From: Adhaeribacter rhizoryzae
Lineage (GTDB): Bacteria > Bacteroidota > Bacteroidia > Cytophagales > Hymenobacteraceae
Assembly (NCBI RefSeq): GCF_008629685.1
Contig: NZ_VWSF01000014.1
Location: 1 to 64,000 of the forward strand
Length of the DNA: 64,000 nt
Direction of reading: 5' to 3'
Shown here in pieces: positions 1 to 64,000 of the stretch. Under the pieces are notes generated by a model. The model saw only the letters and a list, made by a program, of their open reading frames with translations. It searched no databases and had not been told where the DNA came from. Made by a program: the position numbers and the translations under genes. Each line of letters starts with the position of its first letter. The stretch's first letter is position 1.

Positions 1-583
1 TGCAAACGGGGGTTATGCAGCAGACGGTAGTAACTCCGCTGCTCGGCTTCGCTCGCACTTAGCTGATGTATCACCACACTTTGCTTTTCTATTATCTTTT
101 CTACTACTTGCTTGACCCGTCGCGCTATCCGAATGTTGCTAAATATTGCATCTGCCATTTACCCCCAACAGCTCCCCGCTCCATTTTGTGTCCTAATCGT
201 AGCCCTAAATTAGGGAAGGAGTTCGGCCTATCTGTCTTGTTGCGGATTTGCTTTGTTGAGCAGGCTTGTTCATTGATTTTTTATAATTATTATAGAACCT
301 AGAAAAGCCGTAGCTACTGGTAAACTACAGCAGTTTGGGCGATGAGGGCCTTCTAAGGTGTGGTGCTTTAGCATTCCGAGGTACGAGGAAAACAAGCTTA
401 GACAGCCCGAATGACCAAACGGGGCCCCGCGGCCGGGAGCAAACTTAGACTTTCAAATACAGTTAGCACCTCCGCCTTGAAAGATGCAATCTTTCAAAAG
501 ATAAACAGGAATACCAGGCTATTTATGAAATATCGTTAAGGCACATTGGCATTACAGGTTTTCCTCTAATCTTTAACCTAAAT
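1..583. other. Non-coding opening stretch, GC-rich core
   Basis: No gene can be supported here. The end of an upstream gene may lie in the first 110 bases, since two frames are open from base 1, but nothing recognisable is encoded. Bases 300-460 are clearly richer in G and C than the AT-rich flanks and contain short self-complementary pieces (GTAGCTAC, CGGGGCCCCG, TTCC..GGAA), so this could be a structured RNA or an old repeat. Bases 205-223 are identical to 60352-60370, which marks the first part as dispersed repeat material. Confidence 0.4.
477..497. repeat. Perfect 9-bp hairpin
   Basis: TTGAAAGAT, a 3-base loop and ATCTTTCAA form a perfect stem with no U-run after it. It lies about 90 bases before a promoter-like element. 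Its function is not known. Confidence 0.4.
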
Positions 584-591
584 TATTTTTG
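584..591 (+). promoter_or_regulatory. Candidate Bacteroidota -7 element for the metalloprotease gene
   Basis: TATTTTTG matches the Bacteroidota -7 consensus TAnnTTTG exactly. The -33 position about 19-21 bases upstream has only TTTT/TTTC, so the match is partial. It would give a leader of roughly 105 bases before the start at 703. Confidence 0.35.
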
Positions 592-702
592 CCATTAGTT
601 GTAGCCGGCCTGTAACTTGCCGCGTTAATAAACCAGTGTAATGCTAGTTTTATTAAAAGCGGCAAAACCGTAACTTAACCAGCAAAAATTTTATTTAGCA
701 CT

Positions 703-2853
703 ATGTCCGGCAAAATCAGTTGTTTTCTGCGTTTTTGGTTTATCGGGATCAAAGCATTTATGTTGTTTTGGTTTTTAGCAATTATGCCGGAAACAGGTAA
801 AGCGCAAGATGCCTGTATGCTGATTCCAATGCCGCTGGCGCAACGCGTAGAACAGGCTACGGTTATTCTGGAAGGCAAGGTTTTAGCCCAGAAGAGTTTC
901 TGGGATGCAAGGCAACAGAATATTTACACAGCCAACACCGTAGAAGTTTTCAAAATATTTAAAGGCCAGTTAGCTAATGCAACCCAAATAGAAATTATTA
1001 CCGAAGGTGGCACCGTCGGTAATAAAATGCACGTGTATTCGGCTACGCTTTCTTTGCAACAAGGGCAACAAGGAATATTTTTTCTGGAACCATCTAACTT
1101 TACCAATGCTAATCAGGCGCTCCCGGGCAGTACCCGCTACAGTGTTTATGGTAGTTTACAAGGCTTTATTAGATATAATATTCCTTCCCACACCGCCGGC
1201 GAGCCATTCCAAGCGTACCGCAGCATTTCAACCGACGTCTATCCGGCGCTGCTGGCTTTCCCCGAAATAACTTTAAAAACCATTAAAGAAAATCCTGATT
1301 TAAAAAATATTCCAATTTATACAACTCCCCTATCTAACCGTGCTGCCCGCACCCAGGCCATACCGGCTATTACGGGGTTTTCGCCGGACACAATTACCGC
1401 CGGTACCGGGGCAATATTAACCATTACGGGTGAGAACTTTGGCAATACGCGCGGGACCGGGTTTGTGGAATTTAAAAATGCCAACGATGGCGGCAGCACT
1501 TTTATCCGGCCCTTAGATGCAGATTATATTTCCTGGAGCGATAATATCATTCAATTAAAGGTACCTTCTATTCCGGCGGGCGGCGGGAACGGCGTAGCCG
1601 GAACCGGCCAAATACGGGTAATGAACAGCAACGATACGCGCATAGCTACCAGCACCGCCGAACTAGCCATCCGGTACGCAGTTTCGAACGTTTTAAAAGA
1701 AGACAAAGCTTACCAGCCGTACCATATTAATGCCAATGGACAGGGCGGCTATAGCATCCAGTTTGCGGCCAATATGCCGGCGGCGGCCCGGAGTGCTTTT
1801 AACCGTTCTATGCAAACCTGGACTTGCTACACCAATATTAACTGGGTAGCCGATGCCGTTACCTCTACCGCTAATACCACCGCCGAAGATAATATTAACC
1901 TGGTAAGGTTAGCCGGCCCCGGCGACTTGCCCACGAACGTATTAGGCCGCACCGTTAGCCGCTACGAAGGCTGCCAAACCGGCACCACCTTTTCTTACCT
2001 GGTCAGCGAATTTGATTTTGAATTTAACGACCGCTCCAACTGGCAATTCGGGCCGGCTACGCCCACCGCTAACCAGTACGATTTCCAGACAACTACCTTA
2101 CACGAATTAGGCCATGCGCACCAACTGGCCCACATTATTCAGCCCCGGTCGGTGATGCATTATTCTATTGCGCGCGCGCAGGTTACCCGCACCCTTAGTG
2201 GCCGCAACGATGTGGAAGGCGGCAACCACGTGGCTAGCCGAAGTTTCCAGAATAATATTTGCAGCCCTACGCGCATGGTGCCTTTGGTGGCGACTAATTG
2301 TCCGCAACCAACCGAGTTACTTTCTTTTGAAGCTACCCTGCAAACCAACGGTACTGCTTTGTTAAGCTGGGTGAGTCAAACCGAAACCAACCTGGCTTTC
2401 TATGAAATTCAGAAAAGCATTAATGGCATTGCGTGGTACCCGCTCGGCAGCCAGACGGTGGCGGGCGCCGGCCGTACATATTCCTTTACCGATTCCCGCC
2501 CTGCTACGGGTTTTACCTATTACCGCCTGCGGCTGGTAACTCAGAACGACCTGTATAATTATTCGCCATCGCGTCGGGTGGGTACCGAAACAAATTTAGC
2601 CTTCGGGCTCCAGCTTTTTCCAAACCCTATTACTCAAAACAGCCTGCATTTCGAATACCAGACACCGGCCAACGGCCGCATACTCATCCGGGTTTACGAT
2701 ATTATTGGCCGCGAACATGCTTTGCTGGCCCGGAATGTAACTCCGGGCAACAACCCTTTTTACCTCGATGTACCCGGCCTGAAAAGCGGATTGTATGTAC
2801 TCCAAATTATTCAGGAAAAAGAAGTGCACCAAGCCAGATTTATTAAAAGGTAA
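703..2853 (+). CDS. Secreted matrixin-like metalloprotease, TIG domain, T9SS C-terminal domain
   Basis: 716 aa. An N-terminal hydrophobic segment ending near GKAQ (about residue 35) is a signal peptide. Residues ~40-140 form a domain of unknown role, and residues ~222-310 resemble an IPT/TIG Ig-like fold (starting AITGFSPDTITAGTGAILT). The zinc site is HELGHAHQLAH from H467, followed by SVMHYS, which fits the metzincin Met-turn. The usual glycine of HExxHxxGxxH is Gln here, while all three His and the Glu are kept. The C-terminus (from ~GLQLFPNP to FIKR) is a type A Por/T9SS sorting domain, so the protein is probably secreted across the outer membrane and attached or released at the surface. 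Substrate unknown. It stands alone, with dgt 107 bp downstream. Confidence 0.8.
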   Translation: MSGKISCFLRFWFIGIKAFMLFWFLAIMPETGKAQDACMLIPMPLAQRVEQATVILEGKVLAQKSFWDARQQNIYTANTVEVFKIFKGQLANATQIEIITEGGTVGNKMHVYSATLSLQQGQQGIFFLEPSNFTNANQALPGSTRYSVYGSLQGFIRYNIPSHTAGEPFQAYRSISTDVYPALLAFPEITLKTIKENPDLKNIPIYTTPLSNRAARTQAIPAITGFSPDTITAGTGAILTITGENFGNTRGTGFVEFKNANDGGSTFIRPLDADYISWSDNIIQLKVPSIPAGGGNGVAGTGQIRVMNSNDTRIATSTAELAIRYAVSNVLKEDKAYQPYHINANGQGGYSIQFAANMPAAARSAFNRSMQTWTCYTNINWVADAVTSTANTTAEDNINLVRLAGPGDLPTNVLGRTVSRYEGCQTGTTFSYLVSEFDFEFNDRSNWQFGPATPTANQYDFQTTTLHELGHAHQLAHIIQPRSVMHYSIARAQVTRTLSGRNDVEGGNHVASRSFQNNICSPTRMVPLVATNCPQPTELLSFEATLQTNGTALLSWVSQTETNLAFYEIQKSINGIAWYPLGSQTVAGAGRTYSFTDSRPATGFTYYRLRLVTQNDLYNYSPSRRVGTETNLAFGLQLFPNPITQNSLHFEYQTPANGRILIRVYDIIGREHALLARNVTPGNNPFYLDVPGLKSGLYVLQIIQEKEVHQARFIKR

Positions 2854-2960
2854 CTTAATATATTACTAGCACTTGTTTTTAACCACCAGATTTATTTAGG
2901 CATTAATTCCGGCCAAAGTATTTTACTTTAAAAGATTTAGCCTTTACTTGCCGGCAACAA

Positions 2961-4346
2961 ATGAGTGTATGCGGTATGAATAAAATGCATTGGGAAAAAC
3001 TGCTTTCCCGCAAGCGTTACCAAAATCAGGTGCTAACCAGTTCCGACGAATGGGTACGGGGCGAATACCAGCGCGACTACGACCGGATTGTTTTTTCTTC
3101 GGCTTTCCGGCGGCTGCAAAATAAAACCCAGGTAATGCCCTTGCCCGAAAGCGATTTTGTGCATACCCGTTTAACCCACAGCCTCGAAACTTCTTGCGTG
3201 GGCCGCTCGCTAGGTCGCCTGGTGGGCAAACAAATATTGCAGAACTACCCCAACCTTAGTAAAACCAACCAGGTAAACGACTCTAATATTGGCGATATTG
3301 TAGCGGCCGCTTGTTTGGCCCACGATATTGGTAACCCACCCTTCGGGCACTCCGGCGAAGACGCTATTTCGGCCTTTTTCCAGAGCAACGAGGCCCAGCC
3401 ATTTATTACCGAACTTAACGATGCGCAAAAAGCCGACCTTCAGAATTTCGAAGGCAATGCTTCCGGGTTCCGGATATTAACCCATACTTACCCGGCGCAG
3501 TGCAACATGCCCGGCGGCCTGCGCCTGACTTATACTACCCTGGCTACATTTACCAAATATCCCAAAGAAAGCTTACCCAAACTAAAAGGCACCGCCAACA
3601 CCAGCGAGAAAAAATACGGTTTCTTCCAAAGCGAAAAAGACTGGTTCCGGATTATTGCCGACGAGCTGGGCTTACTGCCGAAAGCTACCGATAACCAGGT
3701 ATTTTACCATCGGCACCCGCTGGCATTTTTAGTAGAAGCCGCCGACGACATTTGTTACCGCATTATTGATTTTGAAGATGGCTGCCGCCTGGGCCTTATT
3801 CCGCCGGAGCAAGGCATTGGTCTATTGCGCGAAATATTAGAAGAAACATCGGAACGGCAATCGCGACTTACTTTTTACGACTGGCGCGAGCAACTTGGCT
3901 ACCTGCGGGCCCGCATTATTGATAAACTCATAAACGAGACAGCCGATATATTTATCCAAAACGAAGCCGCTATCCTGACCGGTGCATACGATAAGCCTTT
4001 AATCGGGGAAGTTTCGGTAAAAGCGGTTTTGGATAAAATTAAAACTTTATCGGTGAAAGAAATTTACCGCAACCGGCCCGTGCTGGAAATTGAAGCGGCC
4101 GGCTTTGAAGTACTGGGCGGGTTATTAGAAGTTTTCCTGAAAGCCGTATTTGAACCTAGCTCCCGTCGCCACCAGAAACTACTCGACTTAGTACCCGATC
4201 AATATTTAGATGTCAACCGTACCATTAGTTCCAATACGTATGACCGCATTTTACGCATCACCGATTTTATCTCGGGCTTGACCGACCAAGCTGCCATTTC
4301 GCTGTACCGGAAAATTAAAGGAATTTCTTTACCAAAAGTATATTAA
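2961..4346 (+). CDS. dgt: Deoxyguanosinetriphosphate triphosphohydrolase
   Basis: 461 aa HD-domain enzyme that hydrolyses dGTP to deoxyguanosine and triphosphate in the cytoplasm, affecting the dNTP pool. The metal-binding signature is visible: LTHSLE with H73, AHD with H121/D122, and the following GNPPFGHSGE. RRLQNKTQV (from residue 50) and YRIIDFEDG are also typical of the family. Length is that of long bacterial dGTPases. The start is uncertain: Met1, Met6 (2976) and Met9 (2985) are all close together, and family members usually begin close to the MHWEKLLS segment, so the first few residues may not be translated. Confidence 0.88.
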   Translation: MSVCGMNKMHWEKLLSRKRYQNQVLTSSDEWVRGEYQRDYDRIVFSSAFRRLQNKTQVMPLPESDFVHTRLTHSLETSCVGRSLGRLVGKQILQNYPNLSKTNQVNDSNIGDIVAAACLAHDIGNPPFGHSGEDAISAFFQSNEAQPFITELNDAQKADLQNFEGNASGFRILTHTYPAQCNMPGGLRLTYTTLATFTKYPKESLPKLKGTANTSEKKYGFFQSEKDWFRIIADELGLLPKATDNQVFYHRHPLAFLVEAADDICYRIIDFEDGCRLGLIPPEQGIGLLREILEETSERQSRLTFYDWREQLGYLRARIIDKLINETADIFIQNEAAILTGAYDKPLIGEVSVKAVLDKIKTLSVKEIYRNRPVLEIEAAGFEVLGGLLEVFLKAVFEPSSRRHQKLLDLVPDQYLDVNRTISSNTYDRILRITDFISGLTDQAAISLYRKIKGISLPKVY

Positions 4347-4458
4347 TCCAAAATGCATTTTTGTCGGAATGTCACATCTATATTTCTATGAAATATTATT
4401 AATTGTTTGATAATCCAAACTTATTAACTAGAAAACCTTTATATATAGGGTTAGCCCT

Positions 4459-4761
4459 GATTTTTTTGAATAGCATTTGCTAACCGTCATCCCGAGCCTG
4501 TCGAGGGATCTATTACCCTTATAAAAATGAAGCTTCATATAGAAGGAAATGGCTTTTGATACTTAAGTTAGCAATTCGATTCAAGTGGAGTGCTTTAGTA
4601 TAGATTAATGGCTCATTTCACCCTATCTAAATTTTTGAACAGTTATTGGAGCTGCTGATCTTCCCGCTCGGTCAGGAGTAGAGCAATTCCTGTTAGCATG
4701 GCGGTAATAGATCCCTCGGCAAGCTCGGGATGACGGTTAGCAAATGCTATTCAAAAAAATC
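4459..4761. repeat. 303-bp non-coding element with 59-bp inverted ends (MITE-like)
   Basis: Bases 4459-4517 and 4703-4761 are inverted repeats of 59 bp with about two mismatches. Each arm contains the dispersed GTCATCCCGAGC..GTCGAGGGATCTATTA motif. The 185-bp centre has no ORF. The element fills most of the dgt to M3-peptidase spacer. It looks like a non-autonomous mobile element or a large REP-type palindrome. No target duplication was recognised. Confidence 0.7.
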
Positions 4762-4830
4762 TGAGCTATTTTAATGCTTATTTTTGAAAGCAAAAATTAC
4801 TAATATGCTAGGAAATAAACTACCTGCCTA

Positions 4831-4864
4831 TTTGCCTGAGCACGGACTAATATGATTATCTTTA
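4831..4864 (+). promoter_or_regulatory. Candidate promoter of the M3 peptidase gene
   Basis: TTTG (4831-4834), a 22-bp gap, then TATCTTTA (4857-4864), one base off TAnnTTTG. The spacing is slightly longer than the usual 19-21. It lies 25 bp before the start codon. Confidence 0.3.
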
Positions 4865-4889
4865 ATAAATATCTAAGCTCCTAATTAAC

Positions 4890-6980
4890 ATGCACCCAAC
4901 AATCAATATTCAACCTATTAAGCCATTCCTGCTGGTTATGGCTTTGCTGCTGGTTTTTGCCAGTTGTCCGGCTACTGCCCAAAATTCTAAACCGCGCAAC
5001 CCGTTGTTGCCCGAACTAAATGGCGTCATAAATTTTAAAGCGGTAACAGTTGCCGATATTAAAAATGCCACCGACCAGGCCATTGCCGATACCAAAGCCA
5101 ATTTGCAGAATATTTATGCCATTAAGCCCGGCCAACACACTTTTGCCAACACCATGCTGGCCTCCGATAACCTTTCGGATAAATTTGTTTCGGTGCTGAC
5201 CGGCGTTAATATTCTGGCCAATGCCAGCCCCGATACGGCTCTGCTAAAACAAGCCCAGAAAAGCCTGGAAATATTAGATAAACTGAGCAACGAACTGGAG
5301 CTGGACGAAAAGCTGTACGCGGCCGTTAAAGCTTATTCCCAATCAGTGGAAGCAAAAAAACTAACTGGTGCCCGGCAAAAATTTGTCCGGGAAACAATAG
5401 AATCTTATGAACGCAACGGCTTTGCCCTAACGCCAGAAAAACGGAAAGAGCTGCAGGAAATAAATAACAAAATTTCGGAACTGGGCCTGGCCTTTGATAG
5501 AAATATTGCGGCGCACAAAGATTACTTGCTCGTATCCGAAGCCGATATGCAAGGGTTGCCCGAAGACTACCGGAAGAGCCGGAAAAAAGAAGGCGATAAA
5601 TATATTATTACTTTGGATGGGCCTTCTTACACTACTTTTATGCGGTATGCTGTTTCGGAGCAGGCGCGCCGGCAGTTATATATTAAATATTATAACCGGG
5701 CTGCCGATAAAAACCTGGACGTGCTGAAGCAATTATTAGCGGAACGGCAAAAAATGGCTAACCTGCTGGGCTACCCTACTTATGCCGCTTACCGCACCGC
5801 CGATCGCATGGTAAAAACCCCCGATGCCGTTTGGCAGTTCGAAAACAACCTGATAGCGCGCGTAAAGCAAAAAACCCAGCAAGATGTAGCCGAATTGCTG
5901 GCCGTAAAACAAGCTTACCTGAAAAATCCGACCGCTACAACGCTCAGCCCATGGGAAACCGCCTTTTACAACGACCAGCTCATGCGCACCAAATACCAAC
6001 TAGACCAGGAGCAGTTAAAAGAATATTTTGCTTTGGATAATGTACTAAGCGGTTTATTCCAGATTACCCAAAACCTTTTTAACATTCAATACAGCGAAGT
6101 AAAAAATGCTTCGGTGTGGCACCCCGAGGTGCGGTTATTTGAAGTAAAACAGAATGGCGCTACCATTGGCCGCTTTTACCTAGATTTGCACCCGCGCGAT
6201 AATAAATATACCCATGCCGCCTGTTTCCCCATCCGGAAGGGCAAGCAGTACGGTAAAACTTACCAGCTACCAACCGCTGCGCTTATTTGTAATTTTAATG
6301 CTCCTACCGCCGATAAACCCGCGCTTTTAACGCACAGCCAGGTAAATACATTTTTTCACGAGTTTGGCCACGTGTTGCACAACATGCTCACCAAAGCCGA
6401 ATTAGGCAGCCAATCGGGCACCTCGGTTAAACGCGATTTTGTGGAAGCTCCTTCCCAGATTTTTGAAAATTGGGTGTGGGATTACAATGCCTTAAAATTA
6501 TTTGCGAAACACTATAAAACCGGCGAAATATTACCCGCGGCACTACACCAGAAAATGCTGGCGGCCCGCAACGTGGGTTCCGGCATTGCCGCTTCGCAGC
6601 AAATATTTTACGGTATTCTGGATTTTACGCTGCATGATAAATTTAACCCCAACGGCACCCAAACTTCCACCGACCTGGTAAAAGAACTGCAAAACAGTAT
6701 TCTGCCCTTTTCTTACCTCGAAGGCACCAACATGCAAGCTGCTTTTGGTCACTTAAATGGCTATGGTGCCAGTTATTACGGTTACTTGTGGAGTAAAGTA
6801 TACGCCGAAGATATGTTCTCGGTATTCCAAAAAAATGGCATTCTGGATGCTAAAACCGGTGCCCGGTACCGCGATATTATTCTGGCTAGCGGCGCCAGCC
6901 GCGATGAATACGAATTGGTGAAAGAATTTCTGGGCCGCGAACCGAACCCCGAAGCTTTCTTTAAATCGTTAGGTATCTAA
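4890..6980 (+). CDS. Exported M3-family oligopeptidase (dipeptidyl carboxypeptidase-type)
   Basis: 696 aa thimet-oligopeptidase-family zinc peptidase. The N-terminus carries a signal peptide ending about FASCPATAQ (a Cys follows a hydrophobic stretch, so it may instead be a lipoprotein), so it acts in the periplasm or at the outer membrane on short peptides. The zinc motif is HEFGH (H490, E491, H494), and the third ligand Glu fits E519 in DFVEAPSQ. A long helical N-terminal half and a C-terminal fold around YGYLWSKVYAEDMF are typical of M3. Length is standard for Dcp/OpdA relatives. A strong terminator follows the stop codon, so it is probably monocistronic. Confidence 0.88.
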   Translation: MHPTINIQPIKPFLLVMALLLVFASCPATAQNSKPRNPLLPELNGVINFKAVTVADIKNATDQAIADTKANLQNIYAIKPGQHTFANTMLASDNLSDKFVSVLTGVNILANASPDTALLKQAQKSLEILDKLSNELELDEKLYAAVKAYSQSVEAKKLTGARQKFVRETIESYERNGFALTPEKRKELQEINNKISELGLAFDRNIAAHKDYLLVSEADMQGLPEDYRKSRKKEGDKYIITLDGPSYTTFMRYAVSEQARRQLYIKYYNRAADKNLDVLKQLLAERQKMANLLGYPTYAAYRTADRMVKTPDAVWQFENNLIARVKQKTQQDVAELLAVKQAYLKNPTATTLSPWETAFYNDQLMRTKYQLDQEQLKEYFALDNVLSGLFQITQNLFNIQYSEVKNASVWHPEVRLFEVKQNGATIGRFYLDLHPRDNKYTHAACFPIRKGKQYGKTYQLPTAALICNFNAPTADKPALLTHSQVNTFFHEFGHVLHNMLTKAELGSQSGTSVKRDFVEAPSQIFENWVWDYNALKLFAKHYKTGEILPAALHQKMLAARNVGSGIAASQQIFYGILDFTLHDKFNPNGTQTSTDLVKELQNSILPFSYLEGTNMQAAFGHLNGYGASYYGYLWSKVYAEDMFSVFQKNGILDAKTGARYRDIILASGASRDEYELVKEFLGREPNPEAFFKSLGI

Positions 6981-6996
6981 AGACTCCAATATTTCG

Positions 6997-7047
6997 CCTA
7001 AAAAGAGAAGCTACAACCAGCGTTTGGTTGTAGCTTTTCTTTTTAGG
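6997..7047 (+). terminator. Strong hairpin terminator after the M3 peptidase gene
   Basis: A 23-bp stem (CCTAAAAAG..ACAACCA pairing with TGGTTGT..TTTTTAGG, one G/T pair) and a short loop, with A-rich and T-rich flanks inside the stem. It begins 16 bases after the stop codon and could work in both directions. Confidence 0.85.
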
Positions 7048-7621
7048 TGAATAGTTTAACTAAATACCCGTCTGGTAACTAGTTTCTCCAGCCAGCTTAC
7101 TACGCATTTATTTAAATAATATCAGCCACCCTTTCTCTTGCTCACCTAAAAAAATTGAACCTGGTAGCTCTTATACCACCAATATTTATCAGCTTTTGTA
7201 ATATCTAAAACTTATAAAACCATATTTTTTTTAGTAACATTCTAATATTTCTAACTCTTTTAGCAATTACTTATGCAGAATATTATTAGCCTTAATTGAT
7301 GCCTTAACTAAATATATACTTTTACGTATATTAAATATAAAATTGCTTCTTGAATGCGTTTTAGTAAATATTTTACTACTTTTGGGTTGTAGAATTCAGA
7401 TTAAAAATAGGCAATTTCGAGGCAATAATTTTCCAAATTCTGGACAATTATTCACATTTCTAAGGAATAGTATTATTTAAAAAATAATTTAAATTATTTT
7501 ACTCAAAATATTTTGATTATGTAAGCTTAATTATATATAATTGCATATATTTAATTAACAATATTTACAAAGCAAAAAACACCTACTTAAAAACTTAAAT
7601 ATTATAGCAAACATTTACGCC
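7048..7621. other. Long AT-rich non-coding spacer
   Basis: 574 bases of very AT-rich DNA with no ORF and no clear repeat before the small exported protein gene. It may hold that gene's promoter, but no convincing TTTG/TAnnTTTG pair was found. Confidence 0.4.
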
Positions 7622-7954
7622 ATGAAAAAACTACTTACCTCCGCCTTCTTACTTTTTGTTTTAGTATCTGCCCAGGCTGCCGATACACCCGAGCAAATCA
7701 GAGCCAAAGCCACTGAAACTACCCGCCAGTTAGCCCAAAAAATTGGTTTTAACGAACAAGAATACATTAGAGTAAAAGCTTACACTTTGGAAAAACTGAT
7801 TGCAGCTAAAGAAGTAAACGAAATGTATGCAAACGACTCTGCGATGCGGGCTAAAAAATTAAAAGACATTGAAGAAGCTTACCAGAAAAATGTGGTAGCC
7901 GTTTTATCGCCGAAACAATCAGAAAACTTTGTAGCTATGCTGCAAACAAATTAA
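7622..7954 (+). CDS. Small exported helical protein of unknown function
   Basis: 110 aa. A clean signal peptide (MKKLLTSAFLLFVLVSAQA, cut before ADTPEQ) is followed by about 90 residues that look all-helical and charged, ending in LSPKQSENFVAML. The pattern of a short exported helical protein with an L(S/T)xxQ-like segment near the end recalls Spy/CpxP-like periplasmic proteins, but this is only a shape resemblance and no family is assigned. It is flanked by an AT-rich leader and its own terminator, so it is likely a single-gene unit. Probably periplasmic. Confidence 0.65.
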   Translation: MKKLLTSAFLLFVLVSAQAADTPEQIRAKATETTRQLAQKIGFNEQEYIRVKAYTLEKLIAAKEVNEMYANDSAMRAKKLKDIEEAYQKNVVAVLSPKQSENFVAMLQTN

Positions 7955-7991
7955 TATTCCCCCTTATTTAACAACACACAGCAAAAACGCG

Positions 7992-8019
7992 AAACCTGCC
8001 CTTACGGGCAGGTTTTTTT
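7992..8019 (+). terminator. Rho-independent terminator
   Basis: ACCTGCCC (7994-8001), loop TTAC, GGGCAGGT (8006-8013), then a run of six T. It lies 38 bases after the small exported protein stop codon. Confidence 0.9.
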
Positions 8020-8042
8020 ATTCCTGATTGGTTATTTTACGA

Positions 8043-8099
8043 TGCTGTTATAGATCCTTCGACAAGCTCAGGATGACAACAATAATGTAAGCGCAATTC
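8043..8099. repeat. Dispersed repeat copy (GATCCTTCGACAAGCTCAGGATGAC family)
   Basis: Contains TAGATCCTTCGACAAGCTC then AGGATGAC, followed by an ACAATAATGTAAGCGCAAT tail. The reverse complement of 8061-8099 closely matches 11366-11405, including the tail, so the shared unit is longer than the core palindrome. Confidence 0.7.
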
Positions 8100-8890
8100 T
8101 TATTTAATATTAGTAGTATTTCTTTGCTGCACCACCAGAATATGGCCTTATCTGGTTTAAGTTTAAGCGCAATGGCAACTTGTAACCAAGAACTAAAGCC
8201 AGCTTTCAACCGGCTAATTTGCTTAAACATGCTCAATAATTTCGGTAAGCAATAATTTGCCAGAATAACCAATTCCCATTCCTTCCGCTCAACTTTATTC
8301 AGCTTAACTGCTTTTACCGCTTTAAATATTTAAATAAAACCGCACGCATAGGCCCGATTTGTCCGGCATTTTAACCCGCAAAATCTACCATTCGCCCCTT
8401 AATTTCCGCTGTTCAGACAATACTACTTTCAATTAGCTTGAGCGTATCGGATAATTGTATCAAAAACGATAGCAATAGTGCAGGCTTTTACAAAACAAGA
8501 ATTGCGTGAAGCTAAGCCAATAGCTACCTAAAAAATTTTAAGCTAAGGCAATAAGGTTGCTGTAACTTTTTACAAAATGAACAGTGTGCTCTTTCCGGAA
8601 CGGAATAAAAGCTTACTCTCAGTAAAAATATAAAAGCACAGGCAACGCAATTAGCCGCGGTTGCATCTGGGTAATACAGTAAACCTGGTTAAAACCAAAG
8701 CTGAAAATATACATAGCTATTTTGTTGGCTTCCATTGTGCGGAAACGAACGAAATGTGTATTGTTTCCGGACACACATAACGAGCATTTACTCCTTAAAT
8801 AGCTTTAAAACAGCTTTTTACAATATGGCACAATGCTGGTTTAAACAAGTTTAATTCTTATCACCCAAACCCTTAATAAAAAAACATACT
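8100..8890. other. Long spacer before the outer-membrane receptor gene
   Basis: About 790 bases with no supportable gene. The short reverse-strand reading frame overlapping 8048-8272 runs into the dispersed repeat and resembles no protein. No terminator, tRNA or clear promoter was recognised. Confidence 0.4.
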
Positions 8891-11329
8891 ATGAAAACTT
8901 GGTACTCTCGTCTGATTTTATTTTTCTTCCTGGCAAGCACGCACCTGGTTAGTGCCCAGGCTAGCGGTAGTCTGACGGGTATGCTGCAAGATAGCAAAGG
9001 CGCTGCCGTTGGTTTTGCCAATGTGGCGGTACTGCGCACTTCTGATTCGGTGGCAGTTACGGGAGCCATTACCGATGCAGCCGGCAGCTTTGCGATAAAA
9101 ACCCCTGCCGCCGGAAAATATTTGCTACGGATAAGCTTAATTGGCTATGCCAACATTAATACTCCTGCTTTTGAAGTAACCAACGAAAATTTTTCGAAAA
9201 ATTTCGGCACCCTGACCTTAAAAGAAAACACCAAACAACTGGCCGAAGTAAAAGTGCAGGCCCTGCGCCCCACCATTGTTAACCATCCGGATAAAATGGT
9301 GGTGAGCGTAGAAGGCACGGCTTTAACCGCTGGCAACACCGCTTACGATGTACTGGCTAAATCGCCGGGCGTATTTGTAGACCAAGACGGCAATATTCAG
9401 TTAAACGGCAAAGCCGGCGTCCGGATAATGATAGATGGCAAACTGACTTATTTATCGGGCAAGGAGCTGCAAACCATGCTGCAGGGCATGTCGGCGGAGA
9501 ATCTGAAAGACCTGGAAATAATTACCAACCCCTCGGCCAAGTACGATGCCGAAGGTACGGCCGGTATTATTAATATTAATTTAAAGAAAAACGACCTGAC
9601 CGGCATTAACGGCAGCATTTACGGGGGTTTGCAGAATAATGGCTTGCAAGGCTTTTCGGGCGGCGGCAATATTAACTACAAAAAAGGCAAGTGGAATTCT
9701 TTTGCTAATTTAGATGTGGCCCGCCGTACCCAGTTGCGTATTGCTACTTTTACCCGCTTGTTTAAAGGCGAAGAACTTAGCACCAACTTCGACCAGAACG
9801 CCCGCGAAGAAGGTATCCGGGATATTCCGACCCTGCGCTTAGGCACCGATTACGACATCAATAAAAAACACAGCGTAGGTGTAATGGCTAATTTAATGCT
9901 TTTCCGGGCCGATAATGATTTCCGGACCGATACCTACCTCCGCAACGGCAACGTGCAGCAGGACTCTTTAACCAGCGCTACTAACTTAATTAACGGCAGC
10001 TTTTACAACACTACTTTTAACGCGCATTATTCCGGCAAGCTAGATACTACCGGCACCACGCTTACCGCCGATTTAGATTACGTGGCTTTGCACGACAAAA
10101 GAGAAGCCGAATTTATTAATTATACCAAAAAAGTAACTGACCCCGGCTTAGGCCGCCTGGATTTACTCACCAGCGAAAACCGGCCCGTGTTTAATATTTA
10201 TTCGGCTAAGGTAGATTTTACTAAACCGCTAAACAAAAATACCAAGTTTGAGCTAGGCGCCAAAGCCAGCCACGTAACCTCCGACAGCGACCTGAAATTC
10301 TTTAATTACCCCGACGAAGTAAAAAGCCTGGATTTAAGAAAGAGCAACCATTTTATTTACAAAGAGAATATTTTTGCCGGCTACGCTAATTTTAGCACCA
10401 ACCTTGGCGAAAAATTTAAAATACAAGCTGGTTTACGGGCCGAAAAAACTGATGCCGAAGGCTACTCTGTTACCACCGATTCTACCAACACCCGTAACTA
10501 TTTAAATTTATTTCCGAGCCTGTTTATTACCCAGAAAGTAAACAAAGACTACCAGGTTACCTACAACTACAGCCGCCGCATTAACCGGCCCCGCTACGAA
10601 GCCCTTAACCCTTTTGTATTCTACCTCGATAAATATACTTACGCCAGCGGCAACCCTTATTTGCGGCCGCAATACACCAATTCGTTCCAGGTGGTGCAAA
10701 TGTTTAAAAACACCTATAACTTAACGCTGGGTTACGCCGTTACCAACGATTTTATGGCCGAAATTCCGGAGCAGTTTGTAGAAACCCGCATCACGGTTTT
10801 CCAGCAACGCAACGTAGACCAGTTTAAAGATTTAAGCGCTACGCTGGTGGCTCCCGTTAAAGTATCGCCTAAATGGGATATCAGCAACAACCTGACTTTA
10901 TCGCACCAGGATTATACTATTATAATGAACGAACAAGCCATGCGCAACGAACAGCTTTTCTTCTACGCCCAGTCTACGAGCAATATTCAGTTACCTAAAA
11001 ACTTTAGGTTAGAATTAAATGGTGTTTACCAGGGGGCTGGGGCGTATGGTTTATACAAAATAGCGGCTAACTGGGGCGTGGATGCGGGCATTAAGAAAAC
11101 TTTCCTGACCGATAAACTCGAAGCCAGCTTAAATGTTACCGATATTTTCCGGACCCGCCGGGTGATTGGTAAGGCTAACTACAACGGCAATATTAATGAG
11201 TTTAATCAATATTTTGGGCAGCAAAGCGTACGGTTTAACCTGCGTTACCGCTTTAACAAAGGCAGCCAGTTTGAAGCTAAAAAACGTAACACCAACCTGG
11301 AAGAACTAAACCGGGCTGGCGGCAACTAA
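8891..11329 (+). CDS. TonB-dependent-receptor-like outer-membrane beta-barrel protein
   Basis: 812 aa. The signal peptide ends at VSAQ (residue 23). Residues ~27-115 form a carboxypeptidase-regulatory-like domain (GSLTGMLQDSKGAAVGFANV), then a plug-like domain (residues ~130-230, with YDVLAKSPGVFVDQDGNIQLNGK and IMIDGK) and a long C-terminal beta-barrel rich in alternating aromatic and polar residues. It belongs to the outer-membrane beta-barrel family distinct from SusC: no SusD partner lies next to it. The ligand is unknown; relatives are often annotated only as outer-membrane receptors. A hairpin begins 5 bases after the stop codon, so it is probably a single-gene unit. Confidence 0.85.
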   Translation: MKTWYSRLILFFFLASTHLVSAQASGSLTGMLQDSKGAAVGFANVAVLRTSDSVAVTGAITDAAGSFAIKTPAAGKYLLRISLIGYANINTPAFEVTNENFSKNFGTLTLKENTKQLAEVKVQALRPTIVNHPDKMVVSVEGTALTAGNTAYDVLAKSPGVFVDQDGNIQLNGKAGVRIMIDGKLTYLSGKELQTMLQGMSAENLKDLEIITNPSAKYDAEGTAGIININLKKNDLTGINGSIYGGLQNNGLQGFSGGGNINYKKGKWNSFANLDVARRTQLRIATFTRLFKGEELSTNFDQNAREEGIRDIPTLRLGTDYDINKKHSVGVMANLMLFRADNDFRTDTYLRNGNVQQDSLTSATNLINGSFYNTTFNAHYSGKLDTTGTTLTADLDYVALHDKREAEFINYTKKVTDPGLGRLDLLTSENRPVFNIYSAKVDFTKPLNKNTKFELGAKASHVTSDSDLKFFNYPDEVKSLDLRKSNHFIYKENIFAGYANFSTNLGEKFKIQAGLRAEKTDAEGYSVTTDSTNTRNYLNLFPSLFITQKVNKDYQVTYNYSRRINRPRYEALNPFVFYLDKYTYASGNPYLRPQYTNSFQVVQMFKNTYNLTLGYAVTNDFMAEIPEQFVETRITVFQQRNVDQFKDLSATLVAPVKVSPKWDISNNLTLSHQDYTIIMNEQAMRNEQLFFYAQSTSNIQLPKNFRLELNGVYQGAGAYGLYKIAANWGVDAGIKKTFLTDKLEASLNVTDIFRTRRVIGKANYNGNINEFNQYFGQQSVRFNLRYRFNKGSQFEAKKRNTNLEELNRAGGN

Positions 11330-11333
11330 GAAA

Positions 11334-11376
11334 GTAAGCGCCATACCCTTATTATTTATTTGGGTATTGCGCTTAC
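11334..11376 (+). terminator. Hairpin directly after the receptor gene
   Basis: 15-bp arms (GTAAGCGCCATACCC at 11334-11348 and GGGTATTGCGCTTAC at 11362-11376, one mismatch) five bases after the stop codon. The T-run is poor, so termination is likely but not certain. Its right end overlaps the dispersed-repeat tail. Confidence 0.55.
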
Positions 11377-11385
11377 ATTATTGTA

Positions 11386-11463
11386 GTCATCCTAAGTTTG
11401 TCGAAATAGGTGAATCTACTTTTTATATAATTGTAATAGATCCTTCGGCAAGCTCAGGATGAC
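11386..11463. repeat. Dispersed inverted repeat copy
   Basis: GTCATCCTAAGTTTGTCGA (11386-11404) pairs imperfectly with the CTTCGGCAAGCTCAGGATGAC segment ending at 11463. It is the same family as 4459-4761, 8043-8099 and 11644-11720. Confidence 0.7.
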
Positions 11464-11517
11464 CCAGTAGTAAACACCTAAGCGTAAGTTTCGTTTTTTA
11501 ATGGTATTATTCAGCTT

Positions 11518-11556
11518 AAACCTCCCCGGTCTTTAAGCCCTGGGAGGTTTTTTATT
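11518..11556 (+). terminator. Rho-independent terminator-like hairpin
   Basis: AAACCTCCC (11518-11526) pairs with GGGAGGTTT (11542-11550), followed by T residues. It may terminate read-through from the receptor gene. Confidence 0.65.
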
Positions 11557-11643
11557 TTAGTACCAGTTAGTATGAAGTACCTTCCATAGCTAATAATATA
11601 ATACCAAAATAAAATGCTTGCTGCGCTTGAATGTTTGCTCTTG

Positions 11644-11720
11644 GTCATCCTGAGCCTGTCGAAGGATCTATAACAGCATTATAAAAGTAGATTTAGATCC
11701 TTCGACAGGCTACCTATGAC
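11644..11720. repeat. Dispersed inverted repeat copy
   Basis: GTCATCCTGAGCCTGTCGA from 11644 pairs with the GATCCTTCGACAGG..TATGAC segment 11696-11720. Third copy of the family in the 8.0-11.7 kb spacers. Confidence 0.7.
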
Positions 11721-11809
11721 ATACATTATTAGGTCATTTCTTCTTCAGTGTTTGAAAAAATTCCCACTCAGGCTGACCGCAATATTTGGAGCTAAATACA
11801 TTCCTCTCG

Positions 11810-11932
11810 GTCATTCCGAAGGAATCTTCTGCATAGAAAGCGTTACAGGTAAATATCAGGCTAGGTTTATTACCTGTTTATCCAACTTATGCAGAAGATT
11901 CTTTTGGAATTCTTCGAATTCTGCAGAATGAC
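11810..11932. repeat. Second inverted-repeat family, 123 bp
   Basis: The ends are GTCATTC (11810-11816) and GAATGAC (11926-11932). Inner arms GAATCTTCTGCATA (11822-11835) and its perfect complement (11888-11901) flank a 52-base centre. No protein is encoded. It resembles a small palindromic non-autonomous element. Confidence 0.55.
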
Positions 11933-12018
11933 GGGTAGGAAAAGCTATTCGCCGTGCTGTTTTGGAACCTCCTATTTGGTATAACTCCAGAATATTCTAT
12001 CTCAGAAATTACAAAATA

Positions 12019-13533
12019 TTACCGGATTGATTTCTCAGGTAAGGCAGTTTTGATACCTTCATCAACCGGCATCTTATCCGGGTCAGCGCCGGTTTGTTTT
12101 AGCAATTGGGCCAGTTGATTTTTCAATTCTGTTATCTTAGCCGCATATTCCGGGTCATTAATCAGGTTTTTATTTTCGCCCGGATCAACCGCCAGGTGGT
12201 ACAATTCGGCCAAGTGCTTATCGGGGGAGCCATTGCCGGTGGGGTAATGCATATATTTCCATTGGTCGGTGCGAATGCCCCGCACGTTGGGTGTGTATGG
12301 GAATTGCTTTTCGTAATTATATTCGTAAAACCACGCCGTGCGCCAGTTAGCGGTATCGCCCTGCACTAAGTTTTTAAAAGATTGCCCGTGAATATTTTGC
12401 AAAGGCGGCGCGCCGCATAGCTCCAGGATGGTAGGCGCAATGTCTAAGGTTAAAACTTGTTTTTCAACCACCACCGGCTTTTCTACGGGCGTTAAACCCG
12501 GGTATCGTATTACCAACGGAATACGAATACTAGGCTCGTGCATGGTGCGCTTATCTACCATGCCATGTTCGCCGTTCAGCAAACCATTATCCGAAGTAAA
12601 AATAAAAATGGTATTATCCAGTTCGCCTTTCTCTTTTAACGTCCGGTAAATCTCGCCTACACTATCATCTACCGAAAGAATGGTAGCCCAGTAAGCCTGC
12701 ACCATGTTTTGGAAATCCTTTACTGCCGCTGCCGAAGAATCCGGGAAGTTTTTACGCCATTCGAATAGCGGGCCGTAAATGCCGTGCCAGGTGGGCAGCC
12801 GCTGGGCAATCCAGTTGGGTTTATCTTGCAAATCAAAAGCACTTTCGGGGTAAGTTATACGGACGTTTTCGAAAGCCTTAGCGTACTTGGGTTCGGGCGT
12901 GTAGAAGCTATGCGGTGCTTTATGGCCCAAAATAAGCATAAAAGGTTTGGTATGGTCTTTTTGCAGCCAATCGTTGGCCAGTTTAGAAACCACATTGGTG
13001 TAATAGCCTTTTATAAGTTTACTGCCCGCGCCGTTTATATTAAACTCGGTATCGTAATAATTGCCCTGTCCTTTGTGGGTAACGAAATAATCAAAGCCGG
13101 GCCGCGGCTCGTCGTTTCCCTCGCCCATGTGCCACTTTCCGATATACGCTGTCTCGTAACCTTCTTTTTGCAGCACGCTTGGGAAGTTGGGTAAGCCCGC
13201 CGGAAATTCGGTAAAATTATTAACCACTCCATGCGCGTGCGCATATTTACCACTCAGGATAGAAGCGCGGCTGGGCGAACAAAGTGAAGTGGTACAGAAA
13301 TAGTTTTTGAAATTAACGCCTTCGGCCGCTAGTTTATCAATATTAGGCGTTTTCAGGTGCGGATTACCGTTTACACTCAGCGCATCCCAACGCTGGTCAT
13401 CGGTTAAAATAAGCACCACATTCGGACGTTTAGTATTTTCGGTATTTTCTTTTGAGCGGCCGCAACCCAAAAAACTTAAAAACAAGATTAAACCAAGGCA
13501 ATATTTTACAGCAAGACCAGACGTTGCTTTCAT
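12019..13533 (-). CDS. Cys-type sulfatase, lipoprotein
   Basis: 504 aa S1-family sulfatase that hydrolyses sulfate esters, probably from glycans. The lipobox FLGC puts Cys24 at the mature end, so it is membrane-anchored outside the cytoplasm. Metal ligands D45/D46 (TDDQ) and the activation motif C85-S-P-S-R89 are present, so it needs conversion of Cys85 to formylglycine. Later motifs [38 protein letters not shown] match the family. It is the last of a minus-strand group with a DUF1080 protein and an FGE-fold protein. No maturation enzyme with the needed cysteines is encoded in this window. Substrate cannot be read from sequence. Confidence 0.9.
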
Positions 13534-13633
13534 TCCTATAAATATTATGAATTGATTATTTTATTAATAATACCAATGCTTCGAGTTGTTCCGCAACCAC
13601 CAAGCAGCAGTAATATTCTGTACCAGCAATAAT

Positions 13634-14335
13634 TTATTCTTTCAGGTCGGCAGGCAATTCTTTAACCGCAATATTCCGGAAGCGATGCACCGCACCAGGG
13701 GCCCAGGAATCCAGAATATTCCAGCTTACTTCGGCCGGCGAGAACAAAGTTGTCCAGTGCGATTGTAAGCCAATCATGCCGGTAGTGGCCCCGGCGGTAA
13801 AGTCGTTTTTGGGTTGGGTCACGTCCCACATCTGCACGCCATTAATCCAGAGTGTAATATGCGGAACCTCCCCTACCATTCTTATCCTGAAGGAATTCCA
13901 ATCGTTGGGCCGCCATACTTTTGCCCGATCGGTGGCGCGCATAGGTTTACTTACCGGCATGCGTTCGCCCAATAAATTACCCGTACTGTTGGCGGCATCG
14001 TCTAACTCAATCTGGTAAGCAATGCCGCTTTCGGAGGAACGAATAAAAATACCGCCGTTCGTAAAAGAATCAATTTTGGCTTCGAGGTACAATTCGAAAT
14101 TCTTGTATTTTTTATCCGACAACAACACGCCACCCTGGCCGAACGGCTGCTGCGTCAGGACAATGGCGCCATCTTTTACCTGTACGCTGGGCGTGGTGCC
14201 CTGATGCGTGGTGCGGCTGATGTGCCAGCCTTTTAAATTTTTGCCGTTAAATATTCGTTTATAGCCGGCCGGAATCTGGGCTACCGTGCAGTTGGTTAGC
14301 AGCAAAAGTATAAGTAGGTTCAGGAGTAGTTTCAA
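13634..14335 (-). CDS. DUF1080 / 3-keto-disaccharide hydrolase-type protein
   Basis: 233 aa. A hydrophobic N-terminus with LTNC (Cys16) suggests a lipoprotein, though Asn before Cys is unusual. The rest is one concanavalin-like beta-sandwich of the DUF1080 family (FNGKNLKGWHISR.., GGVLLSDKKYKNFELYLEAKIDS, GGIFIRSSESG, NDWNSFRIRMVGEVPHITLWINGVQM). Some family members hydrolyse 3-keto-glycosides. The start appears to be TTG at 14335: an in-frame TGA lies three codons upstream and there is no nearby ATG. The 5-unit heptad array 14345-14379 ends about ten bases before this start. Neighbours are a sulfatase downstream and an FGE-like protein upstream. Confidence 0.8.
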   Translation of the reverse strand: MKLLLNLLILLLLTNCTVAQIPAGYKRIFNGKNLKGWHISRTTHQGTTPSVQVKDGAIVLTQQPFGQGGVLLSDKKYKNFELYLEAKIDSFTNGGIFIRSSESGIAYQIELDDAANSTGNLLGERMPVSKPMRATDRAKVWRPNDWNSFRIRMVGEVPHITLWINGVQMWDVTQPKNDFTAGATTGMIGLQSHWTTLFSPAEVSWNILDSWAPGAVHRFRNIAVKELPADLKE

Positions 14336-14344
14336 AGGCCTTCA

Positions 14345-14379
14345 AGTAATAAGTTAAAAGTTTTAAGTAATAAGTTGCT
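14345..14379 (-). repeat. Heptad array before the DUF1080 gene
   Basis: Five consecutive 7-bp units of the form AGTnnnn read on the + strand (AGTAATA, AGTTAAA and similar), which on the coding strand place TTATTACT-like units directly before the start. Same period and placement as the arrays in the nuo operon, but a different unit. Confidence 0.65.
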
Positions 14380-14424
14380 CACTTTTTCATTCGTGTCAGT
14401 TTCTGGCTGGTAAATATTCAAAGA

Positions 14425-14458
14425 GGAAGTCTCCGACTTCCGGAAGTTGAAAACTTCC
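14425..14458. repeat. Two adjacent small hairpins
   Basis: GGAAGT, 5 bases, ACTTCC occurs twice in a row (14425-14441 and 14442-14458). Short intergenic palindromic repeat of unknown role. Confidence 0.5.
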
Positions 14459-14561
14459 TGTAATCTATAGACACAAGTTACGCTTCGCTAAACTTGCGCC
14501 AGGGTAAGTGTTTAGGCAAAGTGATTCTAAAAATATTAACAGGTATGATTAAAAAAACATC

Positions 14562-14810
14562 CTATTTCACAGTTAAATACATTTTGTCCAAGGAGGTTAA
14601 TTGTTCTATAGCTCTTTTTAATTCAATTTTCTTCTTAATTATTAGAAAAAATTTTTTAATTGGATTTCTTTCATTCTTTATTACAACTTGGTACTTCAAA
14701 TTAATTTTATCTCTAATAATGCCAACTTTTTGCTGATACTCCGGGGTTGTCTTAACTATCTCTCGACTATTAAAAATAACTTTACTAGTTTGATTATTTA
14801 GAGTCTTCAT
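14562..14810 (-). CDS. Possible small basic protein of unknown function
   Basis: 82 aa, ATG start, Lys-rich and AT-rich in codon use. The sequence (KTLNNQTSKVIFNSREIV..) resembles nothing recognised and has no signal peptide or membrane segment. It lies between the DUF1080 gene and the FGE-like gene on the same strand, 67 bp after the FGE-like stop codon. An overlapping frame on the other strand looks less protein-like. Base composition unlike its neighbours suggests either a transferred gene or chance. Treat as tentative. Confidence 0.35.
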   Translation of the reverse strand: MKTLNNQTSKVIFNSREIVKTTPEYQQKVGIIRDKINLKYQVVIKNERNPIKKFFLIIKKKIELKRAIEQLTSLDKMYLTVK

Positions 14811-14877
14811 AGGTTTTTGTTAAATACTAACAATATAGACACCTTCATTAAAATTAAGCCAATCTATTAACTAACTG

Positions 14878-15693
14878 CTACTTCACTTCCATTACCAACC
14901 GGAAACCAATATCGTAGCCATTACCGGGTCCGGCAGCGTGGGTCATGTAGGTGGCATTTTTGGAGTCGCCGGTAAAAGAAGCGCCTTTTAGTACGTGTTG
15001 TTTGCCGGAGCGCGGGGGAACCGGGTCGGGGAATATTTTTTCGTTGTAGTAATCCTGCACCCATTCCCATACGTTGCCCAGCATGTCGTATAGGCCCCAG
15101 GCGTTGGGTTGCTTTTGGCCGATAGTACTGGTAGTAGTACCGCCCAGCACAGCCATGGCGCGGGCATCCGGCCAAGGGATATCGCCTTCAGCTCCGGCCC
15201 GGGCGGCATACTCCCACTCAAATTCGGTAGGTAGCCGGTAGCGGTGCGCTGGGTCAAGTTTATTTAATTTTTGAATAAATTTCTGGGTGTCCTGCCAGGT
15301 AATATTTTCTACGGGGTGTTTGCCGGCATCATCCACCACCTTATCGCCTTTAAAGAAGGACGGATTATTGCCCATTACTTTTTGCCATTGCGCCTGCGTT
15401 ACTTCAAATTTACCAATGTAATAAGGCTTATCTAACGTAACAGTAAAACCTGGTTGAGCTGCCTGCCGGGCCATTTCGTCGGCTTTCACGTACGTCGATT
15501 CGGGTAAGGTTCTCCGGTTAGCGGGTTTGTTTTTGAGCCGACTTACCGCCGGTTCAAATTTACCTACTACCATGCTGCCTGGCTGAATCAAAACAAATTC
15601 TATCCCGACGGAATTGGTAAAGGTTGGTGCCTGCGCCTGTAAACTGGCACCTGTAAATACCCAAAAGAGCAGCACTAATATTCTTTTATGCAT
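14878..15693 (-). CDS. FGE-sulfatase-fold (SUMF1 family) exported protein without cysteines
   Basis: 271 aa from the ATG at 15693; the frame opens at a TTG 18 bases earlier. The signal peptide ends at SLQAQ. The body is the formylglycine-generating-enzyme fold: VGIEFVLIQPGSM, YYIGKFEVTQAQWQKVMGNNPS, HPVENITWQDTQKF, RYRLPTEFEWEYAARAG, WGLYDMLGNVWEWVQDYY, GFRLV. True FGEs carry a catalytic Cys pair close to the C-terminus; here the equivalent segment reads GASFTGDSKNATYMTHAAG and the whole protein has no Cys. It therefore should not be a copper-dependent FGE and is more likely a binding or other enzyme using this fold. Adjacent to a sulfatase, which makes misannotation as its maturase easy. Confidence 0.8.
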   Translation of the reverse strand: MHKRILVLLFWVFTGASLQAQAPTFTNSVGIEFVLIQPGSMVVGKFEPAVSRLKNKPANRRTLPESTYVKADEMARQAAQPGFTVTLDKPYYIGKFEVTQAQWQKVMGNNPSFFKGDKVVDDAGKHPVENITWQDTQKFIQKLNKLDPAHRYRLPTEFEWEYAARAGAEGDIPWPDARAMAVLGGTTTSTIGQKQPNAWGLYDMLGNVWEWVQDYYNEKIFPDPVPPRSGKQHVLKGASFTGDSKNATYMTHAAGPGNGYDIGFRLVMEVK

Positions 15694-15754
15694 GATTTTA
15701 AACCAATTCAAGGCTAATTATCTTCATTACCAGATTTCCAGGATAGATATATAT

Positions 15755-15922
15755 TAACTGATGTTACGCAAAATTAAACTGTATACTTTCCACTTGTCTT
15801 TGATGCCCATTTATGTCATTCAGGAGGAAACTATTTGGCTGTCTGCTACATAGTTTCCTCCTGAATGACAGAAACTTGTTACTTAAACTTCCATTTATTT
15901 GGCTTTTGTGTAACATCAGTTA
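15755..15922. repeat. Nested inverted-repeat element (MITE-like), 168 bp
   Basis: The outer arms begin TAACTGATGTTAC (15755-15767) and end with its perfect complement (15910-15922), extended to about 19 bp with one mismatch. Inside, a perfect 20-bp arm pair lies at 15815-15834 and 15850-15869 around a 15-base loop. There is no ORF. It sits between the cytochrome gene and the FGE-like gene and may separate their transcription. Confidence 0.7.
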
Positions 15923-16006
15923 TTTAGTAAATCAATTCCATCCTAATCTTAGGATGGAAACTTTCGGCTAATGCTGGGGGAATAATTATCTGTTTATTGG
16001 CTACTT

Positions 16007-18319
16007 TTATTCTACGAAGTTGCGTTTGGTATTGCGGTAACCTTTGTGTACTTCCAGTTTCTGCATAGTTTCGCCACCAGGGGTAAGTTGTTTAATGCTC
16101 GCCCGTACTTTCTTCACTTCTTCCGGGGTAATAACCGAGGCATTATTGCCGAGTTCGCTGCTGTTGCGCACGTAACTCAGTACCGAAGCAATCCACTCGT
16201 CGCTTTGGCCGGCCATTGAAGGCATTATATCCGGATAAGTTTTCCCGTCGATGGGCCCTTTTAAGCCGTGCAGCATTATTTCGATGGGCACGATTTTATC
16301 GGGATCACTCAAGCGGGGCGATTTATACAAAGGTGGCGCCATCATGGGAGCACCGGCAATAATACGACCCTTACCATCAGAGCCGTGGCAGTTAGAGCAC
16401 AGTTGTTTAAAAATAACCGAGCCGTTAGAAACCAATTCTCTTTCTTTAGGACTAATATTTTTAACTCTTTCGCGTTCGGCAGCCAGCATTTTTAAAGTTT
16501 GCTCATGCGATTTGTAAGAGAGCTGCATTAATTCGTTGTTGGGGTTAGCGGCTAACAAACTGGTTAGCAACGCCTGGGTAGCCGGCGTTTTATGCGTCCG
16601 CAGCGATAAACTTAGTTGCACCCGCACATCCGGACTGGCATCGTTTTGCATGGCTTTAAGTTTTTCCAGCACTTCCGCATCGCTTTGTTTCAGATACATT
16701 TCACTTATCCAAACGGCAGTTTTTCTAATCTGGGGTTCCGCATCGGCCAGGGCCTGAAATAACAAAGGCTTATCCATGGCATTTAAGCCTTCTAAGGTCC
16801 AGAGGGCGTGAATGCGGGCCAGAAGGCTGGGTTTATTTTTTAACGGGCCTTTTTCGCCGCGGGCTATTTGTTTTAAAGCCGGAACTACAGATTTATCGTT
16901 ACGCACTACCAGCAGCAGTTGGGCATTGTCGCGCCACCAGCCGTTGGGGTGGTCTAAGTAGGTAACCAGTTTCGCCGCCGGTTCATTCAGCATGTTGGGC
17001 CGGGTTTTATCGGGTTTAATATTTTCGTGCACCACGCGGTAAATACGGCCCATACCCCGGTTTTTATACAACTCTTTTTCTTGGATTATTTTACCTAAAT
17101 AGGTACCCGGTCCGCTCCATTCGCTTTCCTGAATAATGCCGTGGTACATATCTACAATGTAAAAAGTACCATCGGGGCCGGTGTAGGTATTCATGGGCCG
17201 GAAATTAAAATCGGCAGAGGCCAGCCAGTCTTTTTTCTCGTAAACGTCTTTCAATATTATTTTCCCGTCCTGGTTGGTAACCCGGCCCCGTTTAATAATA
17301 CGGCCTACCGGTTCCGGAATAAAATAATCGCCTTGCAAATCGGCGGGCAACCGGTCGCCGCGGAAAATAGATTGGCCGGCACCCGAGGTAAAACGATTCA
17401 GCGTATTATCTTCGGGACGCAAGGCATTTGGTCCACCCTGGGCATCGAGGGTACCAATAATGGGCCACGGAATCATAAACTCGGGCGCATATTGGTCTTT
17501 AAAATTTAAAGCACCGTAAGCCGGCATCTGCTGAATTTGTACGGCAGGCAAACCTGGACCGGCTTCGGAGAAAAATAAGCGGCCGTAATTATCGCTGGTA
17601 ATTCCCCATTGGCCGGTCATGTTATCGATCATGGTATCGGCTACGAGTACGCCGTTCTGGTATTTGTACCGGAATTTATCGCGGGTCGGGTAAATCCAGT
17701 TATCGAGGTTCCACATCATGCCGCCGTTTTGGTGCTCTACGTTGCGCAAATCAATGGCATCGTTCTTAAACACAATTTTCTTCTGGTCAGCTTTGCCGTC
17801 GTTGTTCGTATCGCGGTAGCTATAAATGTGCTGAATATTGGTAATGGTAACTAATAATTCATCGCCAACCGGCAAAACGGTACGGGGCAATAACAGGCTA
17901 TCGATAAATATAGAAGATTTATCCATTTTGCCATCGCCGTCGGTATCTTCCAGTAATTTAATGCGGCTTAGGGGTTCAAACTGGCCGGTAGCTTTGGAAT
18001 CTTTCATGTAGGTATTCATTTCTACCACATACAAGCGACCGTTCGCATCCCAGGCCATGCCTACCGGTTCCTGCACCATCGGCTCGGCGGCCACCAGTTC
18101 TACGCGGTAGCCCGGCGGCAACTGAATTTTCTGCATGCTTTCTTCCGGCGAAAGCGGCGTTACCGGCGGATTTTTATCTACTACTACCCGCTCAAAAGGC
18201 TTTTCGGCAATTGTGGTTTGGGGCGGGTTACTGCAAGCGTAAATAAGCAAGGCCGTAGTTGCTACACCTAAAGCCTTACGTACATTATTTTTAGTTAAAT
18301 AAGCCAATTTGTATTTCAT
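16007..18319 (-). CDS. Lipoprotein beta-propeller dehydrogenase with HEAT repeats and cytochrome c domain
   Basis: 770 aa from the ATG at 18319 (a GTG two codons earlier is also open). Lipobox LIYAC puts Cys29 at the anchor. Residues ~55-420 are a PVC-type/membrane-bound dehydrogenase propeller (PPGYRVELVAAEPMVQEPVGMAWDANGRLYVVEMNTY, DTDGDGKMDKSSIF, GPDGTFYIVDMYHG). A middle region of HEAT-like helices follows, then a class I cytochrome c with C-S-N-C-H at 641-645 and a likely Met ligand in PSMAG. It probably oxidises a sugar or polyol outside the cytoplasm and passes electrons to a heme chain; the substrate is not known. It lies 114 bp after bglX on the same strand, so it may be co-transcribed with the glycan locus. 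Confidence 0.82.
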   Translation of the reverse strand: MKYKLAYLTKNNVRKALGVATTALLIYACSNPPQTTIAEKPFERVVVDKNPPVTPLSPEESMQKIQLPPGYRVELVAAEPMVQEPVGMAWDANGRLYVVEMNTYMKDSKATGQFEPLSRIKLLEDTDGDGKMDKSSIFIDSLLLPRTVLPVGDELLVTITNIQHIYSYRDTNNDGKADQKKIVFKNDAIDLRNVEHQNGGMMWNLDNWIYPTRDKFRYKYQNGVLVADTMIDNMTGQWGITSDNYGRLFFSEAGPGLPAVQIQQMPAYGALNFKDQYAPEFMIPWPIIGTLDAQGGPNALRPEDNTLNRFTSGAGQSIFRGDRLPADLQGDYFIPEPVGRIIKRGRVTNQDGKIILKDVYEKKDWLASADFNFRPMNTYTGPDGTFYIVDMYHGIIQESEWSGPGTYLGKIIQEKELYKNRGMGRIYRVVHENIKPDKTRPNMLNEPAAKLVTYLDHPNGWWRDNAQLLLVVRNDKSVVPALKQIARGEKGPLKNKPSLLARIHALWTLEGLNAMDKPLLFQALADAEPQIRKTAVWISEMYLKQSDAEVLEKLKAMQNDASPDVRVQLSLSLRTHKTPATQALLTSLLAANPNNELMQLSYKSHEQTLKMLAAERERVKNISPKERELVSNGSVIFKQLCSNCHGSDGKGRIIAGAPMMAPPLYKSPRLSDPDKIVPIEIMLHGLKGPIDGKTYPDIMPSMAGQSDEWIASVLSYVRNSSELGNNASVITPEEVKKVRASIKQLTPGGETMQKLEVHKGYRNTKRNFVE

Positions 18320-18439
18320 TTGCACTTCTTTTAATATTCTGATTAATAGCTAAATAAACTACTTAATCTACTTAATAATTATATTCTCTGGGTTGCTGAA
18401 CCTACGTTTAGGTTATGAAAAAATTTACTGCTATCTTTT

Positions 18440-20767
18440 TTAATTTTTCTGTACGCTGAAACGCATCTCCTGTACATCGCGGGAATTGGGGCCAATAAAT
18501 ACTTTAAAATCGCCGGGTTCCAGCACGTATTCCAATGCACTATTGTAAAATTTCAGGTCATCGGGTGTAATAGCAAACTTTACTTCCTGCGATTCGCCTT
18601 TCTTTAAACTTATTTTCCGGAAGTTTTTAAGTTCTTTCACGGGCCGGGTTACCGAGCCCACCAAATCCTGGATATAAAGTTGTACTACTTCTTCGCCATC
18701 GTAATTTCCGGTATTTTTAACGGCCACGGTTACTTCCAGCGACTCGCCGGCTTTAATGGCGGTTTTGCTTAGCTGGGGTTTGCCGTAGCCAAAAGTGGTA
18801 TAACTGAGCCCAAAACCAAAAGGATAAAGCGGTTCGTTGGTAACATCGAGGTAACGCGATTTATATTTATCGAGCAGGTCGCCGCCAAACGGCCGGCCGG
18901 TGTTTTTGTGGTTGTAAAACAAAGGTACTTGCCCTACTGCCTGCGGAAATGTGGTGGTAAGTTTACCCGACGGATTATACAGCCCAAACAAGACATCGGC
19001 AATGGCATTACCGGCCTGCGTACCGGCAAACCAGGTTTCCAGAATGGCATCGGCATTTTGTTCTTCCCAAGGCAAAGCCAGCGGACGGCCATTCATTAAC
19101 ACCACCACTAACGGTTTACCAGTTTTTTTCAGGGCTTTTAATAATTCGAGTTGTTGCCCCGGCAAGCTAATATCGGACCGGCTGGCGGCCTCGCCACTCA
19201 TACCCTGCGACTCGCCCACTACGGCCACAATTACATCGGAAGACCGGGCTACCCGCACTGCTTCCTGAATCATGGCTGCGGACGAACGATTATCTATATC
19301 CAGGTTGCCGCCGTGCGCGTTCAGCCTTTTTATCATTTGTTCATCATCGGCAATATTGGCACCCTGGGCATAATTTATTTTAACTTTATTGCCCACCACG
19401 TTACGGATGCCTTGTTCCACCGAAACGGCTTGTTTCCAGTCGCCGGCGGCACTCCAGTTACCAATTAAATCGCGTTGCCGGTTAGCCAGCGGGCCAATTA
19501 ACGCAATGGAACCCGATTGTTTCAGAGGTAAGGCATTATTTTTGTTTTTGAGCAGCACCATGCTTTTGCGGGCAATATCGCGGGCGGCGGCCAGAAATTC
19601 CGGTTGCATGATAATAGCAGTGCGGCTTTCGTTGGTGTAGCGGTAAGGGTCCTGGAACAACCCTAATTTATATTTGGCTTCTAAAATCCGGCGGCACGCC
19701 TGGTTTATTTCGGCTTCCGTTACCTTATTTTCTTTCACCGACCGCCCCAAATGTTTGATAAACACTTCGCCTACCATGTCCATATCGGTGCCGGCTTTCA
19801 GGGCCAACTCCCCGGCTTCAGCTTCGCTGCCTACGCCATGCGCTACCATTTCGTTAATGGCGGTATAATCGGTTACCACTAAGCCGTTAAAACCCCATTG
19901 CTGGCGCAAAACATCGGTCAGGAGCCATTTATTACCCGTAGCGGGTATGCCGTCTACTTCGTTAAAAGAAGTCATAACGCTGCCTACTCCAGCCTCCACG
20001 GCGGCTTTGTAGGGCAGAAAATATTCATTGTACATGCGCTGCCGGCTCATATCGGTAGTGCCATAATCGCGGCCCGCTTCGGCGGCTCCGTACAAGGCAA
20101 AGTGTTTTAAGCAAGCCAATACGGTATTATTTTGGGTTAAGTCATTGCCTTGGTAACCTTTTATCATAGCTTTGGCTACCTGCGCACCGAACCAAGGATC
20201 TTCGCCGGAACCTTCGGCAATCCGGCCCCAGCGGGCATCGCGGGCAATATCTACCATCGGCGAAAATACCCAGTTCAGGCCATCGGCCGAAGCTTCTTCG
20301 GCCGCAATCCGGGCACTCTTTTCAATAGCGGTTAAATCCCAACTGGTAGACAAACCCAGCGGTATAGGAAAAATGGTGCGATGGCCGTGAATAACATCGT
20401 ACCCGAACAGCAGCGGAATTTTGAGGCGGGTATTATTTACGGCAAATTCCTGGAGTTTACGGGCGGCCGTTGGCGTAAAGGTATTAAAAACGCCACCCAC
20501 CTTGCCTTGCCTAATATTTTCATCTACGTTTTTGCTGACCACCGGCCCCGTTACATCAAACCCTACCGCTAACAAATTTAGCTGCCCGATTTTTTCTTCC
20601 AGGGTCATTTTCGCCAATAAATCATTTACAAAGCGGTCCATTTCCGGATCTTTAACCTGGTTTATTGCCGATGAGGCAGGAACAGCCGCTGTGTTATTAG
20701 GCTGGTTTGCCAACGGTCGGCAGCCCATGCCTAGAACTAAAAGCAGGTAAATAATTAAATTTCTCAT
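18440..20767 (-). CDS. bglX: GH3 beta-glucosidase, lipoprotein
   Basis: 775 aa glycoside hydrolase family 3 enzyme. Lipobox GMGC (Cys16) indicates periplasmic or outer-membrane anchoring. Domains in order: (alpha/beta)8 barrel ~40-390 with PMVDIARDARWGRIAEGSGEDPWF and KHF (K221, H222), nucleophile D300 in VVTDYTAINEM, alpha/beta sandwich ~400-620, and a fibronectin-III-like C-terminus (YPFGFGLSYTTF, then VTVAVKNTG.YDGEEVVQLYI). It removes terminal beta-glucose from oligosaccharides. Placed right after two GH144-type genes, it may cut sophoro-oligosaccharides as the GH3 enzymes of known beta-1,2-glucan loci do; linkage specificity is inferred from context only. Confidence 0.9.
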   Translation of the reverse strand: MRNLIIYLLLVLGMGCRPLANQPNNTAAVPASSAINQVKDPEMDRFVNDLLAKMTLEEKIGQLNLLAVGFDVTGPVVSKNVDENIRQGKVGGVFNTFTPTAARKLQEFAVNNTRLKIPLLFGYDVIHGHRTIFPIPLGLSTSWDLTAIEKSARIAAEEASADGLNWVFSPMVDIARDARWGRIAEGSGEDPWFGAQVAKAMIKGYQGNDLTQNNTVLACLKHFALYGAAEAGRDYGTTDMSRQRMYNEYFLPYKAAVEAGVGSVMTSFNEVDGIPATGNKWLLTDVLRQQWGFNGLVVTDYTAINEMVAHGVGSEAEAGELALKAGTDMDMVGEVFIKHLGRSVKENKVTEAEINQACRRILEAKYKLGLFQDPYRYTNESRTAIIMQPEFLAAARDIARKSMVLLKNKNNALPLKQSGSIALIGPLANRQRDLIGNWSAAGDWKQAVSVEQGIRNVVGNKVKINYAQGANIADDEQMIKRLNAHGGNLDIDNRSSAAMIQEAVRVARSSDVIVAVVGESQGMSGEAASRSDISLPGQQLELLKALKKTGKPLVVVLMNGRPLALPWEEQNADAILETWFAGTQAGNAIADVLFGLYNPSGKLTTTFPQAVGQVPLFYNHKNTGRPFGGDLLDKYKSRYLDVTNEPLYPFGFGLSYTTFGYGKPQLSKTAIKAGESLEVTVAVKNTGNYDGEEVVQLYIQDLVGSVTRPVKELKNFRKISLKKGESQEVKFAITPDDLKFYNSALEYVLEPGDFKVFIGPNSRDVQEMRFSVQKN

Positions 20768-21045
20768 TCCTTATTTTTTAACGGCCCTTCTCACATTTAC
20801 CTAATCGTTTAATATTCATCCGTTATGCAGGTTGGTTGCCTTATAAATTAACTTAAGTCTTTATTAAAGCTTCTAAACCCGACGCAGCTTTAAAATCGGC
20901 CTTGCTTGCAAAAGGAATATTTTGGTTCCTTTAAGCTTACACCTGAAGATTACCCTGGTGTCTTAAGCTGATTTTCTTAATAATTTTAATATTTAAGGCC
21001 CAAACCCGGCTCATTCTTTAATTTTTGATCTGCGCCTTAAACCAA

Positions 21046-22419
21046 TTATTTAATAGCCGGACTTTGGAAACCTAATTTTTTCAACCCATTTTGTACTTCG
21101 GGACAACTCATAAATAAATTCCATAACAAGCCGCTGCGCTGGTTCTCAATCATCACCACAATTGGGCCTTGGTCGATGCCTAAGTAGCGTTGCGGAAACC
21201 AGTTTTCAGTTTCGCTGTAGGCATCGTAAAAGCCGTATTTGCCCCAGACTTTATCGCCTAACTCTTCATATAAATAACGCATTACCTGCATCGATTCTTT
21301 GGGCGTATAAGGGTACGACGATAAGGCCGCCGTAGGCGTAATAACCCCTAAATCGTTGTTAGGGCTATGGCCATCGTAGCCTTTGGGCGAGTAGCTGGAA
21401 GTTAAACCCCAGGCTTTCTCGCCGTAGCCTTTGTAGTTTTTAGGATTATCGATGCAATACGCCCGGTGAATAAGGGTTTGGTTGCGGTTGTTTTCTCCGT
21501 AATCGGCGTAGCGGTCTTTCAGCCCGCGCGGGTCTAAGCCCAGGTAAGAATAATGCGCCCAGAAAAGCGGCCCTACACTACCTTTTGCCCCCTGATGATC
21601 TACCGGAATTTTAAAACCGTATTGCTCGGCGTTTGCTTTAATATCGCCGTTGCGGGCCCAACCTTGGTCGTAAACTTCGGCCGGTATGGTGTGGGTAGGC
21701 GAAGCCGCCGCCAACACGTACATTATCTGGCATTCGTTAAATCCGCGCACGGCAAAATTCATTTCCCAGTTGTATTTTGGGCTCCAGTGCCAGAACAAGG
21801 CGTTGGTGCCGTTGCGATACCAATCCCATTCTACTTCTTCCCATAATTTATTTATGCGGGCCGCCAGGGCTTTTTCTTCGGGGTTGCCGTTAGCAAAATA
21901 TTGCCGTACGCATAATAAACCCTGCACCAGAAACGCCGACTCTACCAGGTCGCCGCCATCATCTTTGCGGCTGAAAGGTTTTACTTTACCGGTTTCGCCT
22001 TGTATCCAGTGCGGCCAGGCCCCATGAAAACGATCGGCTTTTTCGAGGTAGCTTACTATTTTCTGAAACCGCTGGAACCCTTCTTGCCTAGTGATAAATT
22101 TGCGTTCGATACCAACTAAGATGGCCATAACCCCAAAGCCCGAGGCGCCGGTGGTAATTACGTTCTGGTCGTTTTGCGGGTAGTCACCATCCAGGTGAAT
22201 GCGTTCGCGGGCCAGACCAGAGGTAGGTTCGGCGCCATCCCAGAAATATTGAAAGGTGTTGCGCTGCACCAGCGTAAGCAGTTCATCATCGCTTAATTTC
22301 TTCGAATTTTCGGTTGCTGAAGCATTGGAATTTTCAGTTGCTGAAGTTTTGCCCGGCTTTTGGCAGCTCCAAAAACTTCCGGTTAAAAAAATTACAACTA
22401 GTAAAAGGTATTTCTTCAT
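21046..22419 (-). CDS. GH144-type glucanase (glucoamylase-family domain), lipoprotein
   Basis: 457 aa. Lipobox SFWSC (Cys19), then a low-complexity linker with a short duplicated SATENS segment, then an (alpha/alpha)6 glycoamylase domain covering residues ~40-455 (LSDDELLTLVQRNTFQYFWDGAEPTSGLARER, WPHWI, NECQIMYVLAAASPTHTIP, GLTSSYSPKGYDGHSPNND). This domain family includes GH144 endo-beta-1,2-glucanase and sophorohydrolase of Bacteroidota. It should cut beta-1,2-glucan or a related glucan, in the periplasm or at the surface. Paralogous to the next gene upstream, from which it is 45 bp away. The generic glucoamylase name would be misleading if the substrate is beta-1,2-linked. Confidence 0.82.
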   Translation of the reverse strand: MKKYLLLVVIFLTGSFWSCQKPGKTSATENSNASATENSKKLSDDELLTLVQRNTFQYFWDGAEPTSGLARERIHLDGDYPQNDQNVITTGASGFGVMAILVGIERKFITRQEGFQRFQKIVSYLEKADRFHGAWPHWIQGETGKVKPFSRKDDGGDLVESAFLVQGLLCVRQYFANGNPEEKALAARINKLWEEVEWDWYRNGTNALFWHWSPKYNWEMNFAVRGFNECQIMYVLAAASPTHTIPAEVYDQGWARNGDIKANAEQYGFKIPVDHQGAKGSVGPLFWAHYSYLGLDPRGLKDRYADYGENNRNQTLIHRAYCIDNPKNYKGYGEKAWGLTSSYSPKGYDGHSPNNDLGVITPTAALSSYPYTPKESMQVMRYLYEELGDKVWGKYGFYDAYSETENWFPQRYLGIDQGPIVVMIENQRSGLLWNLFMSCPEVQNGLKKLGFQSPAIK

Positions 22420-22464
22420 GTTGTTTTAGATTTTAAAATTTAAAACTACTGGGGTGTTTTACTT

Positions 22465-24162
22465 TTAAATATTAGGGCTGGTAAAACCAAGCTTTTGTAA
22501 GCCGTTTTTTACTTCGGGCGCGCTCATAAATAAATCCCAAAGCAAGCCGCTCCTATGGTTTTCGATCATAATAATAATTGGCCCCTGATCGATGGCCAGG
22601 AAAGAATCGGCAAACCACTTTTCCTGCAAAGAGAAAGCATCTACAAACCCGTATTCTTTCCAGATTTTATCGCCCAGTTTATAATAAAAGAAGTTAAGCG
22701 CCTGCATCGATTCTTGGGGCGTGTAAGGGAAAGAAGCAAGCGCTGCCGTGGGCGCAATATAGCTCCGGTCGTTGGTGGGCGAACTGGCGGTATAGCCGTT
22801 CTGAATATCGCTGGCCGTTAAACCCCAGCAGTTTTCGCTATACCCGTAATATTTTTTTGGATTGGCTTTGCAGTAATTATAATTGATGAGGGTGTGGTTT
22901 CGGGTTTGTACTTCGTAATTGGCGTAAGCATCGGTTAAGCCTTTTGGGTTGAGGCCTAAAAAAGAATAATGCTCGAAAAATAATGGCCCACCCAGTTCGG
23001 GGCCCAGCGGCAGGGTTAGGCCGTAATAAATATTGCCGTTGCGCAGGCTACCATTAGCCGCCCAGCCGTTGTCGTAAACACTTTTGGGTATGGTATGCGT
23101 AGGTGAGGCCGCCGCCAGCACATACGTAATCAAACTCTCGTTCCAGCCCCGGATGGGCATATTCATTTCCCATTTATAATCGGGGCTCCAGTGCCAGTAC
23201 AGGGTATTGCTGTTGTCTTTCCGAAACCAGTCCCATTCTACTTCCTGGTAAATTGTATTTATATCTTTCCGGAGCGTTGTTTCAGCAGCACTGTTGGTGT
23301 TAAAATATTGCCGGGCCGTTAAAAGCCCTTGTATTAAAAAAGAAGTTTCAACCAGATCGGCTCCGTTATCTTTGGCGCTAAAAGCAATTGCCTTGCCTGT
23401 ATTACCATCGAGCCAGTGCGGGTAAGCCCCGTGAAAACGCTCGGCTTTATTTTTTAAAAAGTCAACGATTACCTGCAGCCGGGCCAACCCCTCGGCCCGG
23501 GTAATAAAGCCGCGGTGTACCCCGGTAATTAAAGCCATAATGCCAAAACCAGAGCCGCCGCTTGTAACCGTATTGCCCGAGGTATTCCGCTCGCGCGCTA
23601 AACCACTAACCGGATGCCCGAAATCGTAGAAATATTTAAAGGTTTGGCGCTGTACCAAGGTCAGGAGTTCGTCGTCGGTTAACCGGGGGAATTTATCGGT
23701 ACTATCCAGGCCGGTGCTTAGCGCTATGGTTACGGGATTAATAAGACGGCCGCTGCTAACGGTGCGCAACGAATTATCTACCGTTAAAATATAATCTGAA
23801 AAGGCGCTTAAACTGTTTTGTGGGGTAACGATTAAGGTTTGATCGTTATTTTGTAAATTAAAAGTTAGTGGCAGCGGCGCACCCGAAGGCGTACTTAGTT
23901 TCACGCCTGTGGCAAGCGTGGTACTGTTAACAGCTTCGGTAAAGCTGAATTGAATAGTTGGTTTGGTATTGAGGCCGGTATATTTTAAAGTACCGTTATA
24001 AACCCCGTTAACAGTAAACGAGAGCGAGGTATCGGCCGGCGTATTTTCTTTTTCTTTTTTACATCCCGCCCACAACAGCAAACAGCTTAAATAAAACAAG
24101 TATAACGTTACATTACAGCGTTTTGCCAGCCATTTGCCATTGGTATGTTTAACATATATCAT
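22465..24162 (-). CDS. GH144-type glucanase with N-terminal Ig-like domain, lipoprotein
   Basis: 565 aa. Lipobox LLLWAGC (Cys34). Residues ~48-150 form a bacterial Ig-like domain (FTVNGVYNGTLKYTG.., FTEAVNSTTLATGVKLS, LSAFSDYILTVD) absent from its paralogue; residues ~165-565 form the same (alpha/alpha)6 glycoamylase domain (LTDDELLTLVQRQTFKYFYDFGHPVSGLARER, WHWSPDYKWEMNMPIRGWNES, AAASPTHTIP). The extra Ig-like module could extend the catalytic domain from the cell surface, so this may be the endo-acting surface enzyme and its paralogue the periplasmic one; that division is inference. Between the lectin gene and the shorter paralogue in the same operon. Confidence 0.82.
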   Translation of the reverse strand: MIYVKHTNGKWLAKRCNVTLYLFYLSCLLLWAGCKKEKENTPADTSLSFTVNGVYNGTLKYTGLNTKPTIQFSFTEAVNSTTLATGVKLSTPSGAPLPLTFNLQNNDQTLIVTPQNSLSAFSDYILTVDNSLRTVSSGRLINPVTIALSTGLDSTDKFPRLTDDELLTLVQRQTFKYFYDFGHPVSGLARERNTSGNTVTSGGSGFGIMALITGVHRGFITRAEGLARLQVIVDFLKNKAERFHGAYPHWLDGNTGKAIAFSAKDNGADLVETSFLIQGLLTARQYFNTNSAAETTLRKDINTIYQEVEWDWFRKDNSNTLYWHWSPDYKWEMNMPIRGWNESLITYVLAAASPTHTIPKSVYDNGWAANGSLRNGNIYYGLTLPLGPELGGPLFFEHYSFLGLNPKGLTDAYANYEVQTRNHTLINYNYCKANPKKYYGYSENCWGLTASDIQNGYTASSPTNDRSYIAPTAALASFPYTPQESMQALNFFYYKLGDKIWKEYGFVDAFSLQEKWFADSFLAIDQGPIIIMIENHRSGLLWDLFMSAPEVKNGLQKLGFTSPNI

Positions 24163-24242
24163 TGCATGCGGGGTATCTGAACTTAATAAAAGCTACCTGT
24201 AGTTGCGGCATTACGCACAAGTACAGGTAGCTGCATTGGTCT

Positions 24243-25133
24243 TTATTTATTCGCTTTTCCTAAATTGTATAAGCTGCGAATATGGGCATCGGGTAAAGGA
24301 ATGTCATAAACCCGTATTTCGTCTATCCGGCCGGTCATGGGCGCAAAATTGGCATCGGTATTTACTTCTTTGCCTGGTATGCTGTTATAATTGGCGCCAA
24401 TAATTACTTCGCTTGGTTCATAAGCCTTAAATAAATTATTGCCTACACCCCGGTTGGGGAAACCACCTACTTTTACGCCATCGGCCCAAATATTAAAAAC
24501 ACCGGAGTTGCCATCGTAGGTAATTACAATGTGGGTCCATTTATCGGCCCCAATTTTAGGCGATAAATTATTATTAAGGTTATCCTGCGTGCCGCCGCCC
24601 ACGGTGTTAAAAATAGGCTGAATGCGCAGAATATCGGTATTAGAAGCGGGGTTAGCATTGGTGTTTAAAGCCAGGTTAATATTGCCGTTGAACATACCCG
24701 GCCGGGCCAACTGAAAAGTCATGGTTCTTTTAGAGCCGTTATTCAGAATTTGTACCCAGTGGCTGATGGTAAAACTTTTTAATTTATCGGTTTTAAAGTT
24801 TTCGAACTGTTTGGCATAATACAGCCAGCCGGCATTCAGGTTTAACGCTTTGCCTCTAACGCCACCGGCTACAAACGAATCGTTTGCTGTAGAAGTAGGT
24901 GCCGTATTGCTAATGGTTTCGTTTTTGGTATCGTCGAAAGACCAGTAGGCAATCAGGTTATCCGGGTAAATTTCTTCGGAGCTGGTGTAGCCATCAATTT
25001 TACCTTCGTAATCTGCCGGACTTACATCGTCCAGTTTATTCGGGTTGCCATCGTACTCGCAGGACACCAGCATGGTTGCTGCCAGGGCCATGCCCAGGCA
25101 GCAACCTTTTGTATATAAATAAGAGAATTTCAT
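24243..25133 (-). CDS. LamG-like lectin lipoprotein, SusE/F position
   Basis: 296 aa. Lipobox MLVSC (Cys25). After a linker, residues ~60-293 form a concanavalin-A/LamG-like sandwich (LIAYWSFDDTKNETISNTAPTSTAND, GGVRGKALNLNAGWLYY, FTISHWVQI, WTHIVITYDGNSGVFNIWADGVKVGG, GRIDEIRVYDIPLPDAHIRSLY). The position right after susD suggests a surface glycan-binding protein that holds the polysaccharide for the GH144 enzymes. No catalytic residues are evident. It ends 25 bp before susD on the coding strand, so it is surely co-transcribed. Confidence 0.82.
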   Translation of the reverse strand: MKFSYLYTKGCCLGMALAATMLVSCEYDGNPNKLDDVSPADYEGKIDGYTSSEEIYPDNLIAYWSFDDTKNETISNTAPTSTANDSFVAGGVRGKALNLNAGWLYYAKQFENFKTDKLKSFTISHWVQILNNGSKRTMTFQLARPGMFNGNINLALNTNANPASNTDILRIQPIFNTVGGGTQDNLNNNLSPKIGADKWTHIVITYDGNSGVFNIWADGVKVGGFPNRGVGNNLFKAYEPSEVIIGANYNSIPGKEVNTDANFAPMTGRIDEIRVYDIPLPDAHIRSLYNLGKANK

Positions 25134-25158
25134 CTTCTTCTGTAGGTAATATTTAAGA

Positions 25159-26706
25159 TTAATAACCAGGGTTTTGCGTTAATACGCCTTTACTTAAATC
25201 AATCTGCGTTTGCGGAATGGGCAATAAAATATCCCGGGCATCATTGAAATTAGTTTTACCGGCGGCGCGTAGCGTTTCACCCGCAATACCCCAACGCACC
25301 AAATCAAAAAAGCGGTCGTGCTCCATGCCTAACTCTACCCGTCTTTCGTGGCGGATAGCGGCGCGTAATTCGTCTTGGTTGGTAGTGGTAACCGGCAGTA
25401 GAATAGCATTATTGCCGGCGCGGGCTCTGGCGCGCACCATTTCTAATTTTTCTAAGGCTTCGGTCGTATTGCCCGTTTCGTTGGCAGCTTCGGCGTACAT
25501 CAGCAACACATCGGCGTAACGTAATACCCTAACATTAAACCAGTGGCCAAACCGATTATTAACCGCTGCTCTGCGGGAAGGATTGGTATAAACTTTTTGG
25601 TTGTAGCGGGGGTTGGGTAAGCCCAGTGGGGTTTTTTCGCCGTAAATAGTTAAACCTTCGGTGGGGCTGCTGGTGGTGCTGGTATATAAAATGGTACGGT
25701 TTTTACGCGGGTCGCCTGCTTCGTACTCAGCTTCCAGATTAGTGCTTGGTGTGTTCCAGCCCCAGCCTAAATCCCAGGTTCCGGTTCCTCTTACCCCTTG
25801 AACCTGGGCGTATTGCACCCCATTGGCATCCGGGAAAGCCGGACTACTGGTTGCCTGCACTTCAAACACTGATTCGCTGCTGTTTTCGCCTTCTTCCCGG
25901 AACAACCGGTCGTAAGAAGGAAACAGGCTATACTGGCCGGAAGTAATAACCGCATTAGCGGCCGTCATGGCCGGTGCCCATTTGCGTTGGGTTAAATAAA
26001 CTTTAGCCAGTAAGCCACTAGCAGCACCCTTGGTAGCCCGGCCCACAAAAGTAGGCGACCAGCTCATAGGTAAATTGGCAGCGGCAAACTGCAAATCACT
26101 TTCGATTAAAGCATAAACTTGTTCGGGGGTGCTCTGCGGCACATTGGCTTGCGCTGCCGGGTCTTCAAATACCTTATCTATGAGTGGTACCCGGCCATAT
26201 ACCCGCACCAGCATAAAATAAGCGTAAGCCCGGAGAAATTTAGCTTCGGCTTCAGACTGTACTTTTACTTCGGGCGTAGCTACAATTTCATCGTTGTTGG
26301 CCACCTGATCTAAAGCAATATTGGCTTTGTTTACCAGGTTAAAATAGCCCGACCACATGGCATTGGCAAAACCGTTGTTTACCGCTACCGGAAAATTATC
26401 CATGTCAATGGCATTAGCGCCACCGTCGGCCGGGGTACTACCTTTATCGGCATCGTCGCTCCGGATACTGGTAATAGCAATAAACGATTGACTGTGCACA
26501 TTAAAATCGCGCAGGCTGGAGTAAGCGCCAAACAAATATTGATCGTAAGGTCCGGACCCACCCGGATACGGATAATTATCCTGGGTATACTGGCCTTGCG
26601 GGGCGCGGTCTAAAAAGTCTTTGTCGCACGACGCCAGCGTAGAAGCAACCGCCAGCAATAATACGGCAATGCTGTTAGGTCGTGGAACTTTGTTAAATAA
26701 TTTCAT
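25159..26706 (-). CDS. SusD-family glycan-binding outer-membrane lipoprotein
   Basis: 515 aa RagB/SusD protein. Lipobox STLASC (Cys27) followed by DKDFLDRAP, the typical SusD start. TPR-like helices (EAKFLRAYAYFMLVRVYGRVPLID, ALIESDLQFAAANLP, GAASGLLAKVYLTQRKW) and the C-terminal RVLRYADVLLMYAEAANETGN..ALEKLEMVRARA and RHERRVELGMEHDRFFDLVRWG are diagnostic. It forms the lid of the SusC transporter and delivers bound oligosaccharide. 20 bp separate it from susC. Confidence 0.93.
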   Translation of the reverse strand: MKLFNKVPRPNSIAVLLLAVASTLASCDKDFLDRAPQGQYTQDNYPYPGGSGPYDQYLFGAYSSLRDFNVHSQSFIAITSIRSDDADKGSTPADGGANAIDMDNFPVAVNNGFANAMWSGYFNLVNKANIALDQVANNDEIVATPEVKVQSEAEAKFLRAYAYFMLVRVYGRVPLIDKVFEDPAAQANVPQSTPEQVYALIESDLQFAAANLPMSWSPTFVGRATKGAASGLLAKVYLTQRKWAPAMTAANAVITSGQYSLFPSYDRLFREEGENSSESVFEVQATSSPAFPDANGVQYAQVQGVRGTGTWDLGWGWNTPSTNLEAEYEAGDPRKNRTILYTSTTSSPTEGLTIYGEKTPLGLPNPRYNQKVYTNPSRRAAVNNRFGHWFNVRVLRYADVLLMYAEAANETGNTTEALEKLEMVRARARAGNNAILLPVTTTNQDELRAAIRHERRVELGMEHDRFFDLVRWGIAGETLRAAGKTNFNDARDILLPIPQTQIDLSKGVLTQNPGY

Positions 26707-26726
26707 ATATAATTATCTAAGAAATT

Positions 26727-29700
26727 TTAAAATGATGCATTAATACCAAAAGAATAAATAGTAGGTACCGGGAAAGATCCATTATCGGCGCCGCTGGCAA
26801 TTGGATCGGCCAAAGAAGCCTCCGGCGAATAACCTGAAGTCCGGCTGAAAGTAGCTATGTTCTGGCCGCTGATAGATAAGCGCAATTGCTTTATACCGGC
26901 TTTGTTCATGCGCTCAGACTGGAAAGTATAACCTAACTGCACGGTACGGAAACGGAAATAATCGCCGGGCTCCAGAAAATAACTGCTGAACAAGTAATTA
27001 TTAGCGCGGGTATTATCCAGAATAGGCTCAATATTGCTGGTACCGGGTCCGCTCCAGGCGTATAAGCGGTTGGTTTCGTAGTTTAATGTGGCAAAGGTAG
27101 CGGTGCGGCGTTGGGTATATACCTTGTTACCGGCTACACCCTGAATTTCTACGAGGGCATCAAAACCTTTGTAACCCGCCGAAAAAGTACTGCCATAGTT
27201 CCAGGTCGGGAAAGGCGTTCCTAAGTAAGTACGGTCGGCCGGGGTTATTACGCCATCGCCGTTTTTATCAGCGTAAGCAATATCGCCGGGCAGCGAGTTA
27301 GTAAAGCTAGGCTGATTGTCTAAAGCGGCGGTAGACTGGTAAACACCCACTTGCTCGTAGCCATAGAAAAACCCGATAGAACGTCCGGTTCTGGTAACAT
27401 TGACCCCACCGTTACCTAAAATTTCGAATTCCAGGTTTGGCCCGATAGATTCTACTTTGTTTTTGTTGTAACTAAAATTAGGCGCAATGCTGTACGTAAA
27501 AGCATCTCCTATCTGGTCGTTCCAGCCCATAGAAACCTCGATACCTTGGTTGCTAATATTACCCAGGTTGGTACGGTAGGTATAATTACCCGCAGTACCC
27601 GGCAAGGTTAAAGAAGTAAGAATATCTTTGGTGGTACGGTCGTAGAAGGTAACTTCGGCATTAAACCGGTTATCTAAAGCGCGCAAATCCAAGCCCACAT
27701 CTATCCCGCGCACAACTTCCCAGTGCAAGTTAGGGTCGGGTACATACGCCGGCGAAACCGAGGTATTTACATTATCGCCAAACACGGCCCTATCGGAAGT
27801 AACCAGCCCTGGTAAATACAGGTTAGCCGGCAACCCTAAACCACTACCTACCGTACCCCAGGCTGCCCGCAGTTTTAAGAAGTCGAAAGGATTAATGTTC
27901 TGGAAGAAGCCTTCGTCGCTTACTACCCAACCTAAACCAACACTACCAAAATTACCCCAGCGGTTGCTCGGTGAAAACTTAGAACTGCCATCGCGCCGGA
28001 AAGTAGCGTTTACTAAATATTTGCCGGCGAAAGAATAATTAATCCGGCCTAAAAAAGACATATAAGATTCTTCGCCGCCGCTGCCGCTGTTAGACAAAGG
28101 CATGGAAGCATCGGCTACATTCAGGTACCAGAAATTAGGATCGCGCGGAATATTTAAAGTAGTATCGCGCCGCATGCCCGAAAGCGCCGTACTGCCGTTG
28201 AACAAGGTGGTAAAACCTACCAGGGCCGTTACGCTGTGCTTTTCCTTAAAGGTTTTGTTGTACGTTAAGGTATGGTCCTGCTGATATTTCCGGAATTGCT
28301 GCTGCGTTTGGGAAACGCTGGTCCGGACAAGTGCGTCGTAAGTAGTATCGGTAGCGGCTGTACCTTCGCCCAGGTTTACAAACCGGTTGGCCAGGGGGCT
28401 ATAACTACGCAAATTATTAAAACCTAAGTCGGTATATACCGATGAACGCACTGTAAAATCTTTTAAGAATTTAACTTCGGCAAATAAACTACCAACCACC
28501 CGGTAACCTTGGTCAACCGCATTGCCGGTATTCCGGTTTAAGCTGGCAATAGGGTTACCTACCTGCGCCCGCTGGAAAGAAGGCATGCTGTAATACAAGT
28601 TTTCGCCGGCCTGCACCGGTACAATAGGCGCTGCCCATAAAGCATTGGTGATGCCCACTCCTGCTCCTTGCTGCCGCCAGTGGAAACCGGTAAGATCGCC
28701 GCCTATTTTAATATTTTGGTTAATTCGGATTTCCTCATTAACGCGGGCAACAAACTTTTTGTAGTTATTGTATTTTACAACACCTTCCTGCTCGTTATAA
28801 CCTAAGTTTATCAGGGTCGAGCTTTTTTCGCCGCTGTTAGAAATACTTAGGCTATTGTTCGTAATTAAGGCATCCCGGAATATTAAATCCTGCCAGTTGG
28901 TGTTGCCGGTGTAATTGGTGTAATCGAAAGGCGCTGCATTCAGGTTAGTTAACTGGGCGTTGTATAACCTTCTGAAGCCCGCAGCATCTGCCACATCAAT
29001 TTTTTTGCTAACGCGTTGTACCCCAACAGAACTCTGGAAATTAATCCGGGTTTCGCCTTTGGCCGCGCGTCTGGTAGTTACAATTATTACCCCGTTACCA
29101 CCCTGCAAGCCAAAAATAGCAATTGAGGATGGGTCGCGGAGCACTTCCATACTTTCAATATCTGCCGGGTTCAGGTAATCGATGTTGGTCTGAAAAACAC
29201 CGTCTACTACGTACAGCGGGTTGGTATTGCTGGTACTGTTTACCCCCCGGATACGTACGGTTGGGCTGGCACCGGCCTGGCCGCTGTTAACCACCGTTAA
29301 ACCAGCTACTTTACCTTGCAAAGAAGATAAAGGGTTAACGTTGGGCTGCCGGGCAATTGATTCGCCTTCTACCGAAGTAATAGAACCGGTAAGATCTCTT
29401 TTACGCTGCACGCCGTAACCTACTACCACTACCTCTTCCAGGGCTTTGGCATCGGTAGCCAGCGCAACGTTTATGGTAGTGCGATTATTAATGGCTATTT
29501 CCTGGTCTATGAATCCCAGGAAAGAAAATACCAGCGTGCCGTTAGCCGGCGCCGATACGGTATAAGTTCCTGAAACATCAGCAACGCCACCAGAAGTGGT
29601 ACCTTTTACTTGTACAGTTGCACCCGGCAGGGGATCGCCGGTGCCCGCATCTGTAACTTTGCCGGTTACGGTAATATTTTCCTGAGCATAGAGCAGGTTA

Positions 29701-29744
29701 ACCGTAAACAAACAAAACAACAACAGTAGGACTCTTTTCATCAT
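26727..29744 (-). CDS. SusC-family TonB-dependent oligosaccharide transporter
   Basis: 1005 aa. Signal peptide ends NLLYAQ (residue 21). Residues ~24-97 are a carboxypeptidase-regulatory-like domain (ITVTGKVTDAGTGDPLPGATVQVKG), the TonB box EEVVVVGYG lies near residue 103, the plug domain covers ~115-230 (LQGKVAGLTVVNSGQAGASPTVRIRG, NPLYVVDGVFQ, PADIESMEVLRDPSSIAIFG), and a 22-strand barrel follows to the terminal phenylalanine. Imports glycan fragments across the outer membrane with its SusD partner. It is the first gene of the PUL operon; the upstream 253 bp contain repeated ACTACATCA motifs that could bind the neighbouring regulator. Confidence 0.93.
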   Translation of the reverse strand: MMKRVLLLLFCLFTVNLLYAQENITVTGKVTDAGTGDPLPGATVQVKGTTSGGVADVSGTYTVSAPANGTLVFSFLGFIDQEIAINNRTTINVALATDAKALEEVVVVGYGVQRKRDLTGSITSVEGESIARQPNVNPLSSLQGKVAGLTVVNSGQAGASPTVRIRGVNSTSNTNPLYVVDGVFQTNIDYLNPADIESMEVLRDPSSIAIFGLQGGNGVIIVTTRRAAKGETRINFQSSVGVQRVSKKIDVADAAGFRRLYNAQLTNLNAAPFDYTNYTGNTNWQDLIFRDALITNNSLSISNSGEKSSTLINLGYNEQEGVVKYNNYKKFVARVNEEIRINQNIKIGGDLTGFHWRQQGAGVGITNALWAAPIVPVQAGENLYYSMPSFQRAQVGNPIASLNRNTGNAVDQGYRVVGSLFAEVKFLKDFTVRSSVYTDLGFNNLRSYSPLANRFVNLGEGTAATDTTYDALVRTSVSQTQQQFRKYQQDHTLTYNKTFKEKHSVTALVGFTTLFNGSTALSGMRRDTTLNIPRDPNFWYLNVADASMPLSNSGSGGEESYMSFLGRINYSFAGKYLVNATFRRDGSSKFSPSNRWGNFGSVGLGWVVSDEGFFQNINPFDFLKLRAAWGTVGSGLGLPANLYLPGLVTSDRAVFGDNVNTSVSPAYVPDPNLHWEVVRGIDVGLDLRALDNRFNAEVTFYDRTTKDILTSLTLPGTAGNYTYRTNLGNISNQGIEVSMGWNDQIGDAFTYSIAPNFSYNKNKVESIGPNLEFEILGNGGVNVTRTGRSIGFFYGYEQVGVYQSTAALDNQPSFTNSLPGDIAYADKNGDGVITPADRTYLGTPFPTWNYGSTFSAGYKGFDALVEIQGVAGNKVYTQRRTATFATLNYETNRLYAWSGPGTSNIEPILDNTRANNYLFSSYFLEPGDYFRFRTVQLGYTFQSERMNKAGIKQLRLSISGQNIATFSRTSGYSPEASLADPIASGADNGSFPVPTIYSFGINASF

Positions 29745-29814
29745 ATAGAATTTGGGTAGTTAACAATTATGGTTCAAATATTTATTATTATACCCCCAAA
29801 TCCGAAAAAAGGTC

Positions 29815-29985
29815 CACTACATCACTACATCAAAAACCCTATATCTGCATTTTTTGTTATTTGTTTAAACTTGCGATTCTAAGCTTAAATATTTTTCAAG
29901 TATTTAGCTCATTCAGTAAATATTATATACCTAAAAAAGTACTTTGAGAAAGCGTTTGAAGTAGTATGAGAGGTAATGATGTAGT
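29815..29985. promoter_or_regulatory. Candidate operator: three ACTACATCA motifs upstream of susC
   Basis: ACTACATCA occurs twice with an 8-bp period at 29816-29832, 72 bp upstream of the susC start, and once inverted at 29977-29985, just beyond the regulator stop codon. A near-consensus -7 hexamer (AATATTTG on the - strand, 29775-29782) lies about 33 bp closer to the gene. The arrangement fits an activator site for the LuxR-type regulator encoded upstream. Confidence 0.4.
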
Positions 29986-29997
29986 ACTTAAATTAGC

Positions 29998-32892
29998 TTA
30001 AAGCTCCAGTAAAAACTCTACCAAGTTCTTATCGTGGTCTAAATTCAGTTTTTTGCGCAGCCGGTAACGCCGTATTTCCACTCCGCGCACGGTAATATTT
30101 AGCAGCGATGCAATTTCTTTACTGCTCATGTTCATGCGCAGGTAAGCGCATAATTTAAGATCGTTGGGCGTTAATTCCGGGTGGCCTAAGCGCAGCTTTT
30201 TAAAATAATTTTCGTGGGCTTCGTTAAAACTGTGCTCCAGCAAATTCCAATCCCGCTCATCGGTTTTACCTTCGTCTATTACCCGCTGAATTTTACGGAG
30301 TTGGTCGGCGGCTATTTTTTTGCCGGCCGTATCTTTTAGCTGCACTATTTCTTCCTGAATATTTTGCAGCAACTCGTTTTTATACACAATATTTAAAGCC
30401 GAGTTGGCCAGTTCCCGGCTCTTGCTGGCCAGTTCGGCTTGCAGTTGCTCGTTTTTTAATTTTACAATGCGTTGCTCGTTAATTAAAATTTCCTGTTGCA
30501 GAAATTCTTCTTTTTCTTTTTCCAGTTTTGCCTGAATGTGTTGCTGATCGCGCAGTAATTTGCGACGGTAGAGGTGCCGGAGCAGAAAAACCAGGCCAAT
30601 TAATAAAACAACATATAAGAAATAAGCCCAACCGGTAGCATACCAGGGCGGCAGAATGGTAAAAGTAAAAACGGTTATTTTGGATTCGGCTTCGTCGTTT
30701 ACCCGGGCTTTCACTAAAAACCGGTACTTGCCATAACGCAGGTTGGTAAATTCTTTAGCGGTTTCGGTATGCCAATCAGACCACCGGGCGGCATTACCTT
30801 CCAGCAAATAACTGTATTTTACTTTAGCCTGGTTATAATAAGGCAAAGCATAAGCAATCCGGATATTATTTTGGGCGTAAGGAATTTGTACGGGCGTACT
30901 GCCCACTTCGGTAATAAGCGCCGTGTTTTCGGTAATATTTTCTACCTTCCGGATTAATACTTTTGGCAGGGAATTCTGGTTATGAAGCCGGGTGTGGGTA
31001 TTATAAAAAACAAAGCCGTCATCTACGCTTATCAGGTAAATATGCTTATTTATCTGGCTGATGTTTTCGTAATATTGCACCATACGGTCGTTTAAAACAT
31101 CAAACGGGCTGGTTTTAATCTTTAATTTTCCGGGCTCTAATAAATTAACCAAAGCCACTTTGCCATGGTTAATAAACCAATATTTTTTATCGCCGGCTTT
31201 AATTATTTTGTTAGAGGAAGCAAAAGCCCCCAGTTTCTTGTTTAACTGGGTATAAGGAGCAAACCGGTCGCTGATTTCATCGTGCACGTAAAATCCGGCA
31301 TCCGAAGAAAACAGGATATTGCCCTCCAGGTTAAAAATATTAACATTATAATTATTGGGTAAGCCTTGGGCCTTCCCGTACAAAGTACTATGCGCTAGTT
31401 TAGTTAAATTAGCATTCAGGTTAAGCCGGTATACGCCTTTATAAGCGTGGCTTACCCAAATATTGCCTTCTTTATCTTGCTCTACGTACAGCGAAGGCTG
31501 GTTAAAACCGGGTATTTTATGGCTAAACACCCAATTGCCGGCGGCATCTTTTTTATAAATAACCAACCCTGTATAAGTACCCTGAATTAATAAATTGGGG
31601 TTAGCATTTAGTTTTTTTATTACCCAGCCGCCTTTTACATCCGATATTTTTGTTAGTTGATTGCCCTGCACCCGGTACGTACCTTCGTTGTGGCCGCAAA
31701 GCAATTGCCCATCCTGCACCGATAAATGCCAGACCTGCCCCTGCGAACCGGGCACCAAGGTAAAATCGAAAGCATGGAAAAACCGTTCGTTATTTGCCGG
31801 CCAGTTACTGTAAAACAAACCCTGATTGGTACCCAGGTAAATTTTATTATCGTGTACCAAACTGGTATAAACCGTACCAAATTTCCCGGTCTGATCGAAA
31901 TAAAAATATAGCGGCGAATTTACTTCTATCCGGTCGATGCCATTATCGAGCGCCGCCCACAGGTTTTGTTCGTTATCGGTGTATAAATTTAAAACGGTAT
32001 TATTTTGCAAGCCGCTCGATTTATTCAGCCGCTGCACAATACCACCCGCTTCGTCCAGAATTATTACCCCGTTCAGGATGGTGCCAAAAGCAAAATATTT
32101 ACCTAGAACCAGGGCACCATTATTTAACTGATAGGTTTTCAGAAAATTATCGGCTTGGTTTTGCCAGGGCGTAATTTGTTGACCATCGTACAAAAACAAG
32201 CCGTTTTTAGCCGTACCAATTAAATATTTATCTTTTTGAAAAGGCAAAACTGATAGCACCCCGGAATTGCCCAAAATTTTACTAGCCGCTATAAAATGTA
32301 GCGAATCGTTTTTCAGCTCGTAAAGGCCTTCGCCTATAACTTCGGCGAAAAAGCGGTTATTGGCCTTAAACAAAAATAAAAACGGCTGTTGGCCCTGTAC
32401 CACTTTAATTTTGCCGTTCTCATATATATATATGCCGCCAAACGATTGAAATAATACCCGGTCGCCGTCTACGTATATTTTCCAAATTTCGTCAGAAGGC
32501 CGCAGGTGGCGGGGCAGCAGTTTAATTAAGGAGTGGTAAGTAAACTTTCCGGCTTGGTTATAAGCCCAAAACCCAAATTCGCTAAAACCGCCGGTATAAA
32601 TACTACCTTGGTTATCGGTAGCTACAGATCTTACAATTTGCCGGTTGGGCAGCCGGTAAAGGTTCCAGAATTTGCCATCGAAAGTTAGTAAACCATCAGA
32701 ATTACCAAAGTACATTACCCCGGTTTTATCTTTTACCACCGACCAATTTTTATTGCCAGCCAGGTAATTTCTTTTGCTGTAATTCTGTACGTAAGGCACC
32801 CCAATATTTTGCATATCCAGGACCGGTCCACCAGTTGCGGTTAATTGGGTAAAAAAAAGTAGAAATAAAAAGAACTTAAAAATATTACTCAT
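29998..32892 (-). CDS. Membrane-spanning propeller / Y_Y_Y / LuxR-HTH regulator
   Basis: 964 aa from the ATG at 32892; the frame is open 22 codons earlier, but MSNIFKFFLFLLFFTQLTA is a clear signal peptide. Residues ~25-650 are two-component-regulator-type beta-propeller repeats (NQGSIYTGGFSEFGFW, DNEQNLWAALDNGID, KEGNIWVSHAYKGVYRLN), then a Y_Y_Y domain (~660-745), one membrane helix (~755-775), a coiled coil with many Glu/Lys, and a C-terminal LuxR/GerE helix-turn-helix (LTPNDLKLCAYLRMNMSSKEIASLLNI, last ~60 residues). There is no histidine kinase or receiver domain, so it should sense a ligand outside and bind DNA while still in the inner membrane. Adjacent to and co-oriented with susC, it is the likely PUL activator. 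Confidence 0.85.
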   Translation of the reverse strand: MSNIFKFFLFLLFFTQLTATGGPVLDMQNIGVPYVQNYSKRNYLAGNKNWSVVKDKTGVMYFGNSDGLLTFDGKFWNLYRLPNRQIVRSVATDNQGSIYTGGFSEFGFWAYNQAGKFTYHSLIKLLPRHLRPSDEIWKIYVDGDRVLFQSFGGIYIYENGKIKVVQGQQPFLFLFKANNRFFAEVIGEGLYELKNDSLHFIAASKILGNSGVLSVLPFQKDKYLIGTAKNGLFLYDGQQITPWQNQADNFLKTYQLNNGALVLGKYFAFGTILNGVIILDEAGGIVQRLNKSSGLQNNTVLNLYTDNEQNLWAALDNGIDRIEVNSPLYFYFDQTGKFGTVYTSLVHDNKIYLGTNQGLFYSNWPANNERFFHAFDFTLVPGSQGQVWHLSVQDGQLLCGHNEGTYRVQGNQLTKISDVKGGWVIKKLNANPNLLIQGTYTGLVIYKKDAAGNWVFSHKIPGFNQPSLYVEQDKEGNIWVSHAYKGVYRLNLNANLTKLAHSTLYGKAQGLPNNYNVNIFNLEGNILFSSDAGFYVHDEISDRFAPYTQLNKKLGAFASSNKIIKAGDKKYWFINHGKVALVNLLEPGKLKIKTSPFDVLNDRMVQYYENISQINKHIYLISVDDGFVFYNTHTRLHNQNSLPKVLIRKVENITENTALITEVGSTPVQIPYAQNNIRIAYALPYYNQAKVKYSYLLEGNAARWSDWHTETAKEFTNLRYGKYRFLVKARVNDEAESKITVFTFTILPPWYATGWAYFLYVVLLIGLVFLLRHLYRRKLLRDQQHIQAKLEKEKEEFLQQEILINEQRIVKLKNEQLQAELASKSRELANSALNIVYKNELLQNIQEEIVQLKDTAGKKIAADQLRKIQRVIDEGKTDERDWNLLEHSFNEAHENYFKKLRLGHPELTPNDLKLCAYLRMNMSSKEIASLLNITVRGVEIRRYRLRKKLNLDHDKNLVEFLLEL

Positions 32893-33114
32893 CTTGAATA
32901 TAAACCTACTAAAATTGCCTGCTGCGGGCTTGATTAAACCCCAAGAAGCAGGAAACACACAGCGGTAAGGCCATGCTTTTTATTTTATTTACCGCCGCCA
33001 CCAAATAAAACAGGTACTTAAGCGCTATTTGCTACTAAATAACAAAAGTAATAGTAACCCGTTAATTTAAGGGTAGCAAAAACTAAACGAACGGCCTAAT
33101 GTTATCTATATATC

Positions 33115-34017
33115 ATGTCGCACGCGCACCACGATCATACCCATCACCACGTACCAACTAACTTAACCAAAGCTTTCGTAATTGGTATTGGGCTAAACCT
33201 GGTATTTGTAATTTTAGAAGCCGGGGCCGGTTTGTGGCTGCATTCGCTGGCGCTTTTATCGGATGCCGGGCATAACCTGAGCGATGTAATTAGCTTAGTG
33301 TTGGCTTTGGTAGCTATTAAAATCTCACAAAAAAAGCCTAACGATCGTTTTACCTTTGGCTACAGCAAATCTACTACTTTAGTTTCTTTATTTAATGCTA
33401 TTTTGTTAATGGTAGCGGTAGGCGCCATTGGCTGGGAAGCCTTTAACCGGTTTGGCCAGGCGCAACCGCTTAACGGCAAATGGATTACTATTGTATCAGT
33501 AGCCGGCATCTTAATTAATGGCGTTACGGCATTATTATTTTTTAAAGACAAAGACCATGACCTGAACGTGAAAGGCGCTTACCTGCACATGGCCGCCGAT
33601 GCGCTGGTTTCGCTGGGCGTGGTTATTTCGGGCCTGATTATTATATATACTAATTGGTACTGGATAGATTCGGTGGTGAGTTTACTTATTATTTTGGTTA
33701 TTATTGCCGGCACCTGGGGGTTGCTTAAAGAATCGTTAAGGCTTTCGCTCGACGGGGTGCCCCGCGGAATAGACTTAGGCGCCATTCGGGCATACTTAAT
33801 AAATATTGAAGGCGTACAGGAAGTACACGACCTGCACGTTTGGGCCCTAAGCACTACCGATAATTCGCTTACCGCCCACTTAGTACTCACCGAAGACCAG
33901 CAGGAAAACCTCTTACCCCGCATTCACGACGACCTTTTTCATAAATTTAATATTGCGCACGCCACTATTCAGTTAGAAGAACCAGGCAACAAAGAACAAT
34001 GTTTGCACACCCATTAA
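33115..34017 (+). CDS. Cation diffusion facilitator (zinc exporter type)
   Basis: 300 aa CDF transporter of the CzcD/ZitB group, exporting Zn(II) or similar ions against protons through the inner membrane. The His-rich N-terminus (HAHHDHTHHH) may gather metal. Six membrane segments; the transport site is H53/D57 in TM2 (SDAGHNLSD) and H158/D162 in TM5 (HMAAD), the HxxxD pairs associated with zinc. A cytoplasmic domain follows (GVPRGIDLGAIRAYLINIEGVQEVHDLHVWAL). Single gene, divergent from the PUL regulator. Confidence 0.9.
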   Translation: MSHAHHDHTHHHVPTNLTKAFVIGIGLNLVFVILEAGAGLWLHSLALLSDAGHNLSDVISLVLALVAIKISQKKPNDRFTFGYSKSTTLVSLFNAILLMVAVGAIGWEAFNRFGQAQPLNGKWITIVSVAGILINGVTALLFFKDKDHDLNVKGAYLHMAADALVSLGVVISGLIIIYTNWYWIDSVVSLLIILVIIAGTWGLLKESLRLSLDGVPRGIDLGAIRAYLINIEGVQEVHDLHVWALSTTDNSLTAHLVLTEDQQENLLPRIHDDLFHKFNIAHATIQLEEPGNKEQCLHTH

Positions 34018-34161
34018 TAAGGCAATGCATACTCCATTACGCAACAACATTGAACAAAAAATATTAAAACCGGTTTAGTATCGTTAATTAATTTAAGCAA
34101 TACTATCTTAATTTAAACAATTTCTAAATTTACTTTAAACCCGAGATGCCTGCCGGTATCC

Positions 34162-34192
34162 TTTGAATATCCCTGAATAATATCTAATTTTG
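34162..34192 (+). promoter_or_regulatory. Promoter of the nuo operon (Bacteroidota -33/-7 type)
   Basis: TTTG at 34162-34165, a 19-bp spacer, and TAATTTTG at 34185-34192, a full match to TTTG-N19-TAnnTTTG. Transcription would start near 34199, about 25 bases before the nuoA ATG. Confidence 0.75.
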
Positions 34193-34223
34193 CACCAAAT
34201 TTTAACGAGAGAGCGCAGACAAC

Positions 34224-34604
34224 ATGGAAACAACTGCAACCACGCATTTACCTTCGGATTATTTACCAATTTTAATACAATTTGCCGCCGCTTTAGGCTT
34301 TGTAATATTTGCCATTGTAGTAACCCACCTGATTGGCCCGAAACGCCACAGTAAAGTTAAAGATGCTGCCTGGGAATGTGGCGTAGAATCGGTAGGGAAT
34401 GCCCGTACGCCGGTATCGTACAAATACTTTATGACGGCCATCCTTTTTGTAATATTTGATGTAGAAGTAATTTTCCTGTACCCATGGGCGGTGAACTTCC
34501 GGGGCCTGGGCATGGAAGGTTTTATTCAGATGATAGTCTTTATGACCATGCTGATGTTGGGCTTCTACTACGTAATTAAAAAGGGAATATTAAAATGGGA
34601 GTAA
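34224..34604 (+). CDS. nuoA: NADH-quinone oxidoreductase subunit A
   Basis: 126 aa inner-membrane subunit of complex I with three membrane helices. Family motif ECGVESVGNARTPVSYKYFMTAILFVIFDVEVIFLYPWA is intact, with the Glu and Asp residues of the loop near the quinone site. It is the first gene of the 14-subunit operon, 25 bases after a consensus promoter; nuoB follows after 96 bp. Confidence 0.95.
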   Translation: METTATTHLPSDYLPILIQFAAALGFVIFAIVVTHLIGPKRHSKVKDAAWECGVESVGNARTPVSYKYFMTAILFVIFDVEVIFLYPWAVNFRGLGMEGFIQMIVFMTMLMLGFYYVIKKGILKWE

Positions 34605-34700
34605 TCCTGGTTTTCCTAATTCCCGGTTCGTAAACTTTTATAGCTTTAAGTGTGTTAGATATTAGGATATTTCTAATCTAAGCACCAAAATAAGACTAAC

Positions 34701-35243
34701 ATGAGTAAGATAAATATGGTTGAGGCGCCGGCCGGCGTAGAGGGACAAGGCTTTTTTGCTACTTCTTTGGAAAAGGTGGTAGGTATAGCCCGCAGTAACT
34801 CTTTGTGGCCCTTGCCTTTTGCTACCTCCTGCTGCGGCATTGAATATATGGCTACCATGGGCGCCCACTACGATATTGCCCGTTTTGGTTCCGAACGCCC
34901 CAGCTTCTCGCCCCGCCAGGCCGACTTGTTGATGGTTATGGGAACGATTGCGAAGAAAATGGCGCCGATTGTGAAGCAGGTTTACGAGCAAATGGCCGAA
35001 CCCCGCTGGGTTATTGCCATGGGTGCCTGTGCCAGCAGCGGCGGTATTTTCGATACTTACAGCGTATTGCAAGGCATCGACCGCATTATTCCGGTTGACG
35101 TTTACATACCGGGTTGCCCACCGCGCCCCGAGCAGGTACTGGATGGTTTAATGCGCGTACAGGATTTAGCCCGAAATGAATCGCTGCGCCGTCGTAATTC
35201 TCCGGAATACCAGGAACTATTAGCGTCTTACAACATCCAATAA
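34701..35243 (+). CDS. nuoB: NADH-quinone oxidoreductase subunit B
   Basis: 180 aa peripheral-arm subunit carrying cluster N2, the last [4Fe-4S] centre before quinone. Ligands are visible as the tandem pair C44-C45 (ATSCCGIEYM), C110 (MGACASSGG) and C139 (IPGCPPRPE). Standard length. The nuoC start lies three bases after its stop codon, so the two are translationally coupled. Confidence 0.96.
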   Translation: MSKINMVEAPAGVEGQGFFATSLEKVVGIARSNSLWPLPFATSCCGIEYMATMGAHYDIARFGSERPSFSPRQADLLMVMGTIAKKMAPIVKQVYEQMAEPRWVIAMGACASSGGIFDTYSVLQGIDRIIPVDVYIPGCPPRPEQVLDGLMRVQDLARNESLRRRNSPEYQELLASYNIQ

Positions 35244-35246
35244 ATA

Positions 35247-35759
35247 ATGGCCGAACAAGGTTTAACCAATCAGCAAGTTCTAGAAAATATTACAGCCAGA
35301 TTCGGCGACGCTATTTTTAACGCGCACGAGCCTTATGGTTTACTAACCGTAACCACTACCCGCGACCAGATTATTCCGCTTTTAACGCATTTGTACCACG
35401 ATGCGGAATTGCAAATGAATTTCCTCACCACCATGTGCGGCATTCATTATCCGGAGAACAAAGGAGAGGAATTAGGCCTTATTTATCATGTTCACAGCCT
35501 GGTACATAATAAGCGCCTGCGCATCAAAATATTCTTCCCGATTGAAGACCCGATAGTACCCACGGCCACCAAGTTGTACGCTACTGCTAACTGGATGGAG
35601 CGCGAAGCTTTTGATTTTTACGGCATTCAGTTCGAAGGTCATCCCAATCTTATCCGCATTTTAAATGTTGAAGACATGACCTATCATCCCATGCGCAGAG
35701 AATATCCGCTGGAAGATGGTACCCGCGAAGACAAAGTAGACGTGTTCTTCGGCAGATAA
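35247..35759 (+). CDS. nuoC: NADH-quinone oxidoreductase subunit C
   Basis: 170 aa hydrophilic subunit of the quinone-proximal arm. The family signature (ANWMEREAFDFYGIQFEGHPNLIRIL) and the C-terminal YHPMRREYPLE are present. It is separate from nuoD, unlike the NuoCD fusion of E. coli. The 152-bp spacer after it contains two inverted heptad arrays. Confidence 0.95.
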   Translation: MAEQGLTNQQVLENITARFGDAIFNAHEPYGLLTVTTTRDQIIPLLTHLYHDAELQMNFLTTMCGIHYPENKGEELGLIYHVHSLVHNKRLRIKIFFPIEDPIVPTATKLYATANWMEREAFDFYGIQFEGHPNLIRILNVEDMTYHPMRREYPLEDGTREDKVDVFFGR

Positions 35760-35766
35760 TTTTATA

Positions 35767-35905
35767 GTTATTCGTTATTCGTTGTTCGTTACTCGGATTT
35801 AACAAAGTACAACAACGAATAAATATAAAAACAACAATGCGTTACTTGTTATTGTGTCTTAAGGAATTAGAGCAGTCGAACAACAAATAACGAACAACGA
35901 ACAAC
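35767..35905. repeat. Inverted heptad arrays in the nuoC-nuoD spacer
   Basis: Four GTTRYTC units (35767-35794) begin 7 bases after the nuoC stop codon; four GAACAAC-type units (35878-35905) end 6 bases before the nuoD ATG. The second unit is the reverse complement of the first, so the transcript could fold and bring the stop and start codons together. Confidence 0.8.
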
Positions 35906-35911
35906 GCAAAC

Positions 35912-37168
35912 ATGGCAGAATATAAAACAGAAGAGAAGGTGAAAACCAATCTGGGATTAGAAAAAATTCCGGATTCGCTGCCTGCTCAGTATAACGAAAA
36001 CGAACGCGAACTTACCACGCTGAACCTGGGGCCAACGCACCCGGCCACGCACGGTATTTTCCAGAATATATTACAAATGGACGGCGAGAAAATTATCTCG
36101 GGTGTTCCAACCATTGGTTACATTCACCGGGCTTTTGAGAAAATTGCCGAACGCCGGCCGTTTTACCAGATTACCCCGCTTACCGACCGCATGAACTATT
36201 GCTCCTCGCCTATTAATAATATGGGCTGGTGGATGACGGTAGAAAAATTATTGGGGGTAAAAACCCCGAAGCGGGCCGATTACATGCGCGTAATTGTAAT
36301 GGAACTGGCCCGCATTACCGACCACCTGATTTGTAACTCAATTCTGGGCGTGGACTCCGGCGCTTTTACCGGCTTTTTATACGTGTTTCAGGAGCGGGAG
36401 AAAATCTACGAAATTTACGAAGAAATCAGCGGGGCTCGCTTAACTACCAATATGGGCCGCATTGGTGGCATGGAGCGTGATTTTACGCCGGTTGCCATTC
36501 AGAAACTGCGCGACTGGATGGCCGGATTCCCGAAAGTAATGAAGGAGTTCGAGTCGATGTTTACCCGTAACCGCATTTTCATGGACCGGATTAAAGACGT
36601 TGGTCCGATGACGGCGGAACGCGCCCTGAATTATGGCTTTACCGGCCCTAACCTGCGGGCGGCTGGCGTTGATTACGACGTGCGCGTAATGAACCCGTAT
36701 TCTTCCTACGAAGATTTCGATTTTGAAATTCCGGTGGGCACTACCGGCGACACGTACGACCGCTTTATGGTGCGTAACGAAGAAATCTGGCAAAGTTTCC
36801 GGATTATTCAACAGGCTTTGGAGAACTTACCCGAAGGTCCTTTCCACGCCGATGCACCGGAATATTTCCTGCCACCGAAGCAGGAAGTTTACCGCAGCAT
36901 GGAAGCTTTGATTTACCATTTCAAGATTGTAATGGGCGAAATTGATGCTCCGGTTGGTGAAGTGTACCACTCCGTGGAAGGTGGTAACGGTGAGTTGGGC
37001 TTTTACCTGGTGAGTGATGGCGGCCGTACGCCGTATCGCCTGCACTTCCGCCGCCCTTGCTTTATTTATTACCAGGCTTACCCCGAAATGGTGGTAGGCA
37101 GCCAGCTTTCCGATGCTATTCTGATTTTGAGTAGCATGAACGTTATTGCCGGCGAATTAGACGCTTAA
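35912..37168 (+). CDS. nuoD: NADH-quinone oxidoreductase subunit D
   Basis: 418 aa 49-kDa-type subunit forming the quinone cavity with NuoB. LNLGPTHPATHGIFQNILQMDGE, the His/Tyr region typical of the quinone head site, ERRPFYQITPLTDRMNY and the C-terminal DPVFGELDR-like end (here MNVIAGELDA) are seen. About 35 residues of a variable N-terminal leader precede the conserved part. Full length. Confidence 0.95.
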   Translation: MAEYKTEEKVKTNLGLEKIPDSLPAQYNENERELTTLNLGPTHPATHGIFQNILQMDGEKIISGVPTIGYIHRAFEKIAERRPFYQITPLTDRMNYCSSPINNMGWWMTVEKLLGVKTPKRADYMRVIVMELARITDHLICNSILGVDSGAFTGFLYVFQEREKIYEIYEEISGARLTTNMGRIGGMERDFTPVAIQKLRDWMAGFPKVMKEFESMFTRNRIFMDRIKDVGPMTAERALNYGFTGPNLRAAGVDYDVRVMNPYSSYEDFDFEIPVGTTGDTYDRFMVRNEEIWQSFRIIQQALENLPEGPFHADAPEYFLPPKQEVYRSMEALIYHFKIVMGEIDAPVGEVYHSVEGGNGELGFYLVSDGGRTPYRLHFRRPCFIYYQAYPEMVVGSQLSDAILILSSMNVIAGELDA

Positions 37169-37231
37169 AATTAATTTAATCAGCAGACTTCTTTCCAGTT
37201 AAAGAAGCCTGCTGAAATTGCTTATACATAC

Positions 37232-37741
37232 ATGGAGCAAACAACAACGCAAAACGAAGTACAATTTTCGGATGCGGCCATGGCCGAAATCAGAAGATAT
37301 ATTTCACATTATCCGGCCGACCGGAAAAAATCGGCCATTTTGCCTATTCTGCACATTGCCCAGGCCGAATTTGGTGGTTGGGTTAGCCCAGAGGTGCAAG
37401 ATAAAGTAGCCGAAATATTAGATATTCAACCAATAGAGGTATACGAAGTAGCTACTTTTTACACCATGTTCAACCTGAAACCGGTTGGCAAACACGTGCT
37501 GGAAGTATGCCGCACCGGCCCTTGCATGTTGCGCGGTGCCGACCACCTGATTGAACATTTGGAGAGCCGTTTAGGCTGCCACGTAGGCGAAAATAGTGCT
37601 GATGGCCTGTTTACCCTAAAAACAGTTGAGTGCCTGGCCGCTTGCGGTATGGGACCGATGCTGCAAATCCGGGAAAAATATTACGAGAACCTGGACCCGC
37701 AGAAAATGGACCAATTACTTGACGATTTAAGTAAAGAATAA
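37232..37741 (+). CDS. nuoE: NADH-quinone oxidoreductase subunit E
   Basis: 169 aa thioredoxin-fold [2Fe-2S] subunit of the NADH module (cluster N1a). Ligands C93, C98, C134 and C138 (CRTGPC and CLAACGMGP) are present. Together with NuoF and NuoG it shows this is the NADH-using 14-subunit form, not the 11-subunit form found in Bacteroides. Confidence 0.95.
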   Translation: MEQTTTQNEVQFSDAAMAEIRRYISHYPADRKKSAILPILHIAQAEFGGWVSPEVQDKVAEILDIQPIEVYEVATFYTMFNLKPVGKHVLEVCRTGPCMLRGADHLIEHLESRLGCHVGENSADGLFTLKTVECLAACGMGPMLQIREKYYENLDPQKMDQLLDDLSKE

Positions 37742-37744
37742 ATT

Positions 37745-37859
37745 GGTATCAGGTATTAAGTAGCAGGTATCAGAAATTATAAACAGATACTTGAAAATTC
37801 AGCCTGAAAAATAAATAATATAGCAAAGTCTTGATACTAGTGTCCTGATACTAGTGTCT
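37745..37859. repeat. Inverted heptad arrays in the nuoE-nuoF spacer
   Basis: Four GGTATCA-like units (37745-37772) start 3 bases after the nuoE stop codon; alternating TGATACT and AGTGTCC units (37832-37859) lie 13 bases before the nuoF ATG. The TGATAC core is the complement of GTATCA. Confidence 0.78.
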
Positions 37860-37872
37860 AAATGTATAGACA

Positions 37873-39219
37873 ATGGGACTAAAAATATTAACTGAACATA
37901 TAAACGTACCAGGCATTAATACCCTGGAAACCTATCGCAAAATGGGTGGCTACCGCTCCGTGGAGAAAGCCGTGAAAACCATGACGTCCGAAGAAGTAGT
38001 GGAAGAGGTGAAGAAATCGGGTTTGCGCGGTCGCGGCGGGGCTGGTTTCCCGACTGGTTTAAAGTGGAGCTTCCTGGCGAAGCCCGAAGGCAAACCGCGT
38101 TACCTGGTGTGCAACGCCGATGAATCGGAACCGGGAACTTTCAAAGACCGCGTACTGATGGAGAAAATTCCGCACGCGTTAATTGAAGGCATGATAACCT
38201 CCAGTTATGCGTTGGGTGCGCGTACCTCTTATATCTATATTCGCGGCGAATTAATGTTTGTGCTGCGGATTTTAGAAAAAGCAATTGCCGAATGTTATGC
38301 TGCCGGTTTATTAGGCGAAAATATTCTGGGTTCCGGTTACTCCTTAGATTTACACGTGCACCCCGGTGGTGGCGCTTATATCTGTGGCGAGGAAACAGCT
38401 TTATTAGAATCATTGGAAGGCAAGCGGGGTAACCCGCGGAATAAACCGCCTTTCCCGGCGGTTTGGGGCCTTTATGGCTGCCCAACCGTAGTAAACAACG
38501 TGGAGTCTATTGCTTCGGTGCCCTGGATTATAAACAATACCGGCGACGAATACGCTAAAATCGGCGTTGGCCGCAGTACCGGCACCAAACTAATTTCGGC
38601 TTCTGGCCACATCAATAACCCCGGCGTTTACGAAATTGAATTAGGCTTACCGGTTGAGGAATTTTTGTTCTCGGATGAATATTGCGGCGGTATCTGGAAA
38701 GGCCGAAAATTTAAGGCGATTGTAGCCGGTGGTTCTTCGGTGCCTATTTTACCCGGTGAATTATTCCTGAAAACCGCCGAGGGTACGCCCCGGTTAATGA
38801 CTTACGAATCTTTATCCGAAGGTGGTTTTGTAAGCGGTACCATGTTGGGTTCCGGTGGTTTTATTGTAATGGATGATACCACTTGTATTGTGCGCAATAC
38901 CTGGAACTTCTCCCGCTTTTATCACCACGAATCGTGCGGACAGTGTAGCCCTTGCCGCGAAGGAACCGGCTGGATGGAGAAAATATTGCATCGCCTCGAA
39001 CACGGCCACGGCAATATGCACGACATTGATTTATTGGTAAACGTGTCGAAGCAGATTGAGGGCAATACCATTTGCCCGTTGGGTGATGCAGCAGCCTGGC
39101 CGGTAGCCAGTGCGGTACGCCACTTCCGCGATGAATTTGAATGGCACGTGAAACACCCGGAAAAAGCAACTGCCCCAGGGGCCGTGTACAGCGGAGCCGA
39201 AGATTTGGCGTTTGCTTAA
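37873..39219 (+). CDS. nuoF: NADH-quinone oxidoreductase subunit F
   Basis: 448 aa FMN- and NADH-binding subunit with cluster N3. FMN/NADH site GRGGAGFPTG (53-62), glycine-rich GGGAYICGEETALLESLEG, and the [4Fe-4S] ligands beginning at C355 (ESCGQCSPCREG) plus the later Cys in NTICPLGDAA are all present. Standard length. Followed 30 bp later by an unrelated AT-rich ORF instead of nuoG. Confidence 0.96.
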   Translation: MGLKILTEHINVPGINTLETYRKMGGYRSVEKAVKTMTSEEVVEEVKKSGLRGRGGAGFPTGLKWSFLAKPEGKPRYLVCNADESEPGTFKDRVLMEKIPHALIEGMITSSYALGARTSYIYIRGELMFVLRILEKAIAECYAAGLLGENILGSGYSLDLHVHPGGGAYICGEETALLESLEGKRGNPRNKPPFPAVWGLYGCPTVVNNVESIASVPWIINNTGDEYAKIGVGRSTGTKLISASGHINNPGVYEIELGLPVEEFLFSDEYCGGIWKGRKFKAIVAGGSSVPILPGELFLKTAEGTPRLMTYESLSEGGFVSGTMLGSGGFIVMDDTTCIVRNTWNFSRFYHHESCGQCSPCREGTGWMEKILHRLEHGHGNMHDIDLLVNVSKQIEGNTICPLGDAAAWPVASAVRHFRDEFEWHVKHPEKATAPGAVYSGAEDLAFA

Positions 39220-39249
39220 CTAAAATTAAGGAATAAAATTTCTTAAACT

Positions 39250-39711
39250 ATGTTAGTACAAATTAGCATGGAATTAGTGATAATCCAATTTGAAAACGTT
39301 GGACGTAAATGTTTAATGCCACTAATTCTAAATTTTGCCAATCATCAAAAAAGAGTTGAAGAGGATAAGATTGTAAATGAAATAATTAAATACCTTGAAA
39401 AAACTGATGGAGTAGCTAATGTAATTAAACGAGGTGGAGGAATAGATGAATATAAGAACCTAAATGAAGCCTTTAATAAAGTTTTAGATATAAAGGAGGT
39501 AGACCATCAACAGGTAAGATACTTAAAGATTAGAGAAAAGGAGTTTTCCGAAAAACAAGAATTTAAGTATTTGGATGAGACATATTATTTAAAGGTGACA
39601 TATAGAGATATTACATCAATGCCTGTAAGGGTTATAAACGATAAAACAAGTCCTGAATTCATAGGTGATATCCCTCTGCCTGTTGTTGTTATTGAAAAAT
39701 ATTCAGATTGA
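39250..39711 (+). CDS. Unknown protein inserted between nuoF and nuoG
   Basis: 153 aa, soluble, no signal peptide; a second Met at residue 7 could be the start. No family recognised. The first half looks helical (NHQKRVEEDKIVNEIIKYLEKTDGVANVIKRGG), the second beta-rich (YYLKVTYRDITSMPVRVIND). Codon use is AT-rich (many AAA, ATA, AGA) compared with the GC-moderate nuo genes, which suggests arrival by transfer. It is on the operon strand and fits between nuoF and nuoG without disturbing either, so it is probably transcribed with complex I. The spacer after it (39712-39875) ends with a heptad array before nuoG. Confidence 0.6.
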   Translation: MLVQISMELVIIQFENVGRKCLMPLILNFANHQKRVEEDKIVNEIIKYLEKTDGVANVIKRGGGIDEYKNLNEAFNKVLDIKEVDHQQVRYLKIREKEFSEKQEFKYLDETYYLKVTYRDITSMPVRVINDKTSPEFIGDIPLPVVVIEKYSD

Positions 39712-39846
39712 GAGGATTCCATTTCTAATAATAAACTTGAGATTCTCACCTAACACTAAATAATAAATAAGGGGACAATAAATTATCCTTTTAAAAAGAA
39801 ATATACAAGAATAAATATATGTTAGTTTAATGTTGTAAAACCAACC

Positions 39847-39867
39847 GATGACTGACAACTGATAATT
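39847..39867. repeat. Heptad array before nuoG
   Basis: Three GAYnAYT units (GATGACT, GACAACT, GATAATT) end 8 bases before the nuoG ATG. No clear inverted partner was found, perhaps because the unknown ORF interrupts the original spacer. Confidence 0.6.
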
Positions 39868-39875
39868 AAATAAAA

Positions 39876-40868
39876 ATGGCTAAAATAACTTTTGACGGCA
39901 TTGAGGTAGAGGTAGAAGACGGAACTACCATCCTGAATGCTGCGCGTAAAATTGGCGGTAAAGTGGTGCCGCCGGCCATGTGTTACTATACGCCTTTAAA
40001 AGGCAGCGGCGGTAAATGCCGGGTGTGCCTCGTAAAAGTAACCCAAGGCTCGGCAAAAGACCCGCGCCCAATGCCTAAACTGGTAGCGTCTTGCGTAACG
40101 CCGGTACAGGATGGCATGGTGGTAGAAAACACCTTATCGCCGCAGGTACTGGAAGCCCGCAAAGGCGTAGTAGAAATGCTGTTAATTAACCACCCGCTGG
40201 ATTGCCCGGTTTGTGACCAGGCGGGTGAGTGTGATTTGCAAAACCTTTCTTATGAGCATGGCACCTCCGGCACCCGTTATGAAGAAGAGCGCCGTACTTT
40301 CGACCGCCAGGATATTGGTCCGCTGATTCAGCTGCACATGAACCGTTGTATTCTGTGCTACCGTTGCGTGTATACCGCCGACCAGATTACCGACAAACGG
40401 GTACACGGCGTATTAGGCCGCGGCGATGCTGCTGAAATTGGCACTTACATCGAAAATGTAATTGATAACGACTTCTCCGGTAATGTAATAGATGTGTGCC
40501 CGGTAGGCGCTTTAACCGATAAAACTTTCCGGTTTAAAAACCGGGTATGGTTTACCAAACCCGTTGATGCGCACCGCGATTGCCCGAAATGTTCGGGTAA
40601 AGTAGTGTTGTGGAACCGGGGCAGCGATGTATTACGCGTAACGGCCCGCAAAAACGAGTACGGCGAGGTGGTAGAATTTATCTGTAACGAGTGCCGGTTC
40701 GAGAAAAAAGAAATGTCGGACTGGATTATTGATGGCCCGCGCCACATTGCCCGTGCGTCTGTCATTTCGGCAAACCATTACGAATTGCCCGTGGTAAATC
40801 CGCAAATTATTGCCGACCTGCCCGAAAGTACCACCAAAGAATTGCACCTTATTCCAAGACCTATTTAA
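39876..40868 (+). CDS. nuoG: NADH-quinone oxidoreductase subunit G, short form
   Basis: 330 aa. Cluster ligands of the N-terminal half are complete: [2Fe-2S] C36, C48, C51, C73; His-Cys cluster H106, C110, C113, C119; [4Fe-4S] C158, C161, C164, C208; and a further four-Cys site C236, C239, C270, C273 matching the N7-type domain. The large C-terminal molybdopterin-oxidoreductase-like domain of classical NuoG (~900 aa in E. coli) is absent. The ORF ends cleanly and nuoH begins six bases later, so this is a natural short form and not a frameshift. Confidence 0.92.
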   Translation: MAKITFDGIEVEVEDGTTILNAARKIGGKVVPPAMCYYTPLKGSGGKCRVCLVKVTQGSAKDPRPMPKLVASCVTPVQDGMVVENTLSPQVLEARKGVVEMLLINHPLDCPVCDQAGECDLQNLSYEHGTSGTRYEEERRTFDRQDIGPLIQLHMNRCILCYRCVYTADQITDKRVHGVLGRGDAAEIGTYIENVIDNDFSGNVIDVCPVGALTDKTFRFKNRVWFTKPVDAHRDCPKCSGKVVLWNRGSDVLRVTARKNEYGEVVEFICNECRFEKKEMSDWIIDGPRHIARASVISANHYELPVVNPQIIADLPESTTKELHLIPRPI

Positions 40869-40874
40869 ACCCTG

Positions 40875-41960
40875 ATGGAAATACCCGTAATTGCCATACA
40901 AGCGCTTATTATCCTCGCCATTTTTGGTATAACCTTACTAATTGCTACGTACTGCACCTGGGCCGAGCGCCGGATTGCTGGTTTCCTGCAAGATCGTCCG
41001 GGACCCAACCGGGTTGGCCTCTGGGGATTAGGCCAGCCTTTAGCTGATGCCGTGAAGTTGTTTTTTAAAGAAGAGTTTATACCGGCCAATGCGAATAAGT
41101 GGTTATTTATTGCCGGCCCTTCGCTGGCTATGTTAACAGCCCTTATGAGCAGCGCCGTGGTTCCTTTTGGCAATACGTTGGTACTCGAAGATTTCGGGCC
41201 AATCCGGTTGCAGGGCATTGAGGTAAACATCGGGATGCTCTATATTTTTGGCGTGGTTTCGCTGGGCGTTTACGGTATTATGATTGGGGGTTGGGCTTCG
41301 AATAATAAATTCTCTTTATTAGGTGCTATCCGGGCAGCTTCGCAAAATATTAGCTACGAAATTGCCTTAGGCTTGTCTTTAATAGCGGTTTTGATGATGA
41401 GTGGCACCTTGTCTTTGCGGGAAATAGCCTTGCAGCAAGCCGAACCTTTGTTTGGTATTTCGGGCATGAACTGGAATATTTTTTACCAGCCCCTGGGCTT
41501 TATAATATTTTTAACCTGTGCTTTTGCCGAAACGAACCGGACACCATTTGACTTACCGGAATCGGAAGCGGAACTGGTAGGTGGCTACCACACCGAATAT
41601 GGTTCTATGAAACTGGGTTTATACCTTTTTGCGGAATACGTAAATATTATTGTGGTATCGGCTGTAATGAGCACCTTGTATTTTGGCGGTTTTAATTTCC
41701 CGTTCCAGAACGAGATTGGAGCGTTGCTTTCCAACGACCCGCGTATTGCGCATAATATTATTACCATTTTAGGAACCGTGGTTTTCTTCCTGAAAATATT
41801 TGCATTTATCTTCTTTTTTATGTGGGTACGCTGGACATTACCGCGTTTCCGCTACGACCAGTTGTTAAACCTGGGTTGGAAAGGATTGATTCCATTGGCC
41901 ATTATTAATATTGTTTTAACTGGCGGCTTTATTTTGTTATCCGAGCATTTTGGCTGGTAG
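40875..41960 (+). CDS. nuoH: NADH-quinone oxidoreductase subunit H
   Basis: 361 aa membrane subunit with about eight to nine helices joining the peripheral arm to the proton-pumping arm and lining the quinone entry. CTWAERRIAGFLQDRPGPNRVG and ETNRTPFDLPESEAELVGGYHTEY are the conserved loops. Six bases after nuoG. A DUF4160/DUF2442 pair follows it instead of nuoI. Confidence 0.95.
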   Translation: MEIPVIAIQALIILAIFGITLLIATYCTWAERRIAGFLQDRPGPNRVGLWGLGQPLADAVKLFFKEEFIPANANKWLFIAGPSLAMLTALMSSAVVPFGNTLVLEDFGPIRLQGIEVNIGMLYIFGVVSLGVYGIMIGGWASNNKFSLLGAIRAASQNISYEIALGLSLIAVLMMSGTLSLREIALQQAEPLFGISGMNWNIFYQPLGFIIFLTCAFAETNRTPFDLPESEAELVGGYHTEYGSMKLGLYLFAEYVNIIVVSAVMSTLYFGGFNFPFQNEIGALLSNDPRIAHNIITILGTVVFFLKIFAFIFFFMWVRWTLPRFRYDQLLNLGWKGLIPLAIINIVLTGGFILLSEHFGW

Positions 41961-42009
41961 TACTCCGAAATAATTGGGAATAACCATTTCGGCTTAAAAG
42001 TAAAACCAG

Positions 42010-42243
42010 ATGCCGACAGTTTTAAGACTACTTGGATTCAGATTTTTCTTTTATAGCAATGAGGGTACTGAACCAGCCCACATTCATGTTGAAAAAGGTG
42101 ATTGTGAAGCTAAATTTTGGTTAGAGCCTGTTGAACTGGTGTATTCAAATGGATTTTCGGCTAAAGAGATAAATCAACTAAGGAAATTAACGTTAGACCA
42201 TCAACAACTATTTAATAAGGCTTGGCATGAAGATTTTAGTTGA
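42010..42243 (+). CDS. DUF4160 family protein
   Basis: 77 aa. Matches the DUF4160 pattern (MPTVLRLLGFRFFFYSNEGTEPAHIHVEKGD..AKFWLEPVELVYSNGFSAKEINQLRKL). The conserved EPAHIHV segment suggests a His-based site, but no activity is established as far as known. The following DUF2442 gene overlaps its 3' end by 17 bp. Such pairs are common and mobile and have been suspected to be toxin-antitoxin-like; that is inference. AT-rich, inserted between nuoH and nuoI on the operon strand. Confidence 0.82.
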   Translation: MPTVLRLLGFRFFFYSNEGTEPAHIHVEKGDCEAKFWLEPVELVYSNGFSAKEINQLRKLTLDHQQLFNKAWHEDFS

Positions 42244-42472
42244 TAAGATAGCAGAAGCATCAGCCGTAGCGGTTTGGTTTGACGATATTAAAATGTACGT
42301 TAGGTTAGTAGATGGTCGGGAGTTAGGTGTGCCCCTTGATTGGTTTCCTAAATTAAGGGATTCTTCAACTGAGGAAAGAAACAACTGGCGGTTTATTGGC
42401 CGGGGAAAAGGCATCCATTGGGAATCTATTGATGAAGATTTATCTGTTTCGGGGCTTTTACGAACTAAATAA
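42227..42472 (+). CDS. DUF2442 family protein
   Basis: 81 aa DUF2442 protein (VWFDDIKMYVRLVDGRELGVPLDWFPKL, NNWRFIGRGKGIHWESIDEDLSVSGLL). The ATG overlaps the end of the DUF4160 gene by 17 bp in another frame, so the two are coupled and form a unit. Function unknown; the small fold is found as a partner of DUF4160 proteins. About 150 bp of non-coding sequence separate it from nuoI. Confidence 0.82.
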   Translation: MKILVDKIAEASAVAVWFDDIKMYVRLVDGRELGVPLDWFPKLRDSSTEERNNWRFIGRGKGIHWESIDEDLSVSGLLRTK

Positions 42473-42619
42473 GCGGATGAAGTACTTTACCAGATTCTTA
42501 CTCTTGAATGAAGGCGTAAGAACGAAGTAGAATTAAATTAAAATTAGTTAAGAATATTGTTCTCCGTAAAGCTTCTTAAATTTTTATAAGCTGCCAGAGA
42601 CTTTAATATTAATCAGAAA

Positions 42620-43147
42620 ATGCAGTTAACCAATAGAAAAAAAGTACTGGAACAGAAACCCATGACGGTAGCGGAGAAGATGTATCTTCCGGCTATTTTC
42701 AACGGACTTTCTATTACCATGCGCCACTTTTTCAAGAAAAAGCCGACTATCCAATATCCGGAGCAAACCAGAGAATTTGGCAAGGAATTTCGGGGCTTAC
42801 ACGTATTGCGCCGCGATGAACAAGGCCGGGAGCGTTGTACGGCCTGTGGTTTGTGTGCGGTAGCCTGTCCGGCCGAAGCCATTACCATGGTAGCGGGTGA
42901 GCGCAAAAAAGGCGAAGAGCACTTGTACCGCGAAGAGAAATACGCGGTATCGTACGAAATTAACATGCTGCGCTGCATCTTCTGCGGCTTGTGCGAAGAA
43001 GCCTGCCCGAAAGAAGCCGTGTTTTTGCAGAACGATAAAACCGTACCGCCCCGTTTTGAGCGCGACGAGTTTATTTACGGCAAAGACCGTTTGGTAGAGC
43101 CATTGAACCAGGCTAACTCAAAAGATAATATTAAATACCGGTACTAA
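42620..43147 (+). CDS. nuoI: NADH-quinone oxidoreductase subunit I
   Basis: 175 aa ferredoxin-like subunit with two [4Fe-4S] clusters (N6a, N6b). Ligand sets C73/C76/C79 with C83 and C119/C122/C125 with C129 are intact (CTACGLCAVACP, CIFCGLCEEACP). The N-terminal amphipathic segment fits membrane-arm docking. A heptad-type palindrome follows before nuoJ. Confidence 0.95.
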   Translation: MQLTNRKKVLEQKPMTVAEKMYLPAIFNGLSITMRHFFKKKPTIQYPEQTREFGKEFRGLHVLRRDEQGRERCTACGLCAVACPAEAITMVAGERKKGEEHLYREEKYAVSYEINMLRCIFCGLCEEACPKEAVFLQNDKTVPPRFERDEFIYGKDRLVEPLNQANSKDNIKYRY

Positions 43148-43174
43148 TTATTTAAGGTGCTGATTTGCTAATGT

Positions 43175-43230
43175 GCGAATTAGAAATTATTGCTTAACCA
43201 TTAACTCATAATTTCTAATTCATAACTCAT
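43175..43230. repeat. Inverted heptad arrays in the nuoI-nuoJ spacer
   Basis: Four AAYTYAT-type units (43203-43230) end 11 bases before the nuoJ ATG. The left side (43175-43195) holds three imperfect complementary units; the inner parts form a perfect 14-bp hairpin (GAATTAGAAATTAT with ATAATTTCTAATTC). Confidence 0.7.
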
Positions 43231-43241
43231 AATTGAAACGA

Positions 43242-43760
43242 ATGACTGGTAGTTTATTTTATTTCCTGACCTTTTTAACCTTGTTTGCCGCACTGGGCGT
43301 GGTGTTTTCGAAGAACCCGGTTTATAGTGTTCTATTCTTAATCCTGACCTTCTTCAGTTTATCGGGGCACTATATTTTACTCAATGCCCAGTTTGTGGCG
43401 GCGGTAAATATTATTGTGTATGCGGGTGCTATCATGGTGTTGTTCCTGTTCGTGATTATGTTCCTGAACTTGAACATGGATACGGAGCAGGCACAAAAAA
43501 AATCGGTCTTGACCAAAGTAGCCGGAGCCATTTCGGGCGGACTGCTACTGGTTATTATGATTGCCGTTTTAAAAGATGCTGAAGTAGGTTCTTACGATCC
43601 GGAAAACTTCGATTCGCAAATTGGTTTGGTTGAAAACCTGGGCCACCTGCTGTTCACGAAATATTTATTACCGTTTGAATTGGCATCCGTGTTGTTTTTG
43701 GTAGCCATGGTAGGTGCGGTAATGTTAGGGAAGAAAGAAACGCAGCAACGTCACTTTTAA
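43242..43760 (+). CDS. nuoJ: NADH-quinone oxidoreductase subunit J
   Basis: 172 aa from the ATG at 43242; the frame also opens at a TTG nine bases earlier, but ATG gives the usual MTGSLFYFLTFLTLFAALGVVFSKNPVYSVLFL start. Five membrane helices; the conserved NIIVYAGAIMVLFLFVIMFLN helix (with the pi-bulge region) is intact. A membrane-arm subunit at the quinone end. Confidence 0.94.
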   Translation: MTGSLFYFLTFLTLFAALGVVFSKNPVYSVLFLILTFFSLSGHYILLNAQFVAAVNIIVYAGAIMVLFLFVIMFLNLNMDTEQAQKKSVLTKVAGAISGGLLLVIMIAVLKDAEVGSYDPENFDSQIGLVENLGHLLFTKYLLPFELASVLFLVAMVGAVMLGKKETQQRHF

Positions 43761-43907
43761 AATATTTATGCAAATGGCGGCCGGTATTGCCGCCATTTGT
43801 ATTTAGATAAAAGCCCGATTTATTGGGTAAATAGCAAAATGCCGGTAACTTTGCGCCGCTTTTGCAGCACACAATTTTATATTAAAAGCTACTACAGCTA
43901 ATTAAAA

Positions 43908-44237
43908 ATGAACGAAATTCCGGAGGTAATCAGAACCATTCCTTTACAGTACTACCTGTTTTTCAGCAGCACCTTATTTGTTATTGGTATTATCGGCGTA
44001 CTTACCCGGCGCAACGCTATTATAATTTTTATGTGTATTGAGCTGATGCTGAATGCCGTAAATTTATTATTAACGGCTTTCTCGGCGTATCGCTCCGATG
44101 CCAACGGACAGGTTTTTGTATTTTTTATCATGGCCGTAGCAGCTGCCGAAGTGTGCGTGGGGCTGGCCATTATTGTTATGATTTACCGCAACTTACGCTC
44201 TACGGATATTAATATTCTGAGCAACCTGAAGTGGTAA
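43908..44237 (+). CDS. nuoK: NADH-quinone oxidoreductase subunit K
   Basis: 109 aa, three membrane helices. Conserved buried glutamates are visible in FMCIELMLNAVNLLL and AAAEVCVGLAIIV, which belong to the proton path. The 147-bp spacer before it holds no clear heptad array. Confidence 0.94.
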   Translation: MNEIPEVIRTIPLQYYLFFSSTLFVIGIIGVLTRRNAIIIFMCIELMLNAVNLLLTAFSAYRSDANGQVFVFFIMAVAAAEVCVGLAIIVMIYRNLRSTDINILSNLKW

Positions 44238-44308
44238 TAATTAGCCATTGGTAGCGAGACATTGGTATCAAGATTTTTTTAATAAAATATTTCTCGTTCG
44301 CAAAAGAC

Positions 44309-44329
44309 GAACAATGAATAACGAACAAC
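44309..44329. repeat. Heptad array before nuoL
   Basis: Three GAAYAAY units (44309-44329) end 11 bases before the nuoL ATG. It is the same unit as before nuoD. A short CTCGTTCG piece to the left gives only a partial inverted partner. Confidence 0.65.
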
Positions 44330-44340
44330 AAAACTAAAGC

Positions 44341-46290
44341 ATGCAAACAGACCTCTTACCCGCCACTAATTCCGACATGGCATTGTTCTGCTTACTTATC
44401 CCGCTTTTACCTTTACTCGGATTTCTGATCAACGGCTTAGGCAACCGTGTATTACCCAAAAGCCTGATTAGCTTAATTGGCTGCGGCAGCGTACTGGCCG
44501 CTTTTATAATTTCGCTTATCCTGTTTTTCCAGTTCGATGGCCGTCCTTACGTGGTAGATCTTTTCGATTGGATTAATGTAGGCAGCCTCCGGATTCCGTT
44601 CTCCTTCATGATCGACCAATTATCGCTGATTATGTTGCTGTTGGTAACGGGTGTGGGGTTTGTCATTCACGTTTATTCGGCGGGCTACATGAGCCACGAT
44701 GCCGGCTTTGGCAAGTTCTTTGCTTTCCTGAACCTGTTTATTTTCTCGATGCTACTGCTCGTGCTGGGTTCTAACTACGTAATGATGTTTATTGGTTGGG
44801 AGGGTGTTGGTTTGTGCTCTTACCTGCTTATTGGTTTCTGGAACAAAGTTACGCCGTATAATAATGCCGCTAAAAAAGCTTTTATTGTTAACCGCATCGG
44901 TGACTTAGGTTTCCTGTTAGGCATCTTCCTGTTATTTATCACCTTCGGCAGTGTTACTTTTGCCGATATTTTCCAGCAGGCCGGACAGTTACACGACGTA
45001 AACCAACCGGTTATCGTCGCCATTACCATGTTATTATTTGTAGGGGCGATGGGTAAAAGTGCCCAGTTGCCTTTATATACCTGGCTACCCGATGCAATGG
45101 CCGGTCCTACCCCGGTTTCGGCCCTGATACACGCGGCTACCATGGTTACCGCCGGTATTTACATGGTTATCCGCTCCAACGTATTATATACCCTCGCGCC
45201 TGCTACACTGGATTTTATAGCCATTATTGGTTTAGCCACCGCGGTTTTTGCCGCTACTATTGGCTTATTTCAGAACGACATTAAAAAAGTACTGGCCTAT
45301 TCTACGGTAAGCCAGTTGGGTTATATGTTTTTGGCGCTGGGCGTAATGGCTTATACCTCTTCTATGTTCCACGTGCTGACGCACGCTTTCTTTAAGGCTT
45401 TATTATTCTTAGGCGCGGGTAGCGTTATTCACGCCATGAGCGGCGAGCAGGATATCCGCAGCATGGGTGGCCTTCGCAAATATTTGCCCGTTACGTTTAT
45501 TACTTTCTTAATTGGTACGCTGGCTATTTCGGGTATTCCGCCGTTTGCCGGTTTCTTCTCCAAAGACGAATTATTGGCGCAGGTATACGAGCATAGCAAA
45601 ATCATGTGGGCCTTTGGTCTGTTAACATCTTTCATGACGGCCTTTTACATGTTCCGTTTGCTGTTCCTGACTTTCTTTGGCACCTTCCGGGGTACCGATA
45701 AGCAACGGCATCACCTGCACGAATCGCCGGCCAGCATGACCATTCCGCTGATTATCCTGGCTATTCTTTCTACCGTTGGTGGATTTATGGGGTTGCCGGC
45801 GGTATTCAGCGAAAACCATATCTTATCTAACTTCCTAAGCCCTATATTCGGGTATGCCCGTCAGGCAGTGCCATCGGCCTTTGAAGCGGCTCATTTGGAC
45901 CATGCCACGGAATATATGCTGATGGCTATTTCGGTAGCTGTAGCGGTAGTTGCTATTATTCTGGCTTATGTAATTTACGTGAGTAAAAAATCAGTTCCGG
46001 CCGATGAAAGAACCGAGCTTTCGCCGCTGCACAAACTGGTTTACAATAAATATTATATCGACGAAATTTATAATGCCCTAATTGTGCGGCCATTAATGTG
46101 GCTTTCTACGGGCTTGTACCGCTTTGTAGAGAAAGGGTTGGTAGACCCGATAGTGAATGGCTTCGGCAAAGGGGTTATTCTGGGCGGCCGGAACCTGCGC
46201 TTCCTGCAAACCGGCGCCATTGGCTTTTATCTTTTTGCCATGGTGCTCAGCATTGCCCTTATTCTGTTCCTGAACTTTATTATAAGATAA
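44341..46290 (+). CDS. nuoL: NADH-quinone oxidoreductase subunit L
   Basis: 649 aa antiporter-like, proton-pumping subunit with about 16 membrane helices and a C-terminal lateral helix. GWEGVGLCSYLLIGFW, LPDAMAGPTPVSALIHAATMVTAGIYM, and KAFIVNRIGDLGFLLG carry the conserved Glu/Lys/His of the antiporter fold. Normal length, 12 bp before nuoM. Confidence 0.95.
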   Translation: MQTDLLPATNSDMALFCLLIPLLPLLGFLINGLGNRVLPKSLISLIGCGSVLAAFIISLILFFQFDGRPYVVDLFDWINVGSLRIPFSFMIDQLSLIMLLLVTGVGFVIHVYSAGYMSHDAGFGKFFAFLNLFIFSMLLLVLGSNYVMMFIGWEGVGLCSYLLIGFWNKVTPYNNAAKKAFIVNRIGDLGFLLGIFLLFITFGSVTFADIFQQAGQLHDVNQPVIVAITMLLFVGAMGKSAQLPLYTWLPDAMAGPTPVSALIHAATMVTAGIYMVIRSNVLYTLAPATLDFIAIIGLATAVFAATIGLFQNDIKKVLAYSTVSQLGYMFLALGVMAYTSSMFHVLTHAFFKALLFLGAGSVIHAMSGEQDIRSMGGLRKYLPVTFITFLIGTLAISGIPPFAGFFSKDELLAQVYEHSKIMWAFGLLTSFMTAFYMFRLLFLTFFGTFRGTDKQRHHLHESPASMTIPLIILAILSTVGGFMGLPAVFSENHILSNFLSPIFGYARQAVPSAFEAAHLDHATEYMLMAISVAVAVVAIILAYVIYVSKKSVPADERTELSPLHKLVYNKYYIDEIYNALIVRPLMWLSTGLYRFVEKGLVDPIVNGFGKGVILGGRNLRFLQTGAIGFYLFAMVLSIALILFLNFIIR

Positions 46291-46302
46291 GTTAACCCCA
46301 AC

Positions 46303-47751
46303 ATGATTACAGCCTTATTACTCTTCTGGCCGGCCCTGGCTGGTGTACTGGTTCTGTTCATAAAAGGCCAGAACGCCAAGCGGGCGGCATTTGGAGCAGC
46401 CGTAGTAGAATTTATTATTGCTTTATATGCCATGCTGCAGTACCAGCCCAATGCGCAGGTGCAGTTCCAATATTTTCAGCCCTGGATCGAGAACTTCGGG
46501 ATTAATTTTGCCATTGGTATGGACGGCATCAGTTTGTTACTGGTTTTCCTGACTACCTTCCTGGTGCCTTTAATTATTTTATCGTCTTTCCCGCACTCCT
46601 ACAAAAACCCGAATGTATTTTACGCTTTAATCCTGTTTATGCAAATGGGCTTAATTGGCGTTTTCACTGCGTTTGATGCGTTCCTGTTCTATTTCTTCTG
46701 GGAGGTAGCCCTTATTCCAATTTATTTTATCTCAGCCGTTTGGGGTGGCGAGCGCCGGATTCCCATTACCTTTAAGTTCTTTATATATACCATTTTTGGT
46801 TCGTTGTTTATGCTGGTGGGGTTTGTTTACCTGTATTTCCAAACACCCGGCACGCATACTTCCGATATTAATGCCTTTTACCAGTTAAGCTTAGATACTA
46901 CGCAGCAAAGCTGGATATTCTGGTTTTTGTTTATTGCTTTCGCCATTAAAATGCCGGTTTTCCCCTTCCACACCTGGCAACCCGATACTTACACCGAATC
47001 GCCTACCCAGGCGACAATGCTGCTATCCGGTATTATGCTGAAAATGGGTATTTACGGCGTAATCCGTTGGTTATTGCCTATTGTGCCGCAGGGCGTAAGT
47101 CAATGGGACGGTTTGGTGCTGGTTCTTTCTATAATCGGTATTGTGTACGGTTCTATTATTGCTATACGTCAACGCGACCTGAAACGCTTAGTAGCTTATT
47201 CTTCTATCGGTCACGTGGGCCTGATTGCTGCCGGTATTTTTACCTTAACCGAACACGGCCTGCAGGGTGGCATTATTCAGATGCTGAGCCACGGCGTTAA
47301 CGTAGTTGGTTTATTCTTTATCATCGATATTATTTACCGCCGCACCAACACCCGCGACATTAAAAACCTGGGCGGTATTACCCAAACTACCCCGGCGCTT
47401 TCGATTTTCTTTATGATATTATTATTAGGTACCGTGGCCTTGCCGCTCACCAACGGGTTTGTGGGCGAATTTTTATTGCTGTCCGGGGTATTTCAATATA
47501 ATAACTGGATGGGCGCTATAGCCGGTACCACCATTATTCTGGGGGCAGTTTATATGTTGCGTATGTTCCAGGGCGTAATGTTCGGGGAGCAAAATGCCAA
47601 TACCGCAAATTTCCGGGATTTAACCGGTTTAGAAACCGCTGTTTTAGTTCCGCTGGTAGTAATGGTTTTCTGGATTGGTTTACACCCGAACACCTTCTTA
47701 AGCCTGACCGAACCAGCGGTTGGTCATTTATTAGGCATTATTAACAGATAA
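46303..47751 (+). CDS. nuoM: NADH-quinone oxidoreductase subunit M
   Basis: 482 aa antiporter-like membrane subunit with ~14 helices. FWEVALIPIYFI contains the conserved TM5 Glu; FHTWQPDTYTESPTQATMLLSGIMLKMGIYG is the broken-helix region. Normal length. The spacer after it is almost wholly made of heptad arrays. Confidence 0.95.
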   Translation: MITALLLFWPALAGVLVLFIKGQNAKRAAFGAAVVEFIIALYAMLQYQPNAQVQFQYFQPWIENFGINFAIGMDGISLLLVFLTTFLVPLIILSSFPHSYKNPNVFYALILFMQMGLIGVFTAFDAFLFYFFWEVALIPIYFISAVWGGERRIPITFKFFIYTIFGSLFMLVGFVYLYFQTPGTHTSDINAFYQLSLDTTQQSWIFWFLFIAFAIKMPVFPFHTWQPDTYTESPTQATMLLSGIMLKMGIYGVIRWLLPIVPQGVSQWDGLVLVLSIIGIVYGSIIAIRQRDLKRLVAYSSIGHVGLIAAGIFTLTEHGLQGGIIQMLSHGVNVVGLFFIIDIIYRRTNTRDIKNLGGITQTTPALSIFFMILLLGTVALPLTNGFVGEFLLLSGVFQYNNWMGAIAGTTIILGAVYMLRMFQGVMFGEQNANTANFRDLTGLETAVLVPLVVMVFWIGLHPNTFLSLTEPAVGHLLGIINR

Positions 47752-47753
47752 AC

Positions 47754-47858
47754 TTTAGATACTAGATATTAGATTTTAGATTAAAGAGGAAAGCTGGTTT
47801 TAATTATTAAATAATACTAATTACTAACAGCTAATCACTAATAGCTAACCGCTAAAAT
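47754..47858. repeat. Inverted heptad arrays in the nuoM-nuoN spacer
   Basis: Four nnTAGAT units (47754-47781) begin 2 bases after the nuoM stop codon; six CTAAnnn units (47817-47858) end directly against the nuoN ATG. The reverse complement of the left array reads as CTAAnnn/CTAGnnn units, so the arrays are inverted partners. Because 7 is not a multiple of 3, the TAA/TAG triplets fall in all three frames. Confidence 0.85.
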
Positions 47859-49241
47859 ATGAATTCAATTATTTTACTTACTTCTTTTGGTATTCTGAAC
47901 TTGTTCATTGGGTTCAGCAAATCCAAAAAAATAATTATGCCGCTGGTGCTGTTATTCCTGGCTATTGTTTTCGTGGTAAACCTAACCGGCTGGAACGATA
48001 CCCAAACGTACTTCGAGCGGATGCTGACGATTGATAACTTCGCGATAGCCTTTACCGCCGTGGTAGTTTTAACCACTATTCTGGTGCTGCCATTCTCGCA
48101 AAGCTACATCGATCAGCAAAACGATAGTTTAGCCGAATACTATTCTTTGCTCTTGTTTTCGCTGGTAGGCGCTATTATGATGGTAGCTTACGAAAACCTG
48201 CTGATGCTTTTTGTGGGTATCGAAATATTATCCATTAGTATGTACATACTGGCGGGCAGCGACAAGAAAAACCTGAAATCGAACGAAGCCGGACTTAAAT
48301 ATTTCCTGATGGGCTCGTTTGCCACCGGCATTTTGCTTTTCGGGATTGTGCTCATTTACGGCGCTACCGGTACTTTCTATATTTCTGAAATCAGTTCAGC
48401 GGCAACGGCCCAAAGCAACAACGAATTAACCTCACCGCTCCTGGGCATGGGCTTGTTGTTTACCCTAATTGGTATTTCCTTTAAAGTTTCGGCCGCCCCG
48501 TTTCACTTCTGGACGCCGGACGTTTACGAAGGTACGCCTACTTTCTTCATGGCTTTTATGTCGACGGTAGTGAAAGCCGCTGGTTTTGCCGGATTTTACA
48601 AGTTAATGTCGGTTTCTTTTGCCGGTGCACAGAATATTTGGTTCCCAACGCTTATTGCCATGGCCGTAGTTACCTTGGCTATTGGCAATATTGGCGCGGT
48701 AGCACAAAACAGCTTTAAGCGGATGATGGCTTATTCCAGCATTTCGCACGCCGGTTATTTAATGATTGCCTTGCTTTCTTTCAACGATCGCTCCGAAAAC
48801 GCTATTTTCTTCTACTCGCTGGCTTACTCAGTTTCTACGGTTGCCGCTCTCGGTATTCTTAAACTAGTAGCCGATCAGCGCGACGATGTTTCATACAACG
48901 CCTTTAACGGTTTGGGCCGCACGAATCCTTTGCTGGCAGCGGTCATGACCATTTCGATGTGCTCGCTGGCGGGTATTCCGTTAACCGGCGGTTTCTTTGG
49001 CAAACTATTTATTTTTAGCGCGGCTTTAGAACAAGAATTATTATGGCTGATTATTGTAGCCATTTTAATGGCAGCGGTTGGTTTCTATTATTATTTCCGG
49101 GTAATTATTGCCATGTACATGCGCGAGCCAAGCGGCGACCGTGTGCCAGTAGGTAGTGTAGCTACTTTCGCTTTAATATTCATGACCGTACTTACCTTTG
49201 TGCTAGGCATTGCTCCTGGTTTACTGAGCAATATTTTATAA
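47859..49241 (+). CDS. nuoN: NADH-quinone oxidoreductase subunit N
   Basis: 460 aa antiporter-like membrane subunit, last gene of the operon. LLMLFVGIEILSISMYILAGS holds the TM5 Glu; FHFWTPDVYEGTPTFFMAFMSTVVKAAGF is the family motif. A strong bidirectional terminator follows 20 bases after the stop codon. Confidence 0.95.
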   Translation: MNSIILLTSFGILNLFIGFSKSKKIIMPLVLLFLAIVFVVNLTGWNDTQTYFERMLTIDNFAIAFTAVVVLTTILVLPFSQSYIDQQNDSLAEYYSLLLFSLVGAIMMVAYENLLMLFVGIEILSISMYILAGSDKKNLKSNEAGLKYFLMGSFATGILLFGIVLIYGATGTFYISEISSAATAQSNNELTSPLLGMGLLFTLIGISFKVSAAPFHFWTPDVYEGTPTFFMAFMSTVVKAAGFAGFYKLMSVSFAGAQNIWFPTLIAMAVVTLAIGNIGAVAQNSFKRMMAYSSISHAGYLMIALLSFNDRSENAIFFYSLAYSVSTVAALGILKLVADQRDDVSYNAFNGLGRTNPLLAAVMTISMCSLAGIPLTGGFFGKLFIFSAALEQELLWLIIVAILMAAVGFYYYFRVIIAMYMREPSGDRVPVGSVATFALIFMTVLTFVLGIAPGLLSNIL

Positions 49242-49261
49242 ACCGAAATATTATTTAGAAA

Positions 49262-49298
49262 TAAAAAAAGCGGGTGAAATTATTCATCCGCTTTTTTA
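49262..49298 (+). terminator. Terminator closing the nuo operon, bidirectional
   Basis: A 15-bp stem (AAAAAAGCGGGTGAA with TTCATCCGCTTTTTT, one G/T pair) with a 4-base loop. A-run and T-run on opposite sides allow it to end the converging flavoprotein gene too. Confidence 0.9.
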
Positions 49299-49342
49299 TT
49301 GTAGTTCGGTAAGTGAAAATAGCGCCGCTTGATTGCTTGTTT

Positions 49343-50566
49343 TTATTTAAACAGCATACGGTAATAAAAAGCCGGCTTCGTTAGCAATCGCTTAATTTCT
49401 ACGTTGGCGAGCGCTTCTACCAGAAACTGTTTTAAATATTTACTTTGATTCCCTTTTTTAACCACAAAATTGAAAAGCCACGGATAACGACACAATTTTT
49501 GTAAACTGTGGCTCACCTTTAATTCTTTCCACATACGCCGGTAAATTTCTTTGTCGTAGGCCAGGTTAAACTGGGCAGAGAAATTTTGCTGCTCAAAGCA
49601 CTTCAGAATATGTTCGGCCGCTACCCGTCCGCTTCTAATCGCATTGCCTATTCCTTCGCCCGAGAAAGGATCTATTAACGAAGCCGCATCGCCGGTCAAT
49701 AAAAATCGTTCTCCCGAAATATTCCGGGGCTTAGAACCTAATGGCAAGCCATAACCTTTTATGGTTTCTAAAGGCCGGGCATCTTTAAATCTTTCTTTCA
49801 GATTAGGCGTAGTTTCCAGCAATTTTTGCAAAGATGCTTTCAGGTTTAGTTTCTTCTCCGATACAACCGACGACAATACCCCAATGCCCACATTGGCCTT
49901 ATTATCGGGCAGCGGAAAAACCCACAAATAGCCCGGCAAAATATCTTTAAAGAAATGAAGCTCAATATAATTATCGTCGTGAAAAGAAGTTACGCCCTCG
50001 TAGTAAACCCGCAGCCCGGCACTGTAGTGTTTCTTTTCTACTTTAATCGGCCCCAAATTTTTTGATACCACGGAATGGGCACCATCGGCTCCAATTATTA
50101 TCTTTCCGGTAAAATCGCCCAAACTGGTTTGAGCCAATATTCCCCCGGTTTGCTGCTCCACTTTTTCTACTGCACAATTCTCGAAAACCTGAATATTTTG
50201 GTATTCTTTCAAATGCTGAAAAAGCAAATTGTCAAAATCGAGGCGCTGACAGATATAACCACAACTTTCCTGTTTTTTATAAACGAACGGAATATCTACA
50301 TGCTGATGATTAGGCGAGAATATTTTTACTCCGTAGGAAGGTACTTTTGCAACTAAGGAATTAAATTCTACCGCCAATTTATCCGAGAGCATCGCTAACT
50401 GGTTCACCACATCTATGCTTAAGGCATCGCCACAGGTCTTATCGCGGGGGAAAACGGCTTTATCGAGTAGCGCCACGGCTAAACCACTATGGGCTAATTT
50501 AATGGCACAAGCTGCTCCGGCCGGTCCGGCTCCCACTATTATAACATCAAAATTTTGTGCCTGCAT
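49343..50566 (-). CDS. Geranylgeranyl-reductase-type FAD oxidoreductase
   Basis: 407 aa flavoprotein. The dinucleotide site VGAGPAGAACAIKLAHSG has the G12-x-G14-xx-G17 pattern; DKAVFPRDKTCGDALS and LLTGDAASLIDPFSGEGIGNAIRSGR are typical of the GGR/digeranylgeranylglycerophospholipid reductase branch. It probably reduces isoprenoid double bonds or a related lipid such as a quinone side chain or carotenoid intermediate; substrate cannot be told. Single gene converging on the nuo operon. Confidence 0.85.
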   Translation of the reverse strand: MQAQNFDVIIVGAGPAGAACAIKLAHSGLAVALLDKAVFPRDKTCGDALSIDVVNQLAMLSDKLAVEFNSLVAKVPSYGVKIFSPNHQHVDIPFVYKKQESCGYICQRLDFDNLLFQHLKEYQNIQVFENCAVEKVEQQTGGILAQTSLGDFTGKIIIGADGAHSVVSKNLGPIKVEKKHYSAGLRVYYEGVTSFHDDNYIELHFFKDILPGYLWVFPLPDNKANVGIGVLSSVVSEKKLNLKASLQKLLETTPNLKERFKDARPLETIKGYGLPLGSKPRNISGERFLLTGDAASLIDPFSGEGIGNAIRSGRVAAEHILKCFEQQNFSAQFNLAYDKEIYRRMWKELKVSHSLQKLCRYPWLFNFVVKKGNQSKYLKQFLVEALANVEIKRLLTKPAFYYRMLFK

Positions 50567-50869
50567 GCGTTAAAAAATATTCAATCCGGAATGGTATGCG
50601 AACTTAAAAATATTAATTTAAACCCGGTAAAATTAATTGCTGACCATGCCTAAAATATGGCATAATGGCTAACTTACTTCCTTTTTATACCGTTGGTACA
50701 CCAGGCAACTATCTCCTAACAGTTTAAGTAAATTTTCTTAAAAAAATTTTAAACCACGTTTTAATTACCACTCTTAATTAATAATTTGGGCCTTAGCGCT
50801 AAACTAATGTAAAGGTTTAATGCTTGCTAACTTAGTTCAGAATATTCTCTTACATATAAATATTATAGC
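50567..50869. other. Divergent promoter region, nothing recognised
   Basis: 303 bases between the flavoprotein and SDR genes. AT-rich; no clear -33/-7 pair, repeat or RNA was seen. Confidence 0.35.
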
Positions 50870-51484
50870 ATGAAAATAGTTGTTTTAGGTGCTACCGGCA
50901 CTATTGGCAAAGCCGTTTTGGAGCTGCTGCAAAGTAAAGGGCACGAAGTAATTGCGGCCTCGCGTTCTACCAACCCATCCGTAAATATTACCGATCCGGT
51001 TACCATTGAGCAGTTTTATGAACAAATTGGCGAAGTAGATGCCATTGTAAGTGTTGCGGGTGAAGCGGCCTTTGTACCGGTAGATAAACTAACCGACGAT
51101 CAAATTCAGTTAAGTGTAAACAGCAAACTTTTAGGCCAGATTAACATGGTCCGGAAAGGCTTATCCAGGTTGCGCCCGAACGGCGTGGCTGTTATTACCG
51201 GGGGTTTCCTGGCTTACAATCCTGCGCCGCAAACAGCTATGATTGCAATGGTAAATGCTGGTTTAGAAGGATTTACCAAAGCAGCCGCCTTGGATTTAAC
51301 CCAAGGCTGCCGGATTTTAATTGTGCATCCGCCGTGGGTAGCCGAAACAGCCGCCGCTTTAGGCATGGACCCAGCGCCGTGGCCCAATGCCGCCGAAACC
51401 GCCCAAGCTTACCTTACCGCTGTTGAAAGTACCAAAACCGGAGAAGCGATTTTTGTAGAAGGTTATGCGCCGGCTGGCTTCTAA
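50870..51484 (+). CDS. Short-chain dehydrogenase/reductase
   Basis: 204 aa SDR with the NAD(P) motif GATGTIG (residues 7-13) and an atypical short fold. DAIVSVAGEAAFVPVDKLTDDQ, NSKLLGQINMVRKG and VITGGFLAYNPAPQTAMIAMVNAGLEGFTKAAALDL follow the SDR order, but the usual YxxxK is not clear (the AMIAMVNAGLEGFTK segment lacks the Tyr), so it may be catalytically altered. Substrate unknown. A palindrome that may terminate transcription follows. Confidence 0.78.
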   Translation: MKIVVLGATGTIGKAVLELLQSKGHEVIAASRSTNPSVNITDPVTIEQFYEQIGEVDAIVSVAGEAAFVPVDKLTDDQIQLSVNSKLLGQINMVRKGLSRLRPNGVAVITGGFLAYNPAPQTAMIAMVNAGLEGFTKAAALDLTQGCRILIVHPPWVAETAAALGMDPAPWPNAAETAQAYLTAVESTKTGEAIFVEGYAPAGF

Positions 51485-51519
51485 TAAATATTTACGCCCT
51501 AAAAAGCTGCCATAGTTTA

Positions 51520-51552
51520 AAACCTCACAGGTCTTAAAGACCTGTGAGGTTT
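51520..51552 (+). terminator. Palindromic hairpin after the SDR gene
   Basis: AAACCTCACAGGT and its perfect complement around CTTAAAG, 36 bases after the stop codon, ending in TTT. It is terminator-like, but similar AACCTCACAGGTCT palindromes are also a common dispersed repeat in related genomes. Confidence 0.6.
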
Positions 51553-51737
51553 GTTCAAAAGCTATTATTATAGTGCGGCTAGGAAAGAATATTTATACGA
51601 TTTGGATAAATATTCCTTAACCGCAAAACTAGCTGGCACCTGCCTTTAAACAAAAGAGCAGCTTAACTTTACTCACCGAAAGTGTGCCTGATTTTTGCTA
51701 CCTATTGGTAAGGCAGGATAAGCTTTTATAGTATTAA

Positions 51738-52742
51738 TTAACCACCAATCGTAGACATAGATTGAAATACCGGTAATAAAAACCGGCGGTGGTCTTCAGC
51801 TTCGAAACCATCTTTGGCCCGATTGCCAAAGGCTTGTAAAAAAGCAGCTTTTAAGCTATCATCAGAAGTATCGGCCCGCAATAAATCCCGAATATTTAAT
51901 ACATCGTCGCCGTAGAGGCAAGTTTTAAGGCCGCCCTGGGCGGTTACCCGGATGCGGTTGCAGGTACCACAAAAGGTTCGGGTATAAGCAGCAATAATAC
52001 CAATATTACCCACATGTCCCGGAATAGAGAAGTGTTCGGCGGTAGCATTAGGCGCATTGGCTGCTTTGGTAATGCCGGGGTATATTTCCTGTAGTTCATC
52101 CAGAATCCGGAGATAGTTCCAGGTAAGGCTAGGATGATTATTGGCGCCGCCATTAAAAGGCATTTCTTCAATAAACCTTACCGACACCGGATATTTTTCG
52201 GTGAGTTGGGCTAGCGGAATAATATCTTCGGTATTCTGGCCTTCCATTACTACCGCATTAATTTTAACCGGAATGTCGTGTTGCAGTAAAGCGTAGAAAG
52301 TAGCCATTACCCGGTCCAATTCGTCGCGGCGGGTAATTTTAAAGAAACGCTCCCGGTCCAGGCTATCCAGGCTTAAATTAACCGATTTTATACCAAGCTT
52401 TTTCAATTCTGGTATCAGTGGAGCGGTGAGTACGCCATTGGTGGTAATATGAATTTCTTCAATGCCCGGAATGGCTTTGATGCGCCACAGAAAAGCAAGC
52501 AAATCTTTCCGAAGGAAAGGCTCACCGCCCGTAATACGCACTTTGCGAATACCCATGCCGGCCAAAACCTGCAGCATGCGCTCCATTTCTTCGTAAGTAA
52601 GTAATTGCTTTTTGGGCAGATAATCTATGCCTTCTTCGGGCATACAATAAAAACAGCGCAAATTGCATCGATCGGTTACCGCCAAGCGCACGTAATCTAA
52701 AACCCGACCGTGATTATCAACTATCATGTTTTGCATTTGCAT
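51738..52742 (-). CDS. moaA: GTP 3',8-cyclase
   Basis: 334 aa radical-SAM enzyme, first step of molybdenum cofactor synthesis (GTP to 3',8-cyclo-GTP). First [4Fe-4S] ligands C26, C30, C33 (CNLRCFYC); second cluster in the C-terminal part (CGTCNRIRVTAQGGLKTC); and the C-terminal GG needed for activity (STIGG) is present. Divergent from moaD, 110 bp apart. Confidence 0.96.
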   Translation of the reverse strand: MQMQNMIVDNHGRVLDYVRLAVTDRCNLRCFYCMPEEGIDYLPKKQLLTYEEMERMLQVLAGMGIRKVRITGGEPFLRKDLLAFLWRIKAIPGIEEIHITTNGVLTAPLIPELKKLGIKSVNLSLDSLDRERFFKITRRDELDRVMATFYALLQHDIPVKINAVVMEGQNTEDIIPLAQLTEKYPVSVRFIEEMPFNGGANNHPSLTWNYLRILDELQEIYPGITKAANAPNATAEHFSIPGHVGNIGIIAAYTRTFCGTCNRIRVTAQGGLKTCLYGDDVLNIRDLLRADTSDDSLKAAFLQAFGNRAKDGFEAEDHRRFLLPVFQSMSTIGG

Positions 52743-52765
52743 CTCTTCCCAAAACTCCCGGTGTG

Positions 52766-52811
52766 GAACTTAAGTTCAGGCTTCTTACATTTATATAGCA
52801 CAAGTTAACTT
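52766..52811. promoter_or_regulatory. Two perfect palindromes in the moaA/moaD divergent region
   Basis: GAACTTAAGTTC (52766-52777, 12 bp) and AAGTTAACTT (52802-52811, 10 bp) lie 24 bp apart in the 110-bp divergent region. They share the AAGTT half-site and could be operator sites controlling both directions. Confidence 0.4.
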
Positions 52812-52852
52812 AAAATTAGATAAATTGTATCATTATCCAGGTTTTATTAGAT

Positions 52853-53095
52853 ATGCAAGTCAAAATAGCTTTATTTGGCATAACAAAAGAAATAATTGGG
52901 GCTTCTAAACTGAATTATCAGTTAAGCGAAAAAGCTGATGTAAATCAGTTACTAAGCAGCTTAAAAGCCGATTACCCCGCTCTGCAAAAGCTCACCTCAC
53001 TAATGATTGCGGTGAACGATGACTACGCTACGCCAGAGCAAACTTTATCAGCGCACGACGAAATTGCCTTAATTCCGCCGGTTTGTGGTGGGTAA
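52853..53095 (+). CDS. moaD: Molybdopterin synthase small subunit
   Basis: 80 aa ubiquitin-fold sulfur carrier. The C-terminal GG (PPVCGG) that becomes the thiocarboxylate is intact. It pairs with MoaE further downstream to convert cyclic pyranopterin phosphate to molybdopterin. A heptad array begins 5 bases after its stop codon. Confidence 0.93.
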   Translation: MQVKIALFGITKEIIGASKLNYQLSEKADVNQLLSSLKADYPALQKLTSLMIAVNDDYATPEQTLSAHDEIALIPPVCGG

Positions 53096-53100
53096 ATATT

Positions 53101-53128
53101 GTAGCAGGTAGCAGGTATCAAGTATCTG
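53101..53128. repeat. Heptad array after moaD
   Basis: Four GTAnCnn-type units (GTAGCAG twice, then GTATCAA and GTATCTG). The reverse complement resembles the CTGATAC array before moaE at 53614-53641, with which it brackets the small membrane-protein gene. Confidence 0.75.
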
Positions 53129-53296
53129 GATTATATGTATTTGAATCATTTGGATATTAAATGCTTGATGATACCTGATAATATATTTCTACCTTTAGTA
53201 AACTACAATACTAGTAAACTACTTTTAACACTGATTTTTATTGCGATGGTTCTATTTTAAATCAGAAATGAATTTAGTTTGATAGATATAGCAGAA

Positions 53297-53545
53297 ATGA
53301 ATGTCAAAAACTTAGCTTTGGCTATAGTACTTCCATTAATAGTTGTAGTTCCGATTGGTTACTTAATATTAATCCCACCAAGCCCGTTTAATTTTATTCC
53401 TTTCGCACTTTATGAATCAATCTGTAGTGGAACAGGAATAGAAGAGCATTCTTTTATAATTGCTTTCGACCTTTTAGTATTAAAATTTTTATTCTTATTA
53501 TTCAGCAGAATGATACTAAACAGCTTAAAAAATACCCGTCCCTAA
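53297..53545 (+). CDS. Small membrane protein of unknown function
   Basis: 82 aa from the ATG at 53297 (the frame opens at a TTG 18 bases earlier). Two hydrophobic segments (LALAIVLPLIVVVPIGYLILI and FDLLVLKFLFLLF) indicate an inner-membrane protein. No family recognised. AT-rich, unlike its neighbours, and lies between moaD and moaE in a spacer bounded by inverted heptad arrays, so it may have been inserted there. May be spurious, although the two membrane helices and the ATG are reasonable. Confidence 0.45.
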   Translation: MNVKNLALAIVLPLIVVVPIGYLILIPPSPFNFIPFALYESICSGTGIEEHSFIIAFDLLVLKFLFLLFSRMILNSLKNTRP

Positions 53546-53613
53546 CGTCTACTTAAACACATTAAAATGTACGATAGCAGCAGTCCATTATCATCAAAAT
53601 AAAAGTTAAAATC

Positions 53614-53641
53614 CTGATACCTAATACTAACTACCTGATAC
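53614..53641. repeat. Heptad array before moaE
   Basis: Four units: CTGATAC, CTAATAC, TAACTAC and CTGATAC, ending 6 bases before the moaE ATG. TAA/TGA triplets recur in all frames. It is the inverted partner of the array after moaD. Confidence 0.78.
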
Positions 53642-53647
53642 TAAAAA

Positions 53648-54058
53648 ATGATTGCCATAACTGAAGAACCAATTAACACGCAGGCTGTTATTGATGCCGT
53701 ACAAGCCGACGGCGCCGGGGCGATTAATGTATTTATTGGTACTGTTCGTAACCAGACGCAGGCCAAACCGGTTATTCAGTTAGATTTTGAGGCTTACGAT
53801 TCTATGGCCGTAAAGAAAATGCAGGAGATTGCTGATCAGGCTACAGCCCGCTGGCCCATCCAGAAAGTAGCTATCGTGCACCGCAAAGGAGCCTTACAAA
53901 TTGGTGAAGCCGCTGTGGTAATTGCCGTTTCTACCCCCCATCGCAAAGCGTCTTTCGAAGCCTGCGAATTTATTATTGATACCCTCAAGCAAGTTGTACC
54001 TATCTGGAAAAAAGAAAAATTTGAAGATGGCGATGTGTGGGTAGCCGCACATCCATAA
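53648..54058 (+). CDS. moaE: Molybdopterin synthase large subunit
   Basis: 136 aa catalytic subunit of molybdopterin synthase. GAINVFIGTVRNQT, LDFEAYDSMAVKKMQEIADQA, VAIVHRKGALQIGEAAVVIAVSTPHRKASFEACEFIIDTLKQVVPIWKKEKFEDG are the family motifs with the catalytic Lys pair. Full length. It ends 7 bases before the converging mobA stop codon. Confidence 0.96.
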   Translation: MIAITEEPINTQAVIDAVQADGAGAINVFIGTVRNQTQAKPVIQLDFEAYDSMAVKKMQEIADQATARWPIQKVAIVHRKGALQIGEAAVVIAVSTPHRKASFEACEFIIDTLKQVVPIWKKEKFEDGDVWVAAHP

Positions 54059-54065
54059 AACATTT

Positions 54066-55250
54066 CTACTCTCCTCTTCTTTCTAATTCCTGCAAAGTCT
54101 GCTCGTAAGCCACCGGATCGTTTACATTACGTAAATCCCGCACATTCGGAATCGTCAATAATTTCACATCAGAATTAATGAGGGCCTTACGCGGACAGGA
54201 ATATCCTAAACTTAAAAACTGTAAGAGTTGCGGGTAGCTACGCGGCTCCCAAATAGTGAGCAAAGGCTCCGGAAACTTTCCGTCTGAATCGTAAAAAGCG
54301 GTAGCCATTTTGGTAGAATCGCGGTGCTGCACTAAATATTCTAAAGTGTCAGTAGTTAAAAATGGCAAATCGCAGGCTACAGTTAGCCAGGCTGCATTGG
54401 GGTTAGATTGCAGCGCCGTTAAAATACCACCTTTTGGTCCCAGGTTTAAGAATTGGTCCTGCAGATAAGGTAATTTACCGGCTACTTCGGTTACTTGCGC
54501 CGCATTGCACGATACATAAACTTCTGGGCAATAGTTACTTATCAACTGATGTACGTGGGTACGCTGGTCTGCGCCGTGGTATTGCAGCGAGCCTTTATCT
54601 CTTTGCATCCGGGTACTTTTGCCGCCGGCCAGCACCAAACCATGCAGCGGCGGTATATTTTCCTGGTAATAATGCTCTACAAAGCCAGTAATATTCTCTA
54701 TATCGGTTAACCGGTAAACCGGAATATCCGGAAAATTTACTACATGATTTTGAATAAAATCTGGTACTTCCGTTACACCTTCCTGTAATAATATTAGCTT
54801 TACCCGAGTGAGTTTATCCAGCTTTTTTTCGAGGGGTTTAGCCGGATCAATAACAATAATCTGCGCTTGTGCGGGAAAATGGTTGCCGTTTACCAACACT
54901 AAATCGGCCTGCCGGAATAATGCTTTCTGTTCGTACGCATTCCAGCCAATTTTATTATCGAACCGCTGAAACGTAATTTTATCGGTATATTCTAATGTCG
55001 CTCCATTTCCTAAAGCAGCATTTAAATCCGGGCCATTAGCTGCTTCGGCATCCGCATTTTTATGATCGGCATCTACATAAGCTATTTTTAGCTTATTACC
55101 CAGATTTTCGGAAATGGCAAATGCCAGCTTTTTTATGTTGCCGCAAGGCGTACCCAAAATAGCCAGTTCAACCCGGCCAAAGTGCCCAATGGCGGCCCGG
55201 GCCAATTGTGTATGTTTCTGATGCGGTGCTTTATTTTCGTTCGAAGTCAT
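54066..55250 (-). CDS. mobA: Molybdenum cofactor guanylyltransferase with extra N-terminal domain
   Basis: 394 aa, about twice normal MobA length. Residues ~205-390 are MobA (LVLAGGKSTRMQRDKG at 207-220, GPKGGILTAL, ACDLPFL), which adds GMP to the cofactor. Residues ~25-195 form an extra domain resembling MobB (ELAILGTPCGNIKKLAFAISENL, IAYVDADHKN) but the P-loop GxxxxGK(S/T) is degenerate (GTPCGNIKK), so GTP binding by that part is doubtful. Start overlaps moaC by 20 bp in another frame, so the two are translationally coupled. Guanylated cofactor fits the bis-MGD nitrate reductase at the end of the window. Confidence 0.85.
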   Translation of the reverse strand: MTSNENKAPHQKHTQLARAAIGHFGRVELAILGTPCGNIKKLAFAISENLGNKLKIAYVDADHKNADAEAANGPDLNAALGNGATLEYTDKITFQRFDNKIGWNAYEQKALFRQADLVLVNGNHFPAQAQIIVIDPAKPLEKKLDKLTRVKLILLQEGVTEVPDFIQNHVVNFPDIPVYRLTDIENITGFVEHYYQENIPPLHGLVLAGGKSTRMQRDKGSLQYHGADQRTHVHQLISNYCPEVYVSCNAAQVTEVAGKLPYLQDQFLNLGPKGGILTALQSNPNAAWLTVACDLPFLTTDTLEYLVQHRDSTKMATAFYDSDGKFPEPLLTIWEPRSYPQLLQFLSLGYSCPRKALINSDVKLLTIPNVRDLRNVNDPVAYEQTLQELERRGE

Positions 55251-55755
55251 TTTTGCCGCCGGTTTTGGTCATAAGTTTTGTTTCTTTTATAACGATGTCG
55301 TGCGAAAAAGCTTTGCACATGTCGTAAATAGTTAGCGCCGCTACGGTGGCACCGGTTAAGGCTTCCATTTCTACGCCGGTTTTTCCGGTTATGCTGGCGG
55401 TGCAATCAATTACTACTTCGTTGGCTTCGTTTACCTGAATATTAAATTTGCAGCTTTCCAGCCCCAGCGGATGGCACAACGGAATCAGGTCGGAAGTTTT
55501 TTTGGCACCCATGGTGCCGGCTATAATGGCCGTCTGAAATACCGGTCCTTTTTTGGTTTGAATATCGCCGTTGGTTAAATGTTGCATAATTTCTTCGCCC
55601 AGCACCACAATGCTCTGGGCCTGGGCCGTACGCTTGGTTTCGGCTTTGGCGCTTACATCTACCATAGCCGGGTTACCGCCGGCATCTAAATGCGAAAATG
55701 TTTTTTCTTGTTCGTTCACGTCAGGTAAAAAGCTTGATAAACAATTTTTTTGCAA
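55231..55755 (-). CDS. moaC: Cyclic pyranopterin monophosphate synthase
   Basis: 174 aa from a TTG at 55755, or 162 aa from a GTG at 55719, closer to the usual family length. MoaC motifs: GNPAMVDVSAKAETKRTAQA, LIPLCHPLGLESCKF, VEMEALTGATVAALTIYDMCKA. It completes the second half of cPMP synthesis after MoaA. A strong AAAGGAGG sequence, rare in this phylum, lies about 12 bases before the TTG and supports that start, although similar strings occur in dispersed repeats. Overlaps mobA by 20 bp. Confidence 0.9.
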   Translation of the reverse strand: MQKNCLSSFLPDVNEQEKTFSHLDAGGNPAMVDVSAKAETKRTAQAQSIVVLGEEIMQHLTNGDIQTKKGPVFQTAIIAGTMGAKKTSDLIPLCHPLGLESCKFNIQVNEANEVVIDCTASITGKTGVEMEALTGATVAALTIYDMCKAFSHDIVIKETKLMTKTGGKNDFERK

Positions 55756-55801
55756 AATATTCGAAGTCCTCCTTTAAAGGGGACAAAAATTTAGGTATCT
55801 A

Positions 55802-56728
55802 TTAGATAAAACTTAGCGGATTACGGGATGGCACATGGGTTATTTTAAGGCCGGGCACTTTGGGTTTTAACCAGGCTACCAGCCACTCTGCGCCGGGTTC
55901 CTCGCTTACGGCATGGCCCAATAAAACCAGCGACAGCTTATTACCTTTAGCCCGGGCATCGCGCACGTACTCTACTGTTTCCCATTCCTGCGCCTCCCCT
56001 ACCATAATCACATCGGGCTTCTCCTTAATTATTTCTTCAATATGTCTTTTGCCGCCGGAAGCACCAGGCAAAAGTAATATACGTTCGCAATTTTGCGATA
56101 GATCGCCTATATACCGAACCATCTGGATACCTAATTTTTCTTTTGTGAGTGAGATTATTGTTTTTAAAGATATAGCCGGTATAACAAAACGGTTACGGAT
56201 TTCCGGATTGTAATATTTCTGCCAACCCAAAGCGGCTACTAAACCGGTCTGTACACCGTCCGGCTTGTGGCTATGAATATAATCGTGGTTGCGCCAAACG
56301 GCAATATTATGTTTTTTCAGCAAATCGGCTTTATACCGGTAAACATCATCCTGCTCCAGCCAGGCCGTATCGTCCTGGTGATTATAAAAGGTAGGCTCGT
56401 GCGCAATTATAAAGTTAGCACCTAAATCAATGGCTTTCCGGATAACCTCCAAGGTTGCGAACATCGTAGTTACAATACCAGTAACTTTAGTGTCTAAACT
56501 ACCAGATTCTAAAGTATCTACGGTAGTATTGAAGGGTGCACCGGGCACTTCTTTCAAAAATAACGCTATTATTTGCCGCACCGTAAAGGTTTGGTTTTGC
56601 CGGAATAAATTATTAGCCATTGTTACTATTGGTGTAGTTATTAGCCCCGAAGCCCCAACGGTATTGCCTAATGCAGTTATAAATTTTCTTCTTCCTAGCT
56701 GGTTAATATTCTTTTTATTTGAGGCCAT
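55802..56728 (-). CDS. NIF3-like metal-binding protein with twin-arginine-like leader
   Basis: 308 aa. Residues ~60-305 are a NIF3/DUF34 dinuclear-metal fold (VTGIVTTMFATLEVIRKAIDLGANFIIAHEPTFYNH, NHDYIHSHKPDGVQTGLV, LLLPGASGG, SLVLLGHAVSEEPGAEWL). The N-terminus GRRKFITALGNTVGASGLITTPIV looks like a Tat signal, which is unusual for a normally cytoplasmic family. Metal ligands (His/Glu) in HEPT and GHAVSE are conserved in pattern. Reaction unknown. Upstream of moaC on the same strand, 46 bp away, so it probably shares the Moco operon. Confidence 0.75.
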   Translation of the reverse strand: MASNKKNINQLGRRKFITALGNTVGASGLITTPIVTMANNLFRQNQTFTVRQIIALFLKEVPGAPFNTTVDTLESGSLDTKVTGIVTTMFATLEVIRKAIDLGANFIIAHEPTFYNHQDDTAWLEQDDVYRYKADLLKKHNIAVWRNHDYIHSHKPDGVQTGLVAALGWQKYYNPEIRNRFVIPAISLKTIISLTKEKLGIQMVRYIGDLSQNCERILLLPGASGGKRHIEEIIKEKPDVIMVGEAQEWETVEYVRDARAKGNKLSLVLLGHAVSEEPGAEWLVAWLKPKVPGLKITHVPSRNPLSFI

Positions 56729-56977
56729 TCCTGCATTTAATTTAAGGTGTTCTTTCCTTCCGAATATTTTAAGTAGTTATTCTTTAAAGTACTAATTTTA
56801 ATTAAAGTTTAGGATTCAACTTAAGGAAAGAAAAGCTTCTAAAGTAATTTGTGTTGCCGCTGGCTGTTGACTATACTTTTAAATAGTAAAATGTTGCATA
56901 ATATTTTAGTAAATTAGCTTAACCGTTTACTGCTTTTACCCAGTGGTAAGCCTAATCTTACTTTTTAAATTAATATT

Positions 56978-57304
56978 ATGAAATTAAGAATTCAGGGTAA
57001 CAGCCTGCGGGTGCGGGTTTCGGAAACCGAAGTGGCAAAATTCCGGGAAATTGGCCACCTGGAAGAGTCTGTTGTATTTGGCCCTACCCAGAAAGAAACT
57101 TTAAATTATTTGCTGATTAAATCTTATGAAAATACAGAGGTAACCGCTTCCTTTTCTGAAAATAATATTACCATTAGTGTTCCGGCAGCCATTGCAAAAG
57201 ATTGGGCAAACTCCGAACACAATGGTTTTGAAGTCAAACTCCCCAATGGTACCGACAAAGGTTTAAAAATATTGGTAGAAAAGGATTTGGACTGTATTCA
57301 TTAA
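56978..57304 (+). CDS. Small conserved protein, unknown function (DUF7009-like)
   Basis: 108 aa, cytoplasmic, no membrane segment. Begins MKLRIQGNSLRVRVSETEV; a beta-rich pattern. It resembles the short proteins annotated DUF7009 in Bacteroidota, from memory and not verified. Converges with moeA 12 bp away. Its position among molybdenum cofactor genes suggests a role with them, but nothing in the sequence says what. Confidence 0.65.
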   Translation: MKLRIQGNSLRVRVSETEVAKFREIGHLEESVVFGPTQKETLNYLLIKSYENTEVTASFSENNITISVPAAIAKDWANSEHNGFEVKLPNGTDKGLKILVEKDLDCIH

Positions 57305-57315
57305 AAACTTTATTT

Positions 57316-58527
57316 CTAACTACGAAAACCATAAAAAGCATAAACCTCGCCCACCGAAAAAGTACTTTGTTTTTGCGGTAATTCCAGGAAACCATCGGCC
57401 GAAAGTAGTGCGGCAAAATCACCGGAGCCACCAATATGGACCGGTTTAGCCGTAAGCATGCCGCTGGTACCAATGGCAACTTTCACCGGTAAAAAATAAG
57501 TTAAATCGGGCCGAAAAACTGTTTCTTCCTGCAAAATGGCTTTGGGTACTAAGGCGGCCGGCGCGCTCAAACTAGCCCGTACCCACGGCCGGACGTATTT
57601 ATAAAAACAAACAAACGTAGAAACCGGGTTGCCCGGCAACGCAAATACTACCGGCCCGTTGGCCACACGGCCAAACCAGAAAGGCTTACCGGGGCGTTGC
57701 GCCACCTCGTGAAACAGCTTCTGTACGCCTAATTCGGCTAAAACTTCCGGAATAAAATCTGCTTTGCCTTTCGAAACGCCACCACTTAATATTAACGCAT
57801 CGAAGCGGGACAGCAAATCTTTCAACTCCGTTAATAAAGCGGCTTTGTCGTCGCGGAGGTGGAAACGCTGGGCCTTTACACCCTGCTCCTGCAAAGCGGC
57901 CTGCAACAGGTAGCTGTTCGATTGCCGGATTTGGTGTGGCAGCGGCATTTCTGTTACTTCAACCAGTTCATCGCCGGTTGAAATAATGGCTACGCGGAGC
58001 GGCTGACTAACCTGTACGGTGGTTTTACCCACAGTAGCAATAACAGCAATTTCAGCGGGCGACAATAAAGTACCTGCCGGAATTAATAAATCAGCTGCCT
58101 GGCGGTCGGAACCGCGTTGGTGAACATTCTGCATCCGGCCTTTTGGTGCGGCAAAAATATGCGCGTACCGGATGCCATTCCGGTCAAATATTTTTAAATC
58201 TTCATACCGAATAACAGTATCGGTATTACCGGGTAATATGGCACCGGTCATTACTTCCAGGCAACCATCATTTTGATGCAACGTTTGGGGCGGCGCGCCG
58301 GCCAGTTGCACACCTTCAATCCGGAAAGTATCTTCACCGGCCTGAAAATTGGCAAACCGAATGGCTATGCCATCCATGCTTACCCGGTGAAATGGCGGGA
58401 AATCGCGATCGGCCGAAATCGGCTCTCTTAAAACTGATCCATTAGCCGCTGTTAACGTAACTTCGGTTATGGGTAAGGTTAGAGTATTTTCGCCAATTAA
58501 GCGGACGGCTTCAGTAACGGTTATCAT
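57316..58527 (-). CDS. moeA: Molybdopterin molybdenumtransferase
   Basis: 403 aa enzyme that inserts molybdate into adenylylated molybdopterin. PPFHRVSMDGIAIR, ILPGNTDTVIRYED, ISTGDELVEV, LILSGGVSKGKADFIPEVL and FALPGNPVSTFVCF are the MoeA motifs. Standard length. It is the last dedicated Moco step encoded here; no mogA, moeB or mod transporter is in the window. Confidence 0.95.
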   Translation of the reverse strand: MITVTEAVRLIGENTLTLPITEVTLTAANGSVLREPISADRDFPPFHRVSMDGIAIRFANFQAGEDTFRIEGVQLAGAPPQTLHQNDGCLEVMTGAILPGNTDTVIRYEDLKIFDRNGIRYAHIFAAPKGRMQNVHQRGSDRQAADLLIPAGTLLSPAEIAVIATVGKTTVQVSQPLRVAIISTGDELVEVTEMPLPHQIRQSNSYLLQAALQEQGVKAQRFHLRDDKAALLTELKDLLSRFDALILSGGVSKGKADFIPEVLAELGVQKLFHEVAQRPGKPFWFGRVANGPVVFALPGNPVSTFVCFYKYVRPWVRASLSAPAALVPKAILQEETVFRPDLTYFLPVKVAIGTSGMLTAKPVHIGGSGDFAALLSADGFLELPQKQSTFSVGEVYAFYGFRS

Positions 58528-58651
58528 ATCTTGGAAACGGAAGCCAAACCTACAAATTTTATTTCGGCTGGAAAAAGCCTAATTCTAGCCCGTTATTAAT
58601 ATTATTTGCAAATAATAAGTTTGGCTAAGATTACTTTCACCAATTGTAACT

Positions 58652-60109
58652 TTAAGCAGCTACTTCGCTTTCATGGGTCGGCATTAGCTTAAACGCACTT
58701 TTAGGAGCATCGCAAAGCGGACAGGTATAATCGGCTGGTAAATCCAGGAAAGGTACGCCTGGCAGAATATTGCCATCGCCGAAAGCCGGGTCGTAAACGG
58801 TAAGGCAATCCGGACATTGGTGCAGGTTTGGCTGCGGTTTACTTTCAACTATTGGTTTATTTACTTTTACTTCGGGCTCGTAGTTTAGCTGCTCGTAATA
58901 CAAACAACTCAGTTCCATTAGCAAAGGCGCTAAATCTTCCTTCAGCACATCCTTCGCAAACGTTTTATATTTCCGTTTATTCGGGTTAAAGTCCTGGCAA
59001 TACAGCACGTTGTAAGTATCCAATAAATCGTATTTATTGGCGTACTGCGAAACCGGGTTTTTCTCGATAACAACTGCCGTAAATAATACCATCGGCACGG
59101 TTTTAACGGCAAAAGTTAAGCCTTCGGTACTAATATCGTTTTGGTCAAAAGTCCGGACCAGGTAACGCTTTAATTGCAAGGCTTCTTCGTCGAGGACCGG
59201 TAAGTGCCAGTTGAGCTCCAGGGATGAGTGCCGCATGTTTATACCGTATTTCCCCAGCAGCTTTTCGTACTTAATTTTATCTTTCTCCGCAATACCTTTT
59301 ATAATAAATGACTTCCAGGTAGTAAGGCTGATTTTACCAATATTTGTTTCGACGCACAAATCGCACAGCGCTTTTAAAAATTTAATGGTGTAGCAGTTGT
59401 TGCGCCAGTAAAGCCCCAACCAATATTTATCACCGGCCATTTTGTTCATGCCCTCGTAAGACGGGAACGGCGTTTTGGAAAGCTCTAAACCACCGTCTAG
59501 CGGCCGGTTATTAGCCTTCATGCGGGCGTTGGTTTGGGAGAATAATTCGTTAACGGGCAAATCGGGATGAGCCAAATAAACCGCTTCCAAGGCTTTCACC
59601 GTCCGGACCACATCAAAGGTAAAAACCAGGGCCGGCCAAAGCACCAGTTCCTCGCCCAGTTCGGGCAGACTCAAATAGAGGTACCAATAATTATCCTGTT
59701 TAGAAGCAACAAAATTAAGATTGCCGGTAAACAACGGTACTAATGTTTGGCGCGGATCGGCAATATTTATCTTCAGCTTGCTCCGGTACTGCTCAAAATC
59801 GTCGAGGATATAAAGATAAGTATCGGAATGCAGCCAACTGGTATTGGGCAGCATATCGGCGGCCACGTATGAGCTCACAATATTTTGGTAATTATTTCCG
59901 TCGAAGTCGTACTCGGTCCGGATAGCCTGAAAGGTATGGTCCAGAATCGTTTTACTGCGGATATTTACCGGGAATAATATATCCTGGCGGGACCCGAAAT
60001 GAATATTTTCATTGCCAAAGTCTTCGGCCGTTTCCAGAATTTTTTTCATATCGCCCGGTGAGACTACGCCGCCTCTGGCAAATACCCGGATTAAATCATT
60101 CTTCTCCAT
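58652..60109 (-). CDS. Sulfite/nitrite-reductase-like protein fused to C-terminal rubredoxin
   Basis: 485 aa. The N-terminus has a ferredoxin-like half-domain of the SiR/NiR kind (GGVVSPGDMKKILETAEDFGNENIHFGSRQDILFPV), and the middle (~100-400) continues SiR-like but without the C-x5-C..C-x3-C siroheme/[4Fe-4S] ligands, so it is unlikely to be a reductase. Residues ~430-478 are a rubredoxin with C432/C435 and C463/C466 (CPDC..CPLC), a one-electron iron carrier. It is likely an electron-transfer partner of the adjacent nitrate reductase and 344 bp downstream of it on the same strand. Partner and direction are inference. Confidence 0.7.
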   Translation of the reverse strand: MEKNDLIRVFARGGVVSPGDMKKILETAEDFGNENIHFGSRQDILFPVNIRSKTILDHTFQAIRTEYDFDGNNYQNIVSSYVAADMLPNTSWLHSDTYLYILDDFEQYRSKLKINIADPRQTLVPLFTGNLNFVASKQDNYWYLYLSLPELGEELVLWPALVFTFDVVRTVKALEAVYLAHPDLPVNELFSQTNARMKANNRPLDGGLELSKTPFPSYEGMNKMAGDKYWLGLYWRNNCYTIKFLKALCDLCVETNIGKISLTTWKSFIIKGIAEKDKIKYEKLLGKYGINMRHSSLELNWHLPVLDEEALQLKRYLVRTFDQNDISTEGLTFAVKTVPMVLFTAVVIEKNPVSQYANKYDLLDTYNVLYCQDFNPNKRKYKTFAKDVLKEDLAPLLMELSCLYYEQLNYEPEVKVNKPIVESKPQPNLHQCPDCLTVYDPAFGDGNILPGVPFLDLPADYTCPLCDAPKSAFKLMPTHESEVAA

Positions 60110-60453
60110 ACCGTTTTAACCTTACCTTTTAATTATTGTATTTACGCCATGCTAGTCATTGCTGGCGCGAGGCTCCGCCTCGTGTCTTTTTATTCTTCGG
60201 CCTCTGGCCGATAAAATTCATTTAAAATTACTAGCGGCCAGAGGCCGGATGAAAACCGTCACGAGCGAGACGCTCGCGACAGTGCTTTGCTTCGTATTTT
60301 CTGGCCTGTAACTATCTAAGTTTTTACCCTTCCGCCCTCCGGGCACCTTCTCTAAATTAGGGAAGGAGTTGCGGCTAATGCTCTGGATGGAATGTAGCTT
60401 TTAGTTAGCCGCAGTTCCCCGCCTATTTTAGGAGGGGCTAGGGGTGGTAAATT
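60110..60453. repeat. Spacer made of several short palindromic repeats
   Basis: The inverted pair CGGCCTCTGGCCG (60198-60210) and CGGCCAGAGGCCG (60235-60247) is flanked by GCGAGGCTCCGCCTCG and GAGCGAGACGCTCGC palindromes. Bases 60352-60370 repeat 205-223 exactly, and a CCTATTTTAGGAGGGG string precedes the nitrate reductase stop codon. No gene. The hairpins probably end or weaken transcription between the two genes. Confidence 0.55.
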
Positions 60454-63400
60454 TCACACCACCATTGCATCCACTTCTTTCAGCTTTTCCAGAATATTTT
60501 TTACTTCGGGTTTGCAACTGCCGCAGCCCATTCCGGCGCCGGATTGCTGGCAGAGTTGCCGGAACTCGGTGCAGCCGCCTTTTATCATATTGGTAAGGTT
60601 GCCTTCGCCTACGTTGTTGCAGGAGCAAACCAGTTTACCCAACACCGGGGCGGCTGCTTTACCCGAGCGAAGCAATTCCATCCGTTTTTCCGATAGCTCC
60701 AGCTTGTTTTCGATGAGCGTTTTAAACTCGGCAAACTCGCTTTTATCCCCCATTAAAATAGCACCTACCAAGCGGTCCTGGTGAATAATACACTTTTTAT
60801 AGTAGCGTTTTGCTTTGTCGGTGAAAATTACTTCTTCGTAATCCGGGTTATTATCCGGCGCTTCTACCATACCTAAGGAGCATAAATCCTGACCTGATAG
60901 TTTTAGAATATTCATGAAGATAGAACCGGTATAATAACTGCTCTGGTCGCCGGTCAGGAAGCGGGCGGCTACGTCGGCCTGCGCTTCGGCGGCCATCGTA
61001 ATACCGTTTACTACCCCGTTAAACTCGGCTACCTCGCCCATGGCAAAAATATCGGGGTCGCTGGTTTGTAAATAATCGTTTACCACTACGCCCCGGCCGC
61101 ACTGAAGCTTCGCCTCCAGGGCTAATTCCATATTCGGACGGGTACCAATGGCATAAACCGCCGCATTACAGGTTATGTTTTTACCGCTTTTTAAATTTAC
61201 CACCAGCCCAGGTTCGTTTTTGTTCGGGAAGATGGTTTGTACCTGGTCGTTGAAGTAAACCTGAATGCCCAATTCTTCCACATACTCTCGAAGTAAATCG
61301 CCGGAAATCTGGTCGAGTTGGCGCTCCATCAGGCGGGAGCTTAATTGAACAATGGTAACGTTGATATCTATTTCGCGCAGCGAAGCCGCCAACTCCAGGC
61401 CCAGCAAACCTCCGCCTACAATTACCACGTGGCCTTTGTAATTCAGGAAAGTCTTGAGGCGGTCAGCATCGCCGCGGTTACGCATGGTAAAAATGCCTGG
61501 CAAATTCATCGGCACATCTTTGGGTACAAAGGCCCGGCTGCCGGTGGCAATAATTAGTTTATCGTAAGAATGTACCTGGCCTTTGGTATCCGTAACGGTT
61601 TTGTCTTCGCGGTTAATGGCCGCAATACCGGTAGCCTGGTGCAAATGCACATCCAGTTTGGCTAATTCGCCGGCTTTAAATTTTTCAAGTTGTTGCCAAT
61701 CCAGGTGACCATTTAAATATTCCGGCAGCAATACCCGGTTGTAAAACGGATATTCTTCCTGGGAAAACACATGAATTTCATCCCGTCGGTTCTTCTCCCG
61801 GTAAGTATTAATTAAGCGGTAGGCCGCCGCCCCTGCCCCAATAACTACTATTTTCTCAAAATGCTTTTCGTACTTCTGCACCTGTACCGCCGAAAATTTA
61901 AAATCCGGTTCTTTGGATTTGGGATCTACTAAGTTGTTCGTGAGGTTATTCGTGCGGCCGAAATCGCGGTTTAATATTTTGCCCCAATGCATCGGCAGGA
62001 AAACTACGCCGGTTTTAATATCAGTGGTTAATACCGCATTTACACACACCTTGCCGCGGGCACTGCAAATTTCCACCGTATCGCCGTCGTTAATGCCGCG
62101 CAAGGCCGCATCAATGGGGTTTATTTGAATGAAAGGTTTGCTCAGGTGCTGGTTCAGTTTGTTAACCTTGCCGGTTTTGGTCATGGTGTGCCACTGGTCG
62201 CGGATACGACCGGTGGTGAGCACCAATGGGAACTCGCCGGTTAACGGTTCCGACTGGTTAACCACGCTGGCCGGCGTATGAATTTGAGCCCGCTGGTTAG
62301 GCGTATAAAACTTTTTATCCTGGAACAACCGAGGCGTACCGGCATTGCCGCTTACCGGTACCGGCCACTGAATGGTCTGTTTTTCTATTAAATCAGCATA
62401 GTTTAAGCCGCTAACATCAATATTAGTACCTTTGGTTAAGCCGGCGTGCTCTTCGTAAATTTCGCTTACTCTTTCGTAATCAAAGCCTGTGAACTGCATT
62501 TTTTGGGCGAAGCGGCATAATATTTCCACATCCGGCAAAGCTTCGCCGGGTGGCGGCAATACGGCATTCAGGTAGCTGATGCGACGCTCCGAATTAGTCA
62601 TAGTGCCTTCTTTTTCGAGCCAGCCAGCCGCTGGCAATACCAAATCAGCGTATTGCAGGGTATCGGAGCGGCCCGAAATATCCTGCACCACCACAAACCG
62701 GGCTTTCTTTAGGGCTGCTTCTACCATCGCGGCATCCGGCAAACTCACCAACGGGTTGGTACAAATAATCCAAACGGCTTTTACTTTGTCATCGCGCAGG
62801 CCTTCGAATAGCTGGGTAGCCGTCAGGCCGGGTTGCGCCGGTACGCTCGGTACGCCCCAGTAATCGGCTACTTCCTGCCGATGTACCGGATTGGCTAAAT
62901 CGCGGTGGGCCGAAAGCAGGTTGGCCATGCCCCCTACTTCGCGTCCACCCATGGCGTTGGGCTGGCCAGTCAGGGAAAAAGGACCAGACCCTGGTTTGCC
63001 AATTTGCCCGGTAATAAGGGATAAATTTAATAATGCTAAATTTTTATCAACGCCAATTACACTCTGGTTCAGGCCCATGGCCCACATAGAAATAAAACCT
63101 TTGGCCTGGCCGATATAGGTAGCCGCCAACTTGATATCGGTTACGGAAACATCGCAGATAACCGCTGCTTCTTCCAGCGAAGTCTGCAGCACAAACTCTC
63201 TAAACTTTTCGAACCCATCAGTGTGCTGCGACAGGAAGGCTTCGTCAATTAAATTTTCTTCTATCAGGTGCCGGGCAATGGCATGGTACAACACAATATC
63301 GGTACCCGGATTAATTTGCAGGTGCAAATCGGCCAGGGCACAGGTTTGGGTCCGGCGGGGATCTACCACCACAATCTTCACATCCGGGTTTTCTTCTTTG

Positions 63401-63978
63401 TGCTTTTCGATGCGCCGGAATACGATGGGGTGGCACCAGGCCGGGTTAGCACCAGCAATTAAGAAGCAATCGGCTAGTTCAATATCGTCGTAGCAGGTAG
63501 GTACGGCATCTTCGCCGAGGGCCATTTTATAACCTACTACCGCCGAGCTCATGCACAGGCGTGAATTGGTATCAATATTATTTGTACCCAGAAAGCCTTT
63601 TACCAATTTATTCGCTACGTAATATTCTTCGGTTAAGCACTGGCCGGAAGCATAAAAACCCACGGAATCCGGACCGTACTTGGCAATAATAGATTTGAAA
63701 ACGGCAGCGGCCCGGTCTAAAGCGGTATCCCAACTTACCCGTTGCCGCGGCTGGTTTTTGGCCCAACGCATTTCTGGGTAAAGCAGGCGGTCGGAATAAT
63801 CGGAGGCTACATAATGCAAGTTTAAGCCTTTGGAGCAAAGCATGCCTTTGTTGGTGGGGTGCTCGGGGTCACCTTCTACCCGGATTTTACCTTTGGCATC
63901 CTGCTGCACGATGATGCCGCACCCTACTCCGCAGTAAGAACACGTGGTTTTAAAGCTTTTTTCTTTGCTCTTTTTCAT
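60454..63978 (-). CDS. nasA: Assimilatory nitrate reductase fused to FAD/NAD reductase and BFD [2Fe-2S] domain
   Basis: 1174 aa. N-terminal [4Fe-4S] site C13, C16, C20, C48 (CSYCGVGC..CSKG), then a bis-MGD molybdopterin oxidoreductase to ~680 (GLNQSVIGVDKN, GQPNAMGGREVGG, NPLVSLPDA, LTTGRIRDQWHTMT). From ~705 an FAD/NAD(P) reductase of the NirB type (VVIGAGAAAYRL, ATGSRAFVP, VVIVGGGLLGLELAASL), and a BFD-like [2Fe-2S] domain at the end (C1118, C1120, C1152, C1155). It should reduce nitrate to nitrite in the cytoplasm with internal electron supply from NAD(P)H. No signal peptide, so assimilatory. The nitrite reductase is not in the window and may lie upstream of it. Confidence 0.88.
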   Translation of the reverse strand: MKKSKEKSFKTTCSYCGVGCGIIVQQDAKGKIRVEGDPEHPTNKGMLCSKGLNLHYVASDYSDRLLYPEMRWAKNQPRQRVSWDTALDRAAAVFKSIIAKYGPDSVGFYASGQCLTEEYYVANKLVKGFLGTNNIDTNSRLCMSSAVVGYKMALGEDAVPTCYDDIELADCFLIAGANPAWCHPIVFRRIEKHKEENPDVKIVVVDPRRTQTCALADLHLQINPGTDIVLYHAIARHLIEENLIDEAFLSQHTDGFEKFREFVLQTSLEEAAVICDVSVTDIKLAATYIGQAKGFISMWAMGLNQSVIGVDKNLALLNLSLITGQIGKPGSGPFSLTGQPNAMGGREVGGMANLLSAHRDLANPVHRQEVADYWGVPSVPAQPGLTATQLFEGLRDDKVKAVWIICTNPLVSLPDAAMVEAALKKARFVVVQDISGRSDTLQYADLVLPAAGWLEKEGTMTNSERRISYLNAVLPPPGEALPDVEILCRFAQKMQFTGFDYERVSEIYEEHAGLTKGTNIDVSGLNYADLIEKQTIQWPVPVSGNAGTPRLFQDKKFYTPNQRAQIHTPASVVNQSEPLTGEFPLVLTTGRIRDQWHTMTKTGKVNKLNQHLSKPFIQINPIDAALRGINDGDTVEICSARGKVCVNAVLTTDIKTGVVFLPMHWGKILNRDFGRTNNLTNNLVDPKSKEPDFKFSAVQVQKYEKHFEKIVVIGAGAAAYRLINTYREKNRRDEIHVFSQEEYPFYNRVLLPEYLNGHLDWQQLEKFKAGELAKLDVHLHQATGIAAINREDKTVTDTKGQVHSYDKLIIATGSRAFVPKDVPMNLPGIFTMRNRGDADRLKTFLNYKGHVVIVGGGLLGLELAASLREIDINVTIVQLSSRLMERQLDQISGDLLREYVEELGIQVYFNDQVQTIFPNKNEPGLVVNLKSGKNITCNAAVYAIGTRPNMELALEAKLQCGRGVVVNDYLQTSDPDIFAMGEVAEFNGVVNGITMAAEAQADVAARFLTGDQSSYYTGSIFMNILKLSGQDLCSLGMVEAPDNNPDYEEVIFTDKAKRYYKKCIIHQDRLVGAILMGDKSEFAEFKTLIENKLELSEKRMELLRSGKAAAPVLGKLVCSCNNVGEGNLTNMIKGGCTEFRQLCQQSGAGMGCGSCKPEVKNILEKLKEVDAMVV

Positions 63979-64000
63979 TTTGGTCTTAAGCTTTTTTTAG

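Follow-up and report, generated by a model that had tools for sequence, protein, structure and literature searches.

Heptad repeat arrays at gene ends in Adhaeribacter rhizoryzae and related Bacteroidota: candidate arms of dispersed hairpin blocks

Heptad Arrays in the nuo Operon

Several spacers of the nuo operon, located in the window (the 64,000-nt stretch of the A. rhizoryzae genome analyzed here), carry arrays of degenerate 7-nt units; the coordinates below are those of the window, on the forward strand unless stated otherwise, and fold z-values refer to MFE against 300 shuffles. The sequence-only reading placed an array near the stop codon and an inverted partner shortly before the next ATG in the nuoC/D, nuoE/F, nuoI/J, and nuoM/N spacers. 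For nuoC/D this is fully borne out: GTTRTTC-type heptads directly follow the nuoC stop (35760..35800), GAACAAC/GAATAAC heptads run up to the nuoD ATG (35874..35911), both with column identity 0.86, and the arms pair as inverted partners (MFE -34.5, z -3.8). The nuoE/F spacer indeed has a left array of GGTATCA-type heptads (37743..37774, column identity 0.79) and a right side complementary to it (z -3.0), but the latter consists, by eye, of two copies of TGATACTAGTGTC(C/T) with a 14-bp period, that is, two heptads (37832..37858), rather than of a full array, and ends 14 nt ahead of the ATG; a form of this right side was seen, also by eye, in five out of eight Adhaeribacter. In the nuoI/J spacer, a right array of the AATTCAT/AATTTCT family (43200..43238, 0.79) lies 3 nt before the nuoJ ATG (43242), but the supposed left array amounts to about two units in mid-spacer, away from the stop (43177..43190, from sequence and fold), with 20 out of 300 shuffles folding as low (z -1.7). 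The nuoM/N spacer does have arrays at both ends, TTAGATA/TTAGATT heptads directly after the nuoM stop (47752..47787, 0.83) and CTAATNN heptads up to the nuoN ATG (47800..47858, 0.74), but these are only loosely complementary (z -1.5, 17 out of 300 shuffles as low). As for the right-hand arrays proposed at nuoL and nuoG, the former is found in the K/L spacer (GAACAAT/GAATAAC, 44301..44334, 0.67), which has no full left partner (fold z -0.6), and the latter, in the F/G spacer, is present but weak, falling below the detection threshold (39842..39868, from sequence).

Elsewhere in the window, ACTTATT/ACTTTTA heptads occur on the reverse strand of the spacer 14306–14877 (14341..14378, column identity 0.79), and a left arm of GTAGCAG/GTATCAA units after the stop at 53095 (53099..53130, 0.76) is inverted with respect to a right arm of CCTGATA/CCTAATA units before the next ATG, some 480 nt away (53613..53645, 0.69). 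No Rfam family matched the 64,000-nt window at the gathering threshold.

The arrays might be selected as intercistronic RNA hairpins, whose arms would pair in the nuo mRNA and couple or insulate the stop and start codons, or protect the message, any sequence change that preserves pairing being tolerated. We consider this rather unlikely. Five out of seven folded nuo spacers have no significant array hairpin: D/E and J/K fold strongly (z -5.2 and -3.0, respectively) but contain no array, and in three others about 5% of shuffles or more fold as low. Start codons beside arrays are not predicted to be buried in structure, the modeled openness being equal at positions -20..-1 (0.53 vs. 0.54) and slightly higher with arrays at -6..+6 (0.60 vs. 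0.53, p = 0.002). Arm mismatches in 52 tandem stems show no bias of G·U over A·C (55 vs. 74, p = 0.11), the power of this comparison being low according to the rnpB control (36 vs. 24).

Period 7 in the Genome

The spacer scan against shuffled sequence, suggested earlier as a check, yields a signal far over chance. In 464 kb of the A. rhizoryzae genome, 32 out of 235 spacers contain a four-unit period-7 array above the 99% shuffle quantile, with 2.4 predicted by shuffles, and 28 pass the 99.9% quantile (0.24 expected). Each of the periods 4–6 and 8–12 gives one to seven of the same spacers over the 99% quantile and zero to four over the 99.9% quantile, the highest being period 8 (seven and four, respectively); period 7 is specific within this genome. 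The mean spacer autocorrelation is less telling than the array counts (0.296 at lag 7, about 0.28 at most lags, and 0.347, 0.303, and 0.297 at lags 1, 3, and 4). The arrays are nearly confined to spacers, with 122 in 175 kb of spacer DNA vs. four in 1.15 Mb of CDS. The repeats noticed in the sequence are thus real: instead of a 7-bp signal no higher than in shuffled DNA or unlinked to start codons, the outcomes named beforehand as speaking against them, we see an excess over shuffles and at gene ends.

Counts from samples of 80 kb are noisy: the first 80 kb of the G000 stretches contain one array spacer out of 35, vs. 24 out of 162 in the remainder.

Placement, Pairing, and Strand Polarity

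After removal of 31 out of 125 arrays with a common 18-mer, 94 deduplicated arrays were used for the placement counts. A CDS end lies within 2 nt of 42 of them and within 8 nt of 80 (random placement predicts 6.8 and 20.3, respectively), and 42 out of 51 right-end tandem arrays have a called start within 8 nt. Inverted pairing is common, as had been proposed: for 36 left arrays, the median match score is 19.5 with the other arm of the same spacer vs. 6.0 with other spacers (p = 8e-9), and a partner score of at least 12 is reached by 25 out of 36 left arrays vs. 37 out of 266 comparisons with other spacers. It also holds across spacers that the unit varies while period, position, and inverted pairing recur, a combination that is hard to obtain by expanding one repeat at one locus.

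Arrays accompany 61 out of 675 tandem starts vs. two out of 182 divergent ones (p = 4e-5), and 41 out of 675 tandem stops vs. five out of 216 convergent ones (p = 0.03). The preference for tandem junctions is what selected RNA hairpins would produce, but the arrays in spaces between convergent genes are not. That the arrangement is proper to operon start codons is less well supported, given the convergent stop ends, the rarity at divergent starts, and the rnpB helix considered below.

The proximity of arrays to starts, within a few nucleotides, and the AACTGAT family, with 39 matches in the A. rhizoryzae genome, would also be compatible with sites for a post-transcriptional regulator, by analogy with the proposal for the TAACTGA repeats of Beggiatoaceae. 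Such a role seems very improbable here, as the unit changes from spacer to spacer and from species to species, arrays also follow stops and occur between convergent genes and inside rnpB, and the enrichment of A ahead of starts is diffuse, with no 7-nt register. A sequence-specific translation signal was rated low on the same grounds of differing units and locations.

In tandem spacers, G exceeds C in 29 out of 37 left arrays (the reverse in four), and C exceeds G in 44 out of 51 right arrays (the reverse in six); convergent and divergent sites provide only three arrays each for such counts. Some rnpB stems and the M/N spacers of genomes G002 and G005 show the opposite polarity; we therefore attribute the bias in tandem spacers to selection acting on gene ends and have dropped it as a clue to the mechanism.

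Spacer Turnover in Relatives

Period-7 spacers of the nuo locus were found in Hymenobacter (56 out of 399 vs. 4.0 expected), Pontibacter (12 out of 127 vs. 1.3), three other Adhaeribacter (11 out of 36 vs. 0.4) and, weakly, Rufibacter (four out of 76 vs. 0.8), orthologous spacers in these cross-genus counts being non-independent. The Spirosoma group has 15 out of 146 nuo spacers at period 8 and nine at period 7 (1.5 expected), and the Flavobacteriales loci have no period-7 spacer out of 29. Five out of 80 loci remained ungrouped (L025, L053, L063, L079, L080), and four groups with fewer than 15 spacers were not scored.

Turnover was compared for the B/C, C/D, G/H, and I/J spacers. Of 17 pairs of orthologous Hymenobacter heptad spacers compared at 90–95% CDS identity, only two can be aligned. 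The C/D spacers of H. duratus and H. piscis are unrelated, both being heptad hairpins, between flanks 95% and 99% identical, while their B/C spacers are almost identical; the C/D spacer of H. piscis matches that of H. norwichensis (86 out of 106 columns), with flanks only 86% and 78% identical. At nuoG/H, H. persicinus has a nearly empty site of 3 nt where H. metallicola, with a CDS identity of 91%, has a heptad hairpin of 91 nt. The B/C spacer is 2–5 nt long in Adhaeribacter, Rufibacter, and Pontibacter (three, seven, and 11 loci, respectively) and 65–186 nt in Hymenobacter, where 25 out of 25 have an inverted repeat and 17 of those have period 7, although some of the greatest lengths stem from wrongly placed starts. 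Entire spacers may also have been acquired from other species by recombination.

Hymenobacter spacers often remain hairpins despite replaced sequence, as octad hairpins, plain palindromes, or an unrelated inverted-repeat element, and this persistence is a point in favor of selected RNA hairpins. Exchange of hairpin for hairpin would also fit selection for structure.

The arrays might instead result from purely local polymerase slippage in steps of preferably 7 nt, which PMC4679880 and PMC4692102, in their accessible text, credit to Mrazek (2007), combined with fold-back template switching that would copy one arm to the other, each locus evolving independently. The same sources mention over-representation of heptamers among simple repeats of many bacterial genomes, and the degenerate, permuted units resemble slippage products. 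Moreover, Hymenobacter heptad spacers are barely more alike within a genome than between genomes (score of at least 30 in two out of 28 pairs vs. five out of 197, medians 11 and 9, respectively). Nevertheless, we hold slippage on its own improbable, as entire spacers are unrelated between flanks 95–99% identical, and rnpB adds further objections.

The RNase P RNA Helix and Unit Families

One helix of RNase P RNA is variable and could be read in 34 out of 37 family genomes (three family and 16 out of 63 other records were unread). Its length is bimodal, with 13 short helices (19–35 nt between anchors), 21 long ones (74–111 nt), and none intermediate; 12 of the long helices have period 7, six have period 8, and three neither. 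Where tested, that is, in 10 out of 21 long family cases and in G040, with units chosen from those same genomes, the helix unit is a member of a family with further occurrences in that genome, the counts being overlapping matches rather than loci and including rnpB itself. CATTTAC is matched 61, 35, and 22 times in the three genomes with this unit in their helix, eight times in G003, and never in four others; the octad TTAGTGAT is matched 78 and 44 times in the two genomes with this octad in their helix and zero to three times in six others, the backwards control being uninformative for both of these mirror-like units. For GAGTGAAT in G024, the backwards control exceeds the count (38 vs. 32). 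The association is not strict: G000 has the most AACTGAT matches, yet its own helix carries AATTCAT, and G016 has the most GAGTGAAT matches, yet its own helix carries another octad. Both the bimodal lengths and units repeated elsewhere in the same genome but absent from sister genomes argue against slippage at independent loci.

None of the four unit families searched is matched in A. aquaticus (G004), and in an 80-kb sample of this genome, period 7 is found in none and period 8 in three out of 54 spacers (0.5 expected). For this reason, and since the samples are noisy and those of G020, G032, and G016 small, we do not take a short rnpB helix as a sign that repeats are absent genome-wide. Small blind samples gave two out of 38 spacers at period 8 in G016 and three out of 33 at period 7 in G002. 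Period 11 appears in six out of 38 spacers of the G016 sample, for which we have no explanation.

Search for a Copying Agent

Dispersed, hairpin-forming inverted doublets bring to mind REPIN-like elements mobilized by RAYT or another Y1 transposase, and indeed four genomes poor in the tested families (G004, G011, G020, G032) have zero or one Y1 match, vs. one to 10 in the other 12. However, a period-7 or period-8 array lies within 1.5 kb of only three of the 30 Y1 loci inspected among 42 matches, one of the three being rnpB next to an IS200-type gene; G005, G007, G028, and G036 carry the families with a single Y1 match each; and a conserved REP sequence is absent, the units differing between spacers and species. 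Mobilization by Y1 transposases thus appears very doubtful. A reverse transcriptase was rejected as the agent, seven out of 16 genomes, including G000, having no match. Searches for Y1 transposases and reverse transcriptases in 16 genomes, and of the neighborhoods of 30 Y1 loci, identified no mobilizing gene.

Discussion

The explanation that we favor, while giving it slightly less than an even chance, is that the arrays are arms of dispersed hairpin blocks, resembling both STRRs and REPINs, that are placed, removed, and exchanged whole at harmless sites and tolerated at gene junctions. The directly established features behind it are the period, the flushness with genes, the inverted pairing, the rnpB units common to other loci of the same genome, and the turnover of whole spacers. 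The element would be a small two-armed hairpin, typically of about 80–100 nt, built from degenerate 7-nt units (8-nt in some genomes), with several unit families spread over many places in many genomes of the group, A. aquaticus lacking the families tested. Such hairpins would be gained, lost, or exchanged as entire blocks where self-folding DNA does no harm: in stop-to-start gaps of a few nucleotides, in spaces between convergent genes, and in the variable RNase P RNA helix. As many operon junctions would originally have been just a few nucleotides long, an inserted block would lie flush with both genes. We infer copying in trans as the mode of spread; unit-length slippage steps would then maintain the repetitiveness of each arm, and selection by start codons would favor the A/C-rich, G-poor orientation of the right arm.

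In contrast to a typical MITE, copies inside one family are not identical but permuted, and this counts against block copying; no target-site duplication has been established for the blocks. Given the weak within-genome sharing in Hymenobacter, the G024 control, and the uneven samples, we have weighed local slippage up and dispersed blocks down. Of the roles proposed in the sequence-only reading, a repeat-generating process is the closest to our findings, while hairpins joining stop and start codons and translation insulation are less supported.

It is possible, if rather doubtful, that an undescribed process copies short hairpins with units of 7 or 8 nt from one locus of a genome to another and swaps them, exactly from stop to start, for hairpins of a different unit, that the rnpB helix acts as a trap recording the active family, and that the same process underlies the cyanobacterial STRRs. 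If so, these repeats would represent a cross-phylum class of mobile DNA set by structure and not by a fixed sequence. In the accessible text of PMC4679880 and PMC4692102, we found no accepted origin of heptamer repeats in cyanobacteria, Xanthomonas, Beggiatoaceae, and the few Bacteroidetes. Here, the problem becomes tractable, since individual hairpins are seen gained or swapped between named sister species at the same operon junction, and a single rnpB helix may read out the family active in a genome. Intergenic hairpins in such operons should not be taken as conserved regulatory RNA.

Comparison With Known Systems

STRRs are degenerate, dispersed tandem arrays of heptamers in the intergenic DNA of heterocystous cyanobacteria, and a 1997 study of Vioque is said, by its title, to place STRR heptamers inside the RNase P RNA of these organisms. 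The arrays described here are likewise degenerate, intergenic, and found inside RNase P RNA (of 34 readable family genomes, 12 with period 7 and six with period 8), but their host belongs to Bacteroidota, the unit changes from spacer to spacer, the arrays form inverted pairs flush with genes, and some genomes have period 8.

In the Nostoc trnL intron, the sides of the P6b stem are likewise composed of heptads, which have shifted more than once from one to the other of two unit classes (PMC4476775, accessible text), while here many classes occupy many spacers and rnpB. REPINs are extragenic inverted doublets that are predicted to form hairpins, constitute within-genome families, and are associated with RAYT genes and groups of REP sequences (PMC3116915, accessible text); the arrays share the hairpin-forming inverted doublets, but neither RAYT linkage nor a REP sequence was found. 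The GGGAATC heptads of Xanthomonas and GGGGA(T/C)T heptads of Nostoc form intergenic arrays, with one inverted pair shown, and vary in length and sequence among close species, but in the accessible text of PMC4692102 each is a single G-rich unit studied for quadruplexes, unlike the units here.

The TAACTGA direct repeats are known from Beggiatoaceae, cyanobacteria, and five Bacteroidetes, so the statement that nothing of the kind had been described in Bacteroidota was too strong (PMC4679880). According to the accessible text of this source, their arrays lie a few nucleotides before starts, one set of F. litoralis is reversed and directly follows a stop, other heptamers are mixed among the sets in some Bacteroidetes and Microcystis, and close relatives may have shorter, repeat-free spacers. 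The position shortly before starts and the AACTGAT family of A. rhizoryzae are points in common. However, heptamers related to TAACTGA are rarely repeated in those arrays, whereas many units recur here, AACTGAT among them; and while the main genome in PMC4679880 has, in the text accessible, one unit and one inverted case out of 170 sets, here the units are many and inverted pairing is common.

Seven-Nucleotide Periodicity of Intergenic Spacers

The 7-bp pattern is real, strong, and lineage-wide. Strictly scanned at periods 2–24, the whole window yielded four arrays (tandem copies of a unit) of period 7, two each of periods 14 and 21, and one of period 24; every other period was empty. The degenerate 7-nt and 8-nt units are called heptads and octads here. 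Among 235 spacers of 40–800 nt from 464 kb of this genome (G000; genes called with a hexamer model, start positions being estimates), period 7 exceeded the 99% shuffle quantile in 32 spacers with 2.4 expected, and the 99.9% quantile in 28 with 0.24 expected; the respective counts for periods 4, 5, 6, 8, 9, 10, 11, and 12 were 3, 1, 5, 7, 2, 2, 5, and 7, and 0, 0, 0, 4, 1, 0, 2, and 2. Mean spacer autocorrelation is less telling, lag 7 not exceeding lags 1, 3, and 4. The reported change of unit from spacer to spacer was seen by eye across the arrays of G000 (GAACAAC, CTAATTA, CCTGATA, AATTCAT, AACTGAT, ACTTATA, ATCGAAT, CCAACAT, and others).

The window lies on contig 6 of this 6.5-Mb Adhaeribacter (Bacteroidota) genome, the nearest named relative found being A. 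aerolatus (NuoI protein identical, DNA ~88% identical). The nuoA-N operon holds all spacers named in the earlier description of paired arrays, which C/D matches fully, and E/F, I/J, K/L, and M/N only partially.

Several other features were observed. A motif like TTGATACTNGTGTC, repeated at 14 bp before nuoF (window 37832–37858), present in five of eight Adhaeribacter and not seen in A. aerolatus, G007, or A. aquaticus (G004), may be a regulator site. A DUF4160 and DUF2442 gene pair, a toxin–antitoxin-like arrangement, sits between nuoH and nuoI (window 42010–42472); A. aerolatus has a similar insert of 636 nt (by eye), and the same spacer is 42–91 nt in G004 and two further relatives (G002, G005). 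The nuoF/G spacer contains a 153-aa ORF without a Pfam match (window 39250–39711) and has a length of 59–314 nt in the remaining seven Adhaeribacter. AATTCAT forms two perfect arrays of ~11 units each (G000:C8:97484–97558, G000:C23:103357–103431), far longer than others seen, and a second inverted-repeat element, cattcaggagga...tcctcctgaatg, occurs in G000 spacers also bearing heptad arrays (fetched loci L094 1454–1631, L103 1321–1509, and L101 18448–18732, in the last between two arms).

Position at Gene Ends and Inverted Pairing

Arrays from G000 and relatives' loci were pooled, and 31 of 125 sharing an 18-mer were dropped. Of the 94 left, 42 are at most 2 nt away from a coding end and 80 at most 8 nt, vs. 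6.8 and 20.3 expected under random placement. The inverted pairing described earlier was borne out as well: 25 of 36 left arrays at stops have an inverted partner (score ≥12) at the opposite end of the same spacer, a score that matching against the group's other spacers reached in 37 of 266 comparisons (p = 8e-9). Hymenobacteraceae hold 122 arrays in 175 kb of spacers vs. four in 1.15 Mb of CDS; among gene ends, arrays are borne by 61/675 tandem starts, 41/675 tandem stops, 5/216 convergent stops, and 2/182 divergent starts. Thus, the proposed link to start codons stands in part: arrays hug coding ends, but also occur at convergent stops and in the RNase P RNA gene, rnpB.

Distribution and Turnover Among Relatives

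In the survey of relatives' nuo loci (75 of 80 grouped, four small groups left unscored), period 7 exceeded the 99% quantile in 56/399 spacers of Hymenobacter (4.0 expected), 12/127 of Pontibacter, 11/36 of Adhaeribacter, 4/76 of Rufibacter, 9/146 of the Spirosoma group, and 1/19 of two Cytophagales MAGs, and in none of 29 spacers in Flavobacteriales and 18 in Chitinophagales; period 8 did so in 15/146 spacers of the Spirosoma group and 8/399 of Hymenobacter. Blind 80-kb samples from G004, G020, G032, G016, and G002, noisy to judge from the 1/35 obtained in the initial 80 kb of G000, yielded 0/54, 1/46, 2/48, 1/38, and 3/33 for period 7, and 3/54, 1/46, 3/48, 2/38, and 0/33 for period 8, respectively. 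In the G016 sample (L264–L267), period 11 also surpassed the shuffle quantile, in six of 38 spacers vs. 0.4 expected.

The unit of a given spacer changes between relatives. Across eight Adhaeribacter, the unit is TGATACT or CTAATTA in E/F, AATTCAT, CTAATTA, or AACTATC in I/J, and TTAGATA, TCGAATA, or TTACCAT in M/N; array-free J/K and A/B, where present, look largely alignable by eye (G000, G001, G007, G006, G003, G004). Heptads occur in 36 of 101 Hymenobacter spacers at B/C, C/D, G/H, and I/J, and orthologous heptad pairs are alignable in 1/2, 2/17, and 5/48 cases at CDS identity of at least 95%, 90–95%, and 86–90%, respectively. H. duratus and H. piscis have almost identical B/C spacers and unrelated heptad hairpins in C/D, with flanks 95% and 99% identical; the C/D spacer of H. 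piscis instead agrees in 86 of 106 columns with its counterpart in H. norwichensis, a more distant species (flanks 86% and 78%). At G/H, H. persicinus has 3 nt, H. metallicola a heptad hairpin of 91 nt, and other species either a hairpin of octads or an inverted repeat of the TGTCATGCTGA type. B/C spans 2–5 nt in Adhaeribacter, Rufibacter, and Pontibacter, and 65–186 nt in Hymenobacter (inverted repeat in 25/25, period 7 in 17/25), the longest including mis-set nuoC starts. On the best reading, the arrays form a dispersed hairpin repeat that gene junctions tolerate and that is exchanged block by block.

A ~110-nt inverted-repeat element, TGTCATGCTGA...TCAGCATGACA, was seen at the same nuoG/H and H/I junctions in other Hymenobacter species (L010, L011, L015, L016, L037, and others).

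Hairpins Inside RNase P RNA

The RNase P RNA gene of G000 (Rfam RF00010, 258 bits) contains one array hairpin, in a helix that we take to be P12. This stretch, readable in 34 of 37 family genomes, is either 19–35 nt (13 genomes) or 74–111 nt (21 genomes) long, and the long helices have period 7 (12), period 8 (six), or neither (three). Of 63 other Bacteroidota records, 20 of which had been chosen for long matches, 45 were short, two long without a period, and 16 unanchored, one of the latter (G040) showing a period-8 stem when another anchor was used. An IS200-type TnpA gene was noted immediately upstream of an rnpB with an octad helix (G028:C11:314791–315845, L222).

Unit Families Within Genomes

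Units were searched in whole genomes on both strands with at most two (heptads) or three (octads) mismatches, the counts being overlapping matches, not loci, with rnpB included. The rnpB-unit search covered ten of the 21 long-helix family genomes and G040; since the tested units come from long-helix genomes, short-helix genomes may hold other families.

CATTTAC, borne by the rnpB helix of G002, G005 (period not significant), and G006, has 61, 35, and 22 matches there, respectively, eight in G003, and none in G000, G001, G004, and G007, its backwards control being mirror-like and hence uninformative. AACTGAT, carried in rnpB by G001 and G007 and not by G000, has 39 matches in G000, 18 in G001, five in the incomplete G007, and 0–2 in the other five genomes. 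AATTCAT, the rnpB unit of G000, has 55 there, partly from two long arrays, and 0–18 elsewhere; GAACAAC has 10–95 in seven genomes and none in G004. The octad TTAGTGAT, present in the rnpB helix of both G016 and G028, has 78 and 44 matches there, three in G040, and none in five other genomes (control mirror-like). For GAGTGAAT, we found 120 matches in G016, 43 in G040, 32 in G024, where the control gave 38 and the count is thus not specific, 17 in G036, two in G011, and none in three others. Hymenobacter heptad spacers share little inside one genome at score 30, reached by 2/28 within-genome and 5/197 between-genome pairs (medians 11 and 9). A run of ~215 nt of tandem GAACAACTAATAAC 14-mers (G006:C1:1582777–1582991) is far longer than usual arms.

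Tests of RNA-Level Function and Search for a Copying Agent

Selection at the mRNA level predicts more G–U than A–C mismatches between sense-strand arms. We counted 55 vs. 74 in 52 distinct tandem heptad stems, a comparison of little power, as rnpB stems, where RNA pairing is expected to matter, gave only 36 vs. 24. Starts following arrays are A-rich and G-poor, with no 7-nt register; predicted openness (70 array genes vs. 200 drawn from 465) was 0.53 with arrays vs. 0.54 without over positions −20 to −1, and 0.60 vs. 0.53 around the start. This context and openness suit initiation without a Shine–Dalgarno sequence, in which A is favored at −3 (PMC6847099).

Searches of 16 genomes for reverse transcriptases and Y1 transposases identified no copying agent: seven genomes, G000 included, had no match to reverse transcriptase domains, and Y1 matches numbered 0–1 in the four genomes where the tested families are scarce or absent, and 1–10 in the other twelve. 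An array lay within 1.5 kb of a Y1 gene in three of 30 fetched loci (42 matches in all).

Comparison With Known Repeats

In the excerpts from the literature matches listed, neither inverted heptad pairs lying flush with operon genes, nor Bacteroidota with heptads in this rnpB helix, nor forms of period 8 had been reported. Cyanobacterial heptamer repeats (STRRs) are likewise known within RNase P RNA (Vioque, 1997, as cited in PMC2858038). The hairpins described here work in a similar way to STRRs and REPINs, but lack or may lack defining features of each. We therefore file them with the heptamer-repeat kind, as a variant.
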